Shown piece by piece: positions 1-64,000 of a DNA stretch of 64,000 nt. The DNA is from Isoetes taiwanensis. Lineage: Eukaryota; Streptophyta; Lycopodiopsida; Isoetales; Isoetaceae. The DNA lies in NCBI GenBank assembly GCA_021234155.1, contig JAJEKV010000002.1:38049329-38113328 (forward strand), given 5' to 3'. Position numbers and translations under genes: made by a program. The notes below the pieces were generated by a model, which saw only the letters and a list, made by a program, of their open reading frames with translations, was not told where the DNA came from and did not search any database. Each line of letters opens with the position of its first letter. Positions within the stretch are counted from its first letter, which is position 1.

Positions 1-295
1 GGTTACGTACCAAGGATGAGATGGTCGTGAGATAACTGGCCGCCTCCTTTTGATAGTACATGCATTGATGAAATGAACACCACGGCCATCACCAGCCTGC
101 GGGGGTGTTTCGAACGCGTGATAACGGTTGATAGAGACTCTAGCCGCGGCTTTGCCGCAGTTGTCCGGAAGGCACAAGCTTCCGCCCATTTGCATGAGCC
201 GAGAACTGGGACCGTATCGGCAATTTAGTGTGCCGCGTAGAGGATCTATAGGTCCCAATAAGTCCATTCCCATTTGCTGAAGGGAAGCGGCGACC
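1..295 (-). pseudogene. integrase core fragment (copy A)
   Basis: Minus-strand translation in several frames matches the integrase core of copy B, including a degraded GRGVHF block corresponding to the SDRGVHF second catalytic Asp region there. It is truncated by the window edge and frameshifted. No intact ORF remains. Confidence 0.6.
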
Positions 296-300
296 GGGCG

Positions 301-507
301 CTAAGGAAGAGCGCCACGGGTCAGTGGGCGCCCCACCTTACCGCAAGCGCTACACGGCGGGCGGGCGTGAGCATCTTTTGAAGAGCGGGCCAATAATACC
401 CTGGCTAGAAGGATTTTGGCGTGGCCGCGGGTGTCACCATGAAAATGACCACCACCGAGCCCTTGATGAGCCAACAACAATGTCCGGAACTTCATGAGGT
501 AGAACAC
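301..507 (-). pseudogene. integrase HHCC zinc-binding domain fragment (copy A)
   Basis: A 68-codon minus-strand stretch contains AHQGLGGGHFHG followed by CSACGKV. The two His and two Cys are spaced as in the retroviral-type integrase N-terminal zinc domain (integrase_H2C2). The same block occurs in copy B at 51819-52022 (AHDGLGGGHF ... CGVCRR). It lies between the RNase H remnant and the integrase core in the expected order. Confidence 0.7.
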
Positions 508-519
508 GTACCGCCAAGG

Positions 520-2079
520 ATGGTGTCCTTACCCTTTGTAGAGATGTCCTAAGCAAACTTTGGTGTAGTCAAATTTGGCTAATGGACAAAAGCCCGGGAG
601 AGCCGCCTCGTCAAATTGAAGGCACCCGGGATTGAGGTATCGCCGCAAAAATCAGAGAAACTTCAATGTGGTCTGCCGCGGACGTGAAGAGCAAAGCTGC
701 CTGAGGAGGGATCATCCGCGGTGAAAATCATGGAACCACATGAGATTTGCCGAACGACTAAAAAAGAGCTGAGAGAAGGACCTCGAAAGGCGTCCCGGAT
801 GCACTTAGTAATAAAGGTGATCATCCGCTGCTCGGATGCGGAAAACATCCCTAGATAATCCGAATAACATGAGATTTGCCCCGATAATTTTATGAAAACC
901 CCCTATTATACAAAAGGAGCAAATTTGAGAAGAAGGACCCAACGGAATAATTTGCGCGCCCGTATGGACTTGTTGATCAAATAGAGGAGTGCTTGGTGGT
1001 CCACAAGAACTTGATTTGATCGCCTAAAGGTAATGACGAAGCGCTGGACACGTAAAATGAGACCCAAAGCTTCACGCCCGGCAAGGTATCGAATGGTTAC
1101 AAAGCCAATTGAGTTTTTGGCGGGCGTGGCGATATTTGGTTTGTCAAGCAGCGATCATATTCTTGAGAAAGAACAGCCCAATAGCAAAACGCCAGACATC
1201 GACATGAACGGAAAAAGGCTTGTCCCATTGAGGAGGAACAAGAACCGGTGTCTCGAGTACAAAAAGCTTCAACTGTTGGAAAGTACCTTCACTGAATTCC
1301 AAGCCCGTGGATTCACACCCGTGAGTTTATGAATGGGATCCGCAATGGGTGCCACCCAGTGTATGAAGGTGGAGTAATAATTGACCTTCCTAGAAAGAGC
1401 GGTCTCCTTGATATTGGCGGTGCTTGAGCCTTGAGCACCCTGGCCCGATTTTGGCGGGATGGGTTGGTGATTCCTGGCCACGCGACAACATGGCCCCCGA
1501 ACACCGAAGTGACGAAAAGGTGCATTTCGAGATTGAGACTAATCTTTACTCATCACATTTCGGAAGACGAAGTTCCAATTTATCCAAATGGTCAGCCATG
1601 GAATCAGAGGCGTAGAAGTCATCTTGAAAAATTTGCAAGAAGGGATTTTCCTTCATGAAATCATGAAAACCGAGAGCATGATGCGTTGAAATGTTGAAGG
1701 AGAGTTGGATAATCCAAAAGGAACCACCTTGTAGGCAAAAGTGCCCCGGGTGGTGAAAGTGGTCTTGAGTTGATCGTGAGTCTTTGATGGAGATCCGATT
1801 GTAGCCGAAAAACCATCCATAAAGGAGTACATCTCATGTCCGGCCACTTCTTCCGAACTTGGTCTCAGAAGGGAAGTGGAAAATGATCACGCCCGTGGGT
1901 GGCATTGAGTTCCCCGATAGTCCACCGCAGGCCGGATCTTACCATTGTGCTTAAGGGCAATGACGATGGGGCTCACCCATTCGAAATGTTTGACCTCATA
2001 GATCAAACTGCGGCAAGGAGTTTGTCAATTTCGCCGGACGCGATCCGCGGTAATTAGGGTTGAGCACATCTTGTCGTTG
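520..2079 (-). pseudogene. reverse transcriptase and RNase H remnant (copy A)
   Basis: Minus-strand fragments in several frames. The stretch at 1653-1847 has MAGHEMYSFMDGFS and FAYKVVPFGLSNSPSTFQRI, typical Ty3/gypsy RT palm sequence. The stretch at 1269-1481 has VNYYSTF and DPIHKLTG, the RT/RNase H junction found at 51030-51100 in copy B. Multiple frameshifts make this a dead copy. Confidence 0.8.
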
Positions 2080-2082
2080 CTA
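2080..2082 (-). other. in-frame UAG between protease and RT, shared with copy B
   Basis: On the minus strand the codons read GCA TTG TAG CAA CGA CA. Copy B has CCC ATT TAG CAA CGA CA at the aligned site (stop at 50316-50318). In both copies the TAG is in frame with the upstream protease ORF. Other TAGs in copy B are not shared by copy A. Whether this is a readthrough signal or an inherited lesion is open. Confidence 0.7.
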
Positions 2083-3419
2083 CAATGCGGTCGCATCGGT
2101 TTGGTAGGAATGGTGAGTTCCCCAAGCTTTTGTTGATTCCCCCAAGATCTTTGTAACTCGGTAAAAATGTGTTTGAATTTTTTGAGCGGCAGCGGCCACG
2201 CTGTGCGATAAGGAGCCGGAAGATTTGCGGCAATCTTGGACAGGTTGATTATTTATAACGTCCACAATCTCGACTTGAGAGCGAATATGGGGTATTACTT
2301 CGGTATCACGGACAATGTTATGCGAGGAGGTTGGAGCATAACGGATGCGTGGCACTTTGCGTGGTGAAAAAGAGGTTGCTTTCAGGTTTCATCTAGCGAG
2401 AGGTTGCTTCATGGCGGCGTGTACATCAACGGGGAGTTGCGGGAGTGTCGACTATCGAAAAGTGATCAGCGCGTTGGATTCGATTGCAAGGGAGCGGTAG
2501 GGGTCAAGCAAAGGCAGCCTGACTGGTCACGATCAAGAGTCATTTCTCCCCAAGGATCGACATATTCGGTGTAGATGACGGAGGCATACTTCGCAGTGGA
2601 GCCCGGACTTGATAAATATTCTGAGCTTCTTGAAATCGGTGTCCGGAGAGAGGGGTTCCGCATTGTCAACAGAAATGATCCTGCCTGTTTGCAAGTCCAT
2701 GGTGGCATTGAGATGACCATCAGTGATGACTAATCGGTCCGCGGGCCCAAGAATGGATACTCTTTTTGCCCGGCGGAGAAAAGGTCTGCCTACCAGCATT
2801 TCATAGTCACCTGGATCTTCGCCAGCTTTCCAAACTCCAAATTCCATGGGAAAGCGGAGATCACCAATATTGATGTGAAGAATAGGTGTGACGCCTTGAG
2901 GTCTCGTGATATGGCCATTAGCCAATTTGATGTCATATGGGGCACGAAAAGAGTTGTGTGATGCCCATTTGTTTGGCGGAGTTTATCCGCGATGAGATTG
3001 AATTGCGCTACCTCCATCGATTTGAACATGGTTGACTTGGCGATTTCCCACCGTGGCATGGACCGTGGGTGTAGAGGTAGCCACAGGCCCCAACTAAAAC
3101 AAGGTTGGGAGTGGTAATCGTCCTTGAGAGCGGACACGAGTTTTAAAATGGTTGCCAAGCTTAAAGGAATTTTGATCTTGGCGAGCTCCTCTTGGAGTTC
3201 GAGAGGTACATGAGAAAAGGATCTGCTGGTTCCATCAAAAGGAGTGCGTGGCGAGGAAGCGAAGAACTTCTTTGAGTAAGTCAACCTCGGCGCAATATTG
3301 GGATATGTCCGAGAGCGTGGAGGTTGAGATGTTGAAGGGGTATCTTGTCTTTGTTGAGCTCTAGTGGTGGCATGAACATTTGCCAATGTGCGGCCCTCGG
3401 CAGCTTGCATGAGGTTCAA
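2083..3419 (-). pseudogene. protease region of gag-pol (copy A)
   Basis: Minus-strand ORF pieces (2080-2355, 2533-2925, 2790-3419) align to the copy B protein at 48879-50318. Recognisable blocks are NLMQAAEGRTLANVHATTRA, PLELQEELAKIKIPLSL, ANGHITRPQG and FGVWKAGEDPGDYEMLVGRP. In copy B this region holds the aspartic-protease motif DGGSAVN. Here the frame changes around 2800-2930 and around 2500. The pieces are non-functional but clearly homologous. Confidence 0.75.
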
Positions 3420-3590
3420 AAAATGCTTTGGCGAACTTTGGGCATGACATGTGGCATGAGCTTTTCCAAGTCAGGTGCAAAGTGAACCTTTTTTTTCGTC
3501 CTCATGAGGAATGGTGTCAATCAGCAAAGGCGGGGTTGCGTGCCCTTCCAATAATAGTCAAGGGACGTGATGCCTTGGTGCAGCGTGAAA

Positions 3591-5301
3591 CTAAACCAAC
3601 CCAATTTGTGGTATCTTTGGAGGATTAAGTGCCCGAAAAATTTCCTCTTGGGCTTGTTGATCCAAATTGAGGTTGATTTGTTGGAGCTGGTTGATAGCGT
3701 GATTCCGAGGCGCTCTTGGTGGCTTAAGAACTCGGTCGCGCCTTGTTTGCCGATAGCGAGCGAGTTGGTAAGCTTGTGAGGCGGACCGATGGTCCGATTT
3801 GTTACCAGAAGCATACTGAACTTGTGGAAGTTGAGGACACGCCGCGGGTGGTATGACCCCATTCTTGACAAAGGTGATAACACCGAGCTTTAGAAGGATC
3901 AAAAGGAGGGCGTTGGTTGGATCCCGTGGTTGGTCCCGCTCTTTATAGAGTTGCGTGGGCGCGCACAAGAGGTGGCTGGCGATAGTGCGATTATTCTTTG
4001 AGGTGTGGTTTGCACTTGATAAACCATTTTGTTGCGGGAACGGTGTGGGATGAGTGCGAGTGCACTCTTCCGGTAACATGATTGCACATGTTGCATCGCT
4101 TGTAATGAGGCGGGCCATTGGTGGAGTTGCACTCATTGGCCAAATGGCCTTGGTATTTGCAAATATGGCACCGATTTGACCGCTACTTGTGGATTAGCGT
4201 GTTGAGGCCGAATGCCGTTTGTGGAACCATGACAGTGGAATGAACGGGAGCTCTTGAAGAGCCATGCCTGAGGAAACATTGATCGGAGTGATTGACAAAG
4301 GTGATAGCTTTTGCTCCAAAGTTTTTGGACGCAGTATTCAGTCATGAGTCGAATAGCGGGAGGAAGTCCTTGGAGAAACCGGACCAAAATCCGCTCGTGT
4401 AGGGTACTCCTTGAGCTTACTTAGCGAGAATGTGAAGTCGATCCATAAAATCCCTGGCGGAACTCAGTGGGCTCTTATTGAAGTTCATTGAGTTGCTTGA
4501 GATGAAGTTGATCATCATCCGTGGTCCCGTAATGAGTAAAAGCAAAGGCGATTTCGGACCAGTCTTGTTTCCAATGGCTTTTGTTGGACATGAGCCATTG
4601 ATGAGGAGAGCCACGCGGGTGGTGGAAAAGATGTGGAATTTCGGTTGAGGTTCGCTGCGTGACCATTTAGGACAGCTAGAGCCTCAAATTCTTCCATGTG
4701 GGCCTGAGCACTTTGGTCTAACGGTTTGCCTTTCGTGTTGCCAAAGGTGGGATAAGTCGGTTTAGTCCGAAGGTAGATGTGAAAGTGTTGGGGCTGGACA
4801 GAACAAGGATAGTGAGGATATTGAGGTTGAGGTGGATGTGGCATTGTGCCCTGAAGGACCACGATGAAGGGTGATCTGCGTTGAGAAACCGGGTAGCTGG
4901 AGCATTGGTTTTGAGATCTGTAAGGTTGTAAAAGCAGAAGAGCAAATGGGAAAACGTGGGAAAGGATATTCCCGGTAGGCGCAAAGGAGACATGTGGATA
5001 GCCGTGCCCACCCGGGGAGAGATGATGGTTCGCGAAGGAAGAGGCGATGGCCCGAAGAATGATGGATGTAGGCATGTTCAGGGTGTGAAAGTACGGTTGA
5101 GAAGGTTGAGCCTCGAGCAAGGCTCCCCGAGAGTGATGAGGGGACTGAGGTTGTGAGCAATGTTTGCACGCTTTGGCGGGAACCGACGACAGACTGGACC
5201 CGAGGGGTGGGTGGCGCCGACCGAGCCCTAGACCGAAGATGGCCTCCCTCTATGTCATAAGCAGATCCATACATGTCGCTAACAAGCTTCCCGACAAACA
5301 T
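3591..5301 (-). pseudogene. gag polyprotein remnant (copy A)
   Basis: Minus-strand pieces 4762-5301, 4515-5120 and 3591-4136 align to the gag of copy B. They include the KPLDQSAQAHMEEFEALA block before the capsid-like domain and the Gln-rich linker with NKMVYQVQTTPQ after the zinc knuckles. Frameshifts interrupt every domain. Gag would form the particle core. This copy cannot do so. Confidence 0.7.
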
Positions 5302-5418
5302 GGCGCCTCCAAGCAGAGGCCGTCTGAGAAAGGAGTTCTTCCGGGCGTGAAATTACTTTACGCATGCATGCATGCGTAAGAAAGTAGGATAAAATCGCAC
5401 CGGCACGGGCGACAAAGT

Positions 5419-6002
5419 TGTTTGGGGTCTGGGTTCTGAACTCGAAGACAGCCCTCCGGAGGACCCGTGGATCTAACAGAGAGTCCGGGACTATGTCACG
5501 CGGGATTTGCAAGAAGAGAAGAAAAAGAAGGAAACAAACAAATGAGAGAAAGATGATAAGCTTCCTTGATATCAATGATGAAAATACATGAGCTCTACAA
5601 TAGAGAGAAAAACTGAAAGGAGACAAGACTCAAAACTCATCTTAAAAAACTTATGTGCTAACTCTACTCATATATATAGTACAATGGCCTTGGGCCCAAT
5701 ATAGACACTGACCGATCTCGGTGCCGACTCCTCGAAGAAGGCCCCGATTAGCGTGAATGTTGGCGGTGCCTCTTGAAGTGCCTAGAATCACTACGACGCC
5801 GACGCCAGGCAAGGACGGGCATGGGTCACTTGTCTCGAAGCGGCGCTTCTTGTTGATGTACCACAGGCTTTGATGCGTGGTCCGCCGCTTGGTCTTCATG
5901 AGCCTTGGATGTCCCGGCCCGTGGGCTGACTGAGGATCCTTGAGCTTGACCTGGTCTGTCGTATGCATGAATAGTCCTGTACCAGGAGGCACAGGACTAA
6001 CA
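5419..6002 (-). repeat. 5' LTR of Tat-like copy A (584 bp)
   Basis: On the minus strand it starts TGTTAGTCC and ends CCCCAAACA. It aligns along its length to the LTRs at 46391-46974 and 56886-57472. A TATATATA core with promoter-like context lies near 5670 on the minus strand. The bases following the LTR (ACTTTGTCGCCCGTGCCGG) resemble a degraded primer-binding site, perhaps for tRNA-Asp; that primer call is inference. Confidence 0.88.
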
Positions 6003-6031
6003 CTGTTTACTGCTGCCAGTTTACTGAAGCC

Positions 6032-9000
6032 TCATTCATCTATAACTCCATCCAAAGTTATGATTGCAAAGGCTTGGTCGGTGTACTTGAACAGCAGATA
6101 ATCGAACTCAGCTGCTCCATAAGCAGAGGCATCCAGAATGTGGAGAATCCACGACTCCCGGGCCCCTATACATATCCCGAGTTTTTCCTCGAAGTATGGC
6201 TTGATTTCCTGTTTGAATTGCCATATGTCTTCATCCATCAATATCCGCTGGAAGGTTCGAATCATGATTGTTTCCGTTTTGACCCAGAGCAGAGCTCCCA
6301 ACACCTCCTGATGAGACATGGGTTTAGTATCAGCCGGGACCTCCCTGACATGGCCGCCCTCATGGTGTTTGTTGACTAGATACTCTGTCAGCAACATCAG
6401 AAAGGTTATTGAAATAAGAGGAAAAGAATGCATAAAACCCTTGAAAGGAGCCCAAAAATTACACCCCCTGTTCATTTTGTGTGCCATAGCTGCATCTGCC
6501 AACTCCAATTGAAGAGTTGTCTTAAGAAAATTCAAATCTGGAGGATGGTGGTTAATAGCCACATTATTCCTGTGTTTCCAAATTACCCACAGACATAATG
6601 ATCTAATTGTATCCATAAAGGGGGATGTCTTTGCAAGGAAATCAAATAGATCATGTTCAGTAACTGGAGTAGAACCTATATGATTGCCTATCCAGTTCCA
6701 GAAAGGGGCCAGCCAAGGACAGATGAAGATATGAGTAGAGGACTCAGTTTGGCCACAACCTAAAGGACATCTGTCTGAATTTTGGTTATTATATTTTGCC
6801 CTGTATGCATTGGATTTCAAGCTTCTGTTCAAGAAGAGCCATCTGAAGAGAATGACCTTCTTTGCACATTGTAATATCCACCCTTTCCTTATAACCTGAA
6901 TGGCTTCCACTTCTGAGCAGCCCCATTGACTTGCAACTTTAGTACTTTGGTCACCCAGCAGCATGGAATAAGCTTTGGCCACACTATATCCTTTACCTTC
7001 CATGGCCCAATTTTGACCTTCTGTTTGTGTTCTTCTTCCCTTGTGATGTCTAGTTAAGGCCTTATAAATATTCCTATTGGAAGTGGTGTCCTGCACAAGA
7101 CTAGAAATTTCCAGCCATGTTTTCCAGTCCTCACCATTAGCCATGCTATCAATTGTGCATAAACCCATATCCTTCCACTCCTTGTACTTCCTTGGATGTT
7201 TAAGGGCTAAACTTCCATCATCTTCATTGACCAATCCTTGATGCCAGAAAAAATTGAAGTCCTCCGAAACGTGCTCGATTGGGTATGCTTTAAAGCATAC
7301 AGAGACCCTGTTCCAGGCTTGGATAATTCTTCTCATAATAGTAGAAGTACCTGACCCTGGGTTGAGTTGATAAAAAGCTGAATCATGTAAATGATGAGGG
7401 GTAGATGGACTTCCCACTAAAGTACTTTTCCCGATCCAATACCTAGTGAAAATAAGGGCAGGAGATTTAGAAGATGAGTCAAGAGACCTCCAAACCAGTT
7501 TTGCTGCTAAAACTTGAGCCTGAAGGAACAAATCTTTGCATCCCAACCCCCCTTTTTTCCTAGGCAGAGTCAAATATTTCCAACCCACCATATGTGTGCC
7601 CTGCCAGATGAATTCCTTCATAATGATCTCTAACTCCTGATAAGTTTTCTTATCTGCAATTATTGCTGATGAGAAGTAAACATGAGAACTAGCAATAACA
7701 CTGTTAATTATTTCTACTCTCCCAGCCAGAGACAGTGATTTGGAATACATTTGAAGCTTTTTCTTAATTTTAGTCACAATAGGTTCCCATAAGCCATGCA
7801 GACTCATGTTGAGAGCTAATGGCAAACCCAATAGTTTGGTAGCTTTTCGAAGTCCACAGACATTGATCCCCTCAATATGATCCTCCAAACTGTCAGAGAT
7901 GAATGCACATTTATCCTTGTTTAAGACCACCCCTGATGCTTTCCCAAACAGCTCCATGGCAGCAAGAAAATTACGAATACTATCTCCCTGCCTCTTCAAG
8001 AACACAAAAGTATCATCAGCATACTGCATTACTGATAATGTGTCTCTTGTATCTGGAAGGTTTAGGCAACTAATTTCATTTTTTTGTTGCATTTTCATAA
8101 TAAATCTAGTTACCATTTCAGCAACTATTAGGAAGAGGTAGGGGGCCAAAGGGCACCCCTGCCTCGCCCCTCTTTTACACTCAAAAAAGGATGAGGGAGA
8201 ACCATTGACCAGGACTGTTGAACACCCTGTAGTATTGAAGCCAGCTATTTTTTTAACAACCTGTTCTGAGAAACCAAGCTGGGACATGGCCCTATAAAGA
8301 AAATTCCAATCAATGGTGTTATAGGCTCTTTTAAAGTCCAATTTTAGAAGCACACATCCTTGATTGGTTATTCTATTCCAATGTAAACCTTCATAGGCTC
8401 CAATAAAATTGTCCAAAATACACCTCCCTGGAAGAAAGCCAGATTGAACTGGGCTGATCTTATCCTGAAGTATTTTCTTAATCCTATTTGCAAAGATCTT
8501 AGCCAATATTTTGTATGTTACATTTGTCAGTGAAATAGGTCTCCAGTCTGAGAAAGTAATAGGCTTATCTACCTTTGGGATCAGAGCAATTAGACCTGCA
8601 TTAACTGCTGGGTGTAACTTTTCAGCTTGCCAAGCACCCTGTACAAATGTAATAATATCCTTATTCATTACATCCCAAAAGTGCTCATAGAATTCAGGGG
8701 GCAAACCATCAGGCCCTGGGCATTTCCCATGAGCCATACTTCCTAATGTACCCAAGATCTCAACTTCCATTGGGACTGCCAGAAGTTGTAAGTCTTGAAT
8801 ATGATCATCCTTTGGCCCAAGGTACTCAAAGAATTTTGACATTTTATCATTATCATTACATTTGGCTGCAAAGAATTCCTTGTACTTGCTGTAGAACAAT
8901 TTTTGAATGTCTTCTTGCTTGGACAGTTCTTGATGATTGTCATCCTGAATTGAGACTATCCCATTGTTCATAATTCTACTTTTGGCAGCTCTAAAAAAGA

Positions 9001-9298
9001 ATTTTGAGCTACAATCATCCATCATGTTAACATATAGACTTCTGCTTTTTATTGCCAGACTTTTTGCTTCATGCTCCTCAATCAGTTTGACCTTCCTCTC
9101 CAAGGACTCCTCTTTCTGCTGTAAATTCACATTAGCTTTGTCCAAGAAAAGGTTCTGTCTAACATCTCTTATTTCCAAATAGATCTCCATTTTTTCCAAC
9201 CTCTTTTTTCTGCTCCATTCCTTACCCCATTGTTTGATCCAATTTTTAACCTGTTTGCTCCTACCTATGAACTCCTTCATTGAGCCACTTGCATTCAA
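6032..9298 (-). CDS. L1 ORF2, reverse transcriptase part
   Basis: A 1088-codon open frame. It would copy element RNA at nicked target DNA (target-primed reverse transcription). RT blocks occur in order: PGPDGLPPEFY, WRPISLTNVTYKI, QSGFLPGR, LDFKRAYNTIDW, GARQGCPLAPYLF and the catalytic MQYADDTFVF (YADD). LNKDKC and GLPL follow. Near residue 880 is CPLGCGQTESSTHIFICP, a zf-RVT-like C-terminal zinc motif of plant L1s. About 110-130 residues after it fit no domain I recognise and may be a fused sequence. The start shown is simply the first Met of the frame. In an intact element this is continuous with the endonuclease upstream, which is now out of frame. It is unusually long and open for its surroundings. 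Confidence 0.92.
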   Translation of the reverse strand: MNASGSMKEFIGRSKQVKNWIKQWGKEWSRKKRLEKMEIYLEIRDVRQNLFLDKANVNLQQKEESLERKVKLIEEHEAKSLAIKSRSLYVNMMDDCSSKFFFRAAKSRIMNNGIVSIQDDNHQELSKQEDIQKLFYSKYKEFFAAKCNDNDKMSKFFEYLGPKDDHIQDLQLLAVPMEVEILGTLGSMAHGKCPGPDGLPPEFYEHFWDVMNKDIITFVQGAWQAEKLHPAVNAGLIALIPKVDKPITFSDWRPISLTNVTYKILAKIFANRIKKILQDKISPVQSGFLPGRCILDNFIGAYEGLHWNRITNQGCVLLKLDFKRAYNTIDWNFLYRAMSQLGFSEQVVKKIAGFNTTGCSTVLVNGSPSSFFECKRGARQGCPLAPYLFLIVAEMVTRFIMKMQQKNEISCLNLPDTRDTLSVMQYADDTFVFLKRQGDSIRNFLAAMELFGKASGVVLNKDKCAFISDSLEDHIEGINVCGLRKATKLLGLPLALNMSLHGLWEPIVTKIKKKLQMYSKSLSLAGRVEIINSVIASSHVYFSSAIIADKKTYQELEIIMKEFIWQGTHMVGWKYLTLPRKKGGLGCKDLFLQAQVLAAKLVWRSLDSSSKSPALIFTRYWIGKSTLVGSPSTPHHLHDSAFYQLNPGSGTSTIMRRIIQAWNRVSVCFKAYPIEHVSEDFNFFWHQGLVNEDDGSLALKHPRKYKEWKDMGLCTIDSMANGEDWKTWLEISSLVQDTTSNRNIYKALTRHHKGRRTQTEGQNWAMEGKGYSVAKAYSMLLGDQSTKVASQWGCSEVEAIQVIRKGWILQCAKKVILFRWLFLNRSLKSNAYRAKYNNQNSDRCPLGCGQTESSTHIFICPWLAPFWNWIGNHIGSTPVTEHDLFDFLAKTSPFMDTIRSLCLWVIWKHRNNVAINHHPPDLNFLKTTLQLELADAAMAHKMNRGCNFWAPFKGFMHSFPLISITFLMLLTEYLVNKHHEGGHVREVPADTKPMSHQEVLGALLWVKTETIMIRTFQRILMDEDIWQFKQEIKPYFEEKLGICIGARESWILHILDASAYGAAEFDYLLFKYTDQAFAIITLDGVIDE

Positions 9299-9303
9299 AC
9301 CCT

Positions 9304-10113
9304 CTATGAACTATAAAACCTGGTGAAGTCTTCACAGAAAGCCTTATTATTCAGTAAGCTGACATTAAACTTAAATGGAGTATCAGCATATCTATTCTGA
9401 GGTGAAATGCCTGTGTCCAAGATCTGGGGGTAGTGATCTGAAATTGAATTGCTGCAGCCATTATTAGTGATCAGATTATCCCAGCCTTCTAAGGTAGAAA
9501 TACTGGTATAGTATCTGTCCAGAAGGCAGTATACTCTGTCATTCCCTTTTCTCTTGTTGCTCCAAGAATAAGCATTAGAAGAAGAAGGAGCATGGTATAT
9601 AAAGTTGTGTGCCAGTTTGTCCCATTGAGTCCTTTCCCCTTTTGACATATTAATCTTTTTTCCTGCCTTTTGTTCCCACGAGGGTGTATTATTAAAATCC
9701 CCACTAAGAATCCAATTGCTAGTACTCTGTCCTTGCAGCCAATCTGTTATATTTTTCCATTGTTCTTCTCTTTCCTCAGGGGAGGTAGAGGCATAAACAT
9801 TTATAATGCCTACTTGCTCCTGCCCAATCTCCAAGAAGACCACCTGCCATCTACCTGAGGGATGCAAAAAGGAATTTAACTTTTTATACCCACTCCAAGC
9901 AATGCAAATGCCACCTTTTGTGCCATCTGCAGGAGCCCAGATAGATTCCCCATTGGGGAAGATCCAATTTCCCAAGTTTGAAGCCTCAAAAGCTGGTAGC
10001 CTATGCTCATGTAGTAAAATTATGTCTGCTTTGAGTTCCTTGAGGGCTATTAGAGCCCTTTTCCTTTTCAGGGGACCCTTAATTCCTCTTAAATTCCACG
10101 TGACTATCTTCAT
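9304..10113 (-). CDS. L1 ORF2, apurinic/apyrimidinic-like endonuclease part
   Basis: A 269-codon frame that nicks target DNA in L1 retrotransposition. Catalytic blocks are visible: VTWNLRGIKG at the N-terminus, HEHRL (Glu), SGDFNNTP (Asp/Asn) and SISDHYP (Asp/His) near residue 228. The ATG at 10111-10113 overlaps the stop of ORF1 as ATGA. The frame ends at a TAG at 9304-9306, and RT continues a few bases on in another frame, so one small indel separates nuclease from polymerase. Confidence 0.9.
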   Translation of the reverse strand: MKIVTWNLRGIKGPLKRKRALIALKELKADIILLHEHRLPAFEASNLGNWIFPNGESIWAPADGTKGGICIAWSGYKKLNSFLHPSGRWQVVFLEIGQEQVGIINVYASTSPEEREEQWKNITDWLQGQSTSNWILSGDFNNTPSWEQKAGKKINMSKGERTQWDKLAHNFIYHAPSSSNAYSWSNKRKGNDRVYCLLDRYYTSISTLEGWDNLITNNGCSNSISDHYPQILDTGISPQNRYADTPFKFNVSLLNNKAFCEDFTRFYSS

Positions 10114-11267
10114 TGAGATTTGGAGCTTCTGGTGATAGGCCCATTCTCCCTGGGGGTATAGACCTTTTTCTGTCTTTTTTTAATCTGTGGCAGAGGAGTA
10201 ACAAAGTGTTGTTCTTTATGTTCACTCCTCGACTCATCTCCACTACCTTCTTCATCATCCCAAAACTTACCAGACAATCTGGAAGAGGGATCTTTCAACT
10301 CTCTCAATTATGCTGCTGGAGTCTTAAAAACTTCCCTTTCCAAAATTGATGTATTCACAGGTGTGACCACTTCCAATTCTTGGCCAGAAGGGCTTATAGG
10401 TCTATTGATTTGTTCACAAACAATTTCCTGGCCAACTGGAGTTACAAGTCTTTGGGGCTGGATCCCCAATTCTTGGCCAGCAGGACCTACAGGCCTATTG
10501 TAGTGTTCAACATCAATTCCCTGGCCTTCTGGAGTTACAAGCCTTTGGTTTGGGCCAGTATCCAGATCCTCTGCATGGAATTGAGTCTTATGATGAGTCA
10601 ATTCTTTATGTAAGGTAGCTGGTGTAGGTTCTTCAACAGTAGAATGATGAAGGATATCTGTTATGACATCCTCTGTGACTGATATCGGGTCTGTAACCTC
10701 TGATCCTTTGGGGAATAGTTCCATGATAGGAAGGGGGGAGTCAGTACTGTTGTTGGTTTGAAGCATCAGGAGAGGAGCTTTAGGTGAGCTCGGCTCCCCT
10801 TTCTCCTTATACCCAGATGACTCCTCAGACGAGGAGTAATCATTCCCATTCAGCTGAGGCTCTCTTATTGTGAGAGGCATGGATCTATTTTCTTCAACAG
10901 AGGTTTTGTCCCCCATGATTTTTTTGCCCCACTTCAAGTAATACTGAGCAATATGAATCGTCATGTGCTTCGCATGTGATAACAATTCCCTGCTTCTTTA
11001 TTTGATCAATCTCTTTTACCTTAGACATAAAAATAAGATCTGTCTTCCCACTAGTCCTGAAGATTTCGACATACCATTCTGACCCCTCTATAAACTCTTT
11101 TTTTGGACAAGGAGGTTCTACCAGAGCCTTTACTATTCTAGATGTATCTTTTAATGTCAACACATGATGTAGGTCTGTAACGGTTACGTCTTCATCTGTC
11201 CTTTGCTTTTTCTGTGCTGAAGATGTTTGATTGAGTTTGATTTTCCTTTTCATTGTCCTTTGTGTTC
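10110..11267 (-). pseudogene. L1 ORF1 (upstream protein), main exon, with one frameshift and one stop
   Basis: Three consecutive minus-strand pieces form one protein of roughly 400 residues. The N-part is basic and NLS-like (MKRKIK ... AQKKQR). The middle is acidic and Ser-rich. Then come two copies of a roughly 36-residue repeat around RLVTP-GQ and NRP-P-GQEL. The end (KKRQKKVYTPRENGPITRSS) is basic. The frame shifts at a run of seven A near 10,920; one A fewer would make it continuous. An in-frame TAA lies at 10308-10310. No zinc knuckle or DUF4283 is recognisable, which is unusual for plant L1 ORF1. It ends in a 4-base ATGA overlap with ORF2. Confidence 0.65.
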
Positions 11268-11963
11268 CTGCAGAATAATAGCGTAACGTTAATGTTGAAA
11301 TGCAAAAATATATGCTAACTTGCAATGTATGCAACAAAAACGCGCTTGGCGCGCTTTGAAACCGAACTGGAGATTTTAAACTTACTTTAAATTGCCAAAA
11401 AGGGGTTTGTCAATATAGAATCCAGAGATAATAAATAAACATAATGCTTGGCATATATGCAACAAATACGCGCTTGGCGCTCTTTGAAACCGAGTTTAGA
11501 GATTTTAAACTTAATCTGGAACACGCCAGGGGCGTTATCTCAAAAAAAAAAATTAACATAGATTCCAAACATAAGAACCAAACATAAGACCATTCTATTG
11601 GGATACATAAAGCACAACTAACTATAGAAGACCGTTCTACTAATTATAGAAGGCTAAAAATACTGGATATAGAAAAGAACCAAAACACAACATGAAGAAA
11701 TATCAAAAAATAAAGATATCTTGTCATAGCACATATTTGCATACATCTTGGAACATATGAACTGAAGTATTAGAGGACAATAGGCTTCTTAGCAGATAAT
11801 AACTGTAGTATTAAAGAAAAACATCGTAGAAAGCTAACGAAAGGAGGGACACAAAAACAAAATATATAAGAAAAACTTATGAATACCTGAACCGATGGCT
11901 AGATTAGTGCTTTCAGCTTATTCAGCAAGATCCTGGGTTGCTTTGGCGTGTCGCCTACCTTAC
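11268..11963 (-). other. candidate 696-nt intron in the 5' part of L1 ORF1
   Basis: On the minus strand the donor reads GTAG|GTAAGG at 11963 and the acceptor ATTCTGCAG|G at 11268, with a branch-like ATTAAC upstream. Splicing joins an ATG exon (11964-12003, 13 codons plus one base) to the ORF1 frame without a stop. Inferred from splice consensus and frame only. Confidence 0.5.
11318..11545 (+). repeat. direct repeat pair with GCGC-rich core
   Basis: Two copies about 130 bp apart begin ATGCAACAAA-ACGCGCTTGGCGC and continue TTTGAAACCGA ... AGATTTTAAACTTA. They lie inside the candidate intron. Related CGCC(A/T)AGCGCG sequences recur near 14680 and 15290-15440. Confidence 0.7.
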
Positions 11964-12003
11964 CTACGCCTCGGCCACAGCTGCCAGATCCTCCAGACGC
12001 CAT
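11964..12003 (-). CDS. candidate first exon of L1 ORF1
   Basis: A 40-nt exon beginning with ATG that encodes MASGGSGSCGRGV plus one base. The phase matches the next exon, creating a Gly codon across the junction and continuing TQRTMKRKIK. A TATA-like box lies 51 nt upstream of the ATG. A spliced first exon is not typical of L1 and suggests a host-gene-like 5' end or capture. Confidence 0.45.
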
Positions 12004-12053
12004 AGAAGTGCAAGTTCGGAAGATATGTTATGAGACTGGAGTTTTCATTCAAA

Positions 12054-12060
12054 TTTATAT
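12054..12060 (-). promoter_or_regulatory. TATA-like box upstream of L1 ORF1 exon 1
   Basis: Minus-strand ATATAAA in the context ACATATAAATTTG, 51 nt before the ATG at 12003. Its position fits a polymerase II core promoter. No transcript evidence is available. Confidence 0.4.
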
Positions 12061-12514
12061 GTATGGGTTGATAATCTAAGCCGTCAGACTAAAACCGTGA
12101 TTTTAAATTCCCGTCGCTTTAAAATACCGCCTAAAGTAACCGCCTGTCCTGCTCATTTGTATTTTTTAAATGTGCTTCTCTTTTTATTGCAATTTCAAGA
12201 AAACAATTATTCTTATTTTCAAGAAACCCATATGTGGCAAGCTACTTCCACGTAATAGACCACCTAATCTCTCAAGAAAACTCACTTCCGTCACCGACTC
12301 GCTTCCTTCACCGACTGGCTTCAGATCTTCAATCGACCGCCTTCAATCGACCATCTTCAGCATTTTCAGCGTCTTCAATTGATCATATCGGGTGAACTAC
12401 GGTGAGTGTATGCACAGCTTCGTCCTGTTTTCTTTTTTCATGTCAATTCTTTCATTCCGGTTGTTTATCAGTGTCGGAGAAGAATGTTATCTTTTAACAG
12501 CTGTGATGTTCCAG

Positions 12515-12586
12515 GGAAATATACGCCATAAATACGTATATTTCCGGGTCCGTCACTATACAAGTCTACCTTCGTAGCCTTGTATA
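12515..12586 (+). repeat. double hairpin at the start of T LTR copy 0
   Basis: H1: GGAAATATACG (12515-12525) pairs perfectly with CGTATATTTCC (12535-12545). A spacer with CGTCAC (12551-12556) follows. H2: TATACAAG-T-CTAC (12557-12569) pairs with GTAG-C-CTTGTATA (12574-12586), with one mismatch. The same plan with different stem sequence occurs at 16199-16276. Confidence 0.85.
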
Positions 12587-12614
12587 CCCTTAATTAGTGG
12601 CATGGGGTGCATGT

Positions 12615-12655
12615 CTAAGTTATTTATATAACTTAGATATCCTTAGGATAAGGCC
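12615..12655 (+). repeat. further palindromes in T LTR copy 0
   Basis: CTAAGTTAT-TTAT-ATAACTTAG is a perfect 9-bp stem. TATCCTTAGGATA follows directly. These continue the chain of inverted repeats that fills the U3 part of the T LTRs. Confidence 0.8.
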
Positions 12656-13781
12656 AATTTCCATGTGGCCTCATCCTATGGGGCAGCCGCCACACGGCCA
12701 TATCCCATTGGAGCCACGTGGCATAACATGTGGACCATAACCTATATAGGCCTAAACCCTAACCCTGGGCCTCTTTTCTGGCTCCAACACCTTGGGAACT
12801 TTCTTCGCGCAGAGTCGTTTGTTGTGGCATAGCCTAGCACAACAGCCCCAGAGCGTGTGCATGATCTTGGAACGAGCACTACTTCAACCACCTCGAAGAT
12901 CATGGAGACGGCGGGATTAGGAGGGAGTTCCTCGGGAGCAGGTATTTGGATTAGAGTTCTTTGTAGATCATCTGGAAGTTAGGACTCCAGATGGATTAGC
13001 ATTTCATGTCTCTAGTAAAGCCTTCCTAGAACACTTAGTCTACATCTTGAACCCTAATCAATGAACCATAACTGTACGTTAGATATGTATGATTAGGTTT
13101 AGATGTTATTCTCATGATTATCATGTTATGTGGATATGTGATGTTGGTTGATCATGTTTGCTCCTCTTGTATTGGGAAGGGGGGTAGAGACCTAGCAGCC
13201 ATTACTTAGTAATGCTCCTAGTTAGACCCTTTAATTCCTATTATTATGCGTCTTGTGCATAAGAACCCATCGGGCTATGGGAGCTATGGTATGACTCAGC
13301 ACTACATAACGGGGCTAGAGGCAAGACGGAGGGAGGGCCCCTGCTGAGCGTGGCTACTGGGGACCCCATAGTGAGCTAGGCTTATGGCCGGTCACTTCGA
13401 GTGCGCCGGGCATGGGTCCAACACCTCCTGGGGCAATGGTGCCGCCCTGCCTCTCAAGAGCTGCAGGTGACGGCCAGTCTCTTGCTTTGGGGGGGTTAAG
13501 TCGGGGAAGAATCGTGTGTCGCCACGATTCTCTAGCCGCCCGTGGAACCTCTAGACCCTAGGAAGGGGAGATGAAACCCTTCCTGCCTCGACGGACCGGA
13601 GAGATGTAAGCTGGAGTAGTCTCAATGGGTGATACCATGAGATGGAAGGCTAGTGTCATACCAAAGCCCGATCTAGCCCATCTGCAAAGTATGCACAAGA
13701 GGGGCGGATGGAGTTGTCAACCCTAGCCATTGTCTATAGCCAGCCCCGTCATCGTTATATCTCGGTGTGCTCAATAATACG

Positions 13782-13884
13782 CTTGCTGCTCTCTTTTTTG
13801 TTTGGGTCCCATAGGCCAATCGGTCTCCGTGGACGCTAAAAAATCTATTATATTCTATTCTATTCTATTCTATTCTATTCTATC
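13782..13884 (+). mobile_element. extremely 5'-truncated LINE tail with (TATTC)n
   Basis: About 100 bp inside T LTR copy 0. TTTGTTTGGGTCCCATAGGC through GTCTCCGTGGACGCTAAAAA is followed by (TATTC)n. The same 3' end, in reverse orientation, terminates the LINE at 23556-25705. It is a minimal dead-on-arrival copy of that LINE family. Confidence 0.8.
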
Positions 13885-14478
13885 TTGAGGCCTAGCCGTC
13901 AATCTACCTCCCCCACGTGTCTGAGCCTTGGGTAGGAGCTCTCATGTTTTATAACATATGTTTATCTCTATTGTATCTATGGATGTGTGGATGTGCTACC
14001 CCTCGAGGTAGTTCGATGTATTGTTATCGCTAGTTCTGACGTTGTTTATGCTTCCGATGTGATAGGAGCCCATAGGGGAAGGGCGCGCAAGACACCTTCG
14101 TGTGGAGTGCGGGATAGATGGAGGGCCCGTGTGGTCGAAGGACCGGATGGCGAATTTCTTACGGAGTGTACGGCTGGACACCGCATATTTTGTATGGAGC
14201 ATCACAACAACAAACTTGAAGTGTCGAGGAAGATTATGTAAAGTCCAAGATCTGAATCCAAGTTCTATGTGCCATGATGTTCCTCTTGGAAATAGTTTCT
14301 GTAAAATTTCAATTAGGATGAGGCTCTTCCACGAAGACATCCTAGTGGTGGCACAGTTGGTGAAAGCGTGGACACATTTGTAGCATGGCCAAAAGAACGT
14401 CTGAAAAAGGTATGTACATAATTCTACTGATTACTGAATATGATATGAATATATCATAACATGTGCGTCATAATGTGA

Positions 14479-14600
14479 ACATTGAATTCTTTGATGCTCT
14501 TTAGTCAGTCTTATCAATCCTAGAAAACTACACATTAATCAAAATGTGTAGTTTCTTGGGGTTGGTCATACTGGCTAGAGGGCATCAAAGGATTTCAATG
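14479..14600. repeat. 122-bp foldback (imperfect inverted repeat)
   Basis: The arm from 14479 (CATTGAATTCTTTGATG) pairs with the arm ending at 14600; the innermost stem AAACTACACATT/AATGTGTAGTTT flanks a short loop. In the 47-bp inner part of the arms there are about 10 mismatches, and 6 are T opposite G, so a plus-strand RNA would still pair there by G-U. It could be a foldback MITE or a small-RNA precursor. No clear target duplication was found. Confidence 0.7.
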
Positions 14601-14770
14601 TTTCCGACATTGCATATAAAAGAAAACATAATAAAAGTCTAGATGTAGACATCAAATTAGGCATTGCGGTACAAAATTGCGCCAGGCGCAAGACTGTTTA
14701 ATATTCGCACAATCGGATGTACATCTTTTTGATTTAGTGTCAATGTGCCAGTCGCGAGTTCTTTCCACAC

Positions 14771-14818
14771 TAACACAATGAGGCTGTACATATCTAACAC
14801 AATGAGGCTGTACATATC
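14771..14818. repeat. 24-bp tandem duplication
   Basis: Two exact adjacent copies of a 24-bp unit starting TAACACAATGAGGCTGTACA. Confidence 0.95.
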
Positions 14819-15745
14819 TCTACAAAATGTCACAAAAGCCCACTTGATCAGCAAGATAACGAGTCACGTGGTCAGTGTACCACTCCGATATGACACCATC
14901 CTCCCATTTATTGGGAATGTCGAGTCTCCATATCAGAGTATCCCGTCGATCTCTGGCCTTCCTAATCAGATCCTCATATTTATTTGTTGGCATGAGATAT
15001 ACCAAGAGCATAAGGAGTCGCATAAATCCCGTGATGCGATGGTAGCATTCCCATGGCCTTATATAAAGATTGTTGAATGGTTTATTCACTTATTTTTGTA
15101 GGTTTTGAACAGCATAATTAAGAAGTAACTTGTATAGGGTCCAGCATTGATTGTCGTCCAAACGAAGTATACTTGAACAAGAATCAGCCATGTGAAATAC
15201 ACTAGAACGAGAGAAATTAACTAACTAGAAAATAATATTCCTCTCACCAGAAAATAATCAGAAAGGTTTATGTTCAAAATACGTCAGACGCATTTTCTAC
15301 AGGGTGTCTTTTATAAGTTTTACTCTACACGCGCCTGGCGCATTTTGAAAAATATAGCAGAAAAGCGAAAGGGCAAAATCAAAATGCGCCAAGTAGGAAA
15401 CCGAAAGTGCAAAATCAAAATGTGCCAAGCGCGATTTCGTCCATTCTAACATATCATATTACAGAAAAAAAAAACTCAGTATCTGATCTAGTTAAAGGCA
15501 GAGAGCATTACTTACCAGATTTTACTAGACAAAGAGGTGGAACTTGAATAGCAAGGTCAATTTGTTTCCGTAAGGATGAAATAATAAAAGCAGCTAAGAT
15601 ACTGAAAAACACACGAAGTTTTCAAAGAACAAGAAGACAAGGAATATGAATAGATATATGAATAGCAATAGCAAAAGCAATAACAATTGCAATAACAAAC
15701 CAATTGCAATTCTGGTGCAGATAGCAAATAGAAGCTTGATAGCAT

Positions 15746-15746
<1 letters not shown>

Positions 15747-15837
<91 letters not shown>
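15747..15837. repeat. (AG)n microsatellite, 91 bp
   Basis: Uninterrupted AG dinucleotides. The Arg/Glu and Leu/Ser ORFs read through it are artefacts. Confidence 0.98.
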
Positions 15838-15839
<2 letters not shown>

Positions 15840-16175
15840 AAAGAGGACAAGATCGACAGATGGCCTACAGACAAGCCTCTCAGGGCAAAGTGCGTATTGC
15901 GGTGCATACGATGATAGGTAGACGATAGACGCGACCGACGACCACATAGAACGGATGCGTTGCACCGCATCTCAGCACGGCATGTATTTAAAGCCAAACA
16001 AGCCGACCGCGTGCAAAGGTGCAAAGCCGCATGCATTGCGCCGACCCGCTGGGGCGCGTGCAGCAAAAAGCGACATAGACGTACGCATGCATGCATGCAC
16101 GGTGAGGAGATAGCATAGAATAAGAGCGTATAGATAGGGGATACGATAGATGTATGCATGCATGTACGTAACGCA
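15840..16175 (+). repeat. block S, upstream flank of T LTR copy 1
   Basis: GCATGC-rich sequence ending GAGATAGCATAGAATAAGAG ... ATAGATAGGGGATAC. The same end occurs at 36305-36348, where it follows a T LTR rather than preceding one. It may be the 3' end of a T element interior. Confidence 0.6.
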
Positions 16176-16198
16176 TGACAACAGTAGATATCCACGCC

Positions 16199-16276
16199 CA
16201 TGTATTTATACGCCTTTTTAAGTATAAATACATGACACGTCACTATGAATAATTAATGGTACATTAATTATTCATA
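16199..16276 (+). repeat. double hairpin at the start of T LTR copy 1
   Basis: H1: CATGTATTTATAC (16199-16211) pairs perfectly with GTATAAATACATG (16222-16234). CGTCAC sits at 16238-16243. H2: TATGAATAATTAATG (16244-16258) pairs perfectly with CATTAATTATTCATA (16262-16276). Layout and CGTCAC match copy 0, but the outer stem bases differ and have changed in pairs. Confidence 0.92.
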
Positions 16277-16510
16277 AGCTAAGGTTAGCTATGTTAATTG
16301 TTAATTATTAAAGTGGAAACCTAACCCAAAACCCTAATTCGAATTTAGGGCTTAACCTAATATTAAAAGGGGCTAAAATATTAAATTAGTTAATATTAGC
16401 CAACCCAGAGTTGCCACCTGGCCCAAATCGATTGGGCAAGAGAGAGTTGCTAACTTGGGACCCAAATTGGGGTTTTATACCCCCATTTGCCCCAATTCGA
16501 ATTGGGGGAG
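16277..16510 (+). repeat. continuing palindrome chain in T LTR copy 1
   Basis: Consecutive inverted repeats: AGCTAAGGTTAGCT, CCCTAATTCGAATTTAGGG, an AT-rich stem GGCTAAAATATTAA pairing with TTAATATTAGCC, GCCCAAATCGATTGGGC, and the perfect 18-bp palindrome CCCCAATTCGAATTGGGG at 16490-16507. Little sequence separates them. Confidence 0.85.
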
Positions 16511-17791
16511 GTTGGTGGAGGAGGAGCTGTTGTTCCACCCTATTCCAGCCAGAAGGATGGAGAACCAAAGCGATAGTGGACCTAGCTATGATCCCGGTTA
16601 GTACGTAGATAGCTTGGATTCCTAGATAGTCGTAGGACTAACCTCTGTATGCTCAGAAGGTAGCTAGGATTAACCCTTGTATGAATAGATGTACGGTTAA
16701 TCTCTATTTTATGTTCTATTCGAAGCTATGGATGGGTGGATGTATAAGGATAGCTTTCTTTCTGTTCCTCCTGTGTTGTATGGGTAAAAGGGGGGTAGAG
16801 ACCTAAAGGCCATCTAGAAGTAGAGATGTTCCTAGATAGAACCCTTAAAACCCAAAGAAATGCTATGATGGTGCACAAGAGCCAACTGGGTTGTGGGATG
16901 CTATGATATGGTTCAAAAGTACCGTGATAACGAAAGTATGAGGGTGAATCGGGGTGGGGTCTTGCCTAAGCGTATGCTGACTCTGGGACTCCTATAGTGT
17001 GCTAGGCTTATAGCCGGTCACTGTGTGTGGGCCGGGTATGGGTCTGACACTCTCTGGGCCGGAGGGCGTGAGTCTATGTGGCCATCCTGGGCTCGAACGG
17101 GCTGGTGATCTAGCCTTTAGATTTAGGGGAGTAAGTCGGCACGGGATGCGGGGTCGCTGATACGACGTGTTCTCTAGCACACCTGGATCCATCATGCTCG
17201 GGAGGAGACGCCTCTTCGACCTGCCTCATCGGACCGGGAGATGTAACCCTAGTAGCCCCGGCCGATTCCTTGGGATTGCGTCTCCGGAGGGCTACAAGCA
17301 CGTCATAGCATGATTCAGCCTATCTGCAAAGTGTGCACAGGAGGGGCAGATGGAGTGGACTACCCTAGCCATTGTCTTATGCCAGCCAACACCATGTTAT
17401 ACCTCTGTCTGCTGTATCTTGAGGCCCTGACCGTCAGTCACCCCCATGGAGTCTGAGCCCGGGGTAGAGCCCTTAGTTATGGTGCATTTCCTTTGTTATG
17501 TTGGTATTCTATTGTTAGTCGTGTTGATGATAATGGGCCACCCTTTGTGGTGGTATGTTATTTATTAGTATTGTTGCTAGGTGCTAACATGTATGTACTC
17601 TTCCGCTATATAGGATTCCCATAGAAGGCGTGGGACAAATGACACCTCCAGCCTTCACCCTATTAACTTGGCCATCACAAGTGGTCCGGAGTCGACGGGA
17701 GGGCCTTTCCGTGGTGATGGATTCGCCATGGAAGGGGAATTTCCCGTATTTATACGATGAGAGCATCGTATGGATTCGGGGAGCGTCACAG

Positions 17792-17807
17792 TGGTATCAG
17801 AGCCATG
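17792..17807 (+). promoter_or_regulatory. primer-binding site for initiator-Met tRNA
   Basis: TGGTATCAGAGCCATG directly follows the 5' LTR end (CACA, one spacer base). TGGTATCAGAGC is the standard PBS complementary to the 3' end of plant tRNA-iMet, so first-strand synthesis of the T element would start here. Confidence 0.92.
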
Positions 17808-19050
17808 ATTTTGGTGGACCAGATCATAGCACTGGCCATAGTCATTCGTTAGTCGATAGGTAGTACGGGACTTTAATCTAGGATAAACTATTCTAATTCT
17901 ATAGCTAGTATGTATGTTGACCTAATTATGGGAGGATTAAGCTAGTTAGAAATTAAGGTGTGAGTCCTTAGAATCAAGTATGTCAAGTATGTCAAGTTCT
18001 TAGAGAAAAAGAGGTCTCTTGTTTCCACGGGCTATAACTTTCTCTAGATAACTCGGATTGAGGCGATTTTTGCGCCAACGCGTCGGGCATGGTCCAATTA
18101 CCCTAGGGGCATCAACACTCGGCATCAAAATGGCGAAAAAGTGGGCCAAAAGTCAACTCGGGCGCCGCTCGGGTTTGGGCCGCTTGGAATCCGAATAGAA
18201 ACACGTATAACCGGACCGGCGCCCGACCGTATAAAATACGTGTTTCTGCCGTATAAAATTTTTTGTATTTTTTTGTATACATATTTTTTTAGCGCCTCGA
18301 TCGAAATTTGAACCCATGACCTCTCAACTCCAACCTTATATGCTTACCACCACACCATGCTCTCTTGAATGTAAATATATATTTCTTATACATATGTAGT
18401 ACTCTGTTTTTTTTGCATAGCAACTTTTGTATAAAAGTGAAGTATGGGAACTTGAACCCTTGACCTCTCAAGCCAAAACCCTTTACCAACAAGATAAGCC
18501 TCCTTTTGGTGGATACAATTGTGTCGTCTTATACTTAACCAATAATATCTTTGTTTCTCTAGAAAAACTTCTGTCTACCATCACTCTTCCCTAAACCAAC
18601 GCTTTGGTGGCAACAACTCCGCCGGACTTGTGCAACCATAGTGAGCTAGGAATAACTTAAGAGTTACTATCATCACTGCGGAATGTTTCCGCAACCATAT
18701 CGACATACGTTTACGTTGAGCGATGGAAGGGAATTCCTCGGAGTAAGATAGAAACTTCCAAGTTGGATTCTAATCCACTATTCACCTTGGATATTCTTTA
18801 GGCGACGATAATAATGTCCAGTTATCGACGTTCCTAGACCTATAGCTTTAAATATTTTTTTCCTTTGGTAAATGCCTTGCTAACAAAATTTCTTCGGGCC
18901 TTGCCATGATTCAATCTATACTACATTCATATGCTTTATATTAGCCCTTATTCGATGTTATATATTAAGGGTTAAGTAATATTTTATAGACATAATTATA
19001 ATTAACGTTGTTTCTCTCTAGTGTCTAAGCCTTGACTCGTCTCATTTGGC
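17808..19050 (+). other. T element interior, left part; no ORF recognised
   Basis: The 1.2 kb between the PBS and the 12-kb transposon carries no gag or pol frame I can recognise. It probably joins the sequence after 31094 once the transposon is removed. Confidence 0.5.
18295..18500 (-). repeat. two tRNA-like (SINE-head-like) segments
   Basis: On the minus strand two segments about 125 bp apart share GAGAGGTCA-GGGTTCAA(A/G)TT, resembling a pol III B box (GGTTCGANNCC) preceded by an A-box-like TGGTGGTAAGC or TTGTTGGTAAA. They may be degraded tRNA-derived SINE heads. No full cloverleaf can be drawn. Confidence 0.35.
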
Positions 19051-19054
19051 GCCT
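19051..19054. repeat. left target-site duplication GCCT
   Basis: GCCT directly precedes the left terminus at 19055 and is repeated at 31094-31097 after the right terminus. The flanks ATTTGGC and GCCAAAT make the empty site an interrupted palindrome around GCCT. Confidence 0.7.
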
Positions 19055-19076
19055 GGGTAAAAGCACGCTGTGGTGT
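19055..19076 (+). repeat. left terminal inverted repeat
   Basis: Starts GGGTAAAAGCACGCTGTGG and ends TGT. The reverse complement of 31072-31093 matches at every position but the first. Confidence 0.9.
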
Positions 19077-19280
19077 ATCAAAAACGCGCATTTTGACGCC
19101 ACATTTTGGCACCACCTTTGTGGTAGGATCGGGTGGTGCATACCAAAGCGGAGATTGCGGGAGTGCGAATTAATGAGCGTTGGTTATTTTGAATTTTATG
19201 TCACGTCATTGTCCCTCATTTTGAATTAAGAAATAATCACATCTCTCCTTCTGTTTTTTTGCCGCTTCTTGCCGATTGAA

Positions 19281-22200
19281 GGTTGAAGAATCTGAGCAAT
19301 GAACAATACAAAGAGTTCATGCAAATTTACAAAAGAATTACAGGGAAGCCACATACATGGGGTGGAATGGCTCCTGGAACCTGGGCAGTGGCTTATTATC
19401 TGCATATAAAGGGGGAGGCTGTTAATTGGAAGAGCTTCTCAGATTATTATAAAACTCCCGATGAGAAAGCAGAGGCCAGTTTCTCTAGACCCAAGAGAAA
19501 GCATAGGCAAATCCAACCTGACTAGGAGGAAAATAGTAAAAGTGATAGGGACGATGAAGATGATAGGGAAAAAACCAAATCAGGTTCCTCTAGACCACAC
19601 ATTCAATCTGAACTCACAATCAAAATAGAAAAGCAGAGCAATGTTCTGAGACCAAAACATGCCATTGCAGGTATGTTCAATTATTAGTGGTGTTATAACA
19701 GAAAAAAATCTCAAGCTTGACCTAGATTGTTTCTATCAACACAGAAAAGGTAACATCAAATCCACTTCAAGAATCAGGTATGTCTACTACCATTTTGAAT
19801 CATGTCGGCTGTATTGTCATGTTGTGTCTCTATGATGCCATCTGTGGGGCATTTCGTGCAATGGATGCCAGAATGATAGATGAGTGGTCTGGTGAGTGGT
19901 GAGTTGTTGGCATTCCCACACCACACCCCACCATCTCCCACCACTACACTCAACCATCTCCCACCGCCACACTCCACCATGTCCGACACCACACCCCTCC
20001 ACCACACTCCACCACCACCACACCACACCACCAGACTCCACCATGTCCCACACCACAATCCACCACCACCACACCACCACCCCTCCACCACCACCACACC
20101 CCCCACCACCACACCCCTGCCACCACACTCCACCATCCCCACACCACACTCCACCACCACCACACATCCCACCACCACCACCACCAAAACACACCACCAC
20201 ATCCCACCACCACCATACCCCACCACCACCACACACTCCACCACCACCACCACACTTCACCACCCTGCACAATGTCCCACCACTCCTTGCTACCACCACA
20301 GCGTGTTGTGTGGTGTATACTGTGCAGCGTATGTTGTGTGGTGTGTGGTATGTGGTGGTGTGTAGAGACTACCTTGTGTTGTGTGGTGTGTGATTGTGGT
20401 TTTCCATCAGTACGTGGCTTACTATGTTAGGAGTCTGACATATACGTAGTGTTTTGTTTTGCAGACTATGGCAGACTTGTGAAGGAATGGTTGGCTGCAA
20501 CATCAGCTAGGTTTGATAGATGCAAGCAACGATTGCAAGCAAACGAGGATAGGAAAAATGATATCAAAAGAAAGATTGAGTTGATGGAGCATAAAGCATC
20601 AGAAATTAGAGCTGATTTGCATAGATGGCAATCAATCATGACAAAAAACCAAAGCGGTGAGGGTGTTCGGGTTTGCAAACGAACTAAAGGATGAAGAGCT
20701 AAATGGTACAAAGTTGCTGGGCTGAATCAATTAAATAAGGAACTAGCGGCCTGAAATTGAGCTAAAGGCATGTGAAGACTTACTGCTGGAGCTGCAACCT
20801 CGAATGCAAAGATTTGAGATTTTTTCTGAGCGTAGTTGTCATGACATGACACTCCTTTAGATCCTGCACTTCCAATGCTTCCTGAGGCAGAAGAAGAGGG
20901 TGATGAAGGTTGTCCATTTTGTGGACGTTGTCTAAAATGGGAGGGTAAAATGTTGCCAGTTGTGATAGCAGAATGCAGTCACCAGTATCACATTCCATGT
21001 CTATCACACCATTTGAGGTAAATATTATCATCTCTAACCCTCATCTAAAGACTCTATTGATTTTGAATTTGTTTTGCAGACACTCTAGATCCTGCTGCAG
21101 CCCCAGTTGTGCCCACGTTATGACTGAGACATGGCTTTTGGCTTTTGGTGTTCGAGTGGTACCACAAGAACCAATAGACACAAGTAAGTGCCTTAACTAA
21201 TTACTGATGTTGTCACAGGTCTACTGACTTAGTGTTTGCAAAATTGCAGAAATTTGAGACCAAGGATATCCAACAGCTTATCCACGCCGATCGAGTTATG
21301 AGGCTGCAAGATACCTCCCGTTGTACCTAGAATTCACCCCATTTGATACTTCTAAGTCAATCCCGACGGCGTGGCGGAGACTCCAAAACGAAATTTGGAT
21401 AGTGGCCCAATGCGATCATTATCAAGTAAGTATCGATGCCACATACATGATTTATTTTTTTGTATTTTTCTGTGGTCTTCCTCATTTCAATTATGTTACA
21501 AAGATAAATGCTACTGCAACTGGAAGCCATCACGAAGAGATTCCTAGTGCATCTGTTTTAGGGGGGAGGGGGGAATTAATTCCCTTGAGATTCATTTTGC
21601 ACGGGGTCCTTCACTAGAAAAATGTTTTGGTGCTGAACATGAGCCAAATGCGGATGCAGGTGATGATGTTGACAAAGAAACCCCGGATCCTGGATAAGAT
21701 GCAGACTGCTCAACGAGTCCAATACAACCTCAACCAAGAAAAGCCAAGAGGTTAACTGAAATTCTCCTTGTTCTGGATTTTAATAGGGTTTTAGGCAAGT
21801 TTTATGACTTGAAAGAGCATGATATGTCCAAATAATTTTGCTCCCGACAGGTTGGATTCCAATTTCCTTTTGGAGCAACTCAAACCATGGCTGGAGGGAC
21901 TTCTGGCTGCAGAAAGTGTGCCAGCTTATGTGAAGGAACATCAAATGTGGAACATGTGAGATTCTGAAGAGTCGCGCAACTGCATGAAAATGCTCGACAA
22001 GTATTTTCATAAATGAATCTTGTAAAACTCTTTGAAAGTCAATATAAGTAAAAAAAATTCTATGATATGTGTTGTAATTTTTCAATTTAAAATATTTGAA
22101 TGGATTGTGAGCAAATGTTCTCGTGTGTGTTTAGAACTAGAGATGATAGAGCTTCGGCAGTCCCTGTCTATCTAAAGCCAAATACACATTTGGAAGTGGT

Positions 22201-23069
22201 GCTGAGTGGAACTGAAACTGTCGTGATTAGCTCCACCGACATTAAAATTTTGGAAAATACGCAGTGGTTCAATGATCAATTGATCCTCCTCTTCTCAAGG
22301 TGATACTTTCATCTGATTTGTGATCATCAGGATTGTGCCATCATATGCACATGTTTGCAGATACATGGAATACTACTTGATGTTCCAAGGAATGAGCCAT
22401 CCCTTTCATTTCTTTGACCCTCTTTTTCACTCGACATTGTCCAAGGACACAAATAGTTACAAAACAATAAGGAAACATGTGAATCTGGATAAGTGCGAGT
22501 ACATGTTTTTGCCTGCTTGTGATGGACATCACTGGACCTGTTTTCTGATTGTAAGCCACGCGTGTCTCGCACAGAGATATAAACCAGGGATATATCACTT
22601 TGATAGCTCGGGCTTGCATGGCAGAAGCAGACATATTGAGAGGTTAGTGCTTGCTCATTGCATTTTGCTGTTGTGGCACAATGACAACAAACTTTGAATG
22701 CAGGTTCCTGGAATTGCTTGGACGCGATAATTTCAGCTTTACAACCTCAGATGTTGTGAAAATTTCCAGAACGCCTCTTCAAACCGATGGTCATTCATGT
22801 GGCCCTGCCATATGTTCGTTTATGCACAAATTTGTGAGGGGGTACTTGAAAGAAGTGAATATATTGTTGCATGATCTAGTAAGTCAACTCAAATGCAGCA
22901 GACAAACCAAACTCTGTTATTGACAAAGTGTGGTTAACTGCAGGTTGTGGACATTTCAGACCAGGATCTAGTAGATGTTAGAGTGTTCATGCTTGAAGTT
23001 TTAAGATTAGAAGCAACAAAAGCTGGAACTGAGAGGAACATATGTATTGGGAAGTATATAGGTGCATGA
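19281..23069 (+). pseudogene. multi-exon C48 (Ulp1-like) cysteine protease with RING-like finger
   Basis: Transposon-borne protein. Ulp1 proteases cleave SUMO or ubiquitin-like tags; the role in transposons is unknown. Exons with GT-AG borders: to 19670, 19745-19777, 20465-21017, 21080-21183, 21250-21425, about 21505-21700, 21851-21955, 22135-22299, 22361-22642, 22704-22878, 22944-23069 (stop TGA). The middle has a coiled coil (20465-20840) and a RING-like finger (CPFC ... ECSHQYHIPC, then CCSPSC in the next exon). The protease starts at SSTDIKILENTQWFNDQLI. The triad is His CAC 22530-22532 (DGHHWTCF), Asp GAT 22602-22604 (YHFDSSG) and Cys TGT 22798-22800 (LQTDGHSCGPA) with the oxyanion Gln. 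Lesions: a TAG after 19522 and a frameshift near 20690. No ATG is seen in the first exon shown, so an upstream exon is likely. Confidence 0.85.
19910..20390. repeat. CCACCA/CACACC-rich array in an intron, with strand switch
   Basis: About 380 bp of CCA/CAC-rich sequence, switching to TGTGTGGTG-rich sequence after 20305. At the switch (20295-20305) is ACCACAGCGTG, which is part of the transposon terminus in inverted orientation. It lies in the intron before 20465. Confidence 0.85.
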
Positions 23070-23273
23070 GTCACCTCGTACTTTAAATCACTGTATATCT
23101 TTCTTATGTACATAATTGTTATTGTAACCTCGATTCATTTGAATGAAAATTCATATTCAATTCATCTCACAAACAAAGGAATCAAGCGTTCAGAAGAATT
23201 CAAATCTTCAAAAGAAATCAAGACAAACTCATTTTCACAGCTGAAGCACAAAACTTCACATGAGTTCTGAAAA
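23070..23273. other. intergenic gap between two convergent transposon genes
   Basis: About 200 bp between the stop of the Ulp1 gene and the stop of the minus-strand transposase-like gene. Presumably it holds both polyadenylation regions. AATGAAAATTCATATTCAAT lies on the plus strand near 23140. Confidence 0.5.
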
Positions 23274-23548
23274 CTACAGAATGGTTTTACATTTCATCAT
23301 CATCAGAAAGTCGTGTAAATTCTGTAAAATTTTCTCCTCATCTAAAGGATCCAGCCTATATACAGTCCTGTTTTGACGTTTAGTTGGTGGCATGTGAAGT
23401 CTGATTGCACAGATCTGTGTTGTGAATACTATGCCTAAGGCGTCTTTACCGCAAAGATCATAGCTGATCCAAAATTCAGAAAAATTCAAAATTCAGCAAC
23501 GACAGCAAAATTATCACCAACTCTAAGTGCCTCTGCTAACATCGTGGG

Positions 23549-23555
23549 ATTGGAG
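23549..23555. repeat. TSD of the LINE at 23556 (ATTGGAG, 3' side)
   Basis: ATTGGAG here recurs at 25706-25712 at the other end of the LINE. Reading the minus-strand host gene across one copy gives an uninterrupted frame (PSSN followed by PTMLAEALRVGDNF). Confidence 0.75.
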
Positions 23556-24708
23556 AAGAATGGAATAGAATAGAATAGAATAGGGTTTTTAGCGTCCACG
23601 GAGACCAATTGGCCTATGGGACCCAAACAAAAAAGAGAGCAGCAAACATATTCTTGACGAGTTAAAAACCCCGCCCGAAGGGTTTTTTGAGGGAAAAACC
23701 TTAGCGATAATAAGCTTCTTGGCTTTTAACAACATTGACAATTGCATAGGGCGAGTTCAATACCGTCCCGTAGAGGACACAAATAGCGAGTCCGTGCATC
23801 CATAACCTCCTCGGAGGTATGACCCCAACAAACCCACCAAGGGTTTTCGAGGGAAAACCTTTAGCAGTAGTCAATAAATTGATGCAACGGGACCGCGGGC
23901 ACTAAATGTCGAACATATCGCTCTCGGATATGGGCAAATCTTTGGGCAGGTCCGGAGGGCATGACATTCATCCTCAATCCTGACATTCATCCCTAATCGC
24001 TACGTGGCAACACCGGCAAAGCCTTTGCTCGTGCTTCACGAGCCCAACGCCTGTTTCAATCGCGGAGGCGATGTGCCCGACCTCTGTGAGCCTAGGATTG
24101 ACTTGTCTGGCGATAGTGTGCCGCCAACATCGTCGAGCCTCGCATCCCACAGCTTGTGAAGGAAAGTAGCATCAAGGTACGGTTTAAGTGCCTCGCGATC
24201 TTTCTTTGTCCCCGACTGGGCACATCTGTTTGCCCGCACACCCCAAATAAGGAGAACCACCGAGCTGCTTGTCTTTCCAGCCAGGATTTCAGGCGTTAGG
24301 GGACCCATTGCCGTGGCCAAAGCAAGGCGGGCAGGCGTGTATCAGCCATAGCGACCACCTTTTGGAAGTAAACGATATGGCGTTCCAATGCAGCCCCGTT
24401 GAAGGGGTAAAAGCCCGTCTCACGGAGTAGGATCTGGTGCGGAACCGTGGACTTCACCCCGGGGCCCGTGCCAAGAAGGCCTTCACCTGCTTTCGAGGTC
24501 ATTCCGGTGTTGAGGGATATCACCGACCCCACACTTCTGCCCCATACAAAAGGGCGGCTCAACCAAGGCCCTAATAAATGTGGATCGGTGACCCCGTGCA
24601 TACAACTCTGCCTTTGTGGTGTTGTTACGCATGGCATATAGTGCTTTCCAACCCGCAGCGACCCGCAAACTTTGATAAGTCGCATCTCAATGGGTGGTAG
24701 TTGAGAAC

Positions 24709-25320
24709 TCAATCCCCAAGTACTTGTAGGTCGGAGCCACCTCTACCTCTTGCCCCCGGTAAGTGAATGCGGGAAGCCTTGGTCGACGGGGATGATGCAA
24801 CTAGCAACACCCTAGTTTTGGCCAAGTTAACTTCGCATGCCGGTGAATTGGCAAAAAGTGTCAAGAGCATCCAGTGGCGTTGCATGTCCTCTAGAGTATA
24901 GGCCATGAGGTTGACATCGTCGACATATATATGAGTTGCGGATTGTGTGATGCATGATATGTGCGCCCGCACCCCATGCTCGAGAGCCAATCTTCCAACC
25001 GATCAATGTACGAGGCCAAAGAGTGTGGGGGGAGGGGGCAACCACGAACGCCTCCAATGCTACTTGGTCACCGGTTGTCTTTGCTGATGTGATACGGCCC
25101 GAGCATGCCTCGTTACAACCTATATCGCGCATTACGCAAGTCCGGGGGTCCCGGTTGCCGCAATCGTCCCATAGCTTATTGCGGGTAATCGTGGTCGAAT
25201 GCCTTTGCAAAATCCACGAAACAACGATGCGAGGTTCTGTCGCGGCGATTCCTGCTATCTTCAATCAATGTCTTGAGTGAAGATATGATCAATGGTGGAA
25301 TATGCGGGCGAAAAGCCCAC
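24709..25320 (-). pseudogene. LINE RT palm fragments (FAKAFD and YVDD)
   Basis: SHRCFVDFAKAFD marks the first catalytic Asp block and YVDDVNLMA the YxDD block, followed by CEVNLAKTRVLL. The frames differ, so the enzyme is dead. The same blocks occur in the related fragments at 45.8 kb and 61.3-61.7 kb. Confidence 0.75.
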
Positions 25321-25369
25321 GTGTAAGAGCTCGCACCTCGTTTCCTCTCGCCCATATTGTCACCCCTGC

Positions 25370-25705
25370 TCAAGGATGCCACCAACGGTTTGCAAAGAGA
25401 GAGCTGACCATAATAGTACGGTAGTTGGCCGGACATTGAGGGTCCCCTGCTTTGTATATGGGCACTACTCTACTAGTGGTCCATTGCGTAGGGAAGCCTT
25501 CTCGCAATGCTTTATTGAACAATGCCGTGATAACAGGCACCAGAGGAGGCCCAGCCCATTTCAGAAGCTCTGCCTGCATGCCATCTAAATCTGCTGCCTT
25601 CCCATTAGCTAGGCGCTGTAGGCCCATGATGACATCCCCCTCTGTGATAACCAGAGCCATGAACAAGGACCTGCTGAATTTACGGTCCTCAATGTCAGCA
25701 TGCAC
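25370..25705 (-). pseudogene. LINE RT fingers region fragment
   Basis: The longest open piece here continues from host-transposon coding sequence into LINE coding sequence without a stop, so the long ORF 25370-26053 is a chimera created by insertion. The LINE part starts after PSSN and runs HADIEDRKFSRSLFMALVI into the RT block with GKAADLDG and PANYRTI. Confidence 0.75.
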
Positions 25706-26465
25706 ATTGGAGGATGGTACAATAACTTGAAGTTTCCAATCATCAACATAGTGCTTGTTCACACCACTGTCCCACATGCCATCCAAGCAGTAGCTGCAGA
25801 AGCATGAAAGTTCCCTCGTGTGCAACTGCAATGGAGATTCAGGATTGAATGCATGTACACAATGGATCTGCCTAGTATCCAAAATCCTTTCTGCACCCCA
25901 TGCTTTCTTTCTATCTATATCCTCCACCTTGACTTCCCAAAAGAACCTTTTTATATTCTTCCTCTTACTGGTTTCAGATGTGTTCATCCACTCGGATGTT
26001 CCACAAGTAAACATCTCTTCGGCAACTTCTACCACTTCATGAGCATTACCCAATTTTATCTTTGCTTTTATTTTATTGCAGTTGTCTTAACCATCTCTTC
26101 AACTCAGCAGCTTTGCCATCGTGTTCACCTTTCCCATGGTTAGAACAAAAAAAAATCCACATCATATAGACATCAGTGTCGTTTGTGTACCTAGCCACAA
26201 AGTAAAATGGTCTAGAAGCCTTGCATCGAGATGCTGCACCATCTGAAAACACGTAATGTCTCTTTGGCACCCTTCCTTTCTGCTCCAGATATTTGTGGTG
26301 CTTCATGAAACAGTGTTGCACGAACAAAGTATCGTGTTCCCTATCATCTGATACATAGTAATGTGTTTCCTTGATAATCTCATCTGCCACTGAGTCGTAC
26401 TGATATGTTATTTGAATCAAAATGGTAGTCTGGTTATTGACCCAGCGCATCGACTGCACCTCCTC

Positions 26466-26935
26466 TATAACGTTCCTAACCGACATGCCCTTAACCAACT
26501 GGGCAAAACCATCTAGACGTTTATGAGTAGTCGCTTCTACCCATTTATGCCGGTGTCTCGGGAACGCCCCACAGGCACATTCAAGGTTTGAATACTCGAG
26601 CAGTTTACCATGGGCCCGTTACAGTCTCTACCACTAGAACTATGCTCGTCCTCGAGCATCCAAGGCTATACCATGTCTATGTCATAACATGTCACAATGA
26701 TTACCAAGTCTTTGTAAATTACCCATGCATATAGGCACCCATGGAGACTCGAACTCGAGACCTGCTCTGATACCAACTGTAACGTTCCTAACCGACATGC
26801 CCTTAATCAACTGGGCAAAACCGTCTAGACGTTTATGAGTAGTCGCTTCTACCCATTTATGCCGGTGTCTCGGGAACGCCCCACAGGCACATTCAAGGTT
26901 TGAATACTCGAGCAGTTTACCATGGGCCCGTTACA
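26466..26935 (-). mobile_element. TRIM (miniature LTR retrotransposon), 470 bp, TSD TCCTC
   Basis: Two near-identical LTRs (26466-26624, 26778-26935) enclose a 153-bp interior. Ends are TGTAACG ... CGTTACA. On the minus strand the interior starts with TTGGTATCAGAGC, a tRNA-iMet primer-binding site. TCCTC at 26461-26465 and 26936-26940 is the duplication. There is no coding capacity. Removing it with one TCCTC restores the frame of the transposase-like gene (KEQEEVQSMRWVNNQTT). Confidence 0.95.
26765..26777 (-). promoter_or_regulatory. PBS of the TRIM (tRNA-iMet)
   Basis: On the minus strand TTGGTATCAGAGC lies directly after the LTR end. Confidence 0.9.
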
Positions 26936-27714
26936 TCCTCTTGTTCCTTGAATGTATAGTTCTCTACAAAATCCACTACCGAAAGACATGCATCTGCTGG
27001 GAGATTCTCCAGAAGCTCCTTAAATTGTTTTGCCTGCCATTGGTACCTAAAATTATGCAGTGGAAAGATTTTTAGACGCTCTTTCAGTTTATCCAGAAGC
27101 TCCTTGGGTTCTGTCTCATTGTACTGATGAGTCAGTCTCCTATCAGAACTCGAGACGTTGTCTTTTTCATAGTCAATGTACTCCCATTTCACTTTCCTAT
27201 TACTGCCACTTCCTTCCATGGGACAGGTCTGAAACTTCTTGATTCCACACAGCTCACAATTTCCAAGGATGCATGCCTTCTTGTGAAACTCATCTAATTC
27301 ACTCTTTGGACACAATATAGATCTCCACAAGCTTCCTCAGACTTGCAATTTTATCTTTGTGTGCCCCGCATTGACCAAGTTCATGTGATCTACAAACATC
27401 GCGGTGCAAGTGCAATTCTTCTGGATGTTTGGTTCTCATCCCATTGAGTCCATCCACTAGCATTTGCATCCTCACGTCTTTGAATGCAACAAAGAACTAT
27501 TGAAGTCCTTCAATTTCACAACAAACCAGGGGTTTTAGCTTCTCAAAAGCTCGAGATCGAATCTTAATTTACGGATGTTGGTCCGTAAAACTTGAACAAT
27601 AGCATCTGCATGAAATGAACACTAAAGTGTTAGGATGTGTATACCACACCAAACCATGCACCATACCATGCCCCACACTCATCATATTCACCAGAACGAG
27701 CACCTTAGTGCTGT

Positions 27715-28440
27715 GTACATTACCACACACCACACCACACCCCACCACATACCACACCATTCACCACACACCATACACCATACACCAAATGGTGGAGTGT
27801 GGAGTGGTGGTGGAGTGTGGTGGTGGGGGGGGTGGTGGTGGTGGTGGTGGTGGTGGGGTGGTGGTGGGGGGTGGTGGTGGTGTAGTGGTGTGTGTAGTGG
27901 TGTGTGGTGGTATGATGTGGCGTGGTGGGTGTGGTGGTGGTGGTGGTGGTGGTGGTGTGTGGTGTGGTGTGGTGTGGTGTGGTGGTGGTGGGTGTGGTGG
28001 GGGTGTAGTGGTGGTGGTGTGGTGTGGCGTTGTGGATTGTGGTCTGATGTGATGTGGTGGAGTGTGGTGGTGGTGGTGGAGGGGTGTGGTACATGGTTGA
28101 GTGTGGTGGTGGTGGAGTGTGGTGGTGGTGGAGTGTGGTGGAGGGGTGTGGTGTGGGATATGGTGGAGTGTGGTGGAGGGGTGTGGTGTGGGATACGGTA
28201 GAGTGTGGTGGAGTGTGGTGGTAATGGACAATGTGGTGCATGTGGTAGTAATATTGGTGGTAGTCTATGGTGGTGGGATAGATGATGGGGTGTGGTGGGG
28301 TGAGGGGGGAGAATAAATAAAATTGAATCCACACATATCATACATTAACATGCACACACCCACATGACACCATGGACATAACGCACACCACACCACACCA
28401 CACCACACCACACCATCATGACACCACACATCACATCACA
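27715..28440. repeat. GTGG-rich low-complexity array with strand switches
   Basis: ACC-rich on the plus strand at 27720-27786, GGT/GTGG-rich at 27790-28310, and CACACC-rich again at 28385-28440. It is a counterpart of the array at 19.9-20.4 kb near the other end of the transposon. The long Trp/Gly/Val and His/Thr/Pro ORFs across it are artefacts. Confidence 0.92.
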
Positions 28441-28633
28441 TCACTTTTATCCTATTTAAAATCGACATAAAAATCACTTAGCCTGCTCTCATAAACATTT
28501 CTGAAATTCATACACCCTGATAATAATTACATTCCTCTTCTAATCATTAGAAAAGGATCTGGGTCCTAAATCCTGTTCTTGCGTCTGATTTTTGGCGTTT
28601 CATTCTCAATTCGAACAAGTTCATTCCGGCAAC

Positions 28634-29794
28634 ATGGTAGGAGGGATGTTCAGAGATCACTACGGCTATTATAGGGTGAGTGAGGAGGGCATTCGGCACT
28701 TGTTAAATAGGGCTCGTGACCAATCTCTGAAGGTGGTAATGCGTAAATCCACCTTCTTTGCTGATTTTGAATCCAACCTAAAGGCATACAACAGACTGGA
28801 TGTTGGGTCTTCAATGGCTATGCTTGGGGTCAGGGAAAAAATTACTAAAGTCATATTTTAGATTAGCTAGAACAACTTTGGCTAATTTAACCCAAAATAC
28901 ATAGGAAAACTTTCGAATGTTTGGCTAAAGTTGAATAATTTTCCTTTACTACTTTTGAATGTTTGGCTATTTTTTGTTTGAACCTTTATATAAACTTTAG
29001 CCAAACATTTATGCTATGCCAAACTTTTTATTGTACGAACATATTAATAAAAGAAATCTACTAGTTGAAGAACAAAAAACTGTCCATCTAATATAGTCTA
29101 TTCCATAATCTCATATTTTACATTAGCTATTAAAAAGTATGGCTAATCTATCCCTAAATGCATAGGAAAACTTTCGAACGTTTGGCTAAAGTGGAAGAAT
29201 TTTTCCTCTCCTTCTTTCTTATGTTTGGCTAAACCTTAGTGTAAGGGAGGTCAACTTCGAAAATATTTGGCGATTTTTTTCTTTTTTCCAAAAATTTCCT
29301 CCTTTATAGTTTAGCCGTACTTTTTCCAAAAATGTCCAAAAAATCGCCATTTGGCTAATATTAGCCGCTATTTTTTTTCCCTGCTTGGGGTCAGATTGAC
29401 AGGAAGTGAGCTCTTAGACAAGGTCCATGAGCTTATGTTACATGTTGCTGCAAGGGTGGTTTATTTATTCTCTGTCACTTGTCCGCTCTGCAACAGCGGG
29501 AATTACTGGCAGGGTTGCGTTCTTACCACCAGGGATGTAGGAAGCACTGGCAAACCTCATCCTGTTAAATTCTGGGATGACTGTAGAAAGCTTAGATGCT
29601 TTAATGCAGAAAACAATAATTTTGGATGCACCAGTTCTCGAGCCAGTCATACCAGCATTTCCTGTTGCTTAGGAAATGCATGTAAATTTAGTTCTCGGGT
29701 ACAGAGCTTTCAATGGAAAGCCAAATTTTGTAAAGCCAAATTTTGTAAGATCCTTTTTTTAATATATTATACTTTCCAACAGAGCTGTGCTTGA
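28634..29794 (+). pseudogene. small Cys-containing protein of the transposon, split by a MITE
   Basis: Plus-strand ORF starting at ATG 28634 (MVGGMFRDHYGYYRVSEEG), interrupted at MAMLGV by the MITE at 28833-29381 and resuming RLTGSELLDKVHELM. Element plus one TSD is 561 bp, a multiple of 3, so removal restores the frame exactly. The second part has CPLCNSGNYWQGC and FWDDCRKLRC, possible zinc ligands. I do not recognise the family. The last third (after GCTSS) may be intron. It lies between two transposase exons on the opposite strand. Confidence 0.6.
28833..29381. mobile_element. 549-bp MITE, Mutator-like, 12-bp TSD
   Basis: Ends GGGAAAAAATTA and, inverted, GGGAAAAAAAATA. TGCTTGGGGTCA occurs at 28821-28832 and 29382-29393. 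A duplication of about 9-12 bp and G-run termini fit Mutator-like non-autonomous elements. The interior has two direct copies of an 85-bp segment with GCATAGGAAAACTTTCGAA or close variants (28852, 29111). Confidence 0.8.
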
Positions 29795-31071
29795 ACCTGA
29801 CAAAAAATTGTCTTTATTCAACAAAAATTTGTATCTTAGGATCAGTTAGTTATCATTCTCAATTTATATTTTTAGACTGTACATACACCCAGTAAAGGAG
29901 TACTCAATTCTGTCATGTTCTAATATTTCAAACATTAAATATTGCATTTCAGACTAGAGTCAACTATACACAATTCACATGATGCATACAGTACACCACA
30001 ATCACTGTACAACACAATAACCACCACATGCACCACCACACTAAGCATCATAACTAAGAAAACATGAATAACAGAAATAAACTAACCTGTGATTCCTCCA
30101 GATAGTGGGCAACATGTTCTTCTCTTACATCTCTCTCCAATCTTCTAGTTCTAACATCCTTTGTGTTAGGAGACACTTTGGAGTTCTCAATCCAAAAATT
30201 TTGAATCTTTTCTATATGTTCATCTGAAATTGCATCGAATCTTTTAGCCCTCTTGTAAGAAACCCATTTCCCACCATTGTAATCGATCTCTTCCCTCTTT
30301 TTTCTTTGCCTTTTGCAGGTTTCTTGGGTGAACACCTAATACCTTTCCAAGATCTCGCTGGCTAATTTTGTCACTTGTTTCAGAATCGCACATACGCAGT
30401 ACGTATTATTGTAAGGCAGCTATTCTTGGTCGCTAGGCGCATTGCTGGTAGAGAGTTTGATACCGCATGGAGTCCCAAAGGCTCCTTATAACGATGCTCT
30501 TGGCTTCCAAATCCTTTAATTCTTCACCTATGAATTTTTCCAATGTTTTATCCCTCAAAAACTCAAGTAAAATTTCTTTCTTCGTGCTATCCTCCATTCT
30601 TTTGGTCTGTTTATGGAAAGACGTTAGCAAATTAAGGACAATACGGTTCTTGCTTGCACTTCTTGATGAACCGGATCCTTCCGCCAATTCTCAAGTAAGC
30701 TCCAATTTTTCTTCTCTTCTTTTCCTCGGGCGCTTTTTCTTCAACATTTCTTGTTCCTTGGTTCTTCTTCATTTTCTCCCCGTCTCGAAATGCTGGTTTG
30801 TGGACAGATTACCTCATTGACATCCATATCCACAATGGATTGGAGCTTGCAGCAGGGAGGGAGCCAAAGAACAGGACGTAGGCAAAGAACAGGAAGGGGC
30901 CAAAGAATAGGAATTTGAATTTTAGTTTTTAAAATTAGAATTTCCCCCACAAATTGGGACTCTATTCTTAAATAACGGCAGCTGAGCGGTGCCATAATTA
31001 TACTTTCATACCATAAAAGTGGTGGATGCAACGCCACATTTTGGGGGGACATGGGGGACAGCCGAATTGGA

Positions 31072-31093
31072 ACACCACAGCGTGCTTTTACCT
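31072..31093 (-). repeat. right terminal inverted repeat
   Basis: The reverse complement reads AGGTAAAAGCACGCTGTGG then TGT. It differs from the left end only in the first base. GCCT follows at 31094-31097. Confidence 0.9.
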
Positions 31094-31097
31094 GCCT

Positions 31098-34000
31098 GCC
31101 AAATTGACAGCAGCCTACCCTCTTTTGGGGTTCTTCCACCGTAATGGTCCAATGGCATCCAACCATTGTTGACTAGTCACCTCCTTCTAGGGTATCTAGA
31201 TATGGTTGGGGCAAAGTATTTCCAACCATTATTTTAGTGCCTAAACGTCCTTAAGTTCCGCAAATGAACTTACATATTCCAAGGGATTATGTGAATATCC
31301 CAAAGGACAGTACCACCCAAAGACCTCTCAAGATTGGTCTCCTCTATTAAGAGATCTTGTATTCAAGTCTCTGGGGGTCTGTCATATGTCCTCATGGACG
31401 CTGCCAATGTGGCATGACGTATAAGTACTATCTAGCTATCTATCTATCTATTAAAAAGGTTCTTGGTGAATTCAATTCACCATGTCGTCCTAGGACATGG
31501 AAGTCTTCTTCCCTAAGCCATGCATCAAATCTTTAAATACGCTTTTCAGCTCTTGCTGCCTTTCAAGTCGAAAATTTATCTTTGCATGTCGGTAGAGACC
31601 ACCCGTTATGTTAGGTAATAGCCTTCCTCTCCAGGTCCCTAAATATCATTAATAAGGGTCCTTCATTCCTTCTCTTCTTCAATATGTTTTCTATGTCTAT
31701 GGTTGATTTCCAGTATCCCAGCCCTTACGCCTGGCATAGTGCATACAATTCACCCTTTGGCTGTGACCTTTATTCAGTAGAGTCACCAATCCATTTACTC
31801 CTTTACGTATTCGTTAACCGTCTTGTGGCTTCTAAACCGCTATCATATGCCCCCTATGTTGTTAACCCACCTATCATTGGGGGTTATGATTCAACCTTGT
31901 CCTACATCCTAGAAATGTTAGTCATTACATTTCTTTGTCATGATGCTATGACGCTGTTGTGGCATTCCAAATGACTTGGCATCCTCATTTAAGCCATAGT
32001 CATGGCCTAAGAGAAAGTGAGCCTTCGTATAAATCGTAAATTACCTGGAGTCATCAAGGTGTCTGCCTGGTATTTTGTGAGTCTTCCTACAATACCGACG
32101 TTTGATATAACCCGGGCTTGTAGCGATGTTCGAGCCCTGTATATTCTAACTTACACCTCCGTGTAACCCATGGCGTTCATCTCTGCCTGATCCGGGTATG
32201 GATCATGTGGGAAAGCTAGTCTTGGGTGTCTATGCAAGACACATTCGACCTTCTAGCAGGTAACTGCCATTCGCTATATATCCTGCAATTGTACTATTGT
32301 ACTATTCAAAGCCACCATCTTAAGCTTCATTCTATTGGCCGTGACATTTATTTCAAGTGCCAAACTACCACATCATACCCTAGCATGCAACGGATTGACG
32401 GTCCTTTGCACATTTCGAACATATCTCCAGACCCTTCATTGGTAACTTTGGGGTAGTTCTTTCAAACAAAACCCATTGCCTATGTACCTTTATGATGTGG
32501 CTGTGCCACCTGCTTCCCAAATGGACAGGGGCCAACTCTATGTTGGACTTGTATATGCTGCCTATATTTTGATAGGGTCTCTAGCTATTTCCAACCATTC
32601 CTTTAATTAGTGCCTTATGGTACTTTAACCCCGTACATAAACTATGCTTCCCCTACGGGATTATGCCATAATTTCGAAAACTACTACCCCACATGAGGAG
32701 CTTTTCTAAAGGCTTATTTCACTAAGGATCCTTTGTGTCCTCAATACCAACCATGCTTAGTCACAATTAACCTATTTTCCTTAAGTTATCTTGTGAATGT
32801 CAGTTTTTGATCAGCTTCAAATGTTGTCGTCTTTGGCTCCTTTATACTAAAGCGGAGGCACTAAAACCTCTTGATCTCTTAATAGGAAAACCCAATGTTT
32901 CAATCTTCATTAGTAACCGCCATGTAGTTATCCGATTCCCTACCCTCTTAAAAGTTCCACAAAGTCATAATCTCTAAGGGGTCTATGCCTCAAGGCAACG
33001 GATCCTCCAGCTTCTACTTTAGTGTTTGCAATTGTTCCATGAGAGCAGTAACTCTGAGGATATATGGACTGTTGGTCTATATAATCTCGCCCCTTCTGAT
33101 CTATATACCTCGTCTTGATTTTTATCGGGACTTAGAATTGCTATGTATTGCCCTCTTCTCGGTTATCCCTAAAGATATAATTGCCAAAGTCGTCGTACTC
33201 CTTCTTTTCTTCCATCAGGGGGATGCGATATTTTACACATCTTCTTATTCCCAAAACCTAATAGATACTTTCAGCTTATAATGCTGAATTAATTCATTTG
33301 TATCTAGAACCTTTAAGTAGTTAAGCTCTTATTATCGGTTATTCCAACACCGTTCCAACCATCCTCGGGTTGTTCTGGAATGTAACATCACCCTATATGC
33401 TAGACTGACTCTAGCTATTTTCACTGATTTAAACTCTTCTCATATCCCTTAGTACGACGTATCTAAGATAGTCAACTCTAACCATTGGGATAGCTTGAAT
33501 GCTTATCGATGGTAAAGCATACCTAACCCAATATCTTCGTATATAAGCATATCATTATGCTTATTCTTTAAACCTTGTCAAGTAATATTTCACTCGCCTT
33601 GTACGAATATTCTACTATATCTTCCAATATGACATACATCTGAATATCACAATCGACATCCTCGATATCCTCACTAGTGTAGTATTTGATACTACTAAAT
33701 CCTTCAGACATCCAAGACCACTACGTTGTTATTATATCATATAGTAACATGTGTGCACCAACCCTAAGTCTAGACTCATATGTAACTCGTTGACATAGCC
33801 ACCTAGCTATGTTCATACTTGCCGCCAACTTATTTCCTCAACTCGGTTATCTGGTACCATAGACATGTTGTGGTTTCGACACCACACTTTCTAGACTCTC
33901 TAGCCTTAGTTTGCCTTGGTCCTCAAGCTCTAGTCACAAATTCCACAGGGGCAGATACCACATGTTTAACGTCTAGTATAGGAACTCTTATTTTCATTAC

Positions 34001-34989
34001 TTCCGTATTCATATGGAATGTAAAGTTCTATTATACGTCCTATCTTTTTCTAGTTGTGTTTTACCATTAAATGGTCCTTGTGTGCATATACCAACGCGGA
34101 GCTACTCCTCGGGATGCATACGCGATACCGAGTCCAGTGCACATTCTCCTTGGTAAGATGTTCACTGGGCACCTACCTTGCTCATACTCCAGACTTTGGT
34201 CTATTTAAAGTGTCCCTCCAAATTCTCTAAATTTGAAACGTTGTTTACAACAACTCTCAAGCTCCTCTTGTCTCACACTTGTCATCTGGGTACACGACTT
34301 AACATACCTTGCACCTTTTAGATGGTTGCGCCTGCTCCTACCAATTGTCGTCTTCTCTTGACCTTGTGTGGAAACTACATTCCACACTATTGTCCAGTCG
34401 TATGTCGATGCTCCCAGCAGACATACGATGTGTCCATTTCCTTAATTTATACCATGCATAATGGTCATGCATCTGACTAACGTCATTAAGCGTATCCACG
34501 TGGCTACGTGGTCTTCTTACTTGTCTATAACCTTATGTCTTTATTTCACGCCTCAGGAACATCAATCTCCTTACCAAACGCAACGTAGGCGTAATTTTAT
34601 AATCCGTAGTTTATGGATCTGCGTTGTTATACGCCATTCATCCTTTAGCTTATATAGCATAAGCATTATATACCTGCACCATCATGCTCGAAACCTACAC
34701 TTCTTAAGTAATGTCCCTTTCATAAGCTAAGTACATATAATCCAGTTTCCACATTAGTATAGCACCTCTCTAACGTGGTCTATGGTAGATAATCATGTAT
34801 CACTTATCCCTCACCTCTATGGTGCGAAATCCACTCTCCTTCTACGTTGAATGGCAATATGTATGCTGCATGATAAATCAATCCTCGTAATTATTAAGTC
34901 CACTGCTTCAATGGCATAACAAACATCGTCATACCAGTTCTCTCGACTATCGACCCCAAATCAAGATACCTTACCACTCCTTATTCCCC
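31098..34989 (+). other. AT/TC-rich sequence between the transposon and T LTR copy 2; no gene recognised
   Basis: About 3.9 kb, presumably the rest of a T element interior. ORFs are short and resemble no gag or pol. Weak internal similarity (TATTTCCAACCATT and TTTTAGTGCC versus AATTAGTGCC near 31220 and 32590) suggests old internal repeats. Confidence 0.45.
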
Positions 34990-35935
34990 AGATAGAACCC
35001 TTAAAACCCAGTAAATGCGGGCCTGTACACAAGAGCCAACCTGGCTGTGGATGTTATGATGTCGTTCAGCACTAGATAACGAGTATGAGGGTGAATCGGG
35101 GGTGCGGTCTTGCCTAGTCCGGCTACAGGACTCTTATAGTGTGCTAGGCTTATAGCCGGTCACTGTGTGTGGGCCGGGTATGGGTCTGACACTCTCTGGG
35201 CCGGAGGGCGTGAGTCTATGTGGCCGTCCTGGGCTCGAACGGGCTGGTGATCTAGCCTTTAGATTTAGGGGAGTAAGTCGGGTACGGATGCGGGGGTCGC
35301 TGATGCGGCACGTGTTCTCTAGCACACCCAGGGATCCGTCATGCTCGGGGAGGAGACGCCTCTCTGACCTGCCTCATCGGGCCGGGGAGATGTAACCCCG
35401 AGTAGTCCCGAAGGGTGATTCCTTGGGATTGCGTCTCCAGAGGGGTACAAGCACGTCATAGCATGATTCAGCCTATTTGCAAAGTGTGCACAGCATGGGC
35501 AGATGGAGTGGACTACCCTAGCCATTGTCTTATGCCAGCCAACGCCATGTTATACCTCTGTCTGCTGTATCTTGAGGCCCTGACCGTCAGTCGCTCCCAT
35601 GGAGTCTGAGCCCGGGGTAGAGCCCTTAGTTATGGTGCATTTCCTTTGTTATGTTAGTATTCTATTGTTAGTCGTGTTGATGATGATGGGCCACCCTTCG
35701 TGGTGGTATTTTATTTATTAGTATTGTTGCTAGGTGCTAACATGTATGTACGCTTCCGCTATATAGGATTCCCATAGAAGGCGTGGGACGAATGACACCT
35801 CCGCGTCCTTCACCCCACACTTGGCAATCACAAGTGGTCCGAAGCATTAACGGAGGGCCTTCCGCGGGTGATGGATTCGCCATGGGGGGGAATCGTATTT
35901 ATACTGATGGGAGCATCGTATGGATTCGAGAACAG
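34990..35935 (+). repeat. LTR of family T, copy 2 (5'-truncated)
   Basis: Nearly colinear with copy 1 from 16835 to about 17780: ATAGAACCCTTAAAACCCA through GAGCATCGTATGGATTCG. It lacks the palindromic U3 part. No PBS follows; block S follows directly. Confidence 0.85.
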
Positions 35936-36348
35936 GGGACAGACGGGGGACATGACGGACATCGGCAGCAGGATTGGCAGGCAGCACCTGAGCATACGAC
36001 AAAGCGCGCATTTACACGCATTGCGACGCATTGCACCCGACGAACGTACGCATGTGAAACCAAATGAACCACAACAAAATGGACAGGCAAACCGCATAAA
36101 CATAGAAGAGACGAATCGCATTAATGATGATTGGGCGGCAAGCGCACCCGCATTTGCACAGCAAAGGCGCCGCAGCAGGCAGGCGCGCCAGATGGATCGG
36201 GACCTAAACGCACGCATTGTAACGCATAAAGGACAAAACGTAATAGATAGACGAAACGCATGCATGCAATGCATGCACGCACAGAATAAACCGGGCCATG
36301 CCAGTGAGGGAGATAGCAATAGAATAAGAGCAGATAGATAGGGGATAC
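35936..36348 (+). repeat. block S, second copy
   Basis: GCATGC-rich sequence ending GGGAGATAGCAATAGAATAA and AGATAGATAGGGGATAC, matching the end of 15840-16165. As at 16199, a TATAC/GTATA hairpin follows within a few bases. Confidence 0.65.
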
Positions 36349-36356
36349 AGAGAATT

Positions 36357-36656
36357 CGAACAGAAATATACATTCCATTTGTATACATCTGTTCTGTCTT
36401 ATTATGTACTTTGATGACATTATTTCTTATTCTTTATATATCCGTTCTTTCAAATACCTAGAAATAAGAACAGAGAAAGACCTAAAATAGAAACATATAT
36501 GTTCTTTCAATACCTAGAAATAAGAATAGACGAAGATTTAGAATAGAAACATCTGAACTAGAACTAGAACTAGAATAAGAATAAGAGAATTGGAATAAGA
36601 AACAGAATAAGAACTAGAACCGGAAATAAGAACATAATAACTATAAAATGTTTGAT
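36357..36656 (+). repeat. probable start of T LTR copy 4 with H1-type hairpin
   Basis: GAACAGAAATATAC (36357-36370) pairs with GTATACATCTGTTC (36380-36393) with two mismatches, again with the TATAC/GTATA core. Two tandem copies of a 57-59-bp unit around CTTTCAAATACCTAGAAATA or a one-base variant follow (36440-36556). The 0.9-kb transposon at 36661 interrupts it. Confidence 0.5.
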
Positions 36657-36678
36657 ATATGGGCAAAAGTATGCTGGT

Positions 36679-36720
36679 GGGGTGCAAAAGCACGCGTCCG
36701 GACGCATGCTTTTAGCACCC
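36679..36720. repeat. subterminal hairpin in the 0.9-kb element
   Basis: GGGGTGCAAAAGCACGCGTC and its near reverse complement meet at TCCGGA. The arms differ by one indel and one base. Confidence 0.85.
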
Positions 36721-36982
36721 CTGCTTCCTGCTTTTTTTTTTTGGTGCTGGTGGGTTCGTTTTTTTACACCCTTCATTTGTTAAGAGGATTCTTCAGACAA
36801 GAATCGTTCCACATTGCTCGAATTTTCCATCAGATTAGCATCGATTTCATTAGATTGGAGTCTGACTAGTGCGCAGAAATCCAAATTGGCATGTGAATCT
36901 CCAATTAGTTGCTCAATCCATCATATCTTTTCATAAAACTTATCCACCAAGGTAGGATTGTCATTTCGACCATATTCAGCCT

Positions 36983-37477
36983 AAAAGCCCCATCTAATTT
37001 TGCTTAAATTGGGCTGACTTAAGAGATTTCTCATTGTTTTACAAAAACACATTGCAAGAATGGTTTTTCTTTAATTTTCACTCAATATCCCAAACTAGGT
37101 TCAAATTTTTGCACGTGGGATATGGTAGATTATAAAAATTTGAAAAGCCCCAAATGATTTAGCTTAATTTGGGCTGAATTAAAAATTCTTCAACTGCACC
37201 AAAAACCGCTGCTGAAAATGGTTTTTCTCTAATTGCTCACACAATATCCCAAATTAGGTTTTGAAATTTTGCACGTAGGATATGGGTGCATGGCCGATTA
37301 TGAAAATCTGAAAAGCCCCATCTGATTTAGCTTAATTTGGGCTGAATTAAGAAATTTTGTTCTGTTTTATCAAAATTGTTGCAGAAATGGGTTTTCTCTA
37401 ATTGCTCACTCAATATCCCAAATTAGGCCCTGAAATTTTGCATGTATGATCGAATTGCATGGCCGATTATGAAAAAC
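36983..37477. repeat. three tandem 160-170-bp repeats
   Basis: Units start AAAAGCCCCA at 36983, 37143 and 37311. Each contains CAATATCCCAAA(C/T)TAGG and GAAATTTTGCA or close variants. They make up most of the 0.9-kb element. Confidence 0.88.
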
Positions 37478-37799
37478 AAAAAAAAAGTGCTGGAAAGTGC
37501 TGGAATGTGCTGGGTGCTGGGTGCTGCATCGCGTTTATTTGTACCCCACCAGCATACTTTTGCCCATATGGTCTAAAATGAATGATGTCAATAACTACTG
37601 TTAGGTGGGAATAAGCAAGACCCTATTTTCTCACAGAAATTGTGAAATAAGAAAAGGCACTTGAATCTTAGCGAGATAATATTTGACCCATGATTCATCT
37701 AGATTTCTATTAAAAACATTCATGTCTGGAAAACATGCGCCATTGTAATTAATCTTGCAACTCTATTATTTGCCCGACCTTCTGAATTATGCTTAGAAA

Positions 37800-40700
37800 A
37801 ATTTGGCCTTAAGGGCAACCCTGCTTATTCCTCTCTCCCTGGAAACCATTTGTCTAGTCTTGTCTTTTTTGTCTAGCCTGCACTCTTCATCATACCAGAT
37901 TGAGGAGATAAATGCGCATCTCCTCTTTACATTATGATGACTCCGAATTTCGTCCTTGCTGCTTGTACCAAGATGTCATTAAGGATATTCTCTCTTTCTT
38001 CTGAGTCGCGGTTTGCCCACTTCTGTTTGTCAATTTTCTCCCAGACCCTGTTTTGGAACGGTTTGGACTGTTTGTCTTCATATTGTATCATTATCCCTGC
38101 TCTGCCATGTGCTTTGTTGTTCTGTCTGTTTTTATTGTGATATTTCTATCCCTATCTGCCTATGGCTTTTCCTCTTCCCTCTTAGCCATTCCTTCAGTTT
38201 GATCATTTGTATTTATAATACTGCTATTTCATTGATTATTACATAATCTACTTTGCTTTTTCCATGTGTATTTTGGCTAGTGAAATCCCATAATTTTTAC
38301 CATCTCAATACTCCATTGCAAATTATCATGTCGGTGACTATATATACTTCGACTAACAGTTCCCCCATCGCGTTAAGCTCCTTGTCCTCTGTGTGCCTCG
38401 GCCATTCTTCCAGTCTATACGATTGTATCCACTATCCATTTGTGTTGTCGAAGTTCAAGATTTGAGCATGTTCTTGGTTTGTTCTTGCATTAAAGTCTCC
38501 TACCCCTATCATTGGCCCTTTGTCCTTCCATTTCATGATGACCTCCCCCAGGTCTAGTAATTCCAGTTTATCGTTGTTCGGCGGATAATAAGAGATTTTC
38601 GAATAAGGGCTCTCGTGAAAACAGACAAAAGCTAGCTAGGCTTTTCATTCATCTCAATAGAATTCTACAATGGTTGAGAGTGGGTTAGCTGCACATTTGC
38701 AAGCTATTCACAATGAAAAAACATAGGGAATATCCAGTTATATCATCTGGACCCCAAAAAAATTCTACAGATGTCGGTTAAGTGTACCTGCCGAGAGCTT
38801 ATCGCCGGAATTAAAAACCCCACCCTTTCGAGTTTTCGAGCAGAAAACCCTAGTGATAAGCCCTTAGCAAGGAGCTTGGACACAACGTAAGGCTGCAAAA
38901 AAATGCTCCCACAAAGAAACTCATGAAGTCTGAAGAAGAGGGAGTCACGCATCCCACTGTACCTGCACATCAACAAACTAGAATACAAAGATAAGAAAAC
39001 AACAACCTTGAAAAGTGAGGGGCTGCTTACACGTGCCACGCGACAAAAAAACAACACTTATATAATAATATACCCATTAAGGGAGGGTGGGTGGGAGTCA
39101 ATGGAATTGCTGAGAGAGGAGAAAACGCCGATGAGAAGTCGATGAAGAACCTGCAAGAAATAGCGATTCTCAAACGAACCAGAGCCCCAGAAAATGCATG
39201 CATGCAAGAGATGCATGCTCACCCATTTGAGAATTCCGATCTGATGGCTCGGATCGATGGCATGAATAAGGGCTCACATGAAAACAAACAAAAGCTCCTG
39301 ACAAAATGAGAACTTCCCTATCAAAACGGGATCGAGGTCGAAGGTTGAAGGATGGCCACAAAAGGGACAAGATCGTGGAAGAACATGTCCCAACATGGAA
39401 AAAGATGCCAAACTGTCAAACTAAGCAGAGAAAAGCCCCTCCCCTACTGGTATCAAAAAAAGGAGATTCAGGGGAACTGCTGAGAGAGGAGAAAACGCCA
39501 ATGAGAAGTCGATGAAGAACCTGCAAGAAATAGCGATCCCCAAACGAACCAGAGCCCCAGAAAATGCATGCAATGCATGCATGCATGCAAGAGATGCATG
39601 CTCGCCCATTCGAGAATACCGATCCGATGGCTCGAATCGATGGCATTAGTAATGATAATTATTGCCTATTTTGCCATTTGATGTTTAGAAGCATGTATCT
39701 TTTATTAACATCTGTGGTTACAATACATGCCTCATCGGCTACTCTATTTTTTTGTATAACAGGCAATGCCCGCACAACCTCTCCCAATCTTGACGTTCTT
39801 ATCCTTCCAACAGGTGAATAGCTGGTACCCTTCTTCATCTGGCAATCCTTTTGAGTTATGCTCCCATTTCTCCATCAAGCATATGGTGTCATATTCCCTT
39901 GCTTCTTCCAACCTCTCCTCATCATCCCATGGGTATCCCGTGCAGTTCTAATACCACATAATCAGCGTTTCTTTCCCTTTTGCACCTCCTTTCTCTTTTG
40001 TTGTTCTGACCCCTTGTCTTCGCTACTGACTGCGATCCTGTCTCTGTTACTCTGACCAGCTCCCTTCCTCCCTCTCTTCCGCTTTTACCCCTTTTGTGAG
40101 ATATTATTTGAATTTGTTCTCTTGTCCCATTTTTCGGTGGCCTTTTGTCCCCACCATTTTACATTCTCTCAGGTTCTCCGCCTTTCCAACTCCATTCTTT
40201 GATTGGTTTTACCCCTTTCCTTACCCCTGCTTGGATACTCACTTGATTTATTGTCAAGCCTTGGCTAGTTCTTTGTGTAAACCTTGATGTTGCATCATTG
40301 TCAATCCATTCCATAGCCTAAAAGCCCGTATCTCAAGATTAGATCCCATTTGCCCCTCCATTGCCATAGCCCCCTCACTATTGATAGAGCCCAAAAACGT
40401 AACCCTATTTGCGCATTCATTGGAGCCTCCTCATATTTTTTATTCCTCAATCTAACATAGGCTTTTTATTTTGATGTCAAAAGCATCTTAAGAGAGATCG
40501 TCGGATCGACACATCGAAGCATCTAAAGCATTCTAAGTTTAAGATCGCGGTTAAGATGCGTTTGAATTTAAATTGCCCTCCATTAGACCTTAAATACCTT
40601 TGATCTATAGATACTTTTAGAATTAAAATCTGAGAATATCTATGAATAATAGAAGAAAACTATTATTCTCATTGTCTCGATCGTTCCATACCTCCCTTTT

Positions 40701-41450
40701 CTTTATTCTTTGACCTCTCAATCCGATGCAAACTTTTGGCCCAACTCTGGACCTCCTTATAGACCCTTACCTAGTTTGTGTCGCTTGCCCTTGTCAACAA
40801 AAGCTTTGAAGAAAATGGTTCTGAGATCCTCATTATTTTAGGGTCATCGATGTCGAGGGCAACCTAATGCAAGTGTTTTTGGCAAAAAAAAAATTTTCAA
40901 AAAAACAAGGTGAAGCATCTATTTTATTTTGTTCTTCTATTCAACAAAATCGCACATCTTCTGAACTTTTAAAAATTATTTTATCAAAACATTTTCAAGC
41001 ATCTAAATCAACATTCTGCTTTTATAGTGCGACCAACCTTTCTACGATATTCACCTTCTCCTTCTCGATCTCTTCCATCGTCCGCTGAATCTCCTCCTCG
41101 ATTTTTTCTATCCCTTCTATTTTGTCTTCAATCTGGTTGATGGTTGCCTTATTTTAGCCATTTGCTTCCGCCCTTGCATTTAGTGCATCCATCCTAGGGA
41201 TCCTTGCTTCCAGATTATTTTTCATCTTTGCCAAGAAATCTTTTATGACCTGTTGACTGGCTGCGGCTTTTGTTGCTTTTGCCCTCCTCTACTAGGTGGT
41301 CTCTGATGTCTCTGCCATTTGGCATAACTCCCTGCTTTATTTTTTTTTGCTTAAGCGGGATTATGAGGTTATTCGGTTGCCTCCCCTTCTTGCTAAATTT
41401 TTGTAGCCCTCGAGATCGCAAAGTAATATCCGCCAACGGTTTTTCCTATA
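37800..41450 (-). mobile_element. decayed LINE with ORF1 and endonuclease, split by an insertion
   Basis: Minus strand. An ORF1-like coiled-coil region lies at 41030-41436 (ADITLRSRGLQKFSKKGRQP and IEGIEKIEEEIQRTMEEIEK). The endonuclease N-part lies at 39700-39960 (YDTICLMEKWEHNSKGLPDE, LFTCWKDKNVKIGRGCAGIA) and its C-part at 37900-38590 (SYYPPNNDKLELLDLGE, GPMIGVGDFNAR). GDFNA is a catalytic block of LINE endonucleases. No RT was found; the 3' side stops near T LTR copy 4. Multiple stops. Confidence 0.7.
38600..39690 (-). repeat. insertion inside the LINE endonuclease with 170-bp direct repeats
   Basis: This block separates the two endonuclease halves. It contains two direct copies (39109-39270, 39479-39646) of TGAGAGAGGAGAAAACGCC ... 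AGCCCCAGAAAATGCATG, spaced 370 bp. TTAAAAACCCC(A/G)CCC ... GAAAACC sequences resemble the 3' region of the LINE at 23.6-23.9 kb. It may be a LINE 5' UTR with tandem monomers or a foreign insertion. Confidence 0.55.
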
Positions 41451-41499
41451 TTTTATTCAAATTTTATTCCGTTAATGATAGTGGCACCCACCCATGACT

Positions 41500-44400
41500 T
41501 GATTATGTGGCGTCGTTCACTCTAGCACAGCTCTGCAGATGAAAAGAGAAATTATGTCGGGTAGGTGAAGCTCGTCTGCAATGGAAGTGGGGAATGTACA
41601 GAGGAGGATAAGCTATCATTAGGGATCAATGGTTTTCATGGATAGTTACTCTTCATATTTGTTTGTAATCTTTGATGTTTTACTCTTGTGATGGGGCTTA
41701 ACCTCGAGTTCCAGTTTGAGCTCTCGCCCTTTGCATTTACTTCGTCCCATAAGCTCATTGAGCTTCCCATGGATGTTAAAAATATCTTATCATTTTTATT
41801 CCTAGCTTATCTTATCTTATTGTTAGAAAAATAAAATAAAGAGAAAAAAAATTAACTGTTCCTATAAAGTAGAATATAATAGAAATGGTGCACCCTTTGG
41901 TGGGAATTGAGAATAGTGTTCCTAGGAAAAAATAGCAATAAATCCTTAGAAAATGCATCAAGAAGGTCCAACTAAGTCAGTAACCATGTCATTCAAAGGC
42001 CACCATTAATATGTTTCAACAATACACGTTGACCAATGATACCACATTTTGACAAATATGCTAGCATGGCCAAGCACACATTTACTAGTGTAATTGCTTC
42101 ACATGCAAAAAAAAAACATACAAGCTGGAGTATTTCTTACGAAACACCTAACATAAGGTCTACAACATAAGGTCTACAAAGTCTATCATGCCTACTCTCT
42201 TTTAAATGACAAAACACCTAACATAAGGTTGAAAAAGAGCAGTCTAATTGTGACATAAAATCCACAAAATGATCTTAGACAAATCTGGATCAAATACATC
42301 TTTATGCGAATAAGTGATTACATACGACAAGGGAAGCACAATTGCCAAATTGCAACATGCCTTGACTTATTCAATGTGGATGTGTATGGGACCACATTAG
42401 GTTTTGTCTCCAAATTGTAGGTATGGTCTTGGGTTCCACTAAAGAAGCAATATATTGCAAAATATTCTAAAACTCTTTAAAAGCTTCTACCGATATGCAG
42501 ACTTCTTCATATGGTTATTGTTTTGAGCGGCTGTGACAAAATCCATTTATACTTTTAAGTTGTTGGATGGACATTTTTGTCTATGAAAAAGTGTAGACAG
42601 GGACTGAGTATAAGCTATGGTGTCCCACATTGGTTTCTATCGACTATAGTTCTTGATTTCCAACATATATTTGTTGCTATCAAACAAGAAGTATCGAAAT
42701 TAAAGTTTCTATTTTTAGGAGATGTTGTGGATGACCTACTTGTTATACTATAAGAAGCATATCAAGATGGTATTGCCACGAAAATGGCCCACAACACATG
42801 TCTGATCCTATCAACATTTTCATCTTGCTTCATGTTAACCACGAGATATATATGCTACCTAACATCACATAAAGTTGGTTGCCACCGTGTAGCAACAACT
42901 CAAATCAAGCACAAACTAGCCCATCCAGGGGTCAGTCCTCAAGACGCTCCTGGCATTCTAGCATTGGTAGCCGCTCGTTCATGCACTGGTGTTTTGCTTT
43001 TCTGTGTCTGACCCACTTATTTTATACTTATGTCAATTCATGAAAAGAATGTTTTGGACTCTGTCATATGACAAAAGACTTGTACATGGTAGGAAGTACT
43101 TTCTTAGGAAGGAACAAGTTGTCATGGCGTGATCTCGGTAGTTGGACAAACGATTTGTACATAGTGACAACATGTATTTTCTAGCAAGGAGAGCCCACCA
43201 GGAGTGGACTAAACAAAGGATTGCAGAAGATAGTTGGGGCCAACTTAACAGATGCACACATCACACCGCGTTGCAAAGTCCCACCAAACAGCATGGGATC
43301 ATTATGCAATGAAAATGATATAGTCTCAAGCCTAGTTGAAGATTTATGTGTTCTATCCAAATGTGAAGGCATAAGGAATCAAACACTTTGCCAAGAAATT
43401 TTTGTAAATAATGAATAGGCTATAGTTCAAAAGTCTAGGCTTTCTATAGTTCAAAACCATAGTTCAAAACCAAACCATGGTTCAATAATGAAATTTTTGT
43501 AAATAATGAATAGGCTATTTGGCAACCAAACCATTCAAAAGTTTAGGGTTTCTATTGTAGCATAGTTTTAGGTCTAGTGTGTGATTTCCATATGAATGGG
43601 ACAACTTAGTTCAGTCAAAATAAATATTATTAGGATCGAAGATACCATCAAAGATGTGATTTGTGATCAATGTTGTGGAACAATTGAAGAAAGAAATGAC
43701 CGCTGCAAGCTCAAGAATCGACTGTTTGATCGAAGTTCTTAATCATATTTAAACCTGTCAAACAAGAAACTATTCAAGGGACAGCTTGGAGGAGGATTTT
43801 TGGTCTCAATCAGCCACAAATTGCTTCCCCTGTTCAAAAAACGACACAGACTTTTAGTCCGGAGGTAGGATTTCTTCTGACTGATACTAGGCCATTAAAT
43901 ATCCAGATGTAGGCCAAAAATCTAGCAAATGCACAGCTTTAGATTGGAAAAAAATGCCTTACAGGCAGTAAATTTAGCAAAACAGGGTCAAAATCAATGA
44001 TGTGAAAGAGGGGCTGCTGTTTGGAGAATAGCATTGATTAAAAATTTGCAGCAGAGCAGTGACAGAAGAAATAATATGAAAAGAACCCAGCAGAGAAAAG
44101 GTACAGATCTGCAACTCTGATACAAAATCGGCAGTGTGAGACCAAGTTTTGACACAGATGAGCCTTTTCAGAGCTGGGTTTGTCCCTTTTGGACGGAATC
44201 AAGTTGCAAGGTCGCCATAGCCACTGGACTGCTTAAAGAATGGGCTCAAATCAAAGCGCCCACTTCACCAACCTAGACGTTCCTTTACACGCAAACTGTG
44301 TCAGTTTGGATTTGCGTCAAAAAGGGTAGGCCAGATCCATGAATTCATTAACCCATTGTAAGAAAAAAAGTTCATTCCTTCTGCCCCAAAACAGAGCATC

Positions 44401-45100
44401 CATGCCTTTCTGTATAATGTTGCTCCCTGCCATTTGTTTTTAATGGATTGCAAAGAAAAAAGCGAGCTAATCAATGTGGCCGCATTCAGCACGAATTTGT
44501 CCAACACAGAAGATTTAATTGCTTTTACTAACTCAACGATAGCCTATTAAGCCTAAAAGGAAAAAGGAAGTTTAGTTTGTACAAAATTTTACAGGTATAT
44601 AAATTTAAGGAATGGTCCACCAAATTCTGTCATAATTGTTGGTATAATAGTGCCAGATATTTTTCCACAATGTTTGTTGGCTATAGTAACTTCAAGCTTC
44701 ATCCGACTAACTCAGATGTTACTTTCCTTAACAACCTGGCCCTCAAGTTTTAGTGCTGAGATCAGATCTCAGCCGTTGGTTGCAATGGTGCTACCCACCA
44801 GTAACACATTAAAAAGTGCATAAACACCTAGTTTGTTATGCCAAATGGCCATAACACCTAGCTTGTTATGAAAACCACCATAACAAAACCACTACAAAAC
44901 CACTATAAAACTCTCGGGCTTAGGTTGTTAAGGCGGACAACACCCTAGAACGAGGGTGTTATCCCTCTCATATGCCATTGATATAAGTAACGAGCGCCAT
45001 AAATAAATATTAGCCAGTGACGTGTTTGACCATGCTAAAATTGAGAAAAAATCGTCGTGTATTCTTCATGGTTCAAACACGACATTGGATATGCCATGGC
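41500..45100. other. AT-rich stretch; no gene recognised
   Basis: ORFs are short and unlike anything I know. The one item is a partial direct repeat of AATTTTTGTAAATAATGAAT (43398 and 43491). Confidence 0.5.
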
Positions 45101-45116
45101 TCAAACAAGATACTGG

Positions 45117-46385
45117 CCAATATCTACGGCGAGTCTATATTCATTAGATCCATTCAAGTCAACTAATTGGGTTATTTATTCATGCTTTTAATTCCATTTT
45201 CAGGTCATTCTTTCATGCTTTCAATTCACTATGTACTTTGTATGTGACTCATGTCATTGTATGGACAACCTATAGTTGTTCCATTGCTTTTAATTAAACA
45301 AGAGTGTGTCATCATTGTTGGTGATGTCAAAGAGGACAATTTTATCTGTAATGCATTTATATGAGTTAGAAACAATAATAAATCAATCATAATGGTATGA
45401 AGTGTCTCATGTGATAGATGCTCATCCACTATGACATGCATTCTACTCCTAGGTTTCTATTTGCCAGTCATACTTGAGCCAAAAGGCAAGGCAAGAGCGA
45501 GTAGGAACAACAAAACCCAAGGTATAAAGCATAACAAACAGTGTGGTAATCGATAAATTTTAGAAGATTCATTTATAGTATTTATTAACTCTGATCTGCT
45601 AGTTGGCTGAGTAGGTGAGGATACTCTCAACTAGTTGCAAGTACATATGATCAAGATAGCTTATTTAAGAATTTTCAAAGAAATTAATTAAAAGTCCATC
45701 TTGATTTTCTGCAATTGCTTATTGAATCAAAGAATATAAATCCTTCTGATGACTGTTCCAACATTTCATATTGCGGACCTTGATAGAGAACAACAAAAAT
45801 AAGCGACAAGATCTGTATTACTGCTTTGTGAATTTCGCAGAGGCTTTTGACATCGCCCCTAGAGAGAAGTTGTGTGAAAGATTAATGTGGTTAGGAATCC
45901 TCTAGAAGCTGCAAATTGCAATATACAGACTCTATAAGACATGCTCAACTCGAATGCCACCATCAGGCAAACTTATCAACATTGGGAGTGGAGTTCACCA
46001 CTGGGATACTTGTATTCAACAAAGGGTGATGACAGGCTGGAAGGCTTTATATACAATGCAGAAGAATACTCTTTTGGGATGACTTGAAGCAAATTCAAAA
46101 AATATTTCTCAAGCACTTGGAGTCAAGTCCACAACCCCTTAAAGCCTGCTAGAGGAAGAAACGAGCCATTTGGTTCTCTAGATGGAATGTGCAGAACAAT
46201 GGTACATACATGTACAAAAGAATGAAGAGATCACAATCGTCCAGGAAGTATCTAGATGCATGTTTCCTAAGTAATCTTTGGGACGCCGGTGCTTTAGAGC
46301 TGGTAAAGATGACGCACTACAAAAATCAGATTAATCCCATGCTTGTCAAGGCTCCACAGTGGTACCTGTTAACACATATGCCCAT
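45117..46385 (+). pseudogene. LINE fragment (RT and C-terminal pieces)
   Basis: Plus strand. CFVNFAEAFDIAPREKLCER near 45820 is the FxDF-AFD RT block, here with Asn for the first Asp. It is followed by degraded palm sequence, and YLDACFLSNLWDAGALELV (46250-46320) matches the LINE C-terminus at 24.1 kb. 45117-46100 is about 1 kb of diverged duplicate of 60745-61640. Gypsy copy B is inserted at its 3' end. Confidence 0.7.
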
Positions 46386-46390
46386 GAAGC
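46386..46390. repeat. target-site duplication GAAGC of gypsy copy B
   Basis: GAAGC before the 5' LTR recurs at 57473-57477 after the 3' LTR. Confidence 0.9.
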
Positions 46391-46974
46391 TGTTAGTCCT
46401 GTGCCTCCTGGTACAGGACTATTCATGCATACGACGGACCAAGTCAAGTCCAAAAGTCCACAAATGTGTCGCCCGTCCGTCAAAGGCTTCCGCAAAGACC
46501 AAGCGGCCAGACCACGCAGACAAAGACCACCACGGGCGTCAAGAGGCGCCCAAGCCGACAAGTGATGACCGTCACCACCTGTCGGCTGTCCGGCGTGATT
46601 ATAGGCTTTAAAGAGGCACCGCCAACATTCCTGCAAATCAGGCCTTCTTCAAGGGGTCGGCACCGAGAATAGTCAGAGAGTCTATTTTGGGCCAAAGGCC
46701 ATTGTACTATATATATGAGCAGATCTAGCACATGATTTTTTAGATGAGTTTTGAGTCTTGCTTGTCTCTTAGTCTTCTCTCGATTAAGAGCTCATGTATG
46801 TTCATCATTGATATCAAGGAAGCTATCATTTTCATCACAACTTTTGTTCTTTTTCCTCTTTTGTTCCTTTCTTGCAAATCCCGGGGACATAGTTCCCCGG
46901 ATTCTCCCGTTAGATCCAAAGGTCCTCCGCAGGGGGCTGCCTCGGCAGAGTTCCTGTTCTGACCCCCAAAAACA
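46391..46974 (+). repeat. 5' LTR of copy B
   Basis: TGTTAGTCC ... CCCAAAAACA. The TATA box TATATATAT lies at 46708-46716 after ATTGTAC. It aligns with 56886-57472 and 5419-6002. Confidence 0.93.
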
Positions 46975-47099
46975 CCGCCGCCTGCTATCGATGCGATTTT
47001 TCCTCATCATGTCGACTCGGTGGATTCATTCCCGAAGAACTTCTTGCCAAACGGCTTCGCCTGGAGCCGCCATCAAAGACGCCAGGTCTGTCCGGGGAC

Positions 47100-48200
47100 A
47101 TGTATGACTCGCCTATGACATTGAGGGTGGTCGGCCTCCCCGTGCTCAATGCGCCCTCCCACCCCTCGGTTCATTCTCCCTGGGTCTCCCGGTGTGTCGG
47201 CATTGCTCTCACCCCAATCTCCGCGAAGATACCCCTTCATTGCGCCTCATTATTTTCGGACTCGGACAACACCTATATCACTATTCCTTCGGTCACACCC
47301 CCTTCCGCCACAACCTTCTTCCCTCCTCCTGCATGGGCTACCCTCCGTCTTTTTGGCCCTACTCATGTCCATGACTTCCGGTCTTCACCATCTTTTCAGC
47401 ATGCTCTTTTTGTTTATCAAACTCTTGCGATCTTAAGCCTCGAGAGGCAGGGCTCTCAAGGCCCTTCTCCACCGATGTTGCTTTTCTTTGGCCCCCGTGT
47501 TTTTTCGGGTTCCGCCTCCTGGTACTCAACCTCAGACAATTCCCCCTCTTTATACTGCTTCTTATCCTCCACCTAATCCACCTCTATATGCGTCCGTTCC
47601 ATCTTCCCCCACAACTCCCAACTTGAAGCTGACTTATCCCACCTTCGGCAACACTAAGGGTAAACCTCTGGATCAAAGTGCTCAAGCTCACATGGAGGAA
47701 TTTGAAGCCCTGGCCATTCTAAATGGTCATGCACGCATTAAACTTAAATTCCATATTTTTTACGACCACGCCACGAGGAGCCCCTCATCAGTGGTTGATG
47801 GCCAATAAAAGCCATTGGAAACAAAGTTGGCCAGATATGAAAACTGCCTTTCTGTCTCATTATGGCACCACGGATGATGATCAGTTACTCCTCAAGCAAC
47901 TCAATGATCTTCAACAAGAGCCCACGGAGTCTGCCAGGGATTTTGCGGACCGTCTCCACATTCTTGTTAGCAAACCGGGAGTACCCGGCCGCAGGCGGAT
48001 CCTCGCCTGGTTTCTTCGGGGTCTTCCCTCCCATTCGCCTCATGGCCAATATTTTACCCCCCAAGTCTCTGAACAAGCCATCGAATTGGTCAACCACTCT
48101 CGTCAATGTCTCTTCCCCGTTTGCTCTCCACGGAACTTCCTTTTATGCCACACTGCCATGGTCCTCGTAACTCGCTCAACCTCCACAAGCTAATCCACAA
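47100..48200 (+). pseudogene. gag, matrix/capsid part (copy B)
   Basis: A Pro-rich N-part in shifting frames (47100-47620) is followed by TYPTFGNTKGKPLDQSAQAH (47630-47690) and a retrotransposon-gag domain at 47790-47990 (WKQSWPDMKTAFLSHYGTTD, then FADRLHILVSK). Two frame changes near 47720 and 48190. Gag forms the particle and binds element RNA. This copy is defective. Confidence 0.82.
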
Positions 48201-48580
48201 CGTGCTCACATCTAGTGTACCATCTGTAAATATCAAGGTCATTTGGCAAATGAATGCAATTCCTCGAATGGCCCTCCTCATTGTAAACGCTGCAATATGT
48301 GCAATCATGCCACGGAAGAATGCACGCGATCTCATCCTACCCCTTTTCGCAACAAAATGGTCTTTCAAGTTCAGACCACCCCTCAGCAACAGCAGTCGTA
48401 TCAGCCCCAGCAATATCCCATTCAACAATAGCAGCAGTATCCTCAACAGCAACCCTCTCAGCAACCACGGGCTCCAGGCAATTGTCCTCCATTTGATCCT
48501 TCAAAAGCCCAATGTTATCATTGTCACGCATGGGGTCACACCACCACGGAGTGTCCTCAACTGCCGCAAGTTCAAGTCCA
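48200..48580 (+). pseudogene. gag nucleocapsid: three CCHC zinc knuckles (copy B)
   Basis: CTICKYQGHLANEC, CKRCNMCNHATEEC and CYHCHAWGHTTTEC each fit CX2CX4HX4C. They share one frame, separated by a Gln-rich linker with an in-frame TAG at 48429-48431 among CAA/CAG codons. Zinc knuckles bind the genomic RNA. Three in a row is more than most plant gypsy gags show. Confidence 0.85.
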
Positions 48581-48635
48581 ACTTCCAGGATCTAATCAAC
48601 CGGCTTCTGTCCGTCTCACTGCGTATCAACTATGG

Positions 48636-50318
48636 GTGGCCAACGGCAAACAAGGCCCTCGCCCTGTTTTGCGCAAGCCTCCACGGCCACCTCAACAACA
48701 GCGCCCACAGCCAGCGGCGTCTCCTTTTACTTCCATGGATCAACAGGCTCAGGAGGAGATTTATCAGGCCCTCAACCCTCCTGTACAACAGTCAAATTGG
48801 GTCGGTCTTGTTGCGCGTCACACCCGGGCTTCACGCCCTTTGACTATCATTCCTTAGGACACGCAACCTGCCTTTGCAGTGGACACCATTCCTCATGATG
48901 ATGAAAAAAGAGTACACTTTGCTCCGGATCTTAACACACTCATGCCTCACGTCATGCCCAAAGTACGACAAAGCATTTTGAAACTTATGCAGGCTGCTGA
49001 AGGCAGAACCTTGGCGAATGTTCATGCCACCACACGCGCTCAGCAGCGTCAGGCGGAGCCCTCCACCTCCACAGGAGGACGCTCTCACACGTATCCCAAC
49101 ATTGCTGCTGAAGTGGAGCTGCTCAACGAAGTCTCCGCTTCTTTACCCCAATCTCCAGCTCCATTGGACCCAGCGGACCCTTTTTCACATGTTCCCTTGG
49201 AACTTCAAGAAGAACTTGCAAAAATTAAGATTCCTTTGAGCCTCAGCACCATCTTGAAACTTTGTCCTGCTCTCAAAGATCAGCTACCTCTTCCCACGGT
49301 TCTGGTTGGAGCTGTAGCAACTTCAACACCCACGGTGCATGCCACGGTGGGCAATCAGCAAGTCAATCATGTTCAAATTGATGGTGGTAGTGCAGTCAAT
49401 CTCATTACTGATAAACTACGGAAGCAATTGGGGATCAAACAACTATATCGTGCCCCTTATGACATCAAGTTGGCAAATGGCCATATCACGCGCCCTCAAG
49501 GCATAACTCCTCTTCTACATATCAACATTGGTGATCTCAAATTCCCCTTGGAATTTGGTGTTTGGAAAGCAGGAGAGGATCCTGGTGATTATGAAATGCT
49601 TGTTGGCCGCCCTTTTCTCAGACAAGCAAAAAGTATTCATTACTGGGCCACGGACCAACTTGTTATCACTGATGGCCATCTCAATGCCACCATGGACCTA
49701 GAAACGGGAAAATTAATTTCTGTTGAGCATGCGGAACCTTCCATCTCCGACAAGGACTCGGAAGACGCCCAAAATATTTATCGCGTTCAAGCCCCTCCTG
49801 CCGGTCTCCCTCTCTCTTCTTACCCTGAGTATACTGATCCTTGGGGTGAAATGACACTAGATCAAGACCAGGCGGTGGCCGCTCTTCTGGACCCCTACCT
49901 GGCTTCCTGCAATCGTATTCAACGTCTTGATCACTTCTCGGAGCCACCTTCTTCTTCTGAGACAGTTGCTGTTCATGCTGTCATGAAGCAACCTTTGCTT
50001 GATGACGCTCAGCAACCTCTCTTCTTCACCACGCACAATGCTCAGTCTCCTGTCATGTTTCAGCCACCTGCTCATACGGTTGAGGACACGGAGGTTGTTC
50101 CTCACATTCAAACTCCAGCTGTGGAAATTGTGGACCTTGGGACAAATCAACCCGTCCGCTTAGCTGCTCATCTTCCGTCTTCCTATAAAGCACGTGCTGT
50201 GACGTTGTTCAAGAAATTTAAACACATTTTTGCTTGGAGCTACAAAGATCTTAGAGGAATCAAAAAAGACTTGGGGGAACTCACCATTCCTACCAAACCG
50301 GATGCACGCCCCATTTAG
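48636..50318 (+). pseudogene. protease region of pol (copy B)
   Basis: One frame from 48636 to 50318 except a TAG at 48855-48857. The aspartic-protease motif is IDGGSAVNLI (Asp GAT 49380-49382), with Gly where most retropepsins have Ser or Thr; it is followed by FGVWKAGEDPGDYEMLVGRP. Retropepsin cleaves the polyprotein. It ends at a TAG directly before RT. Confidence 0.85.
50316..50318 (+). other. in-frame UAG between protease and RT (copy B)
   Basis: CCC ATT TAG CAA CGA CAG. RT continues in the same frame right after it. The same TAG CAA CGA CA is present in copy A at 2080-2082 (minus). Confidence 0.8.
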
Positions 50319-51068
50319 CAACGACAGTACCGGCTCAACCCCAATTACCGTGACCGCGTCAAGGCTGAAATTGACAAACTCTTGGCCGCTGGCCTCATTT
50401 ATGAAGTTCAACATTCTGAGTGGGTGAGCCCCATTGTCATTGCTTTAAAACACAACGGTAAGATCCGCGTTTGTGTGGACTACCGCAAACTCAATCAAGC
50501 TACGGAGCGTGATCATTTTCCGCTTCCCTTCACTGACCAAGTCCTCGAAGAAGTTGCTGGTCATGAGATGTACTCCTTCATGGATGGATTCTCCGGGTAC
50601 AACCAAATATCTATCAAGCCAGAGGATCAACTCAAAACTACTTTCACCACCCCTTGGGGCACTTTTGCCTACAAGGTGGTCCCTTTTGGTTTGTCCAACT
50701 CTCCTTCCACTTTTCAGCGTATCATGCTTTCAGTCTTTCAAGACTTTATGAAGGATAAACCTTTTCTGCAAATCTTTCAAGATGATTTTTTACGCTATGA
50801 CTCTATGGATGATCACCTGGACAAATTGGAACTTGTCTTTCAAAAATGTGATGAATCCGGCATTAGTCTCAACCCTGAGAAGTGTACTTTCTGCGTCACT
50901 TCAGGAGTTTTGTTGGGACATGTGGTCAGTAAAGAAGGCATCACCACGGATCCTGCAAAAATTAGGCGTGTTACGAAGCTCAAGCCCCGCTTAATATCAA
51001 GGAGACACAGCTCTTTCACGGGTAAGGTCAATTACTATTCCACTTTCATTCCTGGACTTGCGGTATAA
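50319..51068 (+). pseudogene. reverse transcriptase (copy B)
   Basis: Same frame as the protease ORF. Blocks: EWVSPIVIALKHNGKIRVCV, DYRKLNQ, FSGYNQI, FGLSNSPSTFQRI, and the YxDD site as FQDDF (Asp-Asp 50781-50786), an unusual variant of YVDD/YIDD. LGHVVSKEGI follows. The frame ends at TAA 51066-51068, just before the connection to RNase H, because of an indel. Confidence 0.9.
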
Positions 51069-51760
51069 GTGACCCCATTCATAAACTCACGGGGGATGAA
51101 TCCACTTGGGCTTGGAATCCTCAAGCCGCTTTTGAATTGAAGTTGTTACTTTACTCGGGCCCCGGTTCTTGTTCCTCCTCAATGGGACAAAGCCTTTCCG
51201 TTCATGTGGATGTCTCCGCATTTTGCTATTGGTGCTGTCCTTTCTCAAGCTTATAACGACACCACGGATAAACCCATCCGATATGCGGTAGGAAACTCAA
51301 TCTGGCGGCGCACTACTCTGCCACCTGAATCAGGGAAGCCTTGGGTTTAGTTTTACGTGGTCCAACGCTTCGATCATTATTTGTTGGGTAGTCGGACGGG
51401 TTCTTTGTCGATCATCAAGCTCTTCTTTATTTGATCAACAAAGCCACACCCACCCGACGCATTGCTCGTTGGGTTCTTCTGCTGCAAGAATTTGCTCCCT
51501 TTGAAATCGTTCATAAAGCGAGGCAAGTCTCATGTGGTGCCTCGATTATCTTTCACGCGATACACGGATGATCCATCCACGGGTGTTTTGATGCCTTTCC
51601 GGGCGGCTCAATTATTCACGGTCACGCGGCCCGCCTCATTGGTTCCATAACTTTCAGCAATATCGCTCCACCGGTGCTCTTCCTCCACGAAGATCCGACA
51701 CTCTCTCCCGACAAACCGTTCGATGCCGCCGTCCAATTTCTCGCGTGAAGTCAAGTGACT
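51069..51760 (+). pseudogene. RNase H remnant (copy B)
   Basis: Out-of-frame pieces: DPIHKLTG, then HVDVSAF joined after a shift to AIGAVLSQAYNDT, and VQRFDHYLLG. Matches the RNase H that follows RT in Ty3/gypsy pol, degraded by several indels. Confidence 0.7.
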
Positions 51761-51818
51761 ACACCCATGGTCGCTGAGCCATCTTTACAAGCGAGCAAAG
51801 ACATGGTCCTTCGTCGTT

Positions 51819-52022
51819 GTGTCCTCCCTCATGAGGTGCGATATTGTTCGGCAAGCCCATGACGGGCTTGGTGGTGGTCATTTTAGTGGTGGCGCCAAAG
51901 CCGCAAAATTTTCTTGGCGGGGATACTCGCCCACGCTCTTCAAAGATGCCCACGCTATGCTCGCCGCGTGTGGCGTCTGTCGGCGTGTGGAAAACCACGA
52001 CGTGGCGGACTCTTCCCCTTGA
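51819..52022 (+). pseudogene. integrase HHCC zinc domain (copy B)
   Basis: RQAHDGLGGGHF ... CGVCRR gives the His-His-Cys-Cys ligands of the integrase N-terminal domain. It is in a different frame from the core that follows. Confidence 0.78.
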
Positions 52023-52049
52023 CCCGATGCCATGCCGCCATCCCCCTTC

Positions 52050-52962
52050 GGCAAATGGGGTATAGATTTTGTGGGGCCCATGGACCCACCCGGCACCCGC
52101 GTGCGCTATATTACAGTCATCGCGGACTATGCTACCAAATGGGCTGAAGCTTGTGCCCTTCCGGATAACACAAACCCAGCCTGACCAAAAGGTTCTCTAC
52201 ACGCACATCATCACGCGCTTTGGTTGCCCCACGGAACTTGTTAGTGATCGTGGCGTGCATTTTGTCAACCACACCATCAAGGAGCTGACGGATTATCTGC
52301 ACATCCAACATCGGAAGAGTACTCCTTATTACCCACAAGGAAATGGCTTGGCTGAAAGTACCAACAAAACTCTCATTACTGTTTTAAAGAAAATTTGTGA
52401 TGCTTCTCGCACAGATTGGCAGGAAAAGTTGCCTACTGTTCTTTGGGCCTACAACACTAGTTTCAAAATTGCTACGGGTCACACTCCCTTCAAATTGGTT
52501 TATGGTCAGGAAGCTCTCATGCCTTTTGAGTTTATTCTTCCCACTCTCCGTTTCCAACTAGCTACCACACACAATCCTCCTGCTGCTCTGCAGGAGCGGG
52601 TTTATCAATTGGAACAGTTGGATGAAATTCGGCGCGACGCTTATATTCGTGTTCTTCATGGACAACAATTGCAGAAGTCTTTGCATGACAAAAGACTTAA
52701 GACAAAAACATTCAACGAAGGTGATTTGGTTCTTCTTTATGATTCACGTTACAAAAATTTTCCAGGCAAGTTAAAATTTCGATGGCTTGGCCCTTATCAA
52801 GTTGTTCAAGTGGTGCAACCCAGCGTTTTTCGGCTGGCTGAATTAGATGGCACTCCATTACCTACACTAGTTAATGGCTTTCGCCTCAAACAATTCCATA
52901 CACCACCTAGTGACACTCCTCAGAAAATTCAAGTTCCAGACTCAGACACAACAAGTGACTAA
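52050..52962 (+). pseudogene. integrase core and GPY/F C-terminus (copy B)
   Basis: The D,D-35-E core is visible: WGIDFVGPM (Asp 52065-52067), then after one stop and frame change VSDRGVHF and GNGLAESTNK. The C-terminal FPGKLKFRWLGPYQVVQVV is a GPY/F module; no chromodomain follows and the ORF stops at 52962. Integrase inserts the cDNA. The longest intact piece starts at 52069. Confidence 0.88.
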
Positions 52963-53100
52963 ACAAGCGGCATATTTATATTAGCAGGGTGAAATTTTTA
53001 CAAAATGAGGGCAGAGCCCATCTACTTCTGCTATGGGCAGCGCCCTAATTACAAAAACGGGCTCAGAGCCCTATCCCCTATGTCCTAAGGAAAACACCCT

Positions 53101-53367
53101 CTACTCCGGGTTCGGAGCAGAAGTAATACGCAGGATATGGTACGCGTTCTGTTCAGGATCCCAGCGCAGGTGCAGAATCACTTCCATCCCGTTGGTATGT
53201 GGGTCGGGATGCTCAGCCATCCCCGCACACCATCCGTCCATCGCTATGCCACGATTGTGGCATCGCCAGAGATCCAGGCATTCCATCTTACAGGTAATCC
53301 ACTCCAAGCAGTTGGAGGGCATAGTGCATTTGTCATGCAAACCAGCAGCTGCCATACTGAGCGCCAT
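53101..53367 (-). CDS. antisense ORF (88 aa) with its own TATA box inside copy B
   Basis: Minus-strand ORF starting MALSMAAAGLHDKCTMPSNC, Cys- and Trp-rich in the middle, ending RITSAPNPE. The ATG (53365-53367) has a fair plant context (CCCGATGGCG). A TATA box lies 31 nt upstream and a CCAAT motif further up. Extra ORFs, some antisense, are known in the 3' region of Tat-lineage elements. I do not recognise the protein. Whether copy A had it cannot be tested, since its 3' region is outside the window. Confidence 0.55.
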   Translation of the reverse strand: MALSMAAAGLHDKCTMPSNCLEWITCKMECLDLWRCHNRGIAMDGWCAGMAEHPDPHTNGMEVILHLRWDPEQNAYHILRITSAPNPE

Positions 53368-53397
53368 CGGGTGTCTTCGCTTCTCCCACTACTCGTC

Positions 53398-53404
53398 TTA
53401 TATA
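53398..53404 (-). promoter_or_regulatory. TATA box for the antisense ORF
   Basis: Minus strand GGCTATATAAGACG. A CCAAT element (ACCAATCAG on the plus strand, near 53435) lies about 35 bp further upstream. TATA to ATG is 31 nt, so the 5' leader would be almost nil. Confidence 0.55.
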
Positions 53405-53887
53405 GCCAACTGAGGACCCCTCTGTCGACGTGGACCAATCAGTCCCTTGCTAACGTGGTTGCAATGCAAGGCTCTTTCTATACAGGGCGTCTTCTTTCCC
53501 GCCGCATATCTAGCCATGGTACCTTCTGACACATTCGTTTCAATGATATTCCACTTCGAGTTGCCAGCATTAAATGCCTTTCATTCCTTTCACGCCCGTC
53601 AACCATTAATATGCGTCCTTTTGCCAGCTGTCACATCACATCATTCCTTTACGTCTCATCTCCACCGTTCATTCTTTCTTCCTTGTTGTTTGGGACTTAG
53701 CCAAATTTTTGCCTCTCAATCGCCTCCTTGGCATCTTTTGACACCTGGCCCCATCAACGGTTGCAGCTTAGCCCTAATCATGCCCCTTAAACCCCGATTC
53801 AACGCGCCCTAAACCTTTTAAGGCTTCTCTGCGCCTTGAACGCCCTATCTCAGCTCTCGCCTTTGCATCAATTCTTGTTGAAGCTCT

Positions 53888-55256
53888 TTGCCATGGCTGC
53901 CCAAAATTTCCACGCTTCAAGCTACTGCTCCTAGGGACCGACTCTTTTCGCGTCGATTATCTTTCTTAACGCCCACTTTCCGTGAAGCCCTTTGTTGGCC
54001 GAATATAAATAAAGTCGCCGAACAACGAAGCTTCACGAATTTTTACATAAATGGAACTTCCGGCTCCAAATCCGACAAATTAGAAGCGGTTCATCGCACA
54101 CATAGGCCAATGGCCTTGAGGGATACACCACGATGGTTGATGGCACCACCATTTCATTGACCCGGCACCTAATTTCTGAGGTATTCCATATCCCCTTACC
54201 TTCCCCCCTTGTTTGTCTTGGTCTACAATACAGGATCTTGATGTCACCGAGTTTGGTGCACGCCTATCACGCCAATGTGCATCGCCTGACCAATATTGAT
54301 AAGCCCCATGAAGTCTTTGTTAAGTTTACGTAGGCAGAAGTACCTTTTGGTATTCTATCAAGAACACCCATATCAATAAGCCTTTCTATAATATGGTGAT
54401 CACTGCTACTCGCTCCAACCACCACATTGATTGGCCTCAGTTGTTGTTCTACCGTCTTCTCCAAGAAGTTGACCGTCTTCGGGCTGCCACTTCTAACTCT
54501 GAAACTTCCGTGGGAGGACATCTTCAAGCCCTCATCCGTCATTACTTTCCTCCCACACCTCTTCATTCTCAAAATTCCACTCAGCAGTCCCTTCCTCACT
54601 CTCAAAACGTTGGTACTTCCCGCCCTTCTTCTTCTGGTCATGTCCAAATTCCACACTCCCATGTCACTGTCTCCTCCTCGGCTACAGAATCCCAGCAATC
54701 CAGTTCACACCATGTCTCCCAAACATCGCAAACCAGGGAACCCTTGCTCCCACCTCACCATGAGGCTCCCCCACAACAAATAGCTCCACCACCACAAAGA
54801 CCCTCGTCGGTACCGGTATGTGATCGCCGAGAAGCTCAAGCTGCTGTTCTAAAGTTACAAGAATCCCAAGACGCTCTTATCAATGGGGTTCACACGGCCC
54901 TGACGGCCTCCGATGCGGTTCACCGTGACCTTCAAGCTGCCACTGCACAAGTCCACACTTTGGAAGCCCAACTTCAAGACAAGCACGGAGCTCTCTTACA
55001 GGCCCGCATAGATCTCAAAAGTGCCCAAGATCAGACCAACCTACTTGCAGATCAACAGGCTCAGCTTCAATCCGAAATTCAGGACTTATTGGAGCAAAAC
55101 AAGTCCAAAGCCACCCTCCTTAGTGACAAGGAGAAAGATATTGCTAAGCTTGAGTCCTTGTACTCCGAACTTTGTGACAATTACAGCACTCAAGTTCAAC
55201 ACCTTACCGAGCGTGACGCTCAAATTGCCTCTTTGACGACTACGGCTCCCCCATGA
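53888..55256 (+). pseudogene. extra 3' ORF of copy B with coiled coil
   Basis: The open part 54393-55256 encodes 287 aa: Ser/Pro/His-rich up to about residue 140, then a long Gln/Ala/Leu coiled coil (EAQLQDKHGALLQARIDLKS and neighbours). Upstream frames (54140-54330) have RHLISEVFHIPLPSPL and HANVHRLTNIDKPHEVFVKF, resembling the plant-transposon-protein domain of extra ORFs in Athila/Tat elements. The function is unknown. Confidence 0.65.
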
Positions 55257-56870
55257 ACTTCTCACTCACAACCCTCCAAGATCAGCTTACGCTCGTTCGA
55301 AACAAAACTTCTTGATGGCGGAGATTGCGGTTAAGCTTCGGCGATGCTCTGGACAATCCTCCTCACAGTTAACACTTCGAAGCGGGTCCGTGACCGATCC
55401 GTATATGTTAGACAAGGACCACGGATCCGTGACCTCGAACAACAACTAGAGCAAGCTATTCAGTCTGCTGATGAGGCTCAGACAAAACTTGAAGGCTATG
55501 TTACCATTGCTCTCAACCTGCCGGTTGACTTCCCCATTCCTTCCGTTATCTTGATTATGTGGTTGCCCAGCCACCTCTTTCTTCTTCAAGTGGCATACGG
55601 TGATGGTCCCGCCAATGTTCCCACATTGCGCCGATTTTCTTCGGATCGTGGCCAGACCTCTCTATGGAAGACAAAGGTTTATTCTCAGGCCCTTTTAGTC
55701 TTTGATCTCATTCACCGTGAGGACCGGATATGATCACCTTGAGTTGTACGCCCGATGGCGTACATTTTTTCATGATTTCTATCCGGCCGATACCGGGGAT
55801 GATTCGAGATGAGCCCCATCGAACTTTCACGGTGACTCCACCAGTTCAATGGTTGCTTTTGGATAACAACCCCCTACATGCGATCATGCTCGACACATGC
55901 TCTTCATCAAAGAGTACATGCGAACTTGCCCATCATTTACCTCTTTGGCAAGCCGAAGTGTTGCGTGAATCACGCAAAATCTTGGACATCCCGAGGATCT
56001 TCCCCTTTGCCCGAGTTTTATATGCAGCACTGGCCTAGGTTACAATCAATTACGTGCCCTTCGAGAAAGCAAAGGCCCCAGGCGGGATGGGGCCAGCTCC
56101 TCCTGTTTACTCTCGGCTCCACCTTACGTGGGATCGTTGGTGCACGCCTGGATCCCGACCTTGTTCGTGGAATTCCGAGGCTCACGCCCACGCCCACCTA
56201 GCTCCTTCTGTATGCTTCTCAGGTGCTCCTCCACCCCCAGTTTCTCACTTCGATTGGCGTCTTCCCTTTTGGGCCGAAGGTCTGGATAGCCATCTTTGGA
56301 TCCCTCCTCCCCTCTCGACGGATCTCGGTGGGATCCCTTTGTCAGACGCTTCAGTGGGAGGCAAATGCCACCTTGGACACGACAAAAAATTGGGTCTACA
56401 TTGCAAATGAGCGTGGTTGGCAACGGCCTGAGGATGCTCTTCATGGCCTCGACACCTTCTTGCGAGGAATCTTTGCCACCTCACGGACCCCTCTGTTCAC
56501 CGTCAAGCAGGTTTCTGTGCTGCTCTAAAATGCATCCTTGTCAGTTCCTTAAATCGGCAGCGTCCCATTTTTTATTGCAATCCGAATGCCAGCGTCAGTG
56601 CCTTCGGTCTTCAGACAGCTGCCTTCTCATGGAATGCCGGTTTGTTCCTTCCGATGCTCATGCTTTGCGGAGGACATGGTTAAACTCTCACTTTCTCCTC
56701 GAAGCCAATCCAGCCCTTGGGCTCACCACTCGGCGACGACTTCAAACCACGCATGACCTCATTGCCCACTATCATAATGGCGCCCGTCCTCATTCTCGTG
56801 AGGATCATTTTCAGACTGCTGGTTTTCCGCCTTCAGAAGCACTTCCTCCATTTCTTCAGACTCAGTGTTG
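55257..56870 (+). pseudogene. further decayed extra-ORF sequence (copy B)
   Basis: Codon-like but frameshifted sequence continues to the polypurine tract, for example ARWRTFFHDFYPADTGDDS near 55750 and RLQTTHDLIAHYHNGARPHS near 56760. It may continue the extra ORF before 55256. No known domain. Confidence 0.45.
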
Positions 56871-56871
56871 T

Positions 56872-56885
56872 TTGGTGGGGGGGAG
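56872..56885 (+). promoter_or_regulatory. polypurine tract of copy B
   Basis: GGTGGGGGGGAG immediately precedes the 3' LTR (TGTTAG). Position and composition fit the plus-strand primer. Confidence 0.8.
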
Positions 56886-57472
56886 TGTTAGTCCTACCTC
56901 CTCACAGTGCGGGACTATTCATGCATCTGACGGACCAAGTCAAGTCCAAAAGTCCACAACGTGTCAGCGGGTCCATCAAAGGCTTCCTGAAGACCAAGCG
57001 GCGGAACCACGGACAAAGACCACGCCAAGGCGTCAAGAGGCAGGCCCGCTCGACAAGTGATGACCCAGCCACTACCGCTGCGTCAGCGTCAGTGTGATTA
57101 TAGGCTTTAAAGAGGCACCGCCAACATTCCTGCAAATCAGGCCTTCTTCAAGGAGTCGGCACCGAGAATAGTCAGAGAGTCTATTTTGGGCCAAAGGCCA
57201 TTGTACTATATATATGAGCAGATCTAGCACATGATTTTTAGATGAGTTTTTGAGTCTTGTCTCTTAGTCTTCTCTCGATTGCGAGAGCTCATGTACGTTC
57301 ATCATTGATATCAAGGAAGCTATCATTTTCATCACAACTTTTTGTTCTGTTTCCTCTTTTTGTTCCTTTCTTGCAAATCCCGCGTGACATAGTTCCCCGG
57401 ATTCTCCTGTTAGATCCAAAGGTCCTCACAGAGGGCTGTCTGGCAGGAGTTCCCGAACCCAGACCCCAAACA
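56886..57472 (+). repeat. 3' LTR of copy B
   Basis: TGTTAGTCC ... CCCCAAACA, followed by GAAGC. Compared with the 5' LTR the first 200 bp carry many substitutions and indels, while the remainder (from TTATAGGCTTTAAAGAGG) is almost identical. Confidence 0.93.
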
Positions 57473-57477
57473 GAAGC

Positions 57478-58048
57478 CTGGGGGATTCACACAGAAGATC
57501 ATTATAAACCAAGTGTATGTCTAGAAGGGGTTTTTTTTCGATGTTCTGTACATGCACTAGGGGTTTAAATCCCCGTCTTACTAGCATTCTAGTGTATTTT
57601 CTTGATGAAAGAGGTGTTCTTCCAACACTTTTACGTACCATATATAGGGGTGTTTCTCGTCATTATAAGCATACAGGTGCCATATATTCATGTGCTAAGG
57701 GATGCTGGCTAGTGCTACGACGTAAAAATACACCTTCCTTCCGTCCTTCCTTCCTTCATGTGATAAAGGTGAATCTTCCGGGCCATGATCTATGGGCCTT
57801 TGAGTCTATAGCGGTAACACACTAGTCCTAGAACATGTATATATCTTGAGTTCGAGACTGTTCAAAGTCGCACTATTTATAGACTCATCACATATGCCAT
57901 GTTGTAGAGTCCTCGAATGTTAAATTAATATCTATTTAAAAAGGAACTAAGCTTTGTAGACTATATAAGTGGAGCTTAGGCTTGTTATCTTGTAGACCAA
58001 GGTTCGAATCTAGCATAAAATTAAGTTAACAAGACATTTTAAACCTGT
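57478..58048. other. flank of copy B; no gene recognised
   Basis: It continues the pre-insertion sequence interrupted at 46390. Only short ORFs. A GGTTCGAATC near 58004 is an isolated B-box-like match. Confidence 0.45.
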
Positions 58049-58144
58049 TAAAGGATTAATATATGAGGTCACTCATAGGGCGCCTAGGGTTTCTGCTAAA
58101 GGATTAATATATGAGGTCGCTCATCGGGCGCCTAGGGTTTCTGC
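58049..58144. repeat. 48-bp tandem duplication
   Basis: Two adjacent copies of TAAAGGATTAATATATGAGG ... GGGCGCCTAGGGTTTCTGC, differing at two positions. Confidence 0.95.
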
Positions 58145-58189
58145 TTTGATCTTCTGGTGATAGTTCTTGATTCCAGTGTTCGTTTTGGA

Positions 58190-58720
58190 CGTGCTTGGGC
58201 TAGATTCCGGTGTCTGTTTTGGGCGTGCTTCCGGTGTTCATTTTGGGCGTGCTTGGGCTAGATTTCGGTGTCTATTTTGGGTGAGCTTGGACTTTTGAAA
58301 AGCTCATGGCGTCCTCCTTCCATTGATATAAGATTTGGGTGTCAATTTGGCTGATTTCATGCAAAAAAGAGCCTGACAATTTCGGCCTTCTGGTGCTAGT
58401 AGGGTTTGAGTGTGACACTATCTTGGCCATAACTCTCACAAATGGTGTCCGTTTTGGGCGTATTTGGGCTATTTGAAAAGCTTGTAGTATCTTCTTTTCA
58501 TTGACATAAAGATTGTGGTGTTGTTACCATTGGTTTGGTGTAAAGAAATGGTCTGTAATTTCGGCCCTCTTTGGTGCTAGGGTTTGGCTGCAATACTCTT
58601 TTAACCATAACTCTTACAAATGGTATCGGTTTTCGGCGTGCTTGGGCTTTTTGGAGGGGGAGCGAGAGCTTTTCAGCAATATCAATATTGACCAAGAAAT
58701 TTGTCAAGTTGCAAGTGGAT
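58190..58720. repeat. diverged tandem repeats with GGTGT(C/T)NNTTTTGG core
   Basis: Units recur at roughly 150-190 bp with GGTGTCCGTTTTGGGCGT and variants, CTTGGGCT, GCATAACTCT-like and AATTTCGGCC(C/T)TCT. No coding signal. Confidence 0.75.
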
Positions 58721-58823
58721 TTGGGTCTGATCAATTCAGCCGCTTTTGGTGGAGATGATATCAAGTCTTAGCCCTTCAAAACGCATCACAAGCAACACAG
58801 ACATATCACAATAGAATGCTAAT

Positions 58824-59363
58824 ATGGATTCTTCACGGATGGATGTCTTAGATGCCCTTTGGCTGGCCCATGAAGGTTCAAGTGTAGCTACTAATATTAC
58901 TCATGGTAAAATTACTCATGGATCAGGCTCTGACGGGAAAAAGAAAGCTGCATCTATGTACCTTAATTCTTTAGCAGTATTACCGCATGTTCTATCCTCT
59001 TCTACTTGCATATCTGTAGATACTGGATCTTCAGGTGTTTCTTCGCCTCAGCTTCTTGTCCCCCTCTTCTTCTGTCGTAGCTACAACTGTGATTTCACTG
59101 CATGCCACTACATCCGTGTCTTCTTGTGTTGTGGATGGAACAAGGAGCGGTGCTTCTCACGTATGTTGGAGCCTATGTTAGAGGTTGGAGACTCGGCATT
59201 GGAGGTTCTGAGGTTCTATTGGAGGTGGAGTTGGGGACTTGACACTTCCAACACATCTTGGAGGTCTTTCAAAACAAGCAATGTTCATGCATTGATTGGT
59301 ACGAGCTCTGGATTGGCAATGCCTCCAACGCGAGTTGGAGATCATGTAGCATCTCCTAGATAG
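58824..59363 (+). other. 179-codon ORF of unknown nature
   Basis: Starts MDSSRMDVLDALWLAHEGSS. The first 60 residues look protein-like, the rest (Trp/Ser/Phe-rich) less so. No domain recognised. It lies between tandem repeats and LINE remains and could be the gag-like start of another dead element or chance. Confidence 0.25.
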
Positions 59364-59779
59364 GGTCTTGCATGAGACGCTCCTCAAATGCATGTTGGAA
59401 GTATTTTTGGATACCTTGTTCATCCTGCACATCTTAGAGCTGCTTCTGGGCAAAGGCAACCTCAATATATGTTGGAGGTACTTCAAGTCAAGAATATTTT
59501 CCACCATTGCCACCCAGAGGGGTAAAAGAAATGGTACACTATCAAATTCTGCTTCCATGCCTACATCTTCTGTTGACTCACCCTCGCTTACAGGGTTTCT
59601 ACCCCTTGGGGATCATCCAACACCATTGCTCGAGTTACATGGGTTCGTTTCTTTGAGTGATTGTGCAAATGATTATTATCTTTTGCCACATTCTCTTGCG
59701 TATCAGGCACTATATCCACCACGGTGGGCAATTACCATCCCCCGCAGGTGGGTGGATCTGATGGACTTCTTACTATAGA

Positions 59780-60545
59780 GTAAGGTCCTCATCTCAAAAT
59801 TCTTTGGAGGCTCCTGAATGGTGAAGATGACTCTCCTGGTCTACGCCTTCTCAAATAATCTCTTGGTCATTGTATCCCTTCAAGCAAGAAGGCAGCCAAA
59901 CCAGTTCTTCCTTAGGCTCTATTTCAGCTTGTTGAGCCTTTTTCAAATGCACCTCCTTTCCGATGAGGATTATTGGCAATATGGGATGCGGTCACACATC
60001 TATTTTGGCCATGTCCTTCTATCCATGCTCTCCTAGATACTCCCTCGTGGTGGGCGCCATTGCTGTGAGACCTGTCAGCTTGCTGCATCAATTCATCCGT
60101 TTACATAAAGGCGATGGATCCTAGTAGGTGCCATCTCTATTGGAGCAATGTATGAAGGTGGTCGCCTCTTGTCATGACCAGCATTTCATGCAAAATTCTT
60201 ACTCTCACATTTGGATGTAACTGTATGGAAGAAGGTAGCAGAGAAATTGCCTCTCATAGTGGAAGTTGGTATCAGGGAAAGGGTGATGTGGAGTTGTCAC
60301 GAGGATATTCACAAAGGCAAGTACTTTGCCCACTTCATACATCTACTCTTAGCTCCACGGCCTCTCTCATAGCCAAATGGATTACAGATCCCAGACCTAT
60401 GTGGGCTCGTACATGGCACTGCTTTGGGATAAATTGCAAGTTTTTGTAGTTTAGTGGCAAGTTTTACATTTTCCTTTTAGATGTCAAAACACTTGAGCAT
60501 TGCCTCTTTTTTTGTCCAGAAGTTCAACTAGCATGGTCCTGGCTT
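59780..60545 (+). pseudogene. LINE RT C-terminal remnant with zf-RVT-like end
   Basis: Frameshifted plus-strand pieces such as ILWRLLNGEDDSPGLRLLK, and at the end TLEHCLFFCPEVQLAWSWLQ, which matches the H-x-C-x-W pattern of the plant L1 zf-RVT domain. Very degraded. Confidence 0.4.
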
Positions 60546-60734
60546 CAAGTTTTGTAGTACACTAGATAGCTAATCTGTTCTCCTGGCATCCTATCCAGGT
60601 GTGTGGGCCCCAGCTACATAGAAGGCATTTCATCTAGGGTCTAGTTGGTTACTGTGGTCAATCTGGGAGCATCGTAGGCGACCCATTTTCGAAGGCACTT
60701 ATTCACATGTTCTTACAATGTGCTAGTTTAGAAT

Positions 60735-61760
60735 GTCGTCTTAGGAGGTCTATACTATCCATTCACGCCAACTAATTGGGTGATTTATTCATGTTTCTAA
60801 TTCCATTTTCAGGTCATTCTTTCTTCCATACTTTCAAGTTACTATGTATTCGTATGTCATGTCATCGTATGGCAACCTATAGCTTTATTGCTTTTCAAGA
60901 GTGTGCCATTTTTGTTGGTGATGTGCAATGCACTTATATGAGTTAGGGATAAATCAATCATAATGGCATAAAGTATCTCATTATCAAACTCCAGTGCCAG
61001 CTATACTATTTTTTTACTTTGATCTGCCAGGCGGCTTGAGTGGGTGAGGATCACTCTCAACATACTAGTTGTCAGTACATATGGCATACAATATTTTATC
61101 TTGGATTGTGCAAACATTGAGATAGCTCATTTAAGAGTTTTCAATGAAATTAATGAAAAGTCGATCTCAGTTTTTTGCTGTTGCTTATTAAATCAAAGAA
61201 TCTAAACTCTTCTTTGATGTTCTTAAGGTATATGTTAATCTTGACTTGTTACATTCTTCTAACATTTCACATCCACACTTGATAGAGAACAACAGAAATG
61301 AATGGCAAGATCTATATTGCTGCTTTATAGATTTCGTGAGGCTTTTGACACGTCTCTAGAGAGAAGTTGTGGGAAAGATTAATATGATTAGGAGTCCTCC
61401 AAAAGTTAAAAGTTGCAAAATGTAGTATAAACACTATATGAAACATGCTCAACTCAATGCGACCATTAGATCAACTTATCAACACTATTATTGTAGTATG
61501 CCAAGGGTGCCCACTCTCTACCTTGTTATTTAGACTATACACTGATCAGCTTGAGGATTGGCTTACTCAGCATGGAGGTGGAAGTCTCGGTTATCACTTG
61601 GCAACTGATATATACAGATGACATGGATCTCTTAGGTTATACCCCAGTAAGTATGCAATGTTATTTTGATGCACTGAGTTTCTGCTAGGACACTGAAATG
61701 CACGTCAATTTGGCCAAGACCAAGGTGCTCCTGATATCATCTTTGTGACAAAAAAAGAGG
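60735..61760 (+). pseudogene. LINE fragment, diverged duplicate of 45117-46100
   Basis: Shares long stretches with 45117-46100 (CAACTAATTGGGT, TTCCATTTTCAGGTCATTC, GATAGAGAACAACA). RT blocks: RFREAFDTSLERSCG, then CPLSTLLFRLYTDQLEDWL-like sequence in shifted frames, YTDDMDLLGYTP (YxDD), and MHVNLAKTKVLLISS. Same LINE family as 23556-25705. Confidence 0.7.
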
Positions 61761-61839
61761 GTCTTGCTTCACTTATCAGAGTCGTAATGTGGAAATATTA
61801 CAGACGTATAAGTACATGAGAGTGGAATTTCACTACTAC

Positions 61840-62748
61840 CACGTATTGGAAAACTTTCCGGTTTCACGTATCAGCTACAATAGCAGCCAATCTTGGAGAA
61901 TAACAGATATGGAAGCCGAGGCTTGGTTGGATGAAATGAGAGAATATTGGAATGTCTACGGCATGAAGGACAAAAATAAAGGTAGGGTGGCCAGAGCTAA
62001 CTTGAAAGGAGCAGGCAGGATTTATTGGAAGGGCTATGCTAAAGCCCATGTACTAAGCAAGGACAGCTGCAGATTCAAGAAGTTCACCAACGCATTTAAA
62101 CGCCATTATGTCCCTAGGGAGCATAAGTGACATATGATGCAGACATTCTACAGGCTTGAGCAAGAGAACAAAATGGTTCAGAAGTACACCGAGAAATTCA
62201 TGAGACACGGGCTCTATGTGCTAAAATTGAGTGAAAGACATGCAGTAGAGGGTTATATCGAGGGCTTCAACGATGAAATCAAAAAGATCGTAAGAGCTAT
62301 TAATTCCAAAACAGTATCAGTGGCAGAATCCAAAGCTATAAGCTTGCAGGGAGTAGGACCCCAAGACAACAGGCAAAAACAGAATAATTATGATAAAGGA
62401 AAAAGCTCAGGAGCTTATAATCAGAGGGCAACCAGCCCAACACCTGCTAAAGGCCTTTACAACGGCAACTATGGAAAGCAGGATAAAAAAAAGGTCAGCT
62501 TTAAAGATAAAGGGCAAGGAGGAAGATCAAACTACTCAAAAGGGATAAAGCAATTCCTTCAGTCCATCCTTCAGGAAAAGAGGCAGGAATGTATAGAAAA
62601 GCAGTTATGTTTCAAGTGCTTCCAATCAGGGCACAGAACACACACCTGCATTTTTGTGATGAATGCCACCCTAGCAGAACTAGAGGGATGGGAAACTCCT
62701 CCAAAAGATGACGATGAGGAACCGCACGATTATATCCAGGGCCAATAG
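61840..62748 (+). pseudogene. gag of an LTR retrotransposon with one in-frame TGA
   Basis: One frame, stop TGA at 62128-62130 between VPREHK and MMQTFYRLEQENK. N-part: ITDMEAEAWLDEMREYW, WKGYAKAHVLSKDSCRFKKF; then EKFMRHGLYVLKLSERHAVE, a retrotransposon-gag domain. A basic linker leads to the zinc knuckle CFKCFQSGHRTHTC (CX2CX4HX4C). It ends 70 bp before T LTR copy 3, so no pol follows. Confidence 0.82.
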
Positions 62749-62820
62749 AATGTAGGAGCTGCAAGAAATCGCACTGCGGAGAATTGTAATGCAGACGACA
62801 ACACTATGTACTGCAAGAAG

Positions 62821-64000
62821 TGATAAGGGCTTATAAAACAGTGATTAATGGATTACATGATTCAATTAATTATCCTTAGTAATATTGTATTGTTATTATT
62901 TTACTAATTGCACGTCTAACTAAGGCATAGTAAATGCCTTAGAATGTTGGATTAATTGATAATTATGAGTTTAATCAGGAAGTATTATCTTAAGGTAATT
63001 GTCTTAATTACATGCATTTAAGTTAGTAGGGATCATGCAGATCTAAAAAGCTATCAGATTGCCAAATCTAGCTACATAAGCGGAGCTACTATCCATAAGC
63101 AACCAGATAAATTTCATTACCTATTTAACCTCCAAAGTTGTGAAATGGAAAATGTAAATGAATAAGAGCATACTTATCAAATTAAGAAATACAAAAACGA
63201 ACAATTTTAACTTGAGCTTCTAGAGCTTTGTTTCATGGCATGGGCCAATACTTTCTAGCAATATACGATGAAAAAAGAAGCAAAAGGGTCCAGAACCTTA
63301 CATTCTCCTACAAAAAGTACGTTATCTTTAAGGCAAGCCTACATCTTGCATGATCTTGTAAAATCTGCAATAATGTCATAGCCATAACACTGAGAATCTA
63401 AAAGGTCATGTAAAAGGAACAAAAGGGGAAACCCTAAACCTTTTTCATTTTTGCCTTTCGGCTTCCTTGGGCCATTCCGGCCATGCCAAGCTGCTAGCTC
63501 GCATTGCCAGACACCGCCAAGCCACCTTTGCACAACAGATCCTCTAGGTTCAGTTGCCTTCGACCCAAGCAAAGGCATGGACGCAATTCGAGGTGGAGGA
63601 GCAAGCCAGGGATCAGGTAAACAATGATTCTGTTGTGCAATGCTGACTTTTAGTCCAGCAATGAGTTGGGATAGCATGTTAGACTAGGCTTAGCAGCCTT
63701 ATAGATTCTGAGATCACCAGCCCTAACAAACGAACCTAACCATGTATGTTTAGGTACGTAGATGAGATGTTATTCTGTATTTCATTCTATGTGATGACAT
63801 TCTATTCTATGCACACTGACCCTGAAAGCTTCAGTAGTTGATGTATCTAGCATCATTAATTCCCAGTTAATGTAGCATGTGCATAAGAGCCCGCCTGGTT
63901 GTGAGTGGCGGGGCTAGACCGGTGGATAAGGAGACATGTCCCATTGCAGATTGATCCCTCTGGTGTGTAAAGCCTACCAGGGATCTTAGGGGGGCTCGGC
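62821..64000 (+). repeat. LTR of family T, copy 3, cut by window end
   Basis: Starts TGATAAGGGCTTAT (palindromic), followed by CTAAGGCAT-AGTAA-ATGCCTTAG (62920-62942) and other AT-rich inverted repeats, as in the U3 of copies 0 and 1. From 63870, GTGCATAAGAGCC and later sequence align with copies 0-2. A purine run GCAAGAAG directly precedes it. The 112-codon minus-strand ORF 63339-63677 is probably chance. Confidence 0.6.

Follow-up and report, generated by a model that had tools for sequence, protein, structure and literature searches.

A DNA transposon with a convergent RING-like/NIF/Ulp1 gene in the lycophyte Isoetes taiwanensis, probably a divergent plant lineage of Sola

What kind of mobile element occupies positions 19055 to 31093 of the 64,000-nucleotide stretch of Isoetes taiwanensis DNA analyzed here (the window), and does it belong to a superfamily that already has a name? 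A sequence-only reading had proposed a DNA transposon with these boundaries, a 4-bp duplication and two convergent genes, and had held that it matched no superfamily. The boundaries hold: the left terminal inverted repeat GGGTAAAAGCACGCTGTGGTGT (19055-19076, plus strand) shares 21 of 22 bases with the inverted copy ending at 31093 (31072-31093, minus strand), the mismatch being the first base, and the unstranded target-site duplication GCCT lies directly outside both ends (19051-19054 and 31094-31097). This copy of the transposon is broken, differing from complete-length copies by three inserts and three deletions.

In the plant's own genome, the terminus pattern GGGYAAAAGYAYGCTGNNGTG, which also lets in a few ends of related families, gave 423 exact matches (213+210) versus none for the reversed control, and the terminus is therefore not a product of chance. 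The same inward sequence follows the terminus in all 20 left-end loci, one of which reads GGATAAAA, and all 14 printed flanking bases differ. An exact 4-bp duplication was found in 18 of 20 chosen end pairs and none in the other two; duplications of 5 bp or longer were seen in 0/20, and mismatched partners gave 6/380. The duplicated 4-mers vary among copies, TTAA making up 2 of the 18 exact duplications, and the three paralogous empty sites examined (L093-L095) all carry a single GCCT. The DNA transposon and its 4-bp duplication are thus confirmed; the empty sites have one target copy, as foreseen, and 2/20 end pairs depart from the duplication rule. That just one copy of the 19055/31093 terminus pair is visible in the window might have suggested a chance inverted repeat or an assembly artefact, but the genome copies, with 423 matches against a control of zero, 18/20 paired duplications and the empty sites, rule this out, leaving it a negligible probability.

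Both ends were present in three copies among 10 genome stretches, with the duplications CCAT, GATT and AAAT. Complete-length copies of 9402, 9646 and 10698 bp (9.4-10.7 kb) carry two convergent genes with intron-split frames, the arrangement originally described for the window. Frame breaks occur in copies c977, c1054 and c1100, none of which is fully open, and within the family none of six protein segments has variable sites biased toward a codon position, which fits dead copies and lends no support to the explanation favored here. Three nested insertions were identified in the window. The first, on the minus strand at 23562-25659, is LINE-like, carries reverse-transcriptase-like ORFs (recognized by eye) and is absent from c977, c1054 and c1100. 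The second is a TRIM-like LTR element on the minus strand at 26466-26931, with two repeats 97-98% alike, the target-site duplication TCCTC and a primer site that is presumably tRNA-Met-like. The third, unstranded and 548 bp long (28834-29381), is flanked by ~13-bp repeats TGCTTGGGGTCAG and splits a third ORF (28634-29669, plus strand; ~162 amino acids in c977) that has no match in Pfam and looks to sit in an intron of the transposase gene. The sequence-only reading is corrected here: the third ORF common to the copies is the one at this position, and the reverse-transcriptase-like ORFs at 23.6-25.7 kb belong to the nested LINE-like insert.

The window also holds a related nonautonomous element of 905 bp (36661-37565, unstranded) with the terminal inverted repeat GGGCAAAAGTATGCTGGTGGGGT and the duplication ATAT; all 10 chosen end pairs of its terminus have a 4-bp duplication. 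Its autonomous partner was not found, since the 3.5 kb read from a 7-kb element with GGGC ends (C65) revealed no related protein.

The minus-strand gene begins with an exon encoding an HTH-like N-terminal region, judged by eye (30084-30597), and continues through an exon with a Cys cluster and a first Asp segment (VVDF.ENY; 26932-27589), an exon with the second and third Asp segments (SDGAAS and HGKGEHDG; 25655-26465) and a C-terminal part (23316-23560); an unstranded, GTG-rich low-complexity stretch at 27720-28320 would lie in an intron. The three Asp segments are kept across three transposase lineages, one of them just 37-45% identical to the other two, and those Glu that lie close to the last Asp are not common to all three. 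From this conservation we infer a DDD (RNase H-like) transposase. A single-sequence structure model of the window's partial core (26076-26465) had a mean pLDDT of 42.6 and left the RNase H fold unconfirmed. Between the window family and the relative c1078, whose Asp segments fall in two frames, the codon-position differences are 232/197/358, a third-position excess (p=1e-12). A clear match of this protein to an established superfamily, which would have refuted the sequence-only reading, did not appear: several diverged transposases returned only weak, unrelated matches below cut-off in Pfam and NCBIfam, the best PHROGs match was a family of unknown function (E=0.0027, on a piece of the L019 transposase), PDB gave no match by sequence or by profile, and no relative was confirmed among viral contigs, contigs of prokaryote genomes or plasmids. 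To our knowledge, no Pfam model exists for Sola, and a missing Pfam match thus says little about membership in that superfamily. A first look at the genome gave thousands of transposase candidates.

The convergent, plus-strand gene comprises an N-terminal exon region (19301-19678; located by tblastn with the c1054 protein, 94%), a coiled-coil-like part with a RING-like zinc cluster (20464-21182), remnants of an FCP1/NIF phosphatase-like domain (21752-21944; ~370 bp missing relative to complete-length copies) and Ulp1/SENP-like cysteine protease exons (22154-23066). The earlier description of a Ulp1/RING protein was right about Ulp1: one window exon alone matched Peptidase_C48 below the 20.7-bit cut-off (E=0.0021, 18.3 bits), and the spliced exons aligned with SENP1 (E=2.8e-6), including its His, Asp, Gln and Cys, which we take to be the catalytic positions. 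The RING-like segment is weak against Pfam RING models (E 0.04 at best, below cut-off), and the FCP1/NIF domain had been missed altogether. The latter is recognized in c1054 (NIF, PF03031, E=3.5e-16); its best PDB match, UBLCP1, is weak (E=0.0042). In both families it reads DFNG, with Asn where the phosphatase motif presumably has its second Asp, a replacement that makes phosphatase activity doubtful. NIF is a standing partner of the transposase, because it shows a third-position excess between the diverged families (89/61/119 between the window family and c1078, p=8e-5) and because a convergent orientation marks 38 of the 41 NIF-transposase pairs no more than 15 kb apart, with 0.4 pairs expected by chance. 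Among the matches listed, no NIF lay beside transposases of the L019/L084 type (0.4 pairs expected by chance). The c1078 relative showed no Ulp1. Within a limited literature search, the accessory gene appears to be new.

The available excerpts of the literature point to Sola as the closest known kind. Sola elements are described as having a DDD transposase, 4-bp duplications and highly variable ends with terminal inverted repeats of 11-1124 bp, and are known from moss (PMC10741241, in the part available). Membership in Sola is assigned by transposase similarity, through PSI-BLAST convergence on Sola1, Sola2 or Sola3 (PMC4455052, likewise in part). The element resembles Sola in its putative DDD transposase, here deduced from conservation, its 4-bp duplication (18/20 and 10/10 end pairs, and the empty sites) and its 22-bp inverted repeat, which is within the Sola range; its copies are just above the usual size (mostly 2-9 kb, some >15 kb). 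Like Sola, it is found in a nonflowering plant; its second, convergent gene, which combines RING-like, NIF and Ulp1 parts, finds no mention in the excerpt on Sola (PMC10741241). The statement that the element matches no superfamily therefore did not stand, as this description fits on the points tested. The element is probably a divergent plant lineage of Sola, and on balance we favor a cut-and-paste DNA transposon of that lineage with a DDD transposase and a convergent RING-like/NIF/Ulp1 gene.

A separate, undescribed DDD cut-and-paste superfamily, in which the 4-bp duplication would match that of Sola through convergence or a very deep common descent, is unlikely but deserves some weight. The failure of several diverged transposases to fall into a recognized family (Pfam, NCBIfam, PHROGs, PDB), the lack of relatives in the viral, prokaryote and plasmid sequences searched, the GGGYAAAAG ends and the unusual accessory gene would all suit it, but the Sola features open to testing are present here (PMC10741241, excerpt), a missing Pfam match says little, and Sola ends are themselves described there as very variable. 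Equally tentative is its fuller form, a distinct superfamily of DDD cut-and-paste elements, much expanded in this lycophyte, with a convergent RING-like/NIF/Ulp1 toolkit acting on protein marks, its NIF kept by selection across diverged families.

Improbable, by a wide step further, is membership in another named superfamily (CMC/Chapaev, Academ, Ginger, KDZ/Zisupton or MULE) with an accessory Ulp1. The MULE transposase is recognized by Pfam, which also holds a model for the transposase of KDZ (Kyakuja-Dileera-Zisupton), a group of large elements with a target duplication of another length than 4 bp, and for which the sequence-only reading had cited Ulp1. Pfam searches at E up to 5 returned no transposase or integrase match, the KDZ domain and the Gypsy-like integrase typical of Ginger1 included. 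In favor of such membership, Ulp1 occurs in Ginger1 and is reported from plant Mutator-like elements, and the duplications of Ginger1 and of most Ginger2 are 4 bp long (PMC2836005, in the part available). Ginger1, as characterized there, combines TGTNR ends with CCGG/CCGT targets and encodes a Gypsy-type integrase that carries a C-terminal Ulp1 or OTU in some members and a PHD finger in one; it is like our element in its inverted repeats and 4-bp duplication, but is ruled out by the GGGTAAAAGC ends, which begin GGG, and by the varied 4-mer targets; a further difference is that Ulp1 here lies in its own convergent gene. Differences in ends or duplication length likewise exclude CACTA (CACTA/CACTG termini, 3 bp), hAT (8 bp), MULE (7-12 bp), PIF/Harbinger (3 bp) and Tc1/Mariner (2 bp), as given in the available text of PMC10741241, and Kolobok, described as TTAA specific in that of PMC9587614 (TTAA in 2/18 here).

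The putative minus-strand DDD transposase would pair the GGGTAAAAGC ends and join them to the target with a 4-bp stagger. The product of the second, convergent gene, which joins a RING-like part to an FCP1/NIF phosphatase-like one and a Ulp1 SUMO protease, would most likely edit the ubiquitin, SUMO or phosphate marks carried by the transposase or by host proteins of silencing or repair. A lycophyte gains an abundant transposon lineage with exact bounds, and with it numerous and varied DDD transposases of a group without a known Pfam model. Through the element, DNA transposition becomes connected with a phosphatase-like domain, with a RING-like segment and with a SUMO protease, and a question becomes testable: may a transposon carry enzymes of its own to alter the modification of its transposase or of host silencing by SUMO, ubiquitin or phosphate?

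The 12-kb element at 19055-31093 (12,039 bp) is real and exactly bounded, its two ends agreeing at 21 of 22 bases and GCCT flanking it on each side. When the genome (1,658,258,908 bases in 1110 contigs) was searched with the left 206 bp, the best 40 of 506 candidates, which were scored, showed 94-97% identity, the window itself aside; with the right 206 bp, the best 40 of 500 showed 94-98%. The terminus began at the identical base in all 20 left-end loci, and the 14 flanking bases printed differed in all of them. The terminus pattern, which also lets in a few related-family ends, occurred 213 times on one strand and 210 times on the other (reversed control, 0). Twenty plus/minus end pairs at ~9-27 kb spacing were picked among 100 places listed; 18 had an exact 4-bp duplication (L047 and L075 being the two without) and none a 5-bp one, while mismatched partners agreed over 4 bp by chance in 6 of 380 cases. 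The flanks of L067 and L069 are identical, so that these are probably a single duplicated locus counted twice. Copies with both ends were present in three of ten 20-kb stretches (10698, 9402, and 9646 bp, with target duplications CCAT, GATT, and AAAT, respectively); fully open frames were found in none of the three.

The flanks of c1054, a complete-length copy, when joined via one GATT, matched across the junction in at least eight places at 81-87% identity. The element was absent from all four of the eight that were read, the single GATT being kept at L090 and L092 and the spot altered at L089 and L091. The other 19 junctions of the same query gave no continuous match among the matches listed. 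The host repeat of the window copy carried a single GCCT in all three copies read (L093-L095), and the window flank is without ~300 bp immediately left of the insertion site. Overall, the element is a bounded mobile unit with varied 4-bp duplications and empty sites, its ends and duplication length being those proposed by the sequence-only reading.

Against the three complete-length copies, the window copy has three insertions and three deletions. The former are a LINE-like insertion (23562-25659); a TRIM-like LTR element within a transposase exon (26466-26931; two ~160-bp repeats, 97-98% alike; target duplication TCCTC), with a primer site that is presumably tRNA-Met-like; and a 548-bp insert (28834-29381) with GGGAAAAAA and TTTTTTCCC close to its ends and flanking repeats of ~13 bp. 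The deletions removed ~150-190 bp near 19280, ~370 bp at 21818, inside the FCP1/NIF phosphatase-like (NIF) domain, and ~120-130 bp near 23468. Low-complexity CCACCA/TGGTGG stretches at 19930-20300 and 27720-28320, inside the inferred introns of the two genes, are also present in all three complete-length copies. Around the element, a ~950-bp direct repeat, 89% alike, lies at 16831-17778 and 34987-35928, and a long repeat that is probably an LTR retrotransposon has two inverted copies ~75-78% alike (1162-6002 and 46391-51249), with another piece near 56912-57472.

The minus-strand transposase gene comprises a first exon that looks HTH-like by eye, a long inferred intron containing GTG repeats and an ORF on the opposite strand, a Cys cluster, and a core carrying the motifs VVDF(A/S)ENY, SDG(A/C)A(S/A)QFK, and HGKGx(H/Y)DG. 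The predicted catalytic triad is best read as DDD because the Asp residues are kept in three lineages (in c1078, a diverged relative, across a frame break) and the Glu residues near the last Asp are not common to them. By BLAST, window-family and c1078 transposases share 65% identity over 89 residues, and those of the L084/L086 group are 37-45% identical to either. With the L019-type core, genome searches gave 4932 first-look candidates, of which 150 were scored, with open frames reaching 600 aa; with the c1078-type piece they gave 9033, of which 149 were scored (reaching 674 aa), first-look candidates not being confirmed matches. At L019/L081 (C919:23609356), a window-family left end copy lies inside the transposase frame of an L084-type relative, and at L023 and L024 (C1078) a window-family left end (95%) is duplicated at 17-kb spacing, with the c1078 relative between.

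The accessory parts begin with an N-terminal region and a coiled-coil-like part; next come a RING-like Cys cluster, to which Pfam models match weakly, then FCP1/NIF (PF03031, E=3.5e-16), and lastly Ulp1. Judging from their order and strand, they would make up a single gene. Against PDB, the best match to NIF was a weak one, UBLCP1 (E=0.0042), and the Ulp1 part matched SENP1 (E=2.8e-6). Active enzymes have a second Asp in the NIF motif; the copies read DFNGVL, and because Asn takes the place of this Asp, phosphatase activity is uncertain. The c1078 relative has NIF and RING-like parts in matching layout, convergent with the transposase; a search for Ulp1 there saw none.

Differences between c1078 and the window family by codon position were 232/197/358 for the transposase (p=1e-12) and 89/61/119 for NIF (p=8e-5), a third-position excess which indicates that selection has acted on both; the compared c1078 codons include three stops in the transposase and one in NIF. 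The RING part, with only 17 comparable codons, gave no result. Pairing 148 of 150 NIF entries (two second pieces of one match removed) with 149 transposase entries yielded, among the matches listed, 41 pairs within 15 kb against 0.4 expected. Thirty-eight were convergent, and every transposase in the other three is also paired with a convergent NIF. Among the convergent pairs, NIF identity spans 38-100%, so several families have this layout. When listings were compared by eye, at least 16 NIF matches were followed on their own strand, ~0.6-0.8 kb downstream, by a Ulp1 match.

A 905-bp non-autonomous element (36661-37565) with GGGCAAAAGTATGCTGG ends, a related terminus, is flanked by ATAT duplications. 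The 17-base GGGCAAAAGTATGCTGG end had 366 + 385 = 751 exact matches in the genome (control, 0). Ten pairs taken among those listed all had an exact 4-bp duplication and none a 5-bp one; 2 of 90 mismatched partners agreed. Pair lengths among the matches listed were mostly ~190-250 bp or ~930 bp, with one of 7 kb, and no autonomous partner was found among the genome GGGCAAAAGTATGCTGG pairs.

The sequence-only reading had matched the element to no superfamily, and a new one is possible: Pfam and NCBIfam returned for the transposase only weak unrelated matches below cut-off and no recognised family, PDB gave no match, and the best PHROGs match was to a family without assigned function (E=0.0027), with the L019 piece, which extends into an inserted element. 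In the literature, Sola1-3 are treated as subgroups of one superfamily, superfamilies being merged when iterated protein searches converge (PMC4455052), and are among 17 superfamilies having their own profiles (PMC10294476). Sola is described there as having a DDD transposase, a 4-bp target duplication, terminal inverted repeats of 11-1124 bp, and a length of 2-9 kb, some exceeding 15 kb, and as found in moss and apparently uncommon in flowering plants (PMC10741241). Compared with this description, the element most likely represents a divergent lineage of Sola type whose accessory gene is new. Bao et al. reportedly described Sola likewise in 2009. Ulp1 by itself is not new, since Ginger1 and Mutator elements carry it (PMC2836005). 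A limited literature search found no paper whose title concerns a DNA transposon with a phosphatase, and on the literature side the novelty of the accessory gene is tentative. In this element, a DDD transposase would act at both ends with a staggered cut, and the accessory protein, as its domain combination suggests, might edit ubiquitin, SUMO, and phosphate marks, conceivably those of the transposase itself or of host proteins for silencing or repair.
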